Source of the DNA: Micromonospora sp. CPCC 205371
Lineage (GTDB): Bacteria; Actinomycetota; Actinomycetes; Mycobacteriales; Micromonosporaceae
DNA: 42,106 bases
Assembly: GCF_026130045.1 (NCBI RefSeq)
Contig: NZ_JAIBNX010000022.1
Span: 9,803-51,908, forward strand
Direction of reading: 5' to 3'
In this document: piece after piece, positions 1 through 42,106 of the stretch
Layout: every line of letters starts with the position of its first letter
Numbering within the stretch: position 1 is the stretch's first letter
The notes under the pieces: generated by a model
The model's input: the letters and a program-made list of their open reading frames with translations, nothing else
Told to the model about the DNA's origin: nothing
Database searches by the model: none
Position numbers and translations under genes: made by a program

Positions 1-38
1 CGCGTACCTCTCCTACGACCCCCCCCCCTATCAGCGGG

Positions 39-1721
39 TTAGGGGTGGCGGCGGGACTGGACGATCCGGAAGCGGCTGGCCACGTACGCGCCGTCGGTGA
101 GCGCCGCGTTCGCCGCCGGGTTGGCCCCGCTGGCGTGGAAGTCCGAGAACGCCGCCGACTGGTTCACGAAGACGCCGCCCGTGAGGTTGCACGACAGGTG
201 GACGCCGACCTCCAGCGCCGCTGACTCGACCGCGTCGAGCACCTTCTCGTCGGTCGAGTACACGCCGGCGGTCAGCGCGCCGTGCCTGCCCACCGTGCCC
301 CGGAAGATCTCCAGGCTGTGCGCGGTCGAGTCGGTGCCGATGACGAACGAGATCGGCCCGAACCACTCCCGCTCGTACGTCTCCGCGTCGCCGGCCGAGA
401 GCCGCACGACCGTGGGGGTACGGACGACGGCGCCCTCGTAGGACGGGTGATCGACCGGGTGGGACTCCAGCACCGGCTCGCCGACCGATCGCACGTCTTC
501 GAGCCGGGCAAGCACGCCGTCGTTGACGATCGCGCCGGTCAGCTCGACCGCGCGACCCGGGTCGCCGGTGAGCTTGCCAACGACAGCCGCGATGCCGGCG
601 GCCACCTCGTCGAGGCTCTTGTGTCCTTGGTCGGTGGCGATGCCGGCGGCGGGCACGAGGATGTTTTGCGGCGTGGTGCACATCTGTCCGCTGTAGAGGG
701 TCAGCGAGAAGCCGATGTTGCGGCACATGCCGGCGAAGTCGTCGGTGGAGTCGACGACGATCGTGTTGACGCCGGCCTTCTCGGTGTAGACGGCGGCCTG
801 GCGCGCGTTCTGCTCCAGCCACTCGCCGTACGCGGTCGAGCCGGTGAAGTCGATGATCTTGACCTCGGGCCGCAGGGCCAATGTGGAGGCGAGCGCCTCG
901 CCGGGCTCCTCGACAGCGAGCAGCACGAGGTTCGGGTCGAATCCGGCCTCGGCGAGCACCTCGCGGGCGTACCTGACGGTGATGGCGAGCGGCAGCACGG
1001 CTCGCGGGTGCGGCTTGATCACCACGGGGTTGCCGGTGACGAGCGAGGCGAAAAGGCCCGGGTACGAGTTCCACGTCGGGAACGTGTTGCAGCCCACGAC
1101 GAGCGCCACGCCCCGCGGCACCACGTGGAACGTCTTTGTCATCCGCAGCGGCTCGCCCTTGGCCGGCTTTTCCCACTCGGCCGTCGCGGGGTGCCGGGTC
1201 ATCTCGGCGTACCCGTACGCGATCGCTTCCAGGGCCCGGTCGAGCGCGTGCGCCCCGCCTGCCTGGAACGCCATCACGAACGCCTGCCCGCTGGTGAACT
1301 GCACCGCGTTGGCGAGCTCGAAGATGTGCGCGTGCAGCCGGGCGAGGATTTCGATGCAGACGCCCGCGCGGACCTGCGGCCCGGCGTCGCGCCACGCCGG
1401 CAGTGCGGCGGTCGCGGCTGCCAGCAGCGCGTCGGGGCCGGCGTGCGGATATGTCACGCCCAGCTCTATGCCGAACGGGCTGGCCTCGGTGGCCACCCAC
1501 CCGTCGATGCCGGGCTGGTCGAGCGGGAAACGCTGATTCAGGTATCCGCGGAAGGCGGCCTCGCCGTCGGCCGCGGCGGTCTCGCCGTACACGCGCGGGC
1601 TGGGCGACTCGGGATAGGCGGACCAGTAGCCGCGCTCGGATATCGCGGTCAGCGCGCCCGAAAGGGTGTCGGCGTGCTTGTCGTACAGATGATGCGGGGT
1701 CTCCGTCATGCCCGTCATCAT
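39..1721 (-). CDS. paaN: PaaN-type aldehyde dehydrogenase (phenylacetate degradation)
   Basis: 560-residue aldehyde dehydrogenase of the PaaN family, the single-domain actinobacterial form without a fused hydratase. In phenylacetate catabolism such proteins are predicted to oxidise the ring-opened semialdehyde. Visible: the cofactor-binding stretch with VIKPHPR (about 234-240), the glutamate of TEKAGVN (about E314) and the catalytic cysteine in [10 protein letters not shown] (C348). The start is ambiguous: three in-frame ATGs lie at 1721, 1718 and 1709, and [12 protein letters not shown] from 1709 is the most family-like. No other paa gene is nearby, so the substrate is inferred from family only. 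The next gene upstream is divergent, 29 bases away. The stop is TAA at 39-41. Confidence 0.85.
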
Positions 1722-1750
1722 GCCGCAGAAACGGTGGGATGCTCAGAGCT

Positions 1751-2239
1751 ATGCCCGCGTGGCCTCTGATCCGCAGCACTCTGACCTGGATCAACGGCAC
1801 CTCACTGGCGGCCGTACTGATCTGCGCGGCCACCCGCACCCGCCTGACCCGCGCGTCCGGCGGGGTGCTGGTGGCACACGGATATCGCCTCAAGGTGCCG
1901 AGGCAGAGTTGCTTCACGGTCGGCACCGTGGTCTTCACCAAGCGGCCGGCCGAGTGGCTGCTGGCGCCGGAGCGCGCGGAGCTCCTGCGTCACGAGACCC
2001 GGCACGTCGCCCAGTACGCCGTGCTCGGCCCCGTCTTCTGGCTGGCCTACGCCGCCGCCTCCGGCTGGTCGTACCTGCTCACCGGCGCGTACGGCAGCCG
2101 CAACTTCTTCGAGCGGCACGCGGGGCTCGCGGCGGGCGGCTACCGCGAGCTTCCGCTGCGCCCGTGGGCCGCCCGGTTTACACGGAGAGCTGCCAGTTCT
2201 GCCAGCCATCCACCGGACGGAACCCCATCGCCTCATTGA
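1751..2239 (+). CDS. Small membrane protein with HExxH motif, function unknown
   Basis: 162-residue protein starting at ATG 1751 ([10 protein letters not shown]). It has a hydrophobic segment near residues 13-28 and a second near 91-112, and between them the sequence [11 protein letters not shown], whose HETRH (81-85) matches the HExxH zinc-metallopeptidase signature. A conserved-looking [10 protein letters not shown] (116-125) supplies a possible third ligand (E121). I recall similar short actinobacterial proteins, sometimes loosely named Fe-S oxidoreductase, but I see no cysteine cluster to support that name. The last 20 or so residues (after LPLRPW) are low-complexity and overlap the 3' end of the convergent acetyltransferase gene by 62 bases, so the conserved part probably ends near residue 140. 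Peptidase activity is inference. Confidence 0.62.
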
Positions 2240-3200
2240 TCGAGATCATGTGGTCGTTGACGCCCGCGTTCCAGGTGTCGATGGCCCGGAGTTCGGGCTC
2301 GTGCGCCATCGCGTACCGCAGGTTTTCCACCTTGACGAGCGCGCCCAGGCGGTGACCGCGGTGGTTGGGCTCGACGAGGGTGATCTGCTGGAACGCGTGC
2401 CAGGCGAGGTCGCCGATGTCGATCGTGGTGAAGGCGACCAGGCGCCCGCTCTCGTCGTGGCGCGCGCCGGCGTTGTACTGCCGCCGCCCGCGCGCGGCCT
2501 TCACCGCCTCGTTGGCCCGGATGCGGGCGGCGTCGATGTTTTCCGCCTCCCACTCCAGCTCGCCCAGGGGCGCGTCCGACAGCAGGCGGCCGTCCAGGTA
2601 CGCCACGTCGTCGATGAGGTCGTCGGGCGTCGAGTCCCGCCACAGGACGAGGGAGTAACCAGCCGACTTGGCGCGTGCCGCCGCGAGCATCGCGTCGAGC
2701 GCTTCGTGGTCCAGCGTGGTGGTGTCGAGACGCCGCCGCACCTCCTGGAGCGCGGGCTTGGCACCCATCGCCTCCGCGAACGCCCCACCCGCCGGGTCGC
2801 GAGCGACACCGCCGGGAAGAGCCTCCAGCGCCATGCCCGCGATCCGCTTGCGGCCGAGACCACGGACCACACCTACCGCGTACTCGAAGAGCGCCCGCCC
2901 GACGCCGCGCCGCCGATGTTCGGGGTGTACCGCGAGTTCGATCTCGGCGTTGTCGAGATTGTCGAGCTGCGGCATCCCGATCTCCAGATAGCCGGCGGGC
3001 ACACCGTCCAGATACGCCACGGCATGCTGCCAACTGTTGCCCGGCCAGGGATGGCGGAGCATCCCGAAGAACCGTTTCTCGGTCATCGGCGGAAAGTCTG
3101 GGATGTCTGCGGCGAGCGCGGCCGCCGCGATCTCGCGCGCCTCGTGAGCGCGTGCGTCATCGGCGGGATCGAGTGGCGTGATGGCGATGTCCATGCCCAC
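2178..3200 (-). CDS. Tandem GNAT-family N-acetyltransferase
   Basis: 340-residue protein made of two GNAT folds. The N-terminal half has a textbook acetyl-CoA motif, [14 protein letters not shown] (about 91-104). The C-terminal half has a second, weaker one around [12 protein letters not shown] (279-290), followed by the typical [16 protein letters not shown] ending seen in actinobacterial two-domain acetyltransferases such as those related to mycothiol synthase. Acceptor substrate is not predictable. The first domain probably binds acetyl-CoA; which half is catalytic cannot be said from sequence. It lies downstream of the threonine-synthase-like gene on the same strand but 278 bases away, so it is probably a separate unit. 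Confidence 0.8.
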
Positions 3201-3478
3201 GAGGGTCTCGCCTGGGCCGCCTGCGCGCGACCGAATAAACAGTTAGCGAGCGAGCCCAGAATCAGAGTTTGGTCGGGAGGGACGGACGCACAGCGCCTCC
3301 GGCGCTGGGACGTTAGAACTACGAAAGCCTACGGCGACCGCCCTCCCGCACGGAGCATCCTGCGTCGTCCCGATGACGCCGTCAAGTCCTCTGAGCGGTG
3401 TTTCTCCACGGACGGCAAATTCATGGCTACGGAATGCAACTCCCATCCCGGTCACTCCGCGTCTACCTGCCGGTTGCA
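3201..3478. other. 278-base intergenic region without a recognisable gene
   Basis: I checked this gap on the minus strand for a short ThiS/MoaD-like sulfur-carrier gene, which would matter for the neighbouring enzyme. The open frame there has low-GC third positions, no C-terminal Gly-Gly and no family resemblance. The only structure seen is a 7-bp hairpin, CAGCGCC/GGCGCTG with a 3-base loop at 3291-3307. It lacks a T-run and is at best a weak transcription terminator for the gene on its right. The sequence also holds a short GCGAGCGAGC stretch of the kind found in repeated intergenic elements of these genomes. Confidence 0.4.
3291..3307 (-). terminator. Weak GC hairpin, possible terminator
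   Basis: Perfect 7-bp inverted repeat CAGCGCC tcc GGCGCTG about 170 bases downstream of the threonine-synthase-like gene. No T-tract follows, so an intrinsic terminator is only a possibility. Confidence 0.25.
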
Positions 3479-4774
3479 CTAACCGAGCAGGCCAGCCTCC
3501 CGGGCACCCCGCAGCGAGGGCTTGATCCGGTGCGTCGGGCCGACCTGAGCCGCGACCGCGTCGAGCGTCTTGAGCCCCTCGCCGGTGTTGTAGACGACGG
3601 TCTCCGCATCCGGGTCGAGCTTGCCCGACTCGACCAGTTTGCGCAGGACGGCCACGGTGACGCCGCCAGCCGTCTCGGCGAAGATTCCAGTGGTGCGAGC
3701 GAGCTGCCGGATGCCGTCTCGGATCTCGTCGTCGTCGGCGTAGTCCATCCAGCCACCGGTGCGCCGCACCGCCTCCAGGGCGTACAGGCCAGCGGCCGGG
3801 TCGCCGATGTTGAGCGACTTGGCGATGCCGGTCGGCTTCACCGGGGTGATCTCCTCGACGCCGCGGTGCAGCGCGTCGGCGATCGGGTTGCAGCCGGCGG
3901 ACTGGGCACCGAAGACCCGCCACCCGTTGGCCGGTGCCTCGACGAGGCCGATCTCCACCAGCTCGCTGAACGCCTTGTCGATCTTGGTGAGCAGCTCACC
4001 GCTGGCCATCGGGATGACCACCTGCTCGGGAATCCGCCAGCCGAGCTGCTCGGCCACCTCGTAGCCGAGGGTCTTGGAGCCTTCGGCGTAGTACGGCCGG
4101 ACGTTCACGTTGACGAACGCGGTGTCCTCGAACTCGTCGGTCTCCACGAGCTCGCTGCACAGCCGGTTGACGTCGTCGTACGAGCCGTCGATGGCCACCA
4201 GGTCGCCGCCGTACACCGCGGTGGTAATGATCTTGCCGGGCTCCAGGTCACCCGGGATGAAGACAATCGACGGGACGCCCACGCGGGCGGCGTGCGCGGC
4301 CACGGAGTTCGCGAGGTTGCCGGTCGACGCGCAGGCGAACCGGGTGAAGCCGAGACCGCGCGCGGCGGTCAGCGCCGCCGACACGACCCGGTCCTTGAAC
4401 GAGTGGGTCGGGTTGGCACTGTCGTCCTTGACCCAGAGCTGCCCGCGTACGCCCAACTCGGCGGCCAGAGCGGGCGCGGCGACCAGCGGCGTGAGGCCGG
4501 GGTCGAGGGTGACCCGGGTGGCCGGGTCCTGCCCAGCGGGCAGCAGCGCGGCGTACCGCCAGATGCTCTTGGGACCGGCCTCGATCTGCGCCCGCGTCAC
4601 CCGCGCCAGCACGGCCGAGTCGTAGCCGACCTCCAACGGGCCGAAACACTCGTAGCACGCGTGCTGGGCAACGAGGGGGTACTCCGCACCACAGCCGCGA
4701 CAGACGAGCGCGCGTGCGGGGCTAGGGGGGACGTGGGTGCCGGTGACCGTTGCGTCGAGAGTCGACGTCATCAT
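3479..4774 (-). CDS. thrC: Threonine synthase-fold PLP enzyme under S-box control
   Basis: 431-residue PLP-dependent enzyme of the threonine synthase family. The N-terminus has a zinc-ribbon-like pair, CRGC (25-28) and CYEC (40-43). The PLP lysine is in NPTHSFKDR (K127), followed by the phosphate-binding ASTGNLANS loop. The classical reaction converts O-phosphohomoserine to threonine. The leader is a SAM-I riboswitch, which normally controls methionine and SAM genes. The protein may therefore be a paralogue that uses O-phosphohomoserine for homocysteine or cystathionine formation rather than the housekeeping ThrC (inference). Two adjacent ATGs (4774 and 4771) are possible starts; the second is better spaced (7 bases) from the Shine-Dalgarno AGAAGGG. 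No hom or thrB gene is adjacent. Confidence 0.85.
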   Translation of the reverse strand: MMTSTLDATVTGTHVPPSPARALVCRGCGAEYPLVAQHACYECFGPLEVGYDSAVLARVTRAQIEAGPKSIWRYAALLPAGQDPATRVTLDPGLTPLVAAPALAAELGVRGQLWVKDDSANPTHSFKDRVVSAALTAARGLGFTRFACASTGNLANSVAAHAARVGVPSIVFIPGDLEPGKIITTAVYGGDLVAIDGSYDDVNRLCSELVETDEFEDTAFVNVNVRPYYAEGSKTLGYEVAEQLGWRIPEQVVIPMASGELLTKIDKAFSELVEIGLVEAPANGWRVFGAQSAGCNPIADALHRGVEEITPVKPTGIAKSLNIGDPAAGLYALEAVRRTGGWMDYADDDEIRDGIRQLARTTGIFAETAGGVTVAVLRKLVESGKLDPDAETVVYNTGEGLKTLDAVAAQVGPTHRIKPSLRGAREAGLLG

Positions 4775-4778
4775 GAGG

Positions 4779-4786
4779 CCCTTCTC
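4779..4786 (-). promoter_or_regulatory. Shine-Dalgarno abutting riboswitch P1
   Basis: GAGAAGGG at 4786-4779 directly continues from the 3' strand of P1. Base 4786 belongs to both. It stands 4 bases before the first ATG and 7 before the second, which supports translational control by ligand-stabilised P1. Confidence 0.6.
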
Positions 4787-4920
4787 TCATCTTTCCCATG
4801 CGCCGCACCGTGCGGCGGGGACGGAATTGGCACCTGCCACGCATGGCCTCGTCGTCGAGTCACAGTCGCGGTGGTTGCCGGGGCGTCATCGGGCCGTATC
4901 CCTCAGCCCCTCTGGATGAG
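4786..4920 (-). ncRNA. SAM-I (S-box) riboswitch
   Basis: The minus strand upstream of the threonine-synthase-like gene carries the S-box core in order: P1 5' strand CTCATC (4920-4915), GGGGC/GCCCC P2 around the GGGATACGGCCCGATGA element, CCGGCAACC, then AGGTGCCAATTCC, a strong P4 hairpin (CGCCGCA/TGCGGCG), and GAAAGATGAG, whose GATGAG (4791-4786) closes P1. This matches the SAM-I class rather than SAM-IV. The start codon follows within 11-14 bases, leaving no room for a terminator, so the switch must act on ribosome access. Confidence 0.93.
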
Positions 4921-4991
4921 GTATTCAGTTGTGTGGAGCAAGTGTAACGGCCGCTTGACCCGGCCGGGCTTTCTCCGTGATGCCGATCACG

Positions 4992-5858
4992 CTATGAGAC
5001 GACGTCCTTACGCGTGAACCGCCAGAACGCCAGCGACCAGAAGATCGTCGCGTACGCCACCGCCGAGATCGTGCCCTTGACGATGTCATCGGACTGCACC
5101 GGTGTCGAGAGTATTCCCAGCCAGGCGTCGCTGTAGTGGGTCGGCAGCAGGTTGCGCGGGCCGCCGAGCGCGGTGATCTGGTCGAGGATGCTCGACACGA
5201 TGAAGAGCAGCACCGCCCCGCCAACCGCACCGAGCGGCGCGTCGGTCGACACCGAGAGCAGGAACGCCAGGCCGGCCACCACGAGCAGCCCCACCGCCAG
5301 GTACCCGAGGATGCCGAGCAGCCGCAGCAGGCCCTCCCCCGCCGGAATGTCAGCGGCCACCGTGCTGCGCAACGGACCCCAGCCGTACCGGAGGGTGCCG
5401 ATCAGCAGGGCGGTGCCGGCGAGCGTCAGCAGGGCGACCGCCGAGTAGGCGAGCGCCACGACCAGCTTGACGGCGAGCAGGCGCGCCCGTGGCACGGGCA
5501 CCGCGAGCAGGTACCGCAGACTTCCCCAGCTCGCTTCGCTGGCGATCGTGTCACCGCAGAAGAGCGCCACGACGACGGTCAGCAGGAAGCCAGCGGAGAC
5601 GAACAGGGTGAAGAGCGTGAAGTTGAGCCCGCCGGAGGTGGCCAGCTCGATCAGGTTCGAGAACTCGCCCCCGCCGTTGTCGTCGTCTCCGGTGCCCCCG
5701 AACTGGAACGCCGCCAGGATGACCAGTGGCAGCAGCACCATGAACGCGAGCGCGAGCTGCGTGCGCCGTCGAGACGCCTGCCGGCGCCACTCGCTCCGGA
5801 TCGTCAGGGTGCGACCGGGCCGGTAGCCGGTCGCCGCGCCATCGAGTACCGCCATCAC
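4992..5858 (-). CDS. ABC-2 type transporter permease
   Basis: 288-residue integral membrane protein with about six hydrophobic segments (near residues 36-51, 84-106, 130-155, 185-215, 222-240 and 262-280), typical of ABC-2 export permeases. A cytoplasmic basic N-terminus (EWRRQASRRRTQ) precedes the first segment. Its start codon overlaps the stop of the hydrolase-ATPase fusion gene by 4 bases (ATGA), so the two are translationally coupled and almost certainly form one exporter, with the fusion protein as the ATPase. Exported substrate unknown. Confidence 0.85.
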   Translation of the reverse strand: MMAVLDGAATGYRPGRTLTIRSEWRRQASRRRTQLALAFMVLLPLVILAAFQFGGTGDDDNGGGEFSNLIELATSGGLNFTLFTLFVSAGFLLTVVVALFCGDTIASEASWGSLRYLLAVPVPRARLLAVKLVVALAYSAVALLTLAGTALLIGTLRYGWGPLRSTVAADIPAGEGLLRLLGILGYLAVGLLVVAGLAFLLSVSTDAPLGAVGGAVLLFIVSSILDQITALGGPRNLLPTHYSDAWLGILSTPVQSDDIVKGTISAVAYATIFWSLAFWRFTRKDVVS

Positions 5859-8572
5859 CGATCACCACTCCCGCGAGTCTCCGAGCCGACCAAGGCCAGG
5901 AACGCGTCTTCGAGCCGCCGCCGCGGCACCACCCGGTTGACGCCGACGCCGGCCCGCACGAGCTCGGCCACGACCTCGCTGCGCGGGCTGCCGTCGATGT
6001 CGACCACCAGGCCGCCGTTGCCATCCCACGCCACCGAACGCACCCCGTCGAGCCGGTCCAGCACCGCCTCGGCGGCGTCCACGTCGGTGACGTCGAACTG
6101 GACCGTCGGCGAGTCACCTACGATCTCATCCACCTGGCCGGACGCCACGATCTCGCCCTTGTTGACTACCACGGCGTGGGTGCAGGTCTGCTCAACCTCA
6201 GCCAGCAGGTGGCTGGAGACGAGCACCGCCCGGCCATCCGTGGCGTACCGCTTGAGCACCCGGCGCATCTCCGCGATCTGCGGCGGATCGAGCCCGTCCG
6301 TGGGCTCGTCGAGCACCAGAAGCTCGGGCAGGCCGAGCATGGCCTGCGCGATGGCGAGGCGCTGCTTCATGCCGTGGCTGTACTTACGGACCTTCCGGTG
6401 GATGGAGTCACCGAGTCCCGCGATGTCGACAGCCTCGTCGAAGTGGGCGTCCGCCAGCGGGCGGCCGGTGGCCTGCCAGTACGCCTTGAGGTTGTCCGTG
6501 CCGTTGATGTGCGGCAGGAAGCCAGGGCCCTCGACGAGGGCGCCCAGGCGGGACAGCACCGGCGAGCCGGGCACCAGCCGGTGGCCGAAGACGAAGATCT
6601 CGCCACCGCTCGGTTGGGTCAGCCCCATCAGTACCCGGAGCGTGGTGGTCTTGCCGGCGCCGTTCGGCCCGAGCAGGCCCACGACCTGCCCGCGCTCGAC
6701 CGTGAAGTCGACGTCTGACACCGCGACGAAGCCGTCCGCGTACTCCTTGCGCAGATGCTTGACGACGAGCGGCGTGTCCGCGTACTCCTCGTGGACGGAG
6801 GTGTCGGTGCGGCGGTGCCTGCGCCGCGCGATCAGCACTACCACGAGCAGCGCCAGCGCCACCGCCGCGAGCAGGGCGGCGAGCACCCAGCGCCAGAGCG
6901 CGGCGGTCGTCGCGATCGGCTCGGCGCCCTCGACGATCGGCAGCGTGACCGTGTCGCCGGTGCCGAGCGCCACCGTGTAGACGGCCGGCTCGACCGGCGT
7001 GGCGTACCCCTGATCGGAGGTCGCCACCGAGACCCGCAGCGTGTGGCCGGCTTCTATGCGGCGCACGATCGCCGGCAGCGTGACCATGATCGGCTGCGCC
7101 TCGGCGATGGTCGCGGGCAGCCCGGTCAGGCGTACCGGTGCGATGAGGCCGCTGGGCAGCGTGGCGGTCCCGTTCGCGTCGACGTCGTACAGCTTGACGA
7201 AGACGACCGCCTCGCCGGTCGCGGACGCCGCCCGGATCGACACCGTGGGCGCGCCCGCCACATCGATCGCCGCGTCCAAGGGCTCGGACTCGAAGTGGGT
7301 GTGCTGGCCGGGCAGGTCCACCGCCACCCCGGCCGCCGATGCCACCGAGCCGAGCGCACCCGCTCCCGGAAGCGTGGAGATGGCGGCGGGATTCCCGCCC
7401 GGCGGGTTCGCGATCATCTGCGGTGGCCCGCTCAGCGTCACCTGCTGCGTGGCGGTGCCGCCCAGTCCCGGGTACCGGTCTACCGAGAACCCGTTGGTGA
7501 CGAGCCCCCGGTCGAGGGCGTTGAAACCGGCCACTCGCGACCAAGTGAAGCTGTTGGACGGCGCGTCGCCTTCGCCCTTGACGTAGTGGTCGAGCCACTG
7601 CGCGGTCAGGAACCGCATCCGGTCGCGGTCGCTCGCGGGGCCCTCGCCGCCGTCGTGACCGCCGGTGAACCAGGCGACCCGCACCGGGGTGCCGGTCGCG
7701 GCGATGCCCCGCGCGTTGGCGTCCGCCTCCGAGAGCGGGAAGAGGCTGTCGGCTTCGCCCTGGATGAGCAGGGTCGGGGCCTTGATCTGGTCGAGTACGG
7801 GCGCCGGGCTGGAGCGGCGCAGCAGCTCGACTGCCTCGGACGTCGCCCGCCCGGTGGTGGCCATCGCGAGGTACGCCTGGCAGACGTCCGGCGCGAACCG
7901 CCCGCAGGTCGGGTCGCCCGTGGTACCGCCGAAGAAGTAGCCGGCCCAGCCCTTCTTGAACACTCCGTCGATATCGTCCCGGCCGATCGACTGGGGCAGG
8001 AACGAGCGGGACAGGTCATTCCACGTGATCATCGGGACGATCGCGTCGACCCGCGGGTCCTGGGCGGCGAGCAGCAGGGCGAGCGCCCCGCCGTACGAGC
8101 CGCCGACGACGCCCACCTTCGGGTCGCTGGGCGCGTCCTTGCTGATCTCCGGCCGCGCGGCCAGCCAGTCGAGCAGGCGCTGCGCGTCGCGTACCTCGTA
8201 GTCGGGGTTGTCCAGGTGGATCTGCCCGCCGCTGCGCCCGAACCCGCGCGCCGTGTACGCCAGCACGGCGTACCCCAGCCCGGCGAGGTCCTCGGCGTCC
8301 CCGGCGACGCTCCGCTTGGTGCCGCCGAAGCCGTGCGCGAGCAGCACCGCCGGCACCGGCCCGTCGGCGTCCGCGGGCAGGTACAGCGTGGTGTCCAGTT
8401 CGATCGGCTCGTTGCCGTTCGGGCCGGAACGCACCGTGACCGTGGCGTCCTCGGTGGTGTAGGCCGGCGAGTCCGGCCACGCCACCCAGACCACCGCGCC
8501 GGTCACCGCCACGACGACGGCGACGGCCACGGGCAGGGCACGGCGGAGCCGCGCCGGAAGGCGTGCGAGCAT
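5855..8572 (-). CDS. Fused exported alpha/beta hydrolase and ABC transporter ATPase
   Basis: About 905 residues, numbered from ATG 8572; the longer frame starts with a TTG at 8578. Order of domains: one transmembrane signal-anchor (about 13-32); an S15/X-Pro-dipeptidyl-peptidase-like alpha/beta hydrolase with nucleophile GGSYGG (S159), acid D275 in GEADSLF and H306 in GGHDGG; a beta-rich jelly-roll-like region (about 370-550); a second transmembrane helix (about 560-583); and a complete ABC ATPase with Walker A GPNGAGKTT (635-643), signature YSHGMKQR (731-738) and Walker B LLVLDEPTDGLD (751-762). The predicted topology places the hydrolase outside and the ATPase inside. It is coupled by ATGA to the permease gene. 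The substrate may be a peptide or ester that is exported and processed by the same protein (inference). Confidence 0.88.
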   Translation of the reverse strand: MLARLPARLRRALPVAVAVVVAVTGAVVWVAWPDSPAYTTEDATVTVRSGPNGNEPIELDTTLYLPADADGPVPAVLLAHGFGGTKRSVAGDAEDLAGLGYAVLAYTARGFGRSGGQIHLDNPDYEVRDAQRLLDWLAARPEISKDAPSDPKVGVVGGSYGGALALLLAAQDPRVDAIVPMITWNDLSRSFLPQSIGRDDIDGVFKKGWAGYFFGGTTGDPTCGRFAPDVCQAYLAMATTGRATSEAVELLRRSSPAPVLDQIKAPTLLIQGEADSLFPLSEADANARGIAATGTPVRVAWFTGGHDGGEGPASDRDRMRFLTAQWLDHYVKGEGDAPSNSFTWSRVAGFNALDRGLVTNGFSVDRYPGLGGTATQQVTLSGPPQMIANPPGGNPAAISTLPGAGALGSVASAAGVAVDLPGQHTHFESEPLDAAIDVAGAPTVSIRAASATGEAVVFVKLYDVDANGTATLPSGLIAPVRLTGLPATIAEAQPIMVTLPAIVRRIEAGHTLRVSVATSDQGYATPVEPAVYTVALGTGDTVTLPIVEGAEPIATTAALWRWVLAALLAAVALALLVVVLIARRRHRRTDTSVHEEYADTPLVVKHLRKEYADGFVAVSDVDFTVERGQVVGLLGPNGAGKTTTLRVLMGLTQPSGGEIFVFGHRLVPGSPVLSRLGALVEGPGFLPHINGTDNLKAYWQATGRPLADAHFDEAVDIAGLGDSIHRKVRKYSHGMKQRLAIAQAMLGLPELLVLDEPTDGLDPPQIAEMRRVLKRYATDGRAVLVSSHLLAEVEQTCTHAVVVNKGEIVASGQVDEIVGDSPTVQFDVTDVDAAEAVLDRLDGVRSVAWDGNGGLVVDIDGSPRSEVVAELVRAGVGVNRVVPRRRLEDAFLALVGSETRGSGDR

Positions 8573-8578
8573 GCGCAA

Positions 8579-8584
8579 ACGGTA
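8579..8584 (-). promoter_or_regulatory. -10 box for leaderless hydrolase-ABC gene
   Basis: TACCGT on the minus strand (8584-8579) fits TANNNT and is followed by six bases and ATG at 8572. This is the spacing of leaderless actinobacterial transcripts, and it agrees with the absence of a Shine-Dalgarno. Confidence 0.55.
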
Positions 8585-8599
8585 CGTCGTCCGACATCA

Positions 8600-8625
8600 G
8601 GCTCCTGAGAGAACTCTCAGGAGCC
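8600..8625. promoter_or_regulatory. 26-base palindromic operator between divergent promoters
   Basis: Perfect 12-bp inverted repeat: GGCTCCTGAGAG (8600-8611), two bases AA, CTCTCAGGAGCC (8614-8625). It lies between the two -10 boxes and covers the positions where both -35 elements should be (about 8602-8607 on minus and 8611-8617 on plus). This is the expected layout for a dimeric regulator controlling both genes. The cognate protein is not identifiable in the window. Confidence 0.65.
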
Positions 8626-8634
8626 CGGGCGGGC

Positions 8635-8640
8635 TACTCT
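8635..8640 (+). promoter_or_regulatory. -10 box for leaderless AAA+ gene
   Basis: TACTCT (8635-8640) is followed by six bases and the GTG start at 8647. This mirrors the -10/start geometry of the divergent gene and decides the GTG start over the upstream ATG at 8563, which would lie inside the neighbouring gene. Confidence 0.6.
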
Positions 8641-8646
8641 CGGCGC

Positions 8647-10851
8647 GTGGCCGAACGCGATCTCACTCTGACCGCGAGCATGCGTCCAGCGGCGCTGGAT
8701 GCCAGGCGTGGCATCGTCCGGCTGCATCCGGAGGTCCTGACCGCGTTGGGGCTGACCCCGGGCGATCCCGTGCACCTCGCCGGCCGCCGCAGCACCGCCG
8801 GCATCGCCGCCCGCGCCGAGCCGGGAGCCAGCCGCGCCCTGCTCTACGCCGACGACCTCATCCTCGGCAACCTCGGCATCCGCGACGGCGGCCAGATCAC
8901 GATCACGCCCGCGCCGGTCGTCGCCGCCGGCCGCGTCACGCTCGCCGGCCCGGTGGAGATCGTCGCCGCCGTGTCGCCGGAGATGCTGAGGCTCGCGCTC
9001 CTCGGCAAGGTGGTCACCGCGGGCGACAACGTGTCGCTGCTGCCGCAGGACGTCGTGCCCCAGTCCGAGACGCGTACCCTCATCGAGGGGGCGCGGCGCA
9101 GCCTCGCCAATACCGTCGGGTACGCGTGGACGAGCACCCTGCTGACCGTCGAGGCGGTCGAGCCGGCGGACGCCGCACTGGTCACAATGGACACCGTGGT
9201 CGCCTGGGAGGGCGGCCAGGCGACTCACGCACCCGGGACCACGCCTCCTTCTGCCGCGCCGGCTCCTGCTACGCCCACCGTGACCGTCGACGACCTCCCT
9301 GGTCTGCGCGCTCAGGCGCAAGAGCTGACCGAGCTGCTCGACCTGGGCTTCCACCACAGTGAGGTACTGGGGCGGCTCGGCACCACCGTCTCGCTCGGCG
9401 TGCTCATCACCGGCCCGGCCGGCTCCGGCAAGTCGTCGCTCGTCCAGGCGGTCGCTGGCAAGGTCGGTGCCCGGGTCGAGCAGCTCTGGGCGCCCGAGAT
9501 AGCGGCGCTCACCAACAACGACGCCGCCGCCCGGCTCCGCGCGGCAGCCGGCGCGGTGCGGTCCCGCGGTCCAGCGATCCTCCTGATAGCCGACGTCGAC
9601 GCGCTCGCACCGCGCGAGCAGCCCGGTCCACTGTCGACTGTGTTCCGTCAGGTGCTCGCCGAGACCGTACGCGCCGGGGCGGCCGTCATCTGCACGACGA
9701 GCCGGCCGGAGTCGGTCGACACCGCCCTGCGGGCACCCGACCTGCTGGCGGTGCAGCTCGCGGTACCCCTGCCCGACGCCGCCATGCGCCGCGAGCAGCT
9801 CACCGTGCTCACGAAGGGCATGCCACTCGCCGACGACGTCAAGCTCGACGACGTGGCCGGCCGTACCCCTGGCTTCGTCGCCGCCGACCTCGCCGCGCTC
9901 GCCCGCGAAGCCGGCGTGCGTGCGGCGCTGCGCATCCGGTCCGGCGCGACCGGCGCCTCGCCGGTCGTGACGATGGCCGACTTCGACGCCGCCCTCGAAG
10001 TGGTTCGACCAACGTCGATGTCGTCGTCCACACTGGAGCTCGCCGTGGTGACCCTCGACGATGTCGGTGACATGGCCGAGGTCAAAGAGGAACTGACCGA
10101 GACCGTGCTGTGGCCCCTCACGTACCCCGACACGTTCGCCCGCCTCGGCGTGCAGCCGCCGCGCGGCGTGCTGCTCTACGGGCCACCCGGTTGCGGCAAG
10201 ACGTTTCTCGTCAAGGCGATCGCCGGCACCGGCAAGGCCAACGTGCTCTCGGTCAAGGGCGCGGAGTTGCTGTCGAAGTGGGTTGGCGAAAGCGAGCGGG
10301 CGGTCCGCGAGCTCTTCCGCCGTGCCCGAGAAGCCGCGCCCACGCTGGTCTTCCTCGACGAGGTCGACGCCTTGGCCCCGGTACGCGGACAGGCCACCGA
10401 CGGCGGCACCACCGACCGGGTCGTCGCCGCCCTGCTCACCGAGCTCGACGGCGTCGAGGCCCTGCGCAACGTGGTCGTCGTCGCCGCCACCAACCGCCCC
10501 GACCTCGTCGACGCCGCCCTGCTCCGCCCCGGCCGGCTGGAGCGGCTGGTCTACGTCCCGCCACCGGACGCTGAGGCCCGCGCCGAGATCCTGCGTGCCT
10601 CGTCACGCAACGTGCCGCTCGCCGACAACGTCGACCTCCGGGCACTAGCCGCATCGCTGGACGGCTTCTCGGCCGCCGACTGCGCTGCCTTGCTACGCGA
10701 GGCCGCGCTGGCCGCGATGCGCGAGTCGCTCGAAGCGTCCACGGTGACGGCGGCACACGTGGCAACGGCCCGCCAGCGCGTAAGGCCATCCCTGGACCCG
10801 GCCCAGGTGGCGTGGCTGGAGACGTACGCGACCGCCCGCGAGACCCGTTGA
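8647..10851 (+). CDS. Cdc48/VCP-like double AAA+ ATPase
   Basis: 734 residues from GTG 8647. The first 180 or so residues form a Cdc48-type N-domain (ASMRPAALDARRGIVRLHPEV, then the barrel-like repeats). AAA domain 1 has Walker A GPAGSGKS (256-263), but its Walker B reads LLIADVDAL (312-320) in place of hhhhDEhD, and the arginine-finger segment is degenerate (LRAPDLLAVQLAV). AAA domain 2 is intact: YGPPGCGKT (511-519), pore loop KWVGESE (544-550), LVFLDEVDAL (567-576), ATNRPDLVDAALLRPGRLERL with arginine finger candidates R630/R633. It likely acts as a hexameric unfoldase or remodeller driven by the second ring. A small membrane protein gene overlaps its stop. Confidence 0.87.
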   Translation: MAERDLTLTASMRPAALDARRGIVRLHPEVLTALGLTPGDPVHLAGRRSTAGIAARAEPGASRALLYADDLILGNLGIRDGGQITITPAPVVAAGRVTLAGPVEIVAAVSPEMLRLALLGKVVTAGDNVSLLPQDVVPQSETRTLIEGARRSLANTVGYAWTSTLLTVEAVEPADAALVTMDTVVAWEGGQATHAPGTTPPSAAPAPATPTVTVDDLPGLRAQAQELTELLDLGFHHSEVLGRLGTTVSLGVLITGPAGSGKSSLVQAVAGKVGARVEQLWAPEIAALTNNDAAARLRAAAGAVRSRGPAILLIADVDALAPREQPGPLSTVFRQVLAETVRAGAAVICTTSRPESVDTALRAPDLLAVQLAVPLPDAAMRREQLTVLTKGMPLADDVKLDDVAGRTPGFVAADLAALAREAGVRAALRIRSGATGASPVVTMADFDAALEVVRPTSMSSSTLELAVVTLDDVGDMAEVKEELTETVLWPLTYPDTFARLGVQPPRGVLLYGPPGCGKTFLVKAIAGTGKANVLSVKGAELLSKWVGESERAVRELFRRAREAAPTLVFLDEVDALAPVRGQATDGGTTDRVVAALLTELDGVEALRNVVVVAATNRPDLVDAALLRPGRLERLVYVPPPDAEARAEILRASSRNVPLADNVDLRALAASLDGFSAADCAALLREAALAAMRESLEASTVTAAHVATARQRVRPSLDPAQVAWLETYATARETR

Positions 10852-11372
10852 CCGAGCCGCCAGACCCTGCGGCCGCCGGCCCGAAGGGGCATCCTCGCGG
10901 CGCGCTCGTGGCGATCGCGATCGTGGCTTCCGTGCTGCTGTGCGGGTGCGGCGGCCTCTGGGCGGCGTACTCGCTTTCCCAGGACAACCCCGCGTCCACC
11001 GAGGTGGCGTGCGCGCCGCAATCCGGCGACACATACGGGTACTGCGACCGCCTCGACGAGATCGAAGTCGGCCGCCGGGCACTCAACGCCGAACAGTGGG
11101 CGGCCACGTCGGCGGTGGCCCGCTCCATCCGCGAAACCCTCGCCGGTGCACCGGCCACCACCCGCCCGAACGACGTCGCCCGGACCCTGCTGGAAGCCGG
11201 TTATGGGGGTGCGGTGGTGCGCAAGGCGCGCGATAGCGATCCGGCCCCGCGCGGCTCGATCGTCTACGGCGTACCGGCCGGCCCTGCTTGCGTCATCGGC
11301 TACGTCGCCGCGGACGCGGCCGCCAACATTCCGGCCGGCACCCTCCCGAACCGCACCTGCTTACTCCCCTGA
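10848..11372 (+). CDS. Membrane-anchored protein of unknown function
   Basis: About 174 residues if read from TTG 10848, which overlaps the TGA of the AAA+ gene (TTGA). The only upstream ATG in frame is 10812, inside the AAA+ gene. A short Pro/Ala-rich N-terminus precedes one transmembrane helix (LVAIAIVASVLLCGCGGLWA). An extracytoplasmic domain of about 130 residues with three or four cysteines follows, ending in PNRTCLLP. I do not recognise the family. The coupling to the AAA+ gene suggests a membrane partner or adaptor (inference). It ends 10 bases from the convergent nagA. Confidence 0.65.
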   Translation: MTEPPDPAAAGPKGHPRGALVAIAIVASVLLCGCGGLWAAYSLSQDNPASTEVACAPQSGDTYGYCDRLDEIEVGRRALNAEQWAATSAVARSIRETLAGAPATTRPNDVARTLLEAGYGGAVVRKARDSDPAPRGSIVYGVPAGPACVIGYVAADAAANIPAGTLPNRTCLLP

Positions 11373-11382
11373 CGCGCCGGGG

Positions 11383-12486
11383 TCAGAGCCAGGCGCCGGC
11401 GCGCATTACCCGCTGGACGCGCAAGCCGGCGTCGAGGATGACCAGGTCGGCGCGTAGACCGGGACTCAAGGAACCGACCTGGTCCGCCAGGCCTATCGCG
11501 CGGGCCGGAGTCGTCGAGGCCATGCGTGCGGCGTCCACGATGGACAGACCCGCCTGTACCGCCTGGCGGAGGGCGGCGTCCATCGTGAGGGTGCTGCCGG
11601 CTATGGAGCCGTCGCGGGCGAGCCGGGCAACTCGATCGGCCACCACGACGGTCTGGCCGCCCAGCTCGTACTCGCCGTCCGCCATGCCGGCCGCGGCCAT
11701 CGCATCCGTGATCAGGGCCGCCCGGTCGGGCCCGGTGACCGTCGCCGCGAACGCGAGCGTGCCGTCGTGCAGGTGTACACCGTCGGCGACGAGTTCGCAG
11801 ATGACGCCGGAGGCCCCGAGCAGGGCGAACACCGGGCCGGGCTCGCGGTGGTGTGGCGGGCGCATGCCGTTGAAGACGTGGGTACCCACCGTCGCGCCGG
11901 CGGCCACCGCGGCCAGGGTCTCGTCGTACGTGGCGTCGGTGTGCCCGACGGCGGCCACCACGCCGTGCGAGACGAGCAGCTTGATCGCTTCCAGGGCGCC
12001 GGGGCGCTCGGGCGCGAGCGTGACCATCCGCACTCCGCCCAGCGGCAGCAGCTCGGCCAGCTCGTCGACGGACGGGTCGCGCAGGAACGCCGGGTTCTGG
12101 GCGCCGCAGCGGATCTGCGACAGGTACGGGCCCTCGTAGTGGACGCCGGCCAGTACGCCCTCGGTGACCAAGGGCGCGAACGCGACCGTGGCGTCGCGCA
12201 TCAGCTCGAAGGGCGAGCTGACCAGGCTCGCGAGCAGCGTCGTGGTGCCGTGGCGCAGGTGGAAGTCGGCCGCTCCCCGGGCCGCTACCGGGTCGCCGGT
12301 GGTGAACGTGTGCCCGCCGCCGCCGTGCGCGTGGATATCGACGAAGCCCGGCACGATCCACACATCGCCACCGGTGCCGCCGGCACCGACCGCGGTCACG
12401 GACGCGCCGTCGACCTCGACGTACCCCTGCTCGATGACGCCCGACGGCGTCACCACCCGTCCCTCGATCCTCGTGGGGTGCTTCAT
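11383..12486 (-). CDS. nagA: N-acetylglucosamine-6-phosphate deacetylase
   Basis: 367 residues from ATG 12486 (MKHPTRIEGR). Amidohydrolase-fold deacetylase that converts GlcNAc-6-phosphate to glucosamine-6-phosphate in amino-sugar catabolism. Visible metal and active-site motifs: DIHAHGGGGHTF (H52, H54), HYEGPYL (E118), VGHTDATYDE (H182), GTHVFNGM (H203) and ALITDAMAAAG (D260). The length is close to the family norm. The start overlaps the stop of the ROK kinase gene by ATGA, making it the last gene of a three-gene operon. A longer open frame to 12870 is a read-through of the kinase gene region and is not coding. Confidence 0.92.
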   Translation of the reverse strand: MKHPTRIEGRVVTPSGVIEQGYVEVDGASVTAVGAGGTGGDVWIVPGFVDIHAHGGGGHTFTTGDPVAARGAADFHLRHGTTTLLASLVSSPFELMRDATVAFAPLVTEGVLAGVHYEGPYLSQIRCGAQNPAFLRDPSVDELAELLPLGGVRMVTLAPERPGALEAIKLLVSHGVVAAVGHTDATYDETLAAVAAGATVGTHVFNGMRPPHHREPGPVFALLGASGVICELVADGVHLHDGTLAFAATVTGPDRAALITDAMAAAGMADGEYELGGQTVVVADRVARLARDGSIAGSTLTMDAALRQAVQAGLSIVDAARMASTTPARAIGLADQVGSLSPGLRADLVILDAGLRVQRVMRAGAWL

Positions 12487-13514
12487 TTCACGTCCAACGC
12501 CAGAAGTGCCGCGCCGACGCAGCCGGCCTCGTCGCCGAGCGTGGCGCGAGCCAGTAGCGGCTCGCGGTGGAATGTGAGCCGTTCGCGCATCGCGACGCGC
12601 AGCGGGTCGAGCAGGACGTCGCCGGCCTCCGCCAGGCCGCCGCCGAGCACGATCACCTCGGCGTCGTAGTGTGCCTGCGCGGTCACCAGCCCCTCGGCCA
12701 GCAGCTCGATCGTCTGGCGCCACACCTGCCGCGCCAGCTGGTCGCCGGCCGCCGCCTTCGCTACCACCTCGGCAGCCGTCGCCGGTGTACCCGCGAGTGA
12801 GGCGTACCGCCTGGCCACGCCGGCCGCGGACGCCTCGGCCTCCAGGCACCCCCTCGCGCCGCACCCGCACGGGGTGCCGCCCGGCCGGACGATGACATGG
12901 CCCACCTCGCCGGCCGCGCCGTGCGCGCCCGCGAAGCCGCGGCCCTCCACGATGTGCGCGGCGGCGATGCCGGTGCCGATGGCGACGAAGAGGACGTGTG
13001 CGGCGCCCCGTCCGGCGCCCAATCTCGCTTCGGCAAGACCGCCGGCACGCACGTCGTGGCCGAGCGCCGCCGGCAGATTCAGCCGCGCCGCCACCAGATC
13101 ACGCAGGGGTACATCACGGAAGCCCACGTTCGAGGACCAGATCGCCATGCCCCGGACCTCGTCGACGACCCCGGGGACCACTACGCCGGCGGCCATCGGG
13201 CGTAGGCCACCGGCGCGTGCCTTGCCAGCGAGGCCCTCGGCGATGTCGAGGATCGTGGCGGTCACCGCCTCCGGGCCGCGGTCGGCGCCGGTGGGGTGCC
13301 GTTCGGCGTGCACGATCTCGCCCGACGGTGACACCAGCGCACACTTCATTCCCGTACCGCCGACGTCGAGCGCGACGAGCACGTCGCTCAGTGCCTCATG
13401 ATTCGCTCGCTCCTCGGCGCCTTGCGGCGGCGTCTTCCCACCCTGCCTCGAAACCCCGACTTCGTCGGCGAGGCCGTCCGGTCCAGCCGCCGCCGCGCCG
13501 CTGCGCTCGCTCAT
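12483..13514 (-). CDS. ROK-family amino-sugar kinase
   Basis: 343 residues from ATG 13514, or 299 from GTG 13382. ROK-fold sugar kinase with the ATP-binding DVGGTGMKCAL near the start of the conserved region and the zinc signature CGCGARGCLE. Glucose, GlcNAc or another amino sugar is the likely substrate, given the SIS and NagA neighbours. The ATG overlaps the SIS gene stop (ATGA), yet residues 1-44 are low-complexity and outside the family fold. They are encoded by a segment bounded by two CGCTCGCT repeats that looks like an intergenic repeat element. The functional start may therefore be GTG 13382 (VLVALDVGGT), which gives the usual ROK length of about 300. Confidence 0.88.
   Translation of the reverse strand: MSERSGAAAAGPDGLADEVGVSRQGGKTPPQGAEERANHEALSDVLVALDVGGTGMKCALVSPSGEIVHAERHPTGADRGPEAVTATILDIAEGLAGKARAGGLRPMAAGVVVPGVVDEVRGMAIWSSNVGFRDVPLRDLVAARLNLPAALGHDVRAGGLAEARLGAGRGAAHVLFVAIGTGIAAAHIVEGRGFAGAHGAAGEVGHVIVRPGGTPCGCGARGCLEAEASAAGVARRYASLAGTPATAAEVVAKAAAGDQLARQVWRQTIELLAEGLVTAQAHYDAEVIVLGGGLAEAGDVLLDPLRVAMRERLTFHREPLLARATLGDEAGCVGAALLALDVK
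13404..13511. repeat. Possible intergenic repeat element inside the nag operon
   Basis: A segment of about 100 bases between the SIS and kinase genes is bounded by direct repeats CGCTCGCT at 13404-13411 and 13504-13511. Its translation is low-complexity (Ser/Gly/Ala/Pro-rich). GAGCGAGCG-type sequences are common as dispersed intergenic repeats in Micromonosporaceae; whether copies exist elsewhere in this genome cannot be seen here. Confidence 0.35.
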
Positions 13515-14431
13515 GTCAGCACGACAGAGCGAGTGAGGTGTCTGGGCGCGTCGGGGTCGAGGCCGCGGCTGGTCGCGATCGCCACAGCGAAGCGCTGCGC
13601 GAGGATCAGGTCGGCCATCGGGTCGAGCGGTTGGCGGCCGGCAGCCCAGTTGCCCAGCACCGCGTAGCCACCGCTGGACCGGCTGTGCACGAACGCCGCT
13701 CCGGTCGCCTCGACGTCTTCGGCCAGGCCCTCGGGCACGTCGCCGAACGCCCACACCACCCGGCCGGGAGCCGCGATGGAGATCGGTCCGTGCCGGTAGT
13801 CCATGGCCGGGTACGCCTCGGCCCAGAAGCCGGCCGCCTCGCGGCACTTGAGCGCGGCTTCCTGCGCCAACCCGACCGTCCAGCCTCGACCGAGAAACGT
13901 CACCTGCTCCACCCGTGCGGGGTCGATCGGCAGCGGTGCGCGCACGGTGACCTCGGCATCGGCGGCCAGCGGGTCCAGGTCTTCGCCCAGATGGGCGCGG
14001 AGCAGAGCGAGCGCGCTGGTCGCGAAGCGGGTCTGCACCACCGAACGCTCGTCGGCGAACGGCAGGAGCACGCGCTCGGTGGCCAGCTCGGCAGCGGGCG
14101 CGTTGGGGTCGCCGACGATCGCGGTGGTCGGGGTGTCGACCGACCGGAGCAGGTCGAGCACCTCTGTCGTGGTACCCGACCGGGTGATGGCCACGACGCG
14201 GTCGTAGCGGCGGCCCGCCGGGAACTCGGACGCCTGGAACGCGTCCGTCTCACCAACGCCTAGGCGTTCACGCAGGCCCGCGTACGACATGGCCATGAAC
14301 CACGACGTGCCGCAACCGACGACGGCGACCCGCTCCCCACGGCCTGGGAGCCCGGCGGCGCCGGCGGCGACCGTCTCAGCGCGGCGCCAGCAATCGGGTT
14401 GGCTGGCGATCTCCTCGTCCACGTACGACAC
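13511..14431 (-). CDS. SIS-domain sugar-phosphate isomerase/deaminase-like protein
   Basis: 306 residues from GTG 14431, preceded by AGGAG at a good distance. Two SIS subdomains are visible: VVGCGTSWFMAMSYAGLRE (about 37-55) with ITRSGTTTEVLDLL, and VTFLGRGWTVGLAQEAALKCREAAG in the second half. This is the family of GlmS isomerase domains and AgaS-type ketose/aldose aminosugar isomerases. With NagA and a kinase downstream, it likely converts glucosamine- or galactosamine-6-phosphate to the ketose phosphate with ammonia release (inference). It is the first gene of the operon, divergent from the DeoR repressor. Confidence 0.82.
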   Translation of the reverse strand: MSYVDEEIASQPDCWRRAETVAAGAAGLPGRGERVAVVGCGTSWFMAMSYAGLRERLGVGETDAFQASEFPAGRRYDRVVAITRSGTTTEVLDLLRSVDTPTTAIVGDPNAPAAELATERVLLPFADERSVVQTRFATSALALLRAHLGEDLDPLAADAEVTVRAPLPIDPARVEQVTFLGRGWTVGLAQEAALKCREAAGFWAEAYPAMDYRHGPISIAAPGRVVWAFGDVPEGLAEDVEATGAAFVHSRSSGGYAVLGNWAAGRQPLDPMADLILAQRFAVAIATSRGLDPDAPRHLTRSVVLT

Positions 14432-14471
14432 GGCAACTCCTGCGCGTTACGGCTCGTTAGCGCCCTCTTTC

Positions 14472-14487
14472 GAGCGCCATTGTGCGC
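14472..14487. promoter_or_regulatory. Operator-like repeat, copy 1 (DeoR site candidate)
   Basis: GAGCGCCATTGTGCGC. It matches copy 2 at 13 of 16 positions and lies 41 bases upstream of the SIS gene start, suitable for repression of the leftward operon. Confidence 0.5.
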
Positions 14488-14554
14488 ACTTTTCGTCTCT
14501 CGTGGCAACCATGCGCAGCTTCGCGCAACCAATGGTTTTGCGTGGCCGGGTTTT

Positions 14555-14570
14555 GAGCACTATTGTGCAC
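14555..14570. promoter_or_regulatory. Operator-like repeat, copy 2 (DeoR site candidate)
   Basis: GAGCACTATTGTGCAC, an inverted repeat GCAC-TATT-GTGC, 35 bases upstream of the DeoR start. With copy 1 it gives the consensus GAGCRCYATTGTGCRC, 83 bases apart. Confidence 0.5.
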
Positions 14571-14604
14571 GCATTCACTCACGGTCCGTACATCGGAGGC
14601 TACG

Positions 14605-15390
14605 GTGGACCGGTACGCCCGCTGGAACGCCCTGCTCGAACTGCTGACGGAGAGCGGGCGGGTCAGCGTGGAAGACGCCGCTGCCAGGCTCGACGTGTCA
14701 CAGGCGACCATCCGGCGCGACTTCGACCAGCTCGCACAGCAGCAGATGATCACCCGTACCCGGGGTGGAGCGGTCGCCAACGGCGTGTCGTACGACCTGC
14801 CGCTGCGCTACAAGACGGCCAAGCACTCCGCGGAGAAGCAGCGCATCGGCGCGGCCGCCGCGGCCCTGGTCGCGCCCGGCATGGTGGTGGGCCTCAACGG
14901 CGGCACGACGATGACGGAGGTGGCGCGGGCGCTGGCCGTGCGGCCCGACCTCAACAGCGGCGCCGACGGCGCTCAGCTGACCGTGGTGACCAACGCGCTG
15001 AACATCGCGAACGAGCTTCTAGTGCGGTCCCGGATGAAGATCGTGGTGGCCGGTGGTGTGGTGCGACCGCAGTCGTACGAGCTGGTTGGACCGCTGGGCA
15101 GTGCCCTGCTGCGCGAGGTGACGCTCGACGTGGCGCTGCTTGGCGTAGACGCGATCGACGCGCAGCTCGGCGCGGCGGCACACCACGAGGGCGAGGCGTC
15201 CATGAACAACCTCATGGTGGCGCGGGCGAAACGGGTCGTCATCATCGCGGACGCGTCGAAGCTGGGCGGGCACGCGTTCGCCCGGATCTGCCCGATCGAG
15301 AGGGTGGAAACGCTGGTCACGGACTCCGGAGCCGCCGACGAGACGATCGCCACCTTCGAGGCCGCTGGAGTACAGGTCATCCGCGCCTGA
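14605..15390 (+). CDS. DeoR-family transcriptional repressor of the amino-sugar operon
   Basis: 261 residues from GTG 14605, preceded by GGAGG (14595-14599). An N-terminal winged helix-turn-helix (VSVEDAAARLDVSQATIRRD, about residues 20-39) precedes the sugar-phosphate-binding DeoR C-terminal domain with GLNGGTTMTEVA, VVTNALNIANEL, VAGGVVRPQSYELVGP and the closing IADASKLGGHAF. Proteins of this family release DNA on binding a sugar phosphate. The divergent location and twin repeats in the shared promoter region point to autoregulation and control of SIS-kinase-nagA; the inducer is probably a phosphorylated amino sugar (inference). Confidence 0.9.
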   Translation: MDRYARWNALLELLTESGRVSVEDAAARLDVSQATIRRDFDQLAQQQMITRTRGGAVANGVSYDLPLRYKTAKHSAEKQRIGAAAAALVAPGMVVGLNGGTTMTEVARALAVRPDLNSGADGAQLTVVTNALNIANELLVRSRMKIVVAGGVVRPQSYELVGPLGSALLREVTLDVALLGVDAIDAQLGAAAHHEGEASMNNLMVARAKRVVIIADASKLGGHAFARICPIERVETLVTDSGAADETIATFEAAGVQVIRA

Positions 15391-15427
15391 CCCCACAGGT
15401 TTGTGCATACCCAGTATGGTGTGCGCC

Positions 15428-16399
15428 ATGGTTGCGGTGCTGGAGATAGAAGGCCTGCGTAAGACGTACCGGAGCAGATGGCGCGGCGAACGCAAGGCGC
15501 TTGACGGCTTCGACATGGTCGTCGAGGCCGGGCAGGTACACGGGTTCCTGGGGCCCAACGGGTCGGGCAAGACCACGACGCTCCGCACACTGTTGGGGCT
15601 CATCCGCCCCAACGGCGGCCGGATGGCGATCCTCGGTCGAGAAGTACCGGCCGGCTTGCCGGCGGTCGTGGGGCAAGTTGGCGCGATCGTCGAGAGCCCG
15701 CAGTTCTTCCCCCACTTCTCGGCCTACGACACGCTCTCGCTGCTCGCCGACGCGGGGAACCTCTCTCAGCAGCGGGTGCCCGAGGTGCTGGAGGTGGTCG
15801 GCCTCCGCGACCGGGCCAAGGAGCGGGTCAAGACCTACTCGCTCGGCATGAAGCAGCGGCTCGCTGTCGCGTCCGCGCTGCTCAAGAACCCACAACTGCT
15901 GATACTCGACGAGCCCGCCAACGGCCTCGACCCGGGCGGCATCCGCGAGATGCGCGACCTCATGCGCGACCTGTCGGCCTCGGGCATGACCGTGCTGCTA
16001 TCCAGCCACATCCTCGGCGAGGTACAGCAGATCTGCGACTCCGTCACGATCATCTCGCTTGGGCGCCGGGTCGCCGCCGGGCCGGTCGCCGATGTACTCG
16101 CCCAGCACTCCAGCGGCGCCGTCCGGGTGCGGCTGGAGAGCCCCGCCGACCTGCCAGCCGCCGCGCAGGTGCTGGTCGCCTCCGGCGCTCGGGTCGACAT
16201 CCAGCCCGATCACCTGCTCGTCACCGGCGTCGACAAACCATCCTCGGTCACCCGCATGCTCGCCGGCCGCGACCTTTACGTGAGCGAGCTCGCTCCCATC
16301 ACAGTCGATCTGGAGAGCGTCTTCCTGGAGCTGACCGGCACCGCACCGGTGGCCGGCCAGCACCGCCAGGTGGACGAGTCCGCGGAGGTGCCGGCATGA
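15428..16399 (+). CDS. ABC transporter ATP-binding protein (ABC-2 exporter)
   Basis: 323 residues from ATG 15428. In-frame TTG 15401, ATG 15416 and GTG 15419 are less likely: a TATGGT box (15415-15420) stands seven bases before ATG 15428, so the transcript may be leaderless. Walker A GPNGSGKTT (42-50), signature YSLGMKQRLAVA, Walker B LLILDEPANGLD and the switch SSHILGEV are all intact. The C-terminal 90 or so residues are the DUF4162-like tail typical of ABC-2 exporters. It is coupled by ATGA to the permease gene that follows. Substrate unknown; lantibiotic or drug efflux systems share this architecture. Confidence 0.88.
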   Translation: MVAVLEIEGLRKTYRSRWRGERKALDGFDMVVEAGQVHGFLGPNGSGKTTTLRTLLGLIRPNGGRMAILGREVPAGLPAVVGQVGAIVESPQFFPHFSAYDTLSLLADAGNLSQQRVPEVLEVVGLRDRAKERVKTYSLGMKQRLAVASALLKNPQLLILDEPANGLDPGGIREMRDLMRDLSASGMTVLLSSHILGEVQQICDSVTIISLGRRVAAGPVADVLAQHSSGAVRVRLESPADLPAAAQVLVASGARVDIQPDHLLVTGVDKPSSVTRMLAGRDLYVSELAPITVDLESVFLELTGTAPVAGQHRQVDESAEVPA

Positions 16400-17415
16400 A
16401 GGGCCTTGTTCGCGCCGAGTTCCGCCGCCTGTTCAAACGGCGCGTCACCCGGCTGATGCTCGCCCTGCTCGTGCTCGGCCTGGGCACGATCATCACGGCG
16501 TTCTCGCTCGCCAGCCACAAGATCGGCCCTTCGGAGCTGGCCGCTGCGGAGGCCAGGGCGCAGTCCGAGTACGAGACGCAACTGCGCTTCCACGAGCAGA
16601 TGGTGACCGAGTGCGAGGCCGCGAAGTCGCGCGGCGAGACCATCACCGACCGGTTCCCGCCGGACTGCGGGCGGGAGTACAGCCCACAGCGGGAGCAGTT
16701 CGAAGCCGAGTGGTTCCTGCCTTACGAGTTCAACTTCCACGACGAGTTCGGCATCTTCATCTCGGTGTTCGCGGGCATCGTGGCGCTGGCCGCATACATC
16801 ATCGGCGCCTCGTACGTCGGTGCCGAATGGCATAGCGGCGGCATGATGAACCTGCTGCTGTGGCGACCGAGACGGCTCTCCGTGCTCTTCACCAAGCTCG
16901 GCGTCCTGCTGACCAGCGTGCTCGGCGTGAGCCTTGCCCTCGGTGCACTGTGGACCGTGGCGCTGTGGCTGATCGGCAAGTTCGACGGGCAGACCGGCAA
17001 AATGACGCAGGGCGCGTGGGAGTCGTTCGCGATCAGCGGCGCCCGCGGCATCGGCCTCGTGCTCGCCGTCGCCGCCGTGGCGTACGGGCTGGCGTCGCTC
17101 GGCCGGCACACCGCGATGGCCCTCGGAGCCGCGATCGGCGTGGGCGTGATCAGCGAGATCGGGCTGCGGATCGCGTTGAACATCGCCGGCGTGAAGTTCG
17201 CCGACCGCTACTACCTGTCGACGTACGCGATGGCATGGTTCGAGAAGAAGTGGACACTGGAGGACTGGAACGCTTGCAACCTCTCCTTCTCCGGCGAATG
17301 CCGGCCGGACACCTTTGTGGTCACCTGGCAGCAATCCGCCCTGGTCTTCGGCTTGGGTACGGCCGTGGTGCTGATCGCTGCGACATGGTTGATGCGCAAC
17401 CGCGACGTAACGTGA
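16396..17415 (+). CDS. ABC-2 type transporter permease
   Basis: 339-residue membrane protein coupled to the ATPase gene by ATGA overlap. One N-terminal transmembrane helix (about 20-38) is followed by an unusually long, charged extracytoplasmic loop (about 40-118) containing two cysteines (TECEAAK and PPDCGRE). Then come a group of four or so helices (about 120-250), a second loop with cysteines (NACNLSFSGEC) and a last helix. The paired cysteines may form disulfides outside the membrane. The ATPase-permease pair is a self-contained exporter. Confidence 0.82.
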   Translation: MKGLVRAEFRRLFKRRVTRLMLALLVLGLGTIITAFSLASHKIGPSELAAAEARAQSEYETQLRFHEQMVTECEAAKSRGETITDRFPPDCGREYSPQREQFEAEWFLPYEFNFHDEFGIFISVFAGIVALAAYIIGASYVGAEWHSGGMMNLLLWRPRRLSVLFTKLGVLLTSVLGVSLALGALWTVALWLIGKFDGQTGKMTQGAWESFAISGARGIGLVLAVAAVAYGLASLGRHTAMALGAAIGVGVISEIGLRIALNIAGVKFADRYYLSTYAMAWFEKKWTLEDWNACNLSFSGECRPDTFVVTWQQSALVFGLGTAVVLIAATWLMRNRDVT

Positions 17416-17463
17416 GGTAGCCTTTTAGAACTTCCGTGCTAGTCAATATGTGCAAGGAGCGCC

Positions 17464-17820
17464 ATGAAGCCCCACGCCGACGCTCCGGCCGATGACGACC
17501 TCGATCTGGTGGAGTCCGAGCCGGATTCCGATCTCGACACCGACGCTCCAGCCTCCGCGCCCTCCGAGCAGACAGAGGCGGCGGCCGAGCCCGGTCTTAC
17601 CGAACGCGAGGAGCAGATCCTCGCGTTCGAGAGCAAGTGGTGGAAGCACGCGGGCGCCAAGGAGCAGGCCATCCGGGACGCGTTCGACCTGTCCGCGACC
17701 CGGTACTACCAGATCCTCAATGGACTGCTCGACAACCCGGCGGCGCTGGCTCACGACCCCGTGGTCGTGGGCCGGCTCCGCCGCCTCCGCTCCACAAGAG
17801 CCCGCACCCGCCGCCGCTGA
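17464..17820 (+). CDS. DUF3263 domain protein
   Basis: 118 residues. The first 40 are acidic and disordered (DDDLDLVESEPDSDLDTD). The DUF3263 domain follows (TEREEQILAFESKWWKHAGAKEQAIRDAFDLSATRYYQILNGLLDNP), ending in an Arg-rich tail. DUF3263 is a helical actinobacterial domain resembling a helix-turn-helix module of small DNA-associated proteins; its role is not established. AAGGAG (17454-17459) precedes the ATG. A small frame follows immediately. Confidence 0.85.
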   Translation: MKPHADAPADDDLDLVESEPDSDLDTDAPASAPSEQTEAAAEPGLTEREEQILAFESKWWKHAGAKEQAIRDAFDLSATRYYQILNGLLDNPAALAHDPVVVGRLRRLRSTRARTRRR

Positions 17821-17858
17821 CCCAGGCCGCCACATGGACGGACGAGCAGGCGACGCTG

Positions 17859-18050
17859 GTGACCGGGACGCTGACGCGGCTCGTGCTTGCGGGGCTCGCG
17901 ACGCGCGAACGTGAGTCGGCGCTGCACGCGGTCGCGGAGGTCATCGAGTGGCATCCGGCCCCGCGGCCGGCGGCCGAGGGATTGTGCGCTCTGGACCGCG
18001 CGGCGCTGTCGGCGCCAGAGCTGGAATACCTGAACTTCCTCTGCGCCTAG
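17859..18050 (+). CDS. Small protein of unknown function
   Basis: 63 residues if read from GTG 17859 (VTGTLTRLVLAGLATRERE..), ending LEYLNFLCA. The frame shows the high third-position GC of genuine genes, and amphipathic helices (LTRLVLAGLATRERESALHAVAEVIEW) are evident, whereas overlapping frames are low complexity. No ATG start exists in frame. Coding character appears to extend upstream to about WTDEQ (17833), so the real start may be the CTG at 17817 overlapping the DUF3263 stop. I do not recognise the family. Confidence 0.45.
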   Translation: MTGTLTRLVLAGLATRERESALHAVAEVIEWHPAPRPAAEGLCALDRAALSAPELEYLNFLCA

Positions 18051-18065
18051 ATGCGGGGCGGGGGG

Positions 18066-19286
18066 TTATCGGAGGAGGGGGCGGATGGTCCACCAGGCGG
18101 TGCCGGTCGCTAGGACGGCGGCGCCGGCCAGGACGCTGGACAAGGGGAGGGTCACCGCGAGCACGAGGCAGCCCGCCAGGCCCAACGCCGGCACGATCCG
18201 GACGCCCCGGAGGGTCAGGGCGGATGCGTTGGTGATGGCGTAGTAGACGAGCACGGTGCAGCTCGAGAAGCCGATCGCGTCGCGGATGTCACCGAGGGAC
18301 ACCAGCACGATGACCACGGCGGCCACGGCCAACTCGGCGCGGTGGGGCACCTGGCGGCGCGGGTGGACGGCGGCCAGGACGCCGGGGAGGTCGCGGCGGC
18401 GGGCCATCGCGAGGGTGGTGCGGCCGACGCCGGCAACGAGCGCCAGGAGTACTCCGGTGACGGCGACCGCCGCGCCGATGCGCACCACCCAGGCGAGTCC
18501 GGGAGCGCCGGCGGCCGATACGACGTCGGCCAAGGGGGCGGAGGACGAGGCGAGACGCTCTGGGCCGAGCACGCCTAGGGTCACCACCGCCAGCACCAGG
18601 TAGATGGCCAGTACCAGGCCCAGCGCGAGCGGCACCGCGCGAGGGATGGTGCGCTCGGGGTCCCGCACTTCCTCTCCGAGCGTGGCGATCCTCGCGTACC
18701 CGGCGAACGCGAAGAAGAGCAGCCCAGCCGCTGCCAGGGTGCCCCGGATTCCGGTACCCGAGCCGTCGGACAGGTGGTCGAGGGTGGGGTGGCCGGCGGC
18801 CGCGCCCACGACGGCGACCGTGCCGAGCACGGCGAGGGTGACCGTCACGAGCCAGCGGGTGGCGCGGGCGGTCTTCTGGATGCCGCCGAGGTTGATCGCG
18901 GTGAGTGCCACGACCGCCGCGACGGCGATGGGGCGGGCGTGTGCGGGCCACAGGTAGGCGCCGATGGTGAGGGCCATCGCGGCGCAGCTCGCGGTCTTGC
19001 CGGCCACGAAGCCCCAGCCGGCGATGAAGCCGGCGAAGTCACCGAGGCGTTCGCGGCCGTAGACGTAGGTGCCACCGGACTCGGGGTAGAGGGCGGCGAG
19101 CCGGGCGGAGCTGTTCGCGTTGCAGAACGCCACGAATCCGGCCAGGACCAGCGCGATCAGCAGGCCTCGGCCGCCCGCTTCGGCGGCAGCGGGCGCGAAC
19201 GCCACGAACACCCCGGCACCGAGCATCGACCCGAGGCCGATGACGACCGCGTCGGCCGTGGTCAGCCGCCGCGCCAGCTCACTCAC
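18066..19286 (-). CDS. APC-superfamily amino acid permease
   Basis: 406 residues from GTG 19286 (VSELARRLTTADAVVIGLGSMLGAGVF). The consensus APC first helix GLGSMLGAGVFVAFAP and the helix-2 region with YPESGGTYVYGRERLG identify the family. About 12 hydrophobic segments are present, as usual. The transporter probably exchanges or takes up an amino acid or polyamine across the cell membrane; specificity is not predictable. The longer frame to 19517 overlaps the PAP2 gene and is rejected. The gene ends 15 bases from the convergent small frame. Confidence 0.87.
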   Translation of the reverse strand: MSELARRLTTADAVVIGLGSMLGAGVFVAFAPAAAEAGGRGLLIALVLAGFVAFCNANSSARLAALYPESGGTYVYGRERLGDFAGFIAGWGFVAGKTASCAAMALTIGAYLWPAHARPIAVAAVVALTAINLGGIQKTARATRWLVTVTLAVLGTVAVVGAAAGHPTLDHLSDGSGTGIRGTLAAAGLLFFAFAGYARIATLGEEVRDPERTIPRAVPLALGLVLAIYLVLAVVTLGVLGPERLASSSAPLADVVSAAGAPGLAWVVRIGAAVAVTGVLLALVAGVGRTTLAMARRRDLPGVLAAVHPRRQVPHRAELAVAAVVIVLVSLGDIRDAIGFSSCTVLVYYAITNASALTLRGVRIVPALGLAGCLVLAVTLPLSSVLAGAAVLATGTAWWTIRPLLR

Positions 19287-19306
19287 GCGAGAACTCTCCG
19301 ATCCCG

Positions 19307-20005
19307 CTAGGAGCCGTGGCCGACCGCGACGGTGCCTGACCGGGATTCCGGTCCAGTTCGCCAGGGGACGCGGTGGAGCAGGCGGTCGAGGACCACGCCC
19401 AGCATCAGGCCGGCGACCGAGTCGGTCACCCAGTGATAGTTGAGGAAGATCGTGGTGCAGAACACGATCGCGGGCGGCGCGATGCGCATCCACCGCTGGG
19501 CGGTGCGGCCCAGCCACGGCGACAAAAGGAGCACGAGTATCCCGTACCAGACCACGGTGTTCACCATGTGGCCAGAGGGATACGACAAGCTGTATTCGCC
19601 GGGCGGCAGCGTGTTGAAGATCTCGACCTTGTCAGGCAGCTTCGAGTTGGGCGCCGCACGGTCGGTCCACAGCTTGAGCGGCATGATGGCGAACCCGGTC
19701 ACCAGAAACGCCGCGACCACCGGCGCCACCGGCCACGCCGACCGGCGGCGCACGGCCAGCCAGACCGCGATGAGCAGGCAGATCAGGGTGAGCGGGCCAC
19801 CGTTGCCGAGGAAGTTCAGCACCCGGCAGAGCCACCAGACCGCGCCGCCCTTCTGGTCGGCCACCCAGTCGGAGACCGCGGTGTCCAGATCGAGCAGCCA
19901 GCCGGCCGCGAGCATCGCGGTCAGCGCGGCGAAGGCGGCGAGCAGGAGCCCGTCGAGCCACCACCCGGCGGGCGCGATCCTGCTACGCGTGGCGGTCTCC
20001 TGCAC
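19307..20005 (-). CDS. PAP2-family membrane phosphatase
   Basis: 232-residue polytopic membrane protein with the three PAP2 motifs: KLWTDRAAP (111-119), YPSGH (142-146) and NYHWVTDSVAG (189-199, H191 and D195). The arginine that usually opens motif 3 is replaced (TT at 184-185), and the Lys-to-Arg spacing in motif 1 is short, so the active site is somewhat atypical. Family members dephosphorylate lipid phosphates such as phosphatidate or undecaprenyl pyrophosphate on the outer membrane face. It lies 20 bases upstream of the permease gene on the same strand and may be co-transcribed with it. Confidence 0.85.
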   Translation of the reverse strand: MQETATRSRIAPAGWWLDGLLLAAFAALTAMLAAGWLLDLDTAVSDWVADQKGGAVWWLCRVLNFLGNGGPLTLICLLIAVWLAVRRRSAWPVAPVVAAFLVTGFAIMPLKLWTDRAAPNSKLPDKVEIFNTLPPGEYSLSYPSGHMVNTVVWYGILVLLLSPWLGRTAQRWMRIAPPAIVFCTTIFLNYHWVTDSVAGLMLGVVLDRLLHRVPWRTGPESRSGTVAVGHGS

Positions 20006-20014
20006 GCACCCAAG

Positions 20015-21310
20015 CTACAACTGAGACTTGATCTTGTTGTTGATCAGGTCGACCCGCACGCCGGAGTTAGGACAGCCGCCGAAGTGGTGCAGGGCGACGA
20101 CCTTGTCCGTTGACTTGGACAGCACCGGCGAACCGGACGAGCCGCCCTCGGTGTCGCACATGTACGAGACGTCGGTGGCCTTGGCGTACCCGGTGTAGGT
20201 CGGGTTGTCGACCGCGCAGGTGCCGTTGGCGTCCTCGTCGCTGTCCATCGCGATCATGGTCGGGTCTCCGCTGGGGTGCTGCGGGATGTACAGCTCCTCG
20301 CCACGCGCCGGCCGCCGCAGGTCGAACTGGAGGTAGCCGAACTTCTTGACCGCCTCGAAGTCCTCGATCGTAAACAGCGTGTAGTCGAGCGTCTCGTCGG
20401 TGCTCAGCACCTTGTCGCCCCACACCTTGGTCGACCGGAACACCGCGTGCCCGCCGCACTGCGCGCACTGGTAGTTGAACCACACCTCGGTGTCGTACGC
20501 GTCCCGCGAGGTGACCATGCAGTGGTTGTTGGTGAGCAACCGGTTGTTCGGGCCGATCCGCCAGCCAGTGCACAGCTCGTTGCCGTTGATCAGCAGCCGG
20601 GTGACCGCCTTCGACCGCTCGTACGCCACCGGGTCACTGGACCGGTAGCAGACCGCGTCGGCCTTGTCGTCGCCGCCGCACACGCTCTCGGTACGCGGCT
20701 GGGCCGCCTTGCGCTCGTCCGCCGTGTACCCGCGAGCCACCTTGTCGACGCCCACGCCGAGCTGGGCGAGCTTCGAGCCGAGGCCGAGCAGGTCGGGACG
20801 GGAGGTGTGCAGTTCGACCACGGCCGTGTCGCCGGTGACCGACATCGCCCACCGGCCGGCGCTGTCCAGCAGACCACCGTCGACCCGGTGCACCTCCTGG
20901 CCGGTCGGGTCGGACACGGTGAGGTAGTCGCCAGGGAGCAGCAGGAGGCGGTTGAAGTGCGGCTTCACGTACGCCGCACCCGGGTGCCGGAAGGTCATCG
21001 TGCGTTCGGTGTCGAGGTACCCGAGCACCCGCTGGATGGGCTCGATCACGCCGATCCGCTCCCGGCCGACCTGCCGCGGCGCCTGGCGTTCCGGCTTGCC
21101 GCCCGCGGCCTGGGGCGCGGCGCCGCCGTCAGCGGCCGCGGCACGCTTTGGAGCGGGCGCGTCCTGCGCGGGAGCCGCCGCCGATGCGTCGGCGGGCTTC
21201 CGGAACGCCGGTGCGGTCTCCTGCCCTGTCAGCGCGTACGCCGTCGTGCCCGCCGCACCAGCCAGTACAGCCGCACACACCCCCGCGACCAGCGCCACAG
21301 TCCGCCGCAT
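20015..21310 (-). CDS. Secreted trypsin-like serine protease
   Basis: 431 residues with a signal peptide (about 1-28), an Ala/Pro-rich linker (about 35-80), an N-terminal domain of about 130 residues, and a chymotrypsin-fold protease. The triad is visible: H263 in LLTNNHCM, D309 in TLDYTLF, S392 in GGSSGSP. Several cysteines (C211/C221, C247/C264, C282/C285, C365/C385) suggest disulfides, resembling lysyl-endopeptidase-like enzymes. It is predicted to be secreted and to cleave extracellular protein. The start is preceded by a GGGGG ribosome-binding stretch six bases before ATG. It ends 9 bases before the PAP2 gene. Confidence 0.87.
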   Translation of the reverse strand: MRRTVALVAGVCAAVLAGAAGTTAYALTGQETAPAFRKPADASAAAPAQDAPAPKRAAAADGGAAPQAAGGKPERQAPRQVGRERIGVIEPIQRVLGYLDTERTMTFRHPGAAYVKPHFNRLLLLPGDYLTVSDPTGQEVHRVDGGLLDSAGRWAMSVTGDTAVVELHTSRPDLLGLGSKLAQLGVGVDKVARGYTADERKAAQPRTESVCGGDDKADAVCYRSSDPVAYERSKAVTRLLINGNELCTGWRIGPNNRLLTNNHCMVTSRDAYDTEVWFNYQCAQCGGHAVFRSTKVWGDKVLSTDETLDYTLFTIEDFEAVKKFGYLQFDLRRPARGEELYIPQHPSGDPTMIAMDSDEDANGTCAVDNPTYTGYAKATDVSYMCDTEGGSSGSPVLSKSTDKVVALHHFGGCPNSGVRVDLINNKIKSQL

Positions 21311-21399
21311 ACGTGTCCCCCATGTGTCATCGCCAAGACTTTTGGTTCCGACACTGTGTAACGAGCCACGGTTGGCAGCGACGCGCGCCGTGAGCCGGC

Positions 21400-22626
21400 A
21401 TGCTTGTCACCGTGCGGATCACTTCGGCCCTCATCGACCCGGCGCTGCTCGACCTTCCTTGGTCGACGCCGCTGGAGGAGTGGCCTGCCGACCATCTGGT
21501 GGCGCTGCCACAGGGCATCTCGCGGCACGTGGTGCGCTTCGTCAAGCTCGCCGGCACGGTCTACGCCGTCAAGGAGACCGGGGAGCGCGTGGCGGAGCGC
21601 GAGTACGACCTGCTCCGCGCGCTGGAGCGGATCGGCTTCCCATCGGTCGAGGCGGTGGCGATCGTCGCCGACCGGCACGCACCCGACGGCGAGCCGCTCG
21701 ACCCGGTGCTGATCACCCGTCACCTACAGTTCTCGCTGCCGTATCGGGCGCTGTTCTCGCACACCCTCCGCCCCGAGACGATGGCCCGGCTGCTCGACGC
21801 GCTGGCCGCCCTGATCGTCAGGATGCACATCACGGGCTTCTTCTGGGGCGACTGCTCGCTGTCCAACACGCTGTTCCGGCGCGACGCGGGCGCCTTCGCC
21901 GCCTACCTGGTCGACGCCGAGACCGGCGCCCTGCACGCCAAGCTCTCCAACGGGCAGCGTGGCGAAGACCTGGAGATCGCGCGGGTCAACATCTTCGGCG
22001 AGGCGCTCGACCTGCAGGCCGCTGGGCTGCTGCACGAGTCGATCGACCCGGAGGTGGTCTCGGAGGAGGTCGTGCAGCGGTACGAGCGGCTGTGGCACGA
22101 GATCACGTATGAGCAGGAGTTCCAGCGGGAAGACCGGCACCACGTCGAGAGCCGCATCCGCCGCCTCAACGAGATGGGCTTCGACGTCGCCGAGGTGGCG
22201 ATGTCGCTGGCCGACCGGGGCGCGTTCAAGGTGCGGCCGAAGGTGGTCGACGCCGGCTATCACACCCGCCGGCTGCTGCGCCTGACCGGCCTCGACGCCG
22301 AGGAGAACCAGGCCCGCCGGCTGCTCAACGACCTCGACACATACCGGGCCGAGAGCGATCTTTCCGACGAGCAGCAGGCGGCGCACCGGTGGTTGACCGA
22401 GGTCTTCGAGCCGGTGGTCCGGGCGGTGCCGGGCCACCTGCGTCGCAAGCTCGAGCCGACCGAGCTCTTCGTGCAGGTCATCGAGCACCGCTGGCGGCTG
22501 TCCGAAGAGGCGGGCCGCGACGTGGGTCTGGCGCTGGCGGTGCAGTCGTTCCTGGCTGACGTGCTCGTGCACCGCCCCGACGAGCAGGCGGTGCTGGGCG
22601 TGGAGGTCACGCAGGCGGTTCCGTAG
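21400..22626 (+). CDS. DUF4032 kinase-fold protein
   Basis: 408 residues. The N-terminal half resembles lipopolysaccharide-kinase/protein-kinase folds: a lysine in YAVKETGE (K58), the catalytic-loop-like GDCSLSNTLF (D151, N156) and a metal-binding-like LVDAETGA (D172). The C-terminal half is the DUF4032 domain, helical and charged. Substrate and activity are not established. ATG 21400 is the first start; GTG 21412 (VRITSALIDPALLDLPW) is an alternative close to the usual family beginning. It overlaps the convergent RCK gene by 20 bases at the 3' end. Confidence 0.82.
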   Translation: MLVTVRITSALIDPALLDLPWSTPLEEWPADHLVALPQGISRHVVRFVKLAGTVYAVKETGERVAEREYDLLRALERIGFPSVEAVAIVADRHAPDGEPLDPVLITRHLQFSLPYRALFSHTLRPETMARLLDALAALIVRMHITGFFWGDCSLSNTLFRRDAGAFAAYLVDAETGALHAKLSNGQRGEDLEIARVNIFGEALDLQAAGLLHESIDPEVVSEEVVQRYERLWHEITYEQEFQREDRHHVESRIRRLNEMGFDVAEVAMSLADRGAFKVRPKVVDAGYHTRRLLRLTGLDAEENQARRLLNDLDTYRAESDLSDEQQAAHRWLTEVFEPVVRAVPGHLRRKLEPTELFVQVIEHRWRLSEEAGRDVGLALAVQSFLADVLVHRPDEQAVLGVEVTQAVP

Positions 22627-24355
22627 GTGCCGGCGTCGTCTGCTTGACGAGCCAGCCCAGGCCGGCCCGGCGGGCCACCACGGTGAGCCGGTCGCCGCCC
22701 TGGACCCGGTACGCGGTCTGCGGGCTCCAGATCGGCCGCGGCTCGCCGAACTTGTGCAGCGCGATCACCCGTATCGCGTCGGGTCGGGTCGCCTGGCCGA
22801 TCACCTTGCCGTCGAGGGCGGACCCGTGCGCTACCGGCACCTCGGCGACCAGGAGCGCGTGCCGGTCGACGGGGATGGTGGCGATCACGTCGCGGTTCAT
22901 CATCGCGGCGGCGAACGAGGGCGCGGCCAGGTACGACACGCTCCGCGAGACCGCGATGTTGAAAGCGCGCTGGATGCGCTTGGCGAGGTCGCCGTCGAAC
23001 AGGCGCATGACCACGCGCAGGTCGGCGCGGAGCGCGCGCCCGTTGAGCGCGGCCTGCAGGTTGGACACGTCGTCGGTGGACACCACGACGAGGGCTTGGC
23101 AGGTCTCGACCGAAGCGGAGCGCAGTACCTCCTCCTGGGCCACGTCACCGACGATCAGCGGGATCTCCAGCTGCCGCGCGACCGAGGCGCCACGGGCCTC
23201 CGGGTCCTTGTCGATCGCGACCACCTCGAGGCCGAGGTCGTTGAGCTGCCGGATCACGCGGGTGCCGACGTTGCCGAGGCCCACTACGACGACGTGGTCT
23301 ACGCGCGGGGTACGCAGCCGGCCAACGTTGAGTGCCAGGCGGGTGTTGACGACGGCCTCGACAACGGCGGCGGTGATCAGCGGTATCAGCGCCAGCCCGG
23401 CCACGGTCAGGATCACCTGCATGACCTGCACGCCCCAGCCGGCGTCCAGTTCGACGTCGGAGCCGGTGATCGTGGTGAGGAGGACGAAGTACAGCGCCTT
23501 CCACAGCTCCAGGTCCTGCGTACGGGCGAGCAGCGAGCCGAAGACCGCGACGATGGCCAGTACCGCGATCGTGGCGACGCCGGTCTTCCGGTTCACGAAC
23601 GCGCGCAGGCCGCGCACGACGGCGGCCGCGGGTCGGCGGCGGCGGCGCTGGCGTGCCAGCTTGCGCGCGGCGAGCACGGTGCCCGAGGGCTGGCCGGTGG
23701 CCTCGGCCAGTACCAGGTCGGCATCGCCCGGATTGGCCGGCAGCACTCGCGGGTTGTTGCGTTGCCGCGTGTCGGCGAGGCCGCACACGACGGTGTCCGG
23801 GCGTACTTCGTCGCGCCTGGCCACATACAGGGTGCGGCCGGCGTGCCGGAAATGCGTCGGCGCTGGCTCGCCCAGCGCCGCCGCCACGAACGCGGGTGCG
23901 GCCATCGCCGAGTCGGACATCACCTCACAGTCGGCGAAGAGCCGCTTCACGCCGCTTCCCAGCCGGCTGCTGAAGATACGCATGACCAGCCGTATCCGCG
24001 GCTCCACCGCCTGTGCGCAGAGGGCGGCGTGGATGTTGCCCACGTCGTCCTGGTGCACGAGGGCGAGGCATTCGGCGCCGGCGAGGCCCGCCGCACGGAA
24101 CGTCTCCTCGGTGAGCCGGTCGGCCCGGATGATCTGGATTCCCTTGATGCGTGCGAGGTCGGCCACTTCGGACCGCCGCTTGTTGGGCACGATGACCGTC
24201 ACCCAGCCGGCGGACGCCGACACCAGCTCTTTCACCAACCGGTACGTCAACGCGTCGTTTCCACAGACGACGTAGTGGGGACGCGTTTCGCCGTTGGGGC
24301 GCAGGCGTGCGGCGACCGCGCGGCGAGCCCTGTTTCGCCACGGGTCCACCGACAT
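22607..24355 (-). CDS. Double-RCK (TrkA-N) channel-like membrane protein
   Basis: 582 residues from ATG 24355 (MSVDPWRNRA); an in-frame TTG at 24382 is the only longer start. Order: a first RCK/TrkA-N Rossmann domain (HYVVCGNDALTYRL, about 27-240); a two-helix pore unit (helix 258-276, pore helix and filter position 285-300, helix 309-332); and a second RCK with an intact dinucleotide motif VVVVGLGNVGTRV (355-367). The architecture is like potassium channels and the CASTOR/POLLUX type. At the filter position the sequence is TTITGSD rather than TVGYG, so potassium selectivity is doubtful. Probably a ligand-gated cation channel or sensor. Confidence 0.83.
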   Translation of the reverse strand: MSVDPWRNRARRAVAARLRPNGETRPHYVVCGNDALTYRLVKELVSASAGWVTVIVPNKRRSEVADLARIKGIQIIRADRLTEETFRAAGLAGAECLALVHQDDVGNIHAALCAQAVEPRIRLVMRIFSSRLGSGVKRLFADCEVMSDSAMAAPAFVAAALGEPAPTHFRHAGRTLYVARRDEVRPDTVVCGLADTRQRNNPRVLPANPGDADLVLAEATGQPSGTVLAARKLARQRRRRRPAAAVVRGLRAFVNRKTGVATIAVLAIVAVFGSLLARTQDLELWKALYFVLLTTITGSDVELDAGWGVQVMQVILTVAGLALIPLITAAVVEAVVNTRLALNVGRLRTPRVDHVVVVGLGNVGTRVIRQLNDLGLEVVAIDKDPEARGASVARQLEIPLIVGDVAQEEVLRSASVETCQALVVVSTDDVSNLQAALNGRALRADLRVVMRLFDGDLAKRIQRAFNIAVSRSVSYLAAPSFAAAMMNRDVIATIPVDRHALLVAEVPVAHGSALDGKVIGQATRPDAIRVIALHKFGEPRPIWSPQTAYRVQGGDRLTVVARRAGLGWLVKQTTPAPTEPPA

Positions 24356-24448
24356 GACCGGGATGGTAGCCAGCGCGATCAACGATCATGAACTTCGACG
24401 AAGCCAGGAACGGTTTTGGACAAGCGTCGTTGACCACTTTGGCGTACT

Positions 24449-24482
24449 TAGCACCTATTGCGCGGTGCTACCGGTAAGCACC
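24449..24482 (+). promoter_or_regulatory. Mutually exclusive hairpins before a secreted-protein gene
   Basis: Three related segments: TAGCACC (24449-24455), GGTGCTA (24464-24470) and AGCACC (24477-24482). The middle can pair with either flank, and the last ends seven bases before ATG 24490. This could be a regulatory leader or a clustered protein-binding site. Confidence 0.35.
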
Positions 24483-24489
24483 TGAATGG

Positions 24490-25608
24490 ATGGACATGAA
24501 CAAGTGGTTCTATCGCGCAGTCGGGACGGTCGGCGTCGCCGGCGGCTTCCTGCTGCTCGGCGGCGGCGCGGCACAGGCGGAGGACGTCGACGCCACCCCT
24601 GCAACGGACCCGTTGGAGCTGCAGGGCCTGCTCGACGACTTCTTCACCCCCAGCGGGGGCCAGATCTCGCAGGTCGCCCTCGGGCCCAACGCTCCGGCCG
24701 CCTCGCCCGACATCATGATGCGGGGCCAGCTCTCTAACCTGAAGGGCGACGTCGCACCGACCCGCGACCTCGGCTTCCTCGGCTCGGCGCCGTCGTCGCC
24801 GACCGCCGCCATCGACCCGTCCACTCTTGGCACCGCCTCCCTCGACAACGAGGCCGTGCTGACCGAGAAGCCGCAGCTCATCTCGACGCTGCCGGTCGCT
24901 GGCACCTTCACCGACACCATCGGCGCGGGCCGTGCGGTCGACGCACTCGGCGTCGCCGGCACGACCCAGTCGGTGCTCAACGGCGGCAACGGCATCAGCG
25001 CCAACGCCGGCAACGTGCACAACCTCGTGCCCGCCACGTCCGATGTGGACGCCTCGCGGGCCGGCGCGGCCCTGCCCGCCGCGCTCGGCGTCATGCCCGC
25101 CGACGCGATCCCCACCATCGCCACGCACAAGGCCGCGAAGGGCAACGCGAACGGCTTCACCCGCTCGACCAGCTCGCAGGCGCAGAACATGGTGCCGGCG
25201 CTCATCGGTGACGCGATGGTCGCGCAGAGCCCCGAGCTGTTCCAGCCCGAGGCGCTGCCTCCGGTGGCCACGCTGCCGCTGGTCGGTGACCTGAACCTCA
25301 AGGGCGTGCCCGGTGCGGCCGACAACCCGCAGAACGACATCCCCGTCGTGAGCGCGCTCGGCTCGCTCGGCCTGCCCGGCATGGGCGGCGCCACCACGCT
25401 GCCGGCTGACGCGGACGACGACGGCAGCCAGACCCGTACCAAGCGGCACAGCACCACCGACCGCCCGGTGGCTGGCGAGGACGCTGACTACGCCGAGGCA
25501 GCCAGCGTCGGCCTGCCGCTCATCGGCGACCTGAGCAACCTGACCAGCATCCTGCCGACCAACGGCACGCTGGCGGGCATGCCTGGCATGAAGCACATGG
25601 ACGTCTGA
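24490..25608 (+). CDS. Secreted protein of unknown function
   Basis: 372 residues with a clear signal peptide (MNKWFYRAVGTVGVAGGFLL, cleavage near AAQA-ED, about residue 30). The mature part is low in Cys and aromatic residues, rich in Ala, Gly, Pro, Leu and Asn, and probably extended or repeat-like. Two related motifs, TLPLVGDLNLKG (near 258-269) and LPLIGDLSNLT (near 339-349), hint at internal repeats. I do not recognise the family. ATG 24496 is an alternative start. A strong hairpin follows the gene. Confidence 0.75.
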   Translation: MDMNKWFYRAVGTVGVAGGFLLLGGGAAQAEDVDATPATDPLELQGLLDDFFTPSGGQISQVALGPNAPAASPDIMMRGQLSNLKGDVAPTRDLGFLGSAPSSPTAAIDPSTLGTASLDNEAVLTEKPQLISTLPVAGTFTDTIGAGRAVDALGVAGTTQSVLNGGNGISANAGNVHNLVPATSDVDASRAGAALPAALGVMPADAIPTIATHKAAKGNANGFTRSTSSQAQNMVPALIGDAMVAQSPELFQPEALPPVATLPLVGDLNLKGVPGAADNPQNDIPVVSALGSLGLPGMGGATTLPADADDDGSQTRTKRHSTTDRPVAGEDADYAEAASVGLPLIGDLSNLTSILPTNGTLAGMPGMKHMDV

Positions 25609-25625
25609 GCAAGACGATTCAAGGG

Positions 25626-25653
25626 GTGGCGGGCGGCGGTAGCCGTCCGCCAC
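25626..25653 (+). terminator. Intrinsic-type terminator after secreted-protein gene
   Basis: 12-bp stem with one G-T pair (GTGGCGGGCGGC / GCCGTCCGCCAC) around loop GGTA, followed by TTGCTGTT. It lies 18 bases after the stop codon. Confidence 0.6.
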
Positions 25654-25670
25654 TTGCTGTTGGGAGGAGA

Positions 25671-25747
25671 TGGAGCCCCCGGCCGGACTCGAACCGGCGA
25701 CCCTCCGCTTACAAGGCGGAAGCTCTGGCCAACTGAGCTACAGGGGC
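25671..25747 (-). tRNA. tRNA-Thr (TGT)
   Basis: Complete cloverleaf on the minus strand: acceptor GCCCCTG/CGGGGGC, D-arm GCTC/GAGC, anticodon stem TCCGC/GCGGA with loop CTTGTAA (anticodon TGT, reads ACA), T-arm with GGTTCGAGTCC. The discriminator base is T and CCA appears encoded (25671-25673). Confidence 0.95.
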
Positions 25748-26026
25748 TTGCTTCGTCGCCAGCATAACGACCCAGTGGCATCGCCGGTGATCGGTGTCTC
25801 ATCGACGCGCGGGGCGTTCGTCCCCGGCCGTGCCCGGATGCCCGAATGATCCGCACCAGGCGGTCCCAGAAACCACGTCGCACCTTGGCACGCAGCCGGA
25901 AACCGTTTACCGTTGCGTGACGCGGATGACACCTCGGTGCGCCGCTGGCCGGCGCTATGCGGCGCCGGTCGCTCCTTCACTCGGATCGTCCGGCACGTTC
26001 CTGCCGGTGAAAGGAAGCGCTCCACC
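25748..26026. other. Intergenic region between tRNA-Thr and sugar ATPase gene
   Basis: No coding frame stands out. It carries the tRNA promoter (leftward) and the promoter of the ATPase gene (rightward). The one feature of note is the CG-centred palindrome GAAACCGTTTAC at 25899-25910. Confidence 0.5.
25899..25910. promoter_or_regulatory. LacI-type operator candidate upstream of sugar ATPase
   Basis: GAAACCGTTTAC differs from the GCAACCGTTTGC site in the lacI promoter at only two, symmetric positions. It lies 117 bases before the ATPase start. It may be bound by the same or a related LacI protein. Confidence 0.4.
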
Positions 26027-27118
<1,092 letters not shown>

Positions 27119-27130
27119 TCCAGCGCTACG

Positions 27131-27162
27131 AAAGGGGCGGGCCCAATCGGGCCCGCCCCTTT
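27131..27162. terminator. Strong bidirectional terminator
   Basis: Perfect 14-bp stem AAAGGGGCGGGCCC (27131-27144) / GGGCCCGCCCCTTT (27149-27162) with loop AATC, 12 bases after the ATPase stop. A and T runs on the two sides let it serve both strands. Confidence 0.85.
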
Positions 27163-27261
27163 CTGTGTGGGAACCGCAAAGCTTTGTTGGGCCGGCCGGG
27201 GAGGGACGCGGGAGGCCCGGGCTGTAGCCGCCCGTGTCCCGCCCCCGACCGGGTGTGGTGC

Positions 27262-27291
27262 CCGCGGGCGGTGTCTGCCCACCGCCCGCGG
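27262..27291 (-). terminator. GC-rich hairpin downstream of pectate lyase operon
   Basis: Perfect 12-bp stem CCGCGGGCGGTG (27262-27273) / CACCGCCCGCGG (27280-27291), 6-base loop, about 22 bases past the pectate lyase stop. No T-run. Together with the hairpin at 27131-27162 it insulates the convergent units. Confidence 0.5.
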
Positions 27292-27313
27292 TCACATCCA
27301 GCGCGCCACGATC

Positions 27314-28900
27314 TCAGAAGCTGAGCTTCGTACCCGCTCCCGCCGTGACGACCGACTTGATGGTGTTGGGGTCGGCGACCGTGTAGCTGTAGTAGGAGCT
27401 CGGCTCCTGCACGGTGCCGCTGCAGTCGGGCTGTCCCGACTCACCGACAAATACGTTGTTGCGTGCCACGCAGCGACCGGTCGGGCCCGCGTAGCTGTTG
27501 CTGACGGGCTCTTCGACGTCTTCGAAGTAGTTGCCTTCGACCACGCAGCCCGCGTTCGCTTGGCAGGCCACGCCGACGTCGGTGTTGTAGACGTAGTAGT
27601 TGTTGAACACATGCACCGGCTCGCCGAAGCGGACCCGCGGGTTGCGCTGGGGTGTCCGGTTGAACCAGTTGTTGTGATAGGTCACCTTGAGGTTTCCGGT
27701 GTCCTGGGCGGCGTTGCCGTCGTCGTGCCCGAGCAGCATCGTCTTGGTGTGGTTGTGGAAGTGGTTCCACGACACCGTGATGTACGACGAGCCACGCTTG
27801 ATGTCGAGGGCCCCGTCGTAGCCGTTCGAGATGTCGTTGTGGTCGAGCCACACGTGGTGCGAGAACATCTGCACGTTGATCCCGTCATCGGGGAAGTCGC
27901 GGATGTTCAGGTTCCGGATGATGACGTTGTGCACGGCGTTGGCCGGCGGGGTCGTGACGTCACTGATCGGCAGGCCGATGTTGAAGCCGCCGCCGGTGAT
28001 GCCGGAGTTGGCGCCGACGCCCACGATCGTCTTGTCTGAGGTCACGTCGTGCATCGGGCCGGGCAGCGCGATCATGCCGCTCACTCGGATGGTCAGGGGT
28101 CCGGCCTGGGCGATGGCGGCCAGCAGCTCGGCCGCGGTGTCCACCGTTACGGTGGGTCCGCCGGCGCCGCCCGTGGTGCCGTTCTGCCCGAGCGTGTTGA
28201 CCGAGGCGAAGCCCTTGGGCGGCACGCCCGGCTCGATCGGCGGCTCGGTGGGTGGCAGGGTCGGCCCGCCGCTCGTAGGTCCAGGGGTCGGCTCGGAGAC
28301 ACCGGTGGCGACCGTGACGTCGTCGACGGTGACGCTGGCGTAGCTGGCCGCGATGCCCGGACGGCCGCTGGCGAAGGCCGTGTCCGTCGCGCTGACCGCT
28401 AGCGCCCCGTTGACGTACCCGCGCAGTGAGCTGCCCGCCGCGTCGAGGCGCAGTGTCGTCCAGGTGCCGACCGGGCCAGCTCCGGTGCCGCTGCCCAGCA
28501 CGATCGGGCTCCCGCCCGCTCGCTTGATCAATTGCACGGCACCGAAGCTGGTGATTGTGAGCGCGTAATAGTTGCTGCTGCTCTGCGCGCGGGCGATCAG
28601 GCCGGCAAAGCGACCCGATCCGTTGAAGCCGGTCGGTTTGACCCTTGCCTGCACCGAGTAGTCGGTCCAGCTCGTCGATCCGACGAGGCTTCGGGAGTCG
28701 CTGCTGGTGCCCGACTGGCGGTACGCGCGGGTGCCGTCCGTGACGACCGACCACGTGCCGCCGGACGTGGACCAGCCGCTCGCGTTGCCGTCTTCGAAGT
28801 CGTCGGAGAGCAGCGTGTCCGCGAACGCGTACGGCGCGGCGATGACGACGAGTGCGCCGGTGGCGACCGCCGCTACCGCACCGAGATACTTGCGCTTCAC
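27314..28900 (-). CDS. Secreted PL1 pectate lyase with N-terminal LamG-like domain
   Basis: 528 residues from GTG 28900 (MKRKYLGAVA), with a strong GAGGAGG upstream. Signal peptide about 1-28; a concanavalin/LamG-like beta-sandwich domain (about 29-200: DDFEDGNASGWSTSGGTW...YVNGALAVSATDTAFASGRPG); a Pro/Thr linker (about 203-228); then a PL1 right-handed beta-helix with VWLDHNDIS, GALDIKRGSSYITVSWNHF and HNNWFNRTPQRNPRVRFG, whose last arginine is the catalytic position in this family. It cleaves polygalacturonate by calcium-assisted beta-elimination outside the cell. The accessory domain may bind polysaccharide. Second gene of a two-lyase unit. Confidence 0.9.
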   Translation of the reverse strand: MKRKYLGAVAAVATGALVVIAAPYAFADTLLSDDFEDGNASGWSTSGGTWSVVTDGTRAYRQSGTSSDSRSLVGSTSWTDYSVQARVKPTGFNGSGRFAGLIARAQSSSNYYALTITSFGAVQLIKRAGGSPIVLGSGTGAGPVGTWTTLRLDAAGSSLRGYVNGALAVSATDTAFASGRPGIAASYASVTVDDVTVATGVSEPTPGPTSGGPTLPPTEPPIEPGVPPKGFASVNTLGQNGTTGGAGGPTVTVDTAAELLAAIAQAGPLTIRVSGMIALPGPMHDVTSDKTIVGVGANSGITGGGFNIGLPISDVTTPPANAVHNVIIRNLNIRDFPDDGINVQMFSHHVWLDHNDISNGYDGALDIKRGSSYITVSWNHFHNHTKTMLLGHDDGNAAQDTGNLKVTYHNNWFNRTPQRNPRVRFGEPVHVFNNYYVYNTDVGVACQANAGCVVEGNYFEDVEEPVSNSYAGPTGRCVARNNVFVGESGQPDCSGTVQEPSSYYSYTVADPNTIKSVVTAGAGTKLSF

Positions 28901-28902
28901 GT

Positions 28903-28940
28903 GCCAGACCTCCTCAGCTTCACTGCCAGACCTCCTCAGC
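28903..28940 (-). repeat. Tandem duplication of a ribosome-binding site and GTG
   Basis: On the minus strand GCTGAGGAGGTCTGGCA is present twice, starting at 28940 and 28918. It is followed by GTGAA in the first copy and CGTGAA in the second. The second GTG is the lyase start; the first copy contains the TGA of the preceding gene and an extra GTG. Confidence 0.8.
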
Positions 28941-30240
28941 AGAGCCTTCCGGCACCGGCAAGTACCGGAACCAGGATGGATACGAACTGCGCGGGCAGGA
29001 CAGGACCGTGCCGCAGGGTCGGCGTCCAGCCGGAGTCGGCGCCCAGGTCGGGATCGTGCTCGGCGTTGTACGCGTCGAGCAGGTCGACCGCCGCCGCCCG
29101 GCCCTTACCTGACCGCGCCCAGGTGCCCTTCTCCGTGATCGCCGTGCCGCCCCAGTCGTAGATCACGTCCGCAGCGGTCACGCCCTCGCCGAGCGCGAAG
29201 AAGTTGTTCTCCGCGTAGATCGACGACTGGACGCCGACGCCCCAGGCGTACGAGAACCCGTCGCCGGCGACCTTGTAGTAGTTGTTGTAGATATCGACCT
29301 GGCCGAAGCGCACCCGGGGGAGGCGCTGGAGGCTGCCGTCGAACACGTTGTGGTGCAGCGTGACGTTGAGCCGGCCGACGTCCGGGCCGACGGTGTTCGA
29401 CGAGCCGATCAGCATCACCTTGTCGCGCGCCGAGAACCGGTTGAACGACGCGGTCACGAGGCTCGCCGTGTGAGTGATGTCGAGCGCACCGTCGTGTACC
29501 TGGTACGGCCGTCCAAAGTAGACAGACTGTTCGCTGTCGGGGTTGTCGCCGTCGGTGAACGTGTTGTGGTCGACCCACACGTTTTCGCTGCGCCGCACCG
29601 ACATCAGGTCGAACTGCGAGTTCCAGTTGCCTAGCTCACCGTCGGTCGGCGACCAGGCCGGGAAGCAATCCTGCGCGTCGACGAAGTTGAGATTGCGGAC
29701 GATCACGTTGTTGGCCCGGTCGACCATCAGCGTGAGGTGCTTCAGGGTCGCGCCGCGCGTGCCGATGATCGTTGTGTTCGCACCGACGTTGACCTGGGTG
29801 TACCGGGTCTGGTTGGCGACCGAACGCACCCGCGCTTCCTCGAGCGGGCCGCTCGGGTTGACCCGTCCCCAGACCGCCGGGTCGTACGTGGCGAGGTACG
29901 CGTCGAGCGAGTACGCCGGGTCGGCAAGCGCCGCACAGCCGCCGTCCAGCCCTTCGAAGCCGTCGACCGTGCCTTTGACGTACACGATTTTCGGGGTGGT
30001 ACCAGCGACCGCGGCGATGAGCTCGGCGCGATTGTCGACGACAAAGACGTTTTCCTCGGTGGCGGCGGAACCGCCAGTGGTGCCGGGTCCGGATGCGGCC
30101 CAGCCATCGTTTGCCGGCAGCACTTGCCGGCCCAGTTGACGTGCTCCCCAGGACACTTCGCCTTCGGCGCGGGCCGGTGCGGCGAACGCCGCCACCATGC
30201 CGAGCCCGGCCGCTACAGCGGCCAACTGCCTCAGTTGCAT
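28936..30240 (-). CDS. Secreted PL1 pectate lyase
   Basis: 434 residues with signal peptide (about 1-25, ending APARA). PL1 beta-helix: NNVIVRNLNFVDAQD, NVWVDHNTFTDGD, VHDGALDITHTASLVTASFNRF, NVTLHHNVFDGSLQRLPRVRFG (catalytic Arg region) and DIYNNYYKV. No accessory domain, unlike the neighbouring lyase. It is predicted to cleave pectate outside the cell. The upstream region carries TTGACT-N18-TAGCTT; the stop lies 35 bases before the second lyase start, so both are probably co-transcribed. GGAGA precedes the ATG. Confidence 0.9.
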   Translation of the reverse strand: MQLRQLAAVAAGLGMVAAFAAPARAEGEVSWGARQLGRQVLPANDGWAASGPGTTGGSAATEENVFVVDNRAELIAAVAGTTPKIVYVKGTVDGFEGLDGGCAALADPAYSLDAYLATYDPAVWGRVNPSGPLEEARVRSVANQTRYTQVNVGANTTIIGTRGATLKHLTLMVDRANNVIVRNLNFVDAQDCFPAWSPTDGELGNWNSQFDLMSVRRSENVWVDHNTFTDGDNPDSEQSVYFGRPYQVHDGALDITHTASLVTASFNRFSARDKVMLIGSSNTVGPDVGRLNVTLHHNVFDGSLQRLPRVRFGQVDIYNNYYKVAGDGFSYAWGVGVQSSIYAENNFFALGEGVTAADVIYDWGGTAITEKGTWARSGKGRAAAVDLLDAYNAEHDPDLGADSGWTPTLRHGPVLPAQFVSILVPVLAGAGRLC

Positions 30241-30283
30241 CGCACTCTCCGCGCGGGATCTGGTTAACGCGTTCTTAACAAGA

Positions 30284-30313
30284 AAGCTACGGATCTGCGC
30301 TTAAGAGAGTCAA
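30284..30313 (-). promoter_or_regulatory. Promoter of the pectate lyase pair
   Basis: TTGACT (30313-30308), 18-base spacer, TAGCTT (30289-30284) on the minus strand, about 44 bases before the ATG. The CG-centred palindrome AACGCGTT, flanked by GTTAA/TTAAC repeats (30263-30279), lies at the expected transcription start. TTTGCA and TTGCAA elements (30323-30340) lie just upstream of the -35. Confidence 0.5.
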
Positions 30314-30443
30314 TGCCTTCGATTTGCAGAAATGTTGCAATAAAAGTAGGCAAAGAAGAATCGCTCGGCCGCTATGTGCCGAGATGGTGGGGGTTCGGTC
30401 CGATTTCTACCGAACGACAGTCACCAATGTTTGCAGTGCGTTT

Positions 30444-31601
30444 TCAGGCACCGGTTACCTCCTCGGTCAGGGCGGCCCGGAGCGGCTGTCCGGCCCACGG
30501 GACACCCAGTTCAGAGAACAGCGCGAGCCGCTCCGTCGCTTGGCGCAGCACAGCGTTGATCCCCTTGATGGTCAGTAAGCGCTCGGGCGGGACACCATCG
30601 ACGGAGACCGCGTCTTCGCCCAGCTTCGGCGGAATTGGCGCGGCGTGGAGTACGTCCAGCACCGCGGTGAACGGCTTGGTGCGCGCGAGCGGCGCGATCA
30701 ACGGCTCGCCCGTCGCGCGGTGCGCCAGCAGGTTTTCCAGCAGGCTCGTGCGGCCGGGTACCTCGCGGAACTCGGAGTCGTCCGGCAGCCGGAGCCGGTC
30801 GGTCGGGTACTCCAGCACCGCCGTACCGGCCGTGCCGTACACGATGACCTCGCCCTCGATCTTCTCCTCGCCGCACAGCGTCACGGCGACCAGAATCGGC
30901 AGGCCGGACTCCAGCGTAATCCGCATGCAGGCGGTGTCGTCGACCTCGATGTCCCGGCAGCGGTACCGCTCCAGCTCTACTGTGGACGGCGGCAGCCCGG
31001 CCACGGCAAGGCACTGCATCCAGGCGTGCGCCAGAGGGTTGGCGAGCGCACCGTCGAGCGATGGGTGCCCGTCGACCATGCGCTTGCCGGCCCACGGAGA
31101 CCGCTGGTAGTACGAGTCGGCGCGGTGCCACGAGGCGACCGCCGCGATCCCGGTGACCACGCCCAGCCTGCCGCCGGCGACCGCTGCCATCAGCTCGGCG
31201 AGCGCCGCCGAGCCGAGCGCCTGGAACCCGACCTGGAGGGCCCGGCCGGTCTCGTCGACCACGTCGCTGAGCGCGTGGTGCTCGTCGAGCGAGAGCACCG
31301 GCGGCTTCTCCAGCAACACGTCTGCACCGGCGCGGAGCGCGTCGGTGGCGATCGGCAGGTGGGTCTGCGGCGGCGTGCAGATCACCACCACGTCGGGCCG
31401 CACGGCGCGCAGCATCTCGCGGTGGTCGGTGAACAGTCCGGCGTCTTCGGGTACCGGCGCACCCGGCGCCGCCTCGATCGGGCGCACGTCGACCAGGCCG
31501 GCGAGCCGCACCCGCCCGGCCTCCTGTAGGGGCGCGATCTGCCGGCGGTGCCAGAGACCATGCCCATTGGCGCCGACCAGTGCCACCCGCGGCTCACTCA
31601 T
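30444..31601 (-). CDS. Gfo/Idh/MocA-family oxidoreductase (A)
   Basis: 385 residues. N-terminal Rossmann domain (VALVGANGHGLWHRRQ; PDVVVICTPPQTHLPIATDALRAGADVLLEKPPVLS, with the EKP motif) and a C-terminal alpha/beta substrate domain. Family members are NAD(P)-dependent sugar or cyclitol dehydrogenases. The place at the end of the uronate operon, 39 bases after the reductase gene, suggests processing of a pectin-derived sugar or of an unsaturated uronate. The exact substrate is unknown. No HisDH motif assignment is possible from sequence alone. Confidence 0.82.
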   Translation of the reverse strand: MSEPRVALVGANGHGLWHRRQIAPLQEAGRVRLAGLVDVRPIEAAPGAPVPEDAGLFTDHREMLRAVRPDVVVICTPPQTHLPIATDALRAGADVLLEKPPVLSLDEHHALSDVVDETGRALQVGFQALGSAALAELMAAVAGGRLGVVTGIAAVASWHRADSYYQRSPWAGKRMVDGHPSLDGALANPLAHAWMQCLAVAGLPPSTVELERYRCRDIEVDDTACMRITLESGLPILVAVTLCGEEKIEGEVIVYGTAGTAVLEYPTDRLRLPDDSEFREVPGRTSLLENLLAHRATGEPLIAPLARTKPFTAVLDVLHAAPIPPKLGEDAVSVDGVPPERLLTIKGINAVLRQATERLALFSELGVPWAGQPLRAALTEEVTGA

Positions 31602-31640
31602 GCCGCGTCCCCCTCGCTCACGCCGCCTCCGGGGAAGTGA

Positions 31641-33122
31641 TCATAGTGCGGCCTCGCGGAGCGTCTGCTCGACGCCGTGCTGCTCAAGGGCGGTGAGCCA
31701 GCCGGCCACCAACTCCCGCACGACGTCGTCACCGACCAGCTCGGCCGGGAAGACCTGGGTCAGGCCGAAGAGCGCGTCGACCACGCCCTCCGGAGAGTCC
31801 TTGCCTTCCGAAAGCGCCGTCCGGATGCGCTCGGCCAGCGGGTCGTCGAGCGGCAACGGGGCGCCACCGTCGGCCTGCCCTTGCACGAAGCGCATCCACG
31901 CGGCGAGCACGAGAGCGCCCCAGCGCGGCACGGCACCGGTCGCGCGCCGGTCGATGAGGGTGTGTAGCACCCGCTGCGGCAGCTTCTGCGAGCCGTCCAT
32001 GGCGACCTGGATGGTCCGGTGCCGGATCGCCGAGTTGGCGAACCGCTCCAGGACCGAGTCGCCGTACTCGACCACCGACACCCCGTCCGGTGGCTGGAAG
32101 CTGCCCGCGACGTCCTCGGCGACGAAACTGCGCAGCGCCTCTCGCATCCCCGGGATGGCCAGCGCCTCCGCGATCATCTCGCGGCCGGCGAGCGCACCCA
32201 GGTACGCGATCGCCGAGTGCACGCCGTTGAGGGCGCGCAGCTTCAGCCGCTCCCAGGGCCCGGCGTCGTCGGTCATCACCGCACCGGCCCGTTCCCACGC
32301 CGGCCGCCCGCCGGGGAACGCGTCCTCGATCACCCATTCCCGGTACGGCTCGGCCGCCACCGCCGCCAGATCGCTCACGCCCAGCAGCCCTTCGGCCGTG
32401 GCGAGCGTCTCCGGGGTGGTCGCCGGCACGATCCGGTCGACCATCGTGCCCGGGAACGTGACGTTGGCGCGTACCCATTCGACGACCGGTCCGGGGGCGC
32501 CGCCATACTCCAGGGCCTGCGTCACGAGGCCGTGCAGCCGCTTGCCGTTGGACGGCAGGTTGTCGCAGCTCAGCAGCGCGATCGGGCCGGCGTCGGCCGC
32601 CGCCCGCGCGATCAGGCCGCGTACCAGCAGGCCGGGCACGGTCGCCGGCGGTCCGTCGCCGGTGAGGTCGGCCGCGACAGCGGGGTCCGGCCGTAGCCGC
32701 CCGGTGGCAGGGTCGAGCTGGTACGCCTTCTCCGTCACCGTCAGCGTTACGACCCGGATGGCCGGGGAGGCGATCAGGTCGAGCACGCCGTCGGGATCGC
32801 TCGCCGCATGCCGTACGCCGGCGAACGCCCCGACCACCTCGCTGTGCGTGCCGTTGCCGCTCAACGACGTGACGCTGAAGAGGCAATCCTGCTCGATGAG
32901 GCTGCGCACCACGTCGAGACTGCGCGGCGCGACACCGACGATGCCCCAATCACCACCGGCGAGCGCGACGGCCGCCTCGGTGTACACCGCCTGGTGCGCG
33001 CGGTGGAAAGCGCCCAAACCGAGGTGGACGATGCCTGCGGGCACGGTGCCTGGGCGCACCCGAGGCCGGCTCGCCACCGGCACCTGGCGCAGGCCGCCCA
33101 GCGAGAGCCTCACTGCTGCCAT
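31641..33122 (-). CDS. Tagaturonate/fructuronate reductase (mannitol dehydrogenase family)
   Basis: 493 residues from ATG 33122, or 490 from GTG 33113, which would overlap the upstream stop as GTGA. Polyol-specific long-chain dehydrogenase fold: GIVHLGLGAFHRAHQAVYTE at the N-terminus, then LLSCDNLPSNG and FPGTMVDRIVPATT typical of UxuB/UxaB/mannitol dehydrogenases, and LKLRALNGVHSAIAYLG in the second domain. In the galacturonate branch it would reduce tagaturonate to altronate, and in the glucuronate branch fructuronate to mannonate, with NADH. Its place next to UxaC makes a uronate reductase much more likely than mannitol dehydrogenase. Confidence 0.87.
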   Translation of the reverse strand: MAAVRLSLGGLRQVPVASRPRVRPGTVPAGIVHLGLGAFHRAHQAVYTEAAVALAGGDWGIVGVAPRSLDVVRSLIEQDCLFSVTSLSGNGTHSEVVGAFAGVRHAASDPDGVLDLIASPAIRVVTLTVTEKAYQLDPATGRLRPDPAVAADLTGDGPPATVPGLLVRGLIARAAADAGPIALLSCDNLPSNGKRLHGLVTQALEYGGAPGPVVEWVRANVTFPGTMVDRIVPATTPETLATAEGLLGVSDLAAVAAEPYREWVIEDAFPGGRPAWERAGAVMTDDAGPWERLKLRALNGVHSAIAYLGALAGREMIAEALAIPGMREALRSFVAEDVAGSFQPPDGVSVVEYGDSVLERFANSAIRHRTIQVAMDGSQKLPQRVLHTLIDRRATGAVPRWGALVLAAWMRFVQGQADGGAPLPLDDPLAERIRTALSEGKDSPEGVVDALFGLTQVFPAELVGDDVVRELVAGWLTALEQHGVEQTLREAAL

Positions 33123-34417
33123 ACCGGTCCGTCCGGGAAGGAGTATTCGGCGATCGATTCCGGCTTCATGGTGGCGCTGTACCCGGGCTGCTCGGGCAGC
33201 AGGTACCGGCCGTCGCGGGTGCGCACCGGGTCGACGAAGTGCTCGTGCAGGTGGTCGACGTACTCGACCATGCGGCCGTCGAGCGACGTGCCCACCCGCA
33301 GGTAGTCGAAGATCGCCAGATGCTGGACGTACTCGCAGAGGCCCACGCCACCCGCGTGCGGGCAGATCGGCACGCCGAACTTCGCGGCCATCAGGATCTC
33401 GGAGAGCACCTCGTTGACGCCGCCGACCCGGCAGGCGTCGATCTGCATGACGCCGATCGCCTCGGCCTGGAGGAGCTGCTTGAAGATGACCCGGTTGGCG
33501 GCGACCTCGCCGGTCGCCACCCTGCACCGGCCGTTTGTCAGCTGCGTCACGGTCCGCTGAATCTTGGCGTGGCCGAGCACGTCGTCGGCGTGCGTGGGCT
33601 CCTCGATCCAGTACGGGTCGAACTCGGCGAGCCGCGCCATGTTGGCGATCGCCTCGTCGACGTCCCATACCTGGTTGGCGTCCATCATCAGCAACGCGTC
33701 CGGCCCGATCTCCTCGCGGATGATCCGGGCACGGCGGACGTCGTCGTCGATCGGGCCGCCCACCTTCATCTTCATCGCCCGCCAACCCTCGGCGTACGCC
33801 TGGCGGGTCAGGGCGCGCACCTTGTCGTCGGGATAGCCCAGCCAGCCCACCGACGTGGTGTACGACGGGAAGCCATCCCGCTCCAGTTCGCGGAGCCGGT
33901 CGTCCATGCCGACCAGGCCCTTGTCGAGGATCGCGGCCGCCTCGGCGGGTTTCAACGCGTCGGTGATGTGGTGGAAGTCGATGCTGCGCACCAGCTCTTC
34001 GGTGGGCATCTCGGCGAGCAGCCGCCATAACGGCTTGCCCGCAAGCTTCGCCCGCAGGTCCCACACCGCGTTGACCACCGCGCCGGTGGCCATATGGATG
34101 ACGCCCTTTTCCGGGCCCAGCCACCGGAGCTGGACGTCGGCGCTCAGCGACCGCCAGAACGCGACCGGCTCAGCGAAGATGTCCTCAATGGAGCGTCCGG
34201 TCACGTGGTGCGCGAGGGCACGGACAGCGGCACAGGTGATCTCGTTGCCGCGCCCGTTGGTGAACGTGAAGCCGGCGCCTTCTACTCCGGCGTCCGTCTT
34301 CAGCGACACGTACGTCGCCGAGTAGTCGCCGCGGTTGATCGCGTCGGATCCATCGCCGGCGGCCGCCGTCGGAAACCGAACGTCGTGTACGTCAACGGAC
34401 GTGATGACTGTGGTCAC
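33110..34417 (-). CDS. L-fuconate dehydratase-like enolase superfamily enzyme
   Basis: 435 residues from GTG 34417, overlapping the uxaC stop (GTGA). Mandelate-racemase-type acid-sugar dehydratase closest in motif pattern to L-fuconate dehydratases: KMK in WRAMKMKVGG (K216/K218), metal ligands D246 in MMDANQVW, E272 in WIEEPT and E304 in ATGEVAANR, and the Asp/His partners D327 (MQIDACR) and H354 (CPHAGGVGLCEY). Length fits the FucD family. In this operon the expected dehydratase would be UxaA or UxuA, both absent, so dehydration of D-altronate or D-mannonate to 2-keto-3-deoxygluconate is the likely job (inference). Confidence 0.85.
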   Translation of the reverse strand: MTTVITSVDVHDVRFPTAAAGDGSDAINRGDYSATYVSLKTDAGVEGAGFTFTNGRGNEITCAAVRALAHHVTGRSIEDIFAEPVAFWRSLSADVQLRWLGPEKGVIHMATGAVVNAVWDLRAKLAGKPLWRLLAEMPTEELVRSIDFHHITDALKPAEAAAILDKGLVGMDDRLRELERDGFPSYTTSVGWLGYPDDKVRALTRQAYAEGWRAMKMKVGGPIDDDVRRARIIREEIGPDALLMMDANQVWDVDEAIANMARLAEFDPYWIEEPTHADDVLGHAKIQRTVTQLTNGRCRVATGEVAANRVIFKQLLQAEAIGVMQIDACRVGGVNEVLSEILMAAKFGVPICPHAGGVGLCEYVQHLAIFDYLRVGTSLDGRMVEYVDHLHEHFVDPVRTRDGRYLLPEQPGYSATMKPESIAEYSFPDGPVWQQ

Positions 34418-35823
34418 AGCTTGAAGATCCTCTTGGGCAGTCGGTAGGCGAGGTCGACGATCGTCTCGGCCGCCTCGTCGAGTGGCAGCCGGTGCTCGGC
34501 GACCAGTCGGGCGAGGAATCCGGCGTCGATCCGGCGCGACACGTCGTGCCGGACCGGGATGGAGCAGAAGGCGCGGGTGTCGTCGACGAACCCGGCCGTG
34601 TTGTAGAAGCCGGCGGTCTCGGTGACCGCTTCGCGGTACCGGCGCAGCACCTCCGGCGAGTCCAGGAACCACCAGGGCGCGCCGAGGAAAAGCGCGGCGT
34701 ACCCGCCGGCCAGCGGCGCCAGCTCGCGGGTGAACGTGTCCTCGTCCAGCGTGTACAGCACCACTCGCAGGCGCGGGTCGTTGCCGTACTTCTCCAGCAG
34801 CGGCATCAGGTTGTACACGTACTCGGTGGCCCGCGGGATGTCACCGCCGACGTCACGCCCGTGCGTCGCGTACAGCCACTTGTTGTGGTTGCGCACCGCA
34901 CCCGGGTGCAGCTGCATCACGAGGCCGTCCTCAATGGACATCCTGGCGAACTCGACGAGCATGTGCGCCCGGAAGATCTCGGCGTCGATCTGCCCGGCCT
35001 CGCCGCGGATGCCGCGCTCGAAGATCTCGGCTGCGTCTTCGTCGTCCAGCGCCTCGGTCTTCGCGGTGAGGTGGCCGTGGTCGGACGAGGTCGCGCCCGC
35101 CGCGATGAACGCCTGCCGCCGGCTGCGCAACGCGGCCAGGTATCCGCTGTACGTCGCCGTGTCTTCGCCGGTGATCTCGCCGAGGCGTACGACGTTGTCG
35201 GCCCAGTCGTCGAACTCCATGTCGACCACGTTGTCCGGCCGGAACGTGGTGACGACCCGGCCACCCGGGCCGCCCCAGCCGTCCGCCGCAAGCTTCGCGT
35301 GCCGGCCCAGATCGTCCAATGGGGACTCGGTCGTGGCCAGCACCTCGATGTTGAAGCGCTCGAAGAGGGCCCGCGGCCGGAACTCGGGCTCGGCGAGCTT
35401 CGCCGCGATCGCGTCGTACACCTCGTCGGCGGTTTCCGGGCTGAGCCGGGTGGTCACGCCGAACACGTTGGCGAACGTCTCCTCCAGCCACAGCCGGGAG
35501 GGCGTGCCGCGGAAGAGGTACCAGTGCTCGGCGAACCGGCGCCAGATGGTCCGGCCGTCGGTCTCGTACGGCTCGCCGGTGCGGGTCGGTACGCCGAGGG
35601 ACGCAGGCGACACGCCCTGGCTGAGCAGCATCCGGGTGACGTAGTGGTCTGGGCAGATGATCAGTTGCGCCGGGTCGGGGAAGGGCGTGTCCTCGGCCAG
35701 GATCGACGGGTCTATGTGCCCGTGCGGGGAAATGATCGGCTGGTCCTTGGCGAGGGCGTACAGCTCCCGGGCTAAGCCCCGCTGCGTGGGTTCGGCGGGA
35801 AAGAGCAGGTCGGCTCGCGACAC
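34414..35823 (-). CDS. uxaC: Uronate (glucuronate/galacturonate) isomerase
   Basis: 469 residues, the family's usual length. Amidohydrolase-like metal motif SPHGHIDPS near residue 33, the family stretches LPLLEKYGNDPRLRVVLYTLDEDTF and FLGAPWWFLDSPEVLRRYREAVTETAGFYNTAGFVDDTRAF. Converts D-galacturonate to tagaturonate and D-glucuronate to fructuronate, the first intracellular step after pectin import. It follows the Gfo/Idh/MocA gene B by 9 bases and overlaps the next gene by GTGA. Confidence 0.94.
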   Translation of the reverse strand: MSRADLLFPAEPTQRGLARELYALAKDQPIISPHGHIDPSILAEDTPFPDPAQLIICPDHYVTRMLLSQGVSPASLGVPTRTGEPYETDGRTIWRRFAEHWYLFRGTPSRLWLEETFANVFGVTTRLSPETADEVYDAIAAKLAEPEFRPRALFERFNIEVLATTESPLDDLGRHAKLAADGWGGPGGRVVTTFRPDNVVDMEFDDWADNVVRLGEITGEDTATYSGYLAALRSRRQAFIAAGATSSDHGHLTAKTEALDDEDAAEIFERGIRGEAGQIDAEIFRAHMLVEFARMSIEDGLVMQLHPGAVRNHNKWLYATHGRDVGGDIPRATEYVYNLMPLLEKYGNDPRLRVVLYTLDEDTFTRELAPLAGGYAALFLGAPWWFLDSPEVLRRYREAVTETAGFYNTAGFVDDTRAFCSIPVRHDVSRRIDAGFLARLVAEHRLPLDEAAETIVDLAYRLPKRIFKL

Positions 35824-35832
35824 GGATGGCTC

Positions 35833-37161
35833 CTAGGGGATGGTGAGCAGGTCGGCGACCTTGACCGGCTGGCCGGTCTCGAACGAACGGTTGGCGGCCA
35901 GGCCGGTGAGGAGAGCCAGCGCGCCGTCCCGAGCGGAAGCGCCACGACCCATTGGATCATGCACGCCGCCGAAAAGGACCGCGGTCATGCGGGCGTCCGC
36001 ACCACCATGGCCCGCTCGGGTGTATCCGGGCACCGGCACCTGCCGCGGCTGCGCCCAGAACGGCCGCAGGGTGATCCGTGCCCAGCCTTCCTCGACGGCT
36101 GCCTGCACGCCATGCAGGGCCGCGCCTTTCAACTCGGTTGCGGCGTACGGGCTGACGAAGTCGCTCTCCACGACCTCCAGCTCGAGCCGTCCCTTGCTGC
36201 CGTTGAACATCACCCGGTAGCCCTCCCACGGGGCGTACGCGGTGAGGTGGTACGTCATCGTGGCGCCGGTGGAGTACTTGGCCAGCACCGCCATGTCGTC
36301 TTCGATCGTGACGCCGGGTGCGAAGACGTTCTGGTCCCGGTGGTATCCATCCTCCGCCTCGGCGTCCAGGTAGAGCGCTCGCAGTTGCGGGTTGGCGGCG
36401 AGGTGCAGCGCGAACGGGTCACCGGCCGCCTCGGGGCTGCCGTGCGCACGCTCGTAGTCGCGGGCGTACCCGTGCCGCCGCCCCTGCTCGCCGTAGAAGA
36501 ACAACCCTCCGTACGCGAACACCTCGACCGGCACCGCGCCGAGCCACCAGTTGACGAGGTCGAAGTGGTGACTGCTCTTGTGCACCATCAGGCCGCCGGA
36601 GTTGACCTTCTCGCGGTGCCACCGCCGGAAGTAGTCGGCTCCGTGCCGCACGTCCAGCAGCCACTCGAAGTGCACCGAGCCCACCTCGCCGATCTCGCCG
36701 TCGGCGAGCACCTGGCGCACTTTCTCGTGCAAAGGGTTGTAGCGGTAGTTGAATGCGACGGTGACGTTCCGGCCAGTCTCGGCGACCGCGTCGAGAATGC
36801 GCTGGCAGCGCGGGACGTCGGTGGTCATCGGCTTCTCGGTCACCACGTCGCGGCCGGACTTGAGCGCGGCCACGATGTACTCGTCGTGTGTGCGGTCGAC
36901 GCTCGTCACCAGTGCGACGTCGACCCGCTCCTTGTCGAGCATGTTGGTGAACTCGGCCGCCTGGTACGTCGGCACCGCATCCGCGCCGAGCTCCTCCAGC
37001 CAGGAGTTGTGCGCGTCCATGCGGGCCTGGTTGACATCGGCGAACGCCACCAGCTCGGCCCGGTCTGCGTGGTCACGGACTATCGAGCGCACGAACATCT
37101 CGGCACGCGAACCGGTGCCTACGAGGGCGTAGCGGAGCCGCCGCTGCGGCTGATCCGACAT
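35833..37161 (-). CDS. Gfo/Idh/MocA-family oxidoreductase (B)
   Basis: 442 residues from ATG 37161 (MSDQPQRRLRYALVGTGSRAEMF), with GGAGG upstream; the in-frame extension to 37221 has no good ribosome site. NAD(P)-binding GTGSRAEM; the EKP motif in DVVTEKPMTTD; an extended substrate domain (WLLDVRHGADYFRRWHREKVNSGGLMVHKSSHHFDLVNWW) as in oxidoreductases acting on larger glycosides. First gene of the leftward uronate operon. It could oxidise or reduce a glycoside intermediate of pectin (rhamnogalacturonan or oligouronate); the substrate is unknown. Confidence 0.82.
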   Translation of the reverse strand: MSDQPQRRLRYALVGTGSRAEMFVRSIVRDHADRAELVAFADVNQARMDAHNSWLEELGADAVPTYQAAEFTNMLDKERVDVALVTSVDRTHDEYIVAALKSGRDVVTEKPMTTDVPRCQRILDAVAETGRNVTVAFNYRYNPLHEKVRQVLADGEIGEVGSVHFEWLLDVRHGADYFRRWHREKVNSGGLMVHKSSHHFDLVNWWLGAVPVEVFAYGGLFFYGEQGRRHGYARDYERAHGSPEAAGDPFALHLAANPQLRALYLDAEAEDGYHRDQNVFAPGVTIEDDMAVLAKYSTGATMTYHLTAYAPWEGYRVMFNGSKGRLELEVVESDFVSPYAATELKGAALHGVQAAVEEGWARITLRPFWAQPRQVPVPGYTRAGHGGADARMTAVLFGGVHDPMGRGASARDGALALLTGLAANRSFETGQPVKVADLLTIP

Positions 37162-37181
37162 CGAGGCTTCCTCCAGAAGGT

Positions 37182-37193
37182 GCAAAGGTTTGC
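37182..37193. promoter_or_regulatory. LacI-type operator on the leftward uronate promoter
   Basis: GCAAAGGTTTGC, extended by T and A to a 14-base inverted repeat with 6-bp arms (37181-37194). It begins at the expected transcription start of the leftward promoter and ends 20 bases before the ATG. Confidence 0.7.
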
Positions 37194-37199
37194 AGCAGA

Positions 37200-37228
37200 A
37201 GGATTCCGGAGTGCCCGCCATGCGTCAA
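37200..37228 (-). promoter_or_regulatory. Leftward promoter of the uronate operon
   Basis: TTGACG (37228-37223), 17-base spacer, AATCCT (37205-37200) on the minus strand. The -35 is good, the -10 weaker. Confidence 0.45.
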
Positions 37229-37322
37229 CGCTTTCCGGAAAAGTGACCTGATAAATCCCTTTTGTCATAGGCTGGAGCGCTCCCGGTGCTGGTCGTCGCA
37301 ACGAAGCCGTAACCTCAGCCCG

Positions 37323-37352
37323 TTGACACGTGAGCAACCGTTTGCATTAATT
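37323..37352 (+). promoter_or_regulatory. Rightward promoter of lacI-transport operon with operator in the spacer
   Basis: Consensus -35 TTGACA (37323-37328), spacer of 18, -10 candidate TTAATT (37347-37352). GCAACCGTTTGC (37334-37345) lies exactly between the two boxes. It shares 10 of 12 bases with the leftward operator. Confidence 0.65.
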
Positions 37353-37428
37353 GGCCGATCCCAGTGACGACCACCACATGCTGGCTACCTCACCAGAGGT
37401 GAACGCCTAGACCAGATCGGAGAAGACC

Positions 37429-38481
37429 GTGCCCGCCACCATTCGCGACGTCGCCCGCGCGTCCGGCGTGCACATCTCCACCGTCTCGCGCACCTTCTCC
37501 GCACCCCACCTGGTCAACCCCGACACCCGCAACCGCGTCCTGGCCTGCGCCGAACACCTCGGCTACCGACCCAACCGCGCCGCCCGCGCCCTGATCACCG
37601 GAAGAACCCACAACATCGGCCTCATCGTCGCCGACATCGCCAACCCCTTCTTCCCACCCCTGATCAAAGCCGCCGAAAGCCAAGCCAGACACCGCGACTA
37701 CCACATCTTCGTCACCGACACCAACGAAGACCCCGCCGTCGAAGAAGACCTCGTCCACGCCCTCGCCAAACAAGTCGACGGCATACTCCTCTGCTCCCCC
37801 CGCATGAACAACAGCCTCATCGAACAACTCAGCAGAGAAGTACCCCTCGTCGTCATCAACCGCCACATCACCGGCCTACCCACCGTCGTCATGGACGTCG
37901 CCACCGGCACCCGCCACGCCATCGACCACCTCACCACCCTCGGCCACACCCACATCGCCCTACTCGGCGGACCCCGCGGCTCCTGGACCAACCGCGAAAT
38001 CCGCCGCGCCGCCACCACCGCCACCCGCACCACCGACACCCAACTCACCATCCTCGGCCCCAACCCACCCACCGAACACGGCGGCCACCACCAAGCCGAA
38101 AACATCACCCGCGCCGGCGCCACCGCCGTCCTCTGCTACAACGACCTCATCGCCATCGGACTCATCGAAGGCCTCCACCAACAAGGCCTCCACGTCCCCA
38201 CCGACATCAGCGTCATCGGCATCGACGACATCACCCTCAGCCGACTCACCCGCCCCAAACTCACCACCGTCGCCAACCCCACCGCAGCCGCCGGACGAGC
38301 CGCCGTCGACATGCTCCTGCAGCACGACGGTCATTGGTCCGGACGTATCGGTCGCGGTGGCCTCCGCACGGCCACTGGCGACCGACGCACCACCGCACAG
38401 GTAACGCTCCAAACCGAATTGGTCGTCCGCGACTCGACGGGCCCAGCGCCCGGCGCAGTCGTCTCCGAGGACAAGGAGTGA
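37429..38481 (+). CDS. LacI-family regulator of pectin/uronate utilisation
   Basis: 350 residues from GTG 37429, preceded by GGAG. N-terminal LacI helix-turn-helix PATIRDVARASGVHISTVSRTFS with hinge region RPNRAARALITGRT, then a periplasmic-binding-protein-like effector domain (GLIVADIANPFFPPLIKAAES; VVINRHITGLPTVVMDV; ISVIGIDDITLSRLTRP) and the family ending TELVVRDSTGP. It likely represses both divergent operons until a pectin-derived sugar binds. Composition is odd: from about codon 45 to codon 300 Glu, Gln and Lys use almost only GAA, CAA and AAA, and the coding strand is very C-rich and G-poor. The last 50 or so codons return to normal usage. Confidence 0.9.
   Translation: MPATIRDVARASGVHISTVSRTFSAPHLVNPDTRNRVLACAEHLGYRPNRAARALITGRTHNIGLIVADIANPFFPPLIKAAESQARHRDYHIFVTDTNEDPAVEEDLVHALAKQVDGILLCSPRMNNSLIEQLSREVPLVVINRHITGLPTVVMDVATGTRHAIDHLTTLGHTHIALLGGPRGSWTNREIRRAATTATRTTDTQLTILGPNPPTEHGGHHQAENITRAGATAVLCYNDLIAIGLIEGLHQQGLHVPTDISVIGIDDITLSRLTRPKLTTVANPTAAAGRAAVDMLLQHDGHWSGRIGRGGLRTATGDRRTTAQVTLQTELVVRDSTGPAPGAVVSEDKE
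37560..38325 (+). other. C-rich, G-poor composition anomaly within lacI
   Basis: For example 37981-38040 has 33 C and 11 G in 60 bases. A-ending codons GAA, CAA, AAA and GGA replace the usual G-ending ones, while C dominates other third positions. Neighbouring genes show balanced C and G. The shift back is abrupt near 38325. Confidence 0.7.
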
Positions 38482-38489
38482 GCACGGAA

Positions 38490-39803
38490 ATGCACCCCGC
38501 CACAGGCAACTCCAGGCGCCGGCTTCTCCGCGGCATCGCCGCGGTAGCGGTGGCGCTACCCCTCACCTTCGGCGCCGCCGCATGCGGTGGCGACGACAAC
38601 GAAGGCAGCGGCAGCACCGATGCCAACAAGCCGGTCGAGCTATCCGTCTTCTACTGGGGCAGCGAAAAGCGCGCTGAGCTGACCCAGAAGGCGCTCGACG
38701 CGTACAAGGCGAAGAACCCCAACGTCAGCTTCAAGATCACGTGGCAGGCCAACCAGGGCTACGCCGACAAGCTGGCCACGCTGGCCGCTTCCGGTGACGT
38801 ACCGGACCTGTTCGCCACCGACGACAACATGCTGGCGGACTTCGCCACCCGTAACGTCACCGCCGACCTGAACGAGTACAAGGGCAACAAGCTCGACCTC
38901 AGCAAGTTCCCGCCCAGCCTCGTCGAGTACGGCACGGTCGACGGCAAGCTGGTCGGCATCGCGGCCGGTGAAAACACCCAGGGTCTGGTGTACAACAAGA
39001 CCCTGCTCACCTCGAACGGCCTCCCCGAGCCCACCACGGGCATGACCTGGGAGGCGTTCATCGACTGGGCCGCACAGGTCACGGCGAAGACCAAGGTGCC
39101 CGGCACCATGGACCCGAGCGCCGATTACAAGGCGTTCTGGGTGTGGCTGCGCCAGCAGGGCAAGGACCTCTACAACGGCAAGCAGCTCGGCTTCACGGCC
39201 GACGACGTGGCCAAGTGGTTCACCCTGTGGAAGGGCGCTCGCGACAAGAAGGCGACCCCGACCGCGGACATCATCCACGAGGGCAACGTCACCGACATCT
39301 CCAAGCAGCTCGTCGTGACCGGCAAGGCCGCGACGTCGTTCGTCTGGGCCAACCAGATGCCCGAGCTGAAGAAGAGCACCAAGGACGAGTTGGGCGTCGT
39401 CGCGTACCCCGGCGACCCGAGCGCCCAGTGGGCCCGCGCGGCCATGTACTGGAACGTCGCGAACAACAGCGACAACAAGGACGTCGCGGTCGACGTCATC
39501 AACTTCCTGGTCAACGACGAGGCGGCGGTCACCGCGCTCGGCACCGATCGTGGCCTCCCGTCCAACATGGACCTGCGGACCAAGTTCGCCGAGACGGTCA
39601 CCGACCCGGCGATGAAACTGTCCATCCAGGTTGAGAACGACCTGGCGACCAAGTTCGGCAAGGCGCCGCAGGTGCCGCCAAAGGGCCACAGCACGTTCCG
39701 GTCCGAGCTCGTGAAGGCGGCGGAGAACGTCCAGTTCGGACGGGCTACGCCGGAGAAGGCCGCAGCCGACTTGATCGCGGTCGTCCAGCCGAAGCTGGGT
39801 TAG
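38490..39803 (+). CDS. Sugar ABC transporter substrate-binding lipoprotein
   Basis: 437 residues from ATG 38490; GTG 38478, overlapping the lacI stop as GTGA, is an alternative start. The N-terminus combines a twin-arginine motif (SRRRLLRG) with a lipobox GAAAC (Cys32), so it is probably a Tat-exported lipoprotein. The mature protein is a family 1-type extracellular solute-binding protein (VELSVFYWGSEKRAELTQKAL; MTWEAFIDWAAQVTA). It likely captures oligogalacturonides or related pectin sugars and delivers them to the two permeases that follow. AAGGAG lies 11 bases before the ATG. Confidence 0.9.
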   Translation: MHPATGNSRRRLLRGIAAVAVALPLTFGAAACGGDDNEGSGSTDANKPVELSVFYWGSEKRAELTQKALDAYKAKNPNVSFKITWQANQGYADKLATLAASGDVPDLFATDDNMLADFATRNVTADLNEYKGNKLDLSKFPPSLVEYGTVDGKLVGIAAGENTQGLVYNKTLLTSNGLPEPTTGMTWEAFIDWAAQVTAKTKVPGTMDPSADYKAFWVWLRQQGKDLYNGKQLGFTADDVAKWFTLWKGARDKKATPTADIIHEGNVTDISKQLVVTGKAATSFVWANQMPELKKSTKDELGVVAYPGDPSAQWARAAMYWNVANNSDNKDVAVDVINFLVNDEAAVTALGTDRGLPSNMDLRTKFAETVTDPAMKLSIQVENDLATKFGKAPQVPPKGHSTFRSELVKAAENVQFGRATPEKAAADLIAVVQPKLG

Positions 39804-39843
39804 CGGCGCTGACTCGGCTAGAGGATCTGAAGGGAGAAAGCTC

Positions 39844-40827
39844 GTGGCGTTGACCACGGCTAACACGCCGTCGGTACACGCGAGCCAGGCCACCGGGGCT
39901 TCCGCCAAGCGGCGGAGGCCCCGGCGCGGCCAGCAGCGCGAAGGTCTGGCAGGGTACATCTTCCTGTCGCCATGGCTCATCGGATTGATGGGCATCACGG
40001 CGATACCGATGCTCCTGTCGCTGTACCTCAGCTTCACCAACTACGACGTCCTCAGCCCGCTGGGCGAGGCTGAGTGGGTCGGGTTGGCGAACTACAAGCG
40101 GATGTTCACCAGCGATCCGTCGTACTGGCGCTCGGTCACCGTGACCGTGTCGTTCGCGCTGATCGCGGTACCTCTGAAGCTCGCCGCCGCGCTCGGCGTC
40201 GCGCTGCTGCTCAACAAGGCCTGGCGCGGCGTCGGCCTTTTCCGCGGCCTTTTCTACCTGCCGTCGCTCATCGGCGGCAGCGTTGCCCTGGCGATCGTCT
40301 GGGTCAACATGTTCAACCGGGAAGGCGCCTTCAACGGCTTCCTCGCGATCTTCGGCATCGAGGGCAAGCCGTGGGTCAACGACCCGAGCTGGGCGCTGGA
40401 GACCCTGATGGTGCTCGCCATCTGGCAGTTCGGCGCGCCGATGGTGATTTTCCTGGCCGGCCTGAAGCAGGTGCCCACGGAGCTGTACGAGGCGGCTTCG
40501 GTCGACGGCGCCGGCCGGTTCCGGCAGTTCCTGAGCGTGACGCTGCCGATGCTGTCGCCGGTCATCTTCTTCAACCTCGTACTGGAGACCATCAACGGCT
40601 TCCAGGGCTTCACGGCGGCGTTCGTGCTCAGCGACGGCACCGGCGGGCCGGTCGACTCGACGCTTATGTACACGCTGAACCTCTACCTCAAGGGCTGGCG
40701 GGAATACGAGATGGGCTACGCGTCCGCCATGGCGTGGGTGTTCCTTTTGGCAATCGGCATCATCACCGCGGTGTTCTTCTCCACCGGCCGGTTCTGGGTG
40801 CACTACTCGGATGGGGATGATCGCTGA
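39844..40827 (+). CDS. Sugar ABC transporter permease, MalF/UgpA type
   Basis: 327 residues from GTG 39844 with GGGAGAAAG upstream. A basic N-terminus is followed by six transmembrane segments (first: GYIFLSPWLIGLMGITAIPM). The ATPase-coupling EAA loop reads ELYEAASVDGAGRFRQFLSV. It forms the import channel with the next gene product. The stop and next start share one base (TGATG). In this kind of operon the energising ATPase is often supplied from elsewhere, here probably by the gene at 26027. Confidence 0.92.
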   Translation: MALTTANTPSVHASQATGASAKRRRPRRGQQREGLAGYIFLSPWLIGLMGITAIPMLLSLYLSFTNYDVLSPLGEAEWVGLANYKRMFTSDPSYWRSVTVTVSFALIAVPLKLAAALGVALLLNKAWRGVGLFRGLFYLPSLIGGSVALAIVWVNMFNREGAFNGFLAIFGIEGKPWVNDPSWALETLMVLAIWQFGAPMVIFLAGLKQVPTELYEAASVDGAGRFRQFLSVTLPMLSPVIFFNLVLETINGFQGFTAAFVLSDGTGGPVDSTLMYTLNLYLKGWREYEMGYASAMAWVFLLAIGIITAVFFSTGRFWVHYSDGDDR

Positions 40828-41702
40828 TGGTCGCTTCGACTCCGGCGGTCTCCCGCCGCCGCTCCGGTCTCGGCCGCGGGGTGGTGCGCACCGCGATCCT
40901 CCTGCTGATCCTCGCCGTCGTGCTGTACCCGCTGATCTGGATGGTCGGCACCTCGTTCAAGGGCCAGACCGAGATCGTCAGCAACACCGGCGTGTTGCCG
41001 GGCGACTTCACGCCCGGCAACTACACCGACGGGTGGAACCACTTCGACGTCAGCTTCTCGCGGTTCTTCCTGAACAGTGCGATGGTGGCGCTGCTGACCG
41101 TCATCGGCAACGCGATCTCCTGCCTGGTCGCCGCGTACGCCTTCGCGCGACTGCGGTTCCCGCTGCGCGGCTTCTGGTTCGCCGTCATGATCGGCACCCT
41201 GTTGCTGCCGCAGCACGTGCTGACGATCCCGCAGTACATCCTGTTCAAGCAGTTCGGTTGGGTGGGCGGCGAGTGGCCGTACCTCCCGCTGCTGGTGCCG
41301 CAATTCCTCGCGACCGAGGCGTTCTTCGTCTTCCTGATGGTGCAGTTCATGCGGGGCATCCCGCGCGAGCTCGACGAGGCCGCCAAGATCGACGGCGCGA
41401 GCCCGTTCGGCATCTTCCGGTACGTGATGCTGCCGCTCAGCCGGCCAGCGCTCGTGACCACCGCGATCTTCTCGTTCATCTGGACCTGGAACGAGTTCTT
41501 CCGCCAGCTGGTTTACCTGTCTGACCTGTCGGACTACACGATTCCGGTGGCGATGACGCTGTTCATCGACTCGACGGGGCAGAGCGCGATCGGGCCGATG
41601 TTCGCGATGTCGGTGCTGTCGCTGCTGCCGGTGTTCCTGTTCTTCGTGGCGTTCCAGCGGCTGCTGGTCGAAGGCATCAACACCAGCGGGCTCAAGGGAT
41701 GA
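40827..41702 (+). CDS. Sugar ABC transporter permease, MalG/UgpE type
   Basis: 291 residues with six transmembrane segments and the EAA loop ELDEAAKIDGASPFGIFRYVMLP. Partner of the MalF-type permease in the carbohydrate importer. It starts one base inside the preceding stop (TGATG) and is coupled by ATGA to the YesL-like gene that follows. Confidence 0.93.
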   Translation: MVASTPAVSRRRSGLGRGVVRTAILLLILAVVLYPLIWMVGTSFKGQTEIVSNTGVLPGDFTPGNYTDGWNHFDVSFSRFFLNSAMVALLTVIGNAISCLVAAYAFARLRFPLRGFWFAVMIGTLLLPQHVLTIPQYILFKQFGWVGGEWPYLPLLVPQFLATEAFFVFLMVQFMRGIPRELDEAAKIDGASPFGIFRYVMLPLSRPALVTTAIFSFIWTWNEFFRQLVYLSDLSDYTIPVAMTLFIDSTGQSAIGPMFAMSVLSLLPVFLFFVAFQRLLVEGINTSGLKG

Positions 41703-42106
41703 CGCACATCGAAGAGCCGGTGCCGGTCCGTCGCACGTGGATGGACACGTTCCGCAACGCGAGCGACCTCGCGCTGCTCGGCATCCTGACCACGGTCGGT
41801 TCGCTCGGGGTGGTGACCGCCGGCGCGGCGGTCGCCACGGCCAGCGCTGCCGTGCACGACTGGTCCGCAGACGAGAGGTGGCCCGAGTTCCGGGTCACCC
41901 TGCGCCGGTACGTGCGCAGCCTGCTGCCCGGCATCCCGGCGACGCTCGTGGCACTGGTCGCCACCGCTCTTCTCACGCTCAACCTGTCGGCCATCGCCCG
42001 TGGCGTGGTGCCCGGCGGCGGGCCTCTCGCCGCGGCGGCGCTCCTGCTGGTCGGCGCCGCGGCCGGGGTGGGCGGCCCCTCCGACGTGCGGGTGGGGCGG
42101 CGCGGG
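41699..42106 (+). CDS. YesL-like (DUF624) membrane protein, cut by the window end
   Basis: The first 136 codons are open to the end of the window. MTHIEEPVPVRRTWMDTFRNASDLALLGILTTVGSLGVVTAGAA begins with a short cytoplasmic segment and a transmembrane helix, then an amphipathic WPEFRVTLRRYVRSLLPGI stretch and further helices, the pattern of DUF624/YesL proteins. These occur beside carbohydrate ABC importers and pectin or rhamnogalacturonan genes in Firmicutes and actinobacteria. Their function is unknown. ATGA overlap with the permease gene. Confidence 0.72.
   Translation, partial: MTHIEEPVPVRRTWMDTFRNASDLALLGILTTVGSLGVVTAGAAVATASAAVHDWSADERWPEFRVTLRRYVRSLLPGIPATLVALVATALLTLNLSAIARGVVPGGGPLAAAALLLVGAAAGVGGPSDVRVGRRG

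Follow-up and report, generated by a model that had tools for sequence, protein, structure and literature searches.

A FucD-like gene in pectin operons of Micromonosporaceae as a probable enolase-superfamily D-altronate dehydratase

The pectin operon and its FucD-like gene

The window, a stretch of 42,106 nucleotides from Micromonospora sp. CPCC 205371, holds a pectin operon on its reverse strand. Read from its upstream end, this comprises a first Gfo/Idh/MocA oxidoreductase gene (35833–37161; the frame is open to 37221 and the choice of start is uncertain), the uronate isomerase gene uxaC (34414–35823, 469 amino acids; 553.7 bits against the NCBIfam glucuronate isomerase model, cut-off 387, and 254 bits against Pfam UxaC), a gene resembling L-fuconate dehydratase (FucD) at 33110–34417, and a uronate reductase gene of the UxuB type in the mannitol dehydrogenase family (31641–33122, with both the N- and C-terminal Mannitol_dh domains). 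Downstream lie a second Gfo/Idh/MocA oxidoreductase gene (30444–31601), a pectate lyase gene (28936–30240, Pectate_lyase_4) and a second pectate lyase gene (27314–28900). Divergently, on the forward strand, are a LacI-family regulator gene (37429–38481), a gene for the solute-binding protein of a sugar ABC transporter (38334–39803, SBP_bac_1), the true start of which is probably downstream of 38481, and two genes at 39844–40827 and 40827–41702 that we take to encode the ABC transporter permeases.

The FucD-like gene is an intact open reading frame of 435 amino acids, and its GTG start shares the sequence GTGA at 34414–34417 with the stop codon of uxaC. The reductase in turn starts within the 3′ end of the FucD-like gene, either at ATG 33122 or, again as GTGA, at GTG 33113. 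A preliminary description had placed an enolase-superfamily gene with L-fuconate dehydratase motifs between uxaC and a uronate reductase, coupled to both by GTGA overlaps; the gene and its upstream overlap are as described, and the downstream one holds if the reductase starts at GTG 33113.

The encoded protein, P0001, carries the MR_MLE_C and MR_MLE_N domains (204 and 33 bits in Pfam), a KxK motif, three acidic ligands and a His/Asp dyad, residues that presumably have their usual catalytic and metal-binding roles, which places it in the mandelate-racemase subgroup of the enolase superfamily. The closest solved structures are human ENOSF1 (E 2e-158) and Xanthomonas FucD (E about 1e-152), and the AlphaFold model of P0001 (overall pLDDT 91) aligns with them at TM scores of 0.93–0.97 and 53–55% identity in the structural alignments, so that FucD and ENOSF1 are its nearest relatives in both sequence and fold. 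Residues 20–28, part of the most divergent loop, have pLDDT values below 50, and the shape of that loop therefore supports no claim. Because no NCBIfam model reaches its cut-off with P0001, no name can be assigned from that collection; scores were 58 bits for ManD (cut-off 550) and 87 bits for the archaeal enolase-type D-arabinonate dehydratase (cut-off 650). PF03786, the UxuA domain, and GD_AH_C (PF20629), the UxaA domain, are both absent from P0001, which lies outside the UxuA/ManD and UxaA/GarD families.

Conservation of the locus and a separate clade

A scan of GTDB genomes yielded 567 relatives, the best 80 of which were kept (78–89% identical). In all of these best 80 loci, uxaC, the FucD-like gene and the reductase gene share the same order and strand, an arrangement that is thus not due to chance. 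Within the same set, both Gfo/Idh genes accompany them in 73 loci (contig ends cut some), the upstream one being found in 74 and the downstream one in 76; the pectate lyase is present in 64, the second pectate lyase in 33, the LacI-family regulator in 76, the solute-binding protein in 74 and each permease in 73. The closest named relatives are Micromonosporaceae, and a draw of 150 family genomes is taken as Micromonosporaceae by inference from them. UxaC was matched in 119 of these genomes and an orthologue of P0001 (at least 69% identity, the next matches reaching at most 60%) in 107, with 108 copies. UxaC is present in all 107 genomes with an orthologue, none of the 31 family genomes without UxaC has one, and 106 of the 108 copies lie less than 500 bp from UxaC on the same strand. 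In a class-wide set of 296 genomes, 23 contain both UxaC and a FucD-like gene; by the listed coordinates they are adjacent in three family members only, the nearest other pair (G215) being separated by about 14 kb.

In a tree of 61 proteins, comprising 24 of the 86 distinct members of the uxaC-linked clade and 37 others, the uxaC-linked group stands apart with 100/100 support on a branch of 0.5 (midpoint root). Xanthomonas FucD, ENOSF1 and L111, the second FucD-like protein of the source genome, fall on the opposite side of that branch, so P0001 is not placed among the usual-type FucD-like proteins. K218, K220, D248, E274, E301, D324 and H351 (Xanthomonas numbering) are identical in all 86 clade members and the 37 others. 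Twenty-three alignment columns separate the two sets, with changes that are fixed or nearly fixed and include I56N, P192V, L219M, S278H, N334V and A371R. All 86 members also have a one-residue deletion at D29 in the 20s loop, and 84 carry H302V, the remaining two having Ala. H302 is the residue immediately after the metal ligand E301, and L219 separates the two lysines. L20G and V247M, likewise among the clade changes, are found in ENOSF1 as well.

The usual motifs are retained in L111, and downstream of its gene lies a sugar ABC transporter of the BPD_transp_2/Peripla_BP_4 type; upstream, the locus is cut by a contig end. UxaC was found nearby at none of the 18 usual-type FucD-like loci inspected, L111 included. 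The ten neighbours of five other FucD-like copies comprise two amidohydrolases, two aldo-keto reductases, two FAA hydrolases, two sugar transporter parts, one zinc alcohol dehydrogenase and one protein with no match, a set in line with L-fucose oxidation. The uxaC-linked gene is not encoded with such fucose-type partners; its neighbours are uxaC and the reductase gene in all of the best 80 of 567 loci.

UxaA-domain proteins, the uronate reductase and the substrate

The source genome is a draft of 9.36 Mb in 481 contigs, 98.5% complete. The UxaA-domain profile PF20629, which detected proteins in E. coli and in four further control genomes, has no match anywhere in this assembly, in agreement with the earlier proposal that UxaA is missing. 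PF03786 gave three weak matches on two contigs. One lies in the protein L147 (384 amino acids), which falls short of both NCBIfam cut-offs, with 77 bits where 191 are required and 45 where 199.55 are. The remaining two, on a different contig, are fragmentary, and an internal stop interrupts one of them. We therefore rejected all three as UxuA, and the proposed absence of a bona fide UxuA is supported as far as a draft assembly allows. By eye, L147 has an apparent TAT signal, and it lies near a 5-dehydro-4-deoxyglucarate dehydratase. Elsewhere, contig C235 carries overlapping genes for a KDPG aldolase (TIGR01182, 251 bits, cut-off 156) and a PfkB-type kinase; the kinase resembles KDG kinases but scores below every NCBIfam cut-off. 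Together with KduI, also encoded in this genome, the pair offers a plausible onward route for 2-keto-3-deoxygluconate (KDG).

Across the 150 family genomes, PF20629 is present in 19. It is missing from 100 of the 107 genomes with an orthologue, both families occurring in seven, and is found in nine of the 12 UxaC genomes without one; G345 (partial), G362 and G378 have neither. The two families have opposed distributions (Fisher p 2e-7 across these UxaC genomes, uncorrected for phylogeny). PF03786 matches occur in five of the 150 (G000, G366, G349, G305 and G314), and 97 of the 107 orthologue genomes contain neither PF20629 nor PF03786. Outside the family, 25 of 44 UxaC genomes also have neither, which makes the absence of UxaA weak evidence by itself and indicates that the step is solved in other ways too, for example by ManD in G192.

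We inspected 14 of the 29 UxaC copies without an adjoining orthologue, covering 11 of the 12 UxaC genomes that lack one (all but G345). In five genomes (G321, G365, G422, G425 and G428) this pectin operon is present but has no orthologue between uxaC and the reductase gene, and in G392 the uxaC–reductase pair stands alone, again without the orthologue. All six have a PF20629 protein; in G425 and G428, two of the six genomes in which UxaA neighbours were inspected, a second uxaC lies some 1 kb away from its gene. PF20629 spans a wider UxaA/GarD family in which galactarate, arabinonate and further dehydratases are also found (PMC6336799). A hit to this domain does not by itself identify an altronate enzyme, and the UxaA identity in the six genomes is therefore presumptive. 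The reductases of these gene-less operons fall inside the window-type clade of the reductase tree, as one cluster of five plus that of G392, so the six cases perhaps represent two events.

The window reductase, P0002, is matched best by the NCBIfam fructuronate reductase model, at 315 bits (cut-off 603), with 157 bits for tagaturonate reductase. In G401, G423 and G435, a UxaA-domain gene overlaps that of a reductase with 49–53% identity to P0002 and the same NCBIfam type. Because these three UxaA-coupled reductases score like P0002, the NCBIfam names cannot separate tagaturonate from fructuronate reductases. In a tree of 29 reductases, the window-type clade has a sister group (92/92; 99/95 for the two together) that contains these three along with L161 and L175, reductases whose genomes have no PF20629 match. 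The one ManD-linked reductase, from G192, belongs to a separate group (98/95). A fourth UxaA-linked reductase, L153 of G411, scores as a true UxaB (410 bits, cut-off 359) and is distant from that of the window, on a long branch.

The preliminary description had described FucD enzymes as promiscuous, with D-altronate among their substrates; this is in print as a residual activity of Xanthomonas FucD on D-altronate, L-galactonate and D-arabinonate (PMC13406643). D-Arabinonate agrees with both D-altronate and L-galactonate in its configuration at C2, C3 and C4 (PMC6336799), and another study groups the substrates of FucD and UxaA as (2S,3R) acids (PMC10079672). Given the shared C2–C4 configuration, the enzyme would have to accommodate only the opposite configuration at C5 and one more hydroxyl in order to accept altronate.

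These observations bear on the earlier suggestion of an altronate or mannonate dehydratase misnamed by homology, of which the altronate half is favoured by the sequence evidence and the mannonate half is not. That P0001 dehydrates D-mannonate, in a glucuronate branch running from UxaC through fructuronate to mannonate, is unlikely. This reading would fit the best NCBIfam match of P0002 and the use of UxaC for both uronates in E. coli (PMC6353982). It would also fit G192, a genome of another family in which a true ManD (676 bits, cut-off 550) adjoins uxaC and a 38%-identical reductase, and the better UxuA-family matches in two of the 107 orthologue genomes (G349 and G366), with the weak one in the source genome. 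D-Mannonate, however, has a C3 configuration unlike that of known FucD substrates, whereas D-altronate shares its C2–C4 configuration with L-fuconate-type substrates. Moreover, where the gene is missing, all six genomes have UxaA-domain proteins and not UxuA, and the reductase groups with the three UxaA-coupled ones and not with the ManD-linked one. The operon is pectinolytic, with its pectate lyases, and UxaE was found in none of the 150 family genomes, which leaves no epimerase detour to mannonate; altronate is accordingly preferred.

Slightly less probable again is a fungal-type route in which the reductase forms L-galactonate and P0001 converts it to 2-keto-3-deoxy-L-galactonate; L-galactonate is the C5 epimer of D-altronate and a known minor FucD substrate (PMC13406643). 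Against this route, the three UxaA-coupled relatives of P0002 point to altronate, and the source genome encodes the KDPG aldolase and kinase pair. In addition, polyol-type long-chain reductases are known to give D-altronate or D-mannonate. The least probable reading is an ordinary L-fuconate dehydratase for L-fucose freed from pectin side chains, because, although L-fucose occurs in pectins and P0001 has the fold and catalytic residues of FucD, the source genome has a second, usual-type FucD-like gene, the ten window proteins scanned include no fucose dehydrogenase and no lactonase, uxaC and the reductase would be left without a dehydratase, and the clade is separate at 100/100 with its own active-site changes.

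We therefore consider it very likely that P0001, an enolase-superfamily protein in the FucD branch of the mandelate-racemase subgroup, is dedicated to the dehydration of D-altronate, probably with Mg2+ as its metal; we infer its substrate, metal, kinetics and pathway direction, turnover of D-altronate to KDG, the EC 4.2.1.7 reaction, being read from context. Replacement of the iron-dependent UxaA by P0001 in Micromonosporaceae is supported by the conserved operon position, the near-exclusive distribution of the two families, the six gene-less genomes with a UxaA-domain protein, the separate fucose-type FucD of the source genome and the clade-specific active-site changes. With good but lesser confidence, we extend this to the whole clade across the family, as a dedicated Mg2+ enzyme recruited from FucD by a few active-site changes and replacing UxaA, perhaps for oxygen tolerance; in some lineages UxaA would then have displaced it in turn.

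Proposed pathway and comparison with known systems

In the proposed pathway, the pectate lyases would act outside the cell and the ABC transporter would take up their products. UxaC would convert galacturonate to tagaturonate, the UxuB-type reductase P0002, as a D-tagaturonate reductase, would form D-altronate, and P0001 would dehydrate this to 2-keto-3-deoxygluconate. Phosphorylation to KDPG and cleavage to pyruvate and glyceraldehyde-3-phosphate would follow, by the kinase and aldolase encoded elsewhere. FucD catalysis involves abstraction of the C2 proton by a KxK lysine and stabilisation of the enediolate by Mg2+, which three acidic residues coordinate, while a barrel histidine assists the departure of the C3 hydroxyl.

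If this assignment is true, a Mg2+ enzyme of another superfamily closes the gap in the pectin pathway of a large soil actinomycete family, and the misleading name L-fuconate dehydratase is corrected. It would also provide a clean case of a substrate switch between close stereoisomers in a much-studied superfamily, with the usual-type paralogue L111 of the source genome as a built-in control.

A 2025 review assigns bacterial altronate dehydration to a specific iron-dependent enzyme (PMC12076931), and no enolase-type altronate dehydratase emerged from our literature searches, which covered few subscription papers. P0001 shares its fold and all catalytic and metal-binding residues with FucD (Xanthomonas campestris XCC4069; PDB 2HNE, 1YEY and 2HXT) and human ENOSF1 (4A35). 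It differs from FucD in its neighbours, which are uxaC, the reductase and pectate lyases rather than fucose genes, and in the 20s-loop deletion, L219M, S278H, H302V and the other clade changes. The D-arabinonate dehydratases, of an archaeal enolase type and a bacterial UxaA/GarD type, act on a substrate with the C2–C4 configuration of D-altronate (PMC6336799), but in a pathway other than the one proposed here. ManD is of the same superfamily as P0001 and, in G192, likewise stands beside uxaC and a UxuB-type reductase. UxaA has the reaction and pathway position proposed for P0001; yet it is an iron-dependent enzyme of the unrelated UxaA/GarD family, whereas P0001 would use Mg2+, and the exchange of one for the other would be a non-orthologous replacement.

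Oxidoreductases around the uronate genes

Two Gfo/Idh/MocA oxidoreductases, whose pathway role is not obvious, bracket the uronate genes in almost every relative. Both lie on the reverse strand of the window, at 30444–31601 and 35833–37161, and are kept in 76 and 74, respectively, of 80 loci (the best 80 of 567 relatives).

A UxuA-family protein in the same genome

The genome that contains the window also encodes a divergent UxuA-family protein on another contig, C428 (locus L147, 9490–10644, reverse strand). By eye, this protein has an apparent TAT signal, and its neighbours include a 5-dehydro-4-deoxyglucarate dehydratase and, also by eye, a putative aldehyde dehydrogenase gene.

Other uxaC loci and enolase-superfamily proteins

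At two loci, L160 (6228–10656) and L172 (5124–10588), an FGGY-family sugar kinase adjoins or neighbours uxaC and a reductase with 40–42% identity to that of the window; no dehydratase was found among the neighbouring genes inspected, and the arrangement may represent a variant uronate route that includes a phosphorylation step. In genome G378, LacI and a reductase accompany uxaC (L161), and searches of that genome found neither a PF20629 (UxaA-family) protein nor an orthologue of the window's FucD-type gene.

Outside the uxaC-linked clade, the FucD-like protein of L029 (G017, 1501–2781) occupies a long branch in the tree, and in its sequence TGEAVANR the residue that follows the metal-binding Glu is Ala rather than His; the protein may act on a different substrate. 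In a different actinobacterial family, L176 (G192, 6389–10449, reverse strand) encodes uxaC, a reductase (38% identity to that of the window) and a bona fide ManD consecutively, placing another enolase in a similar operon.
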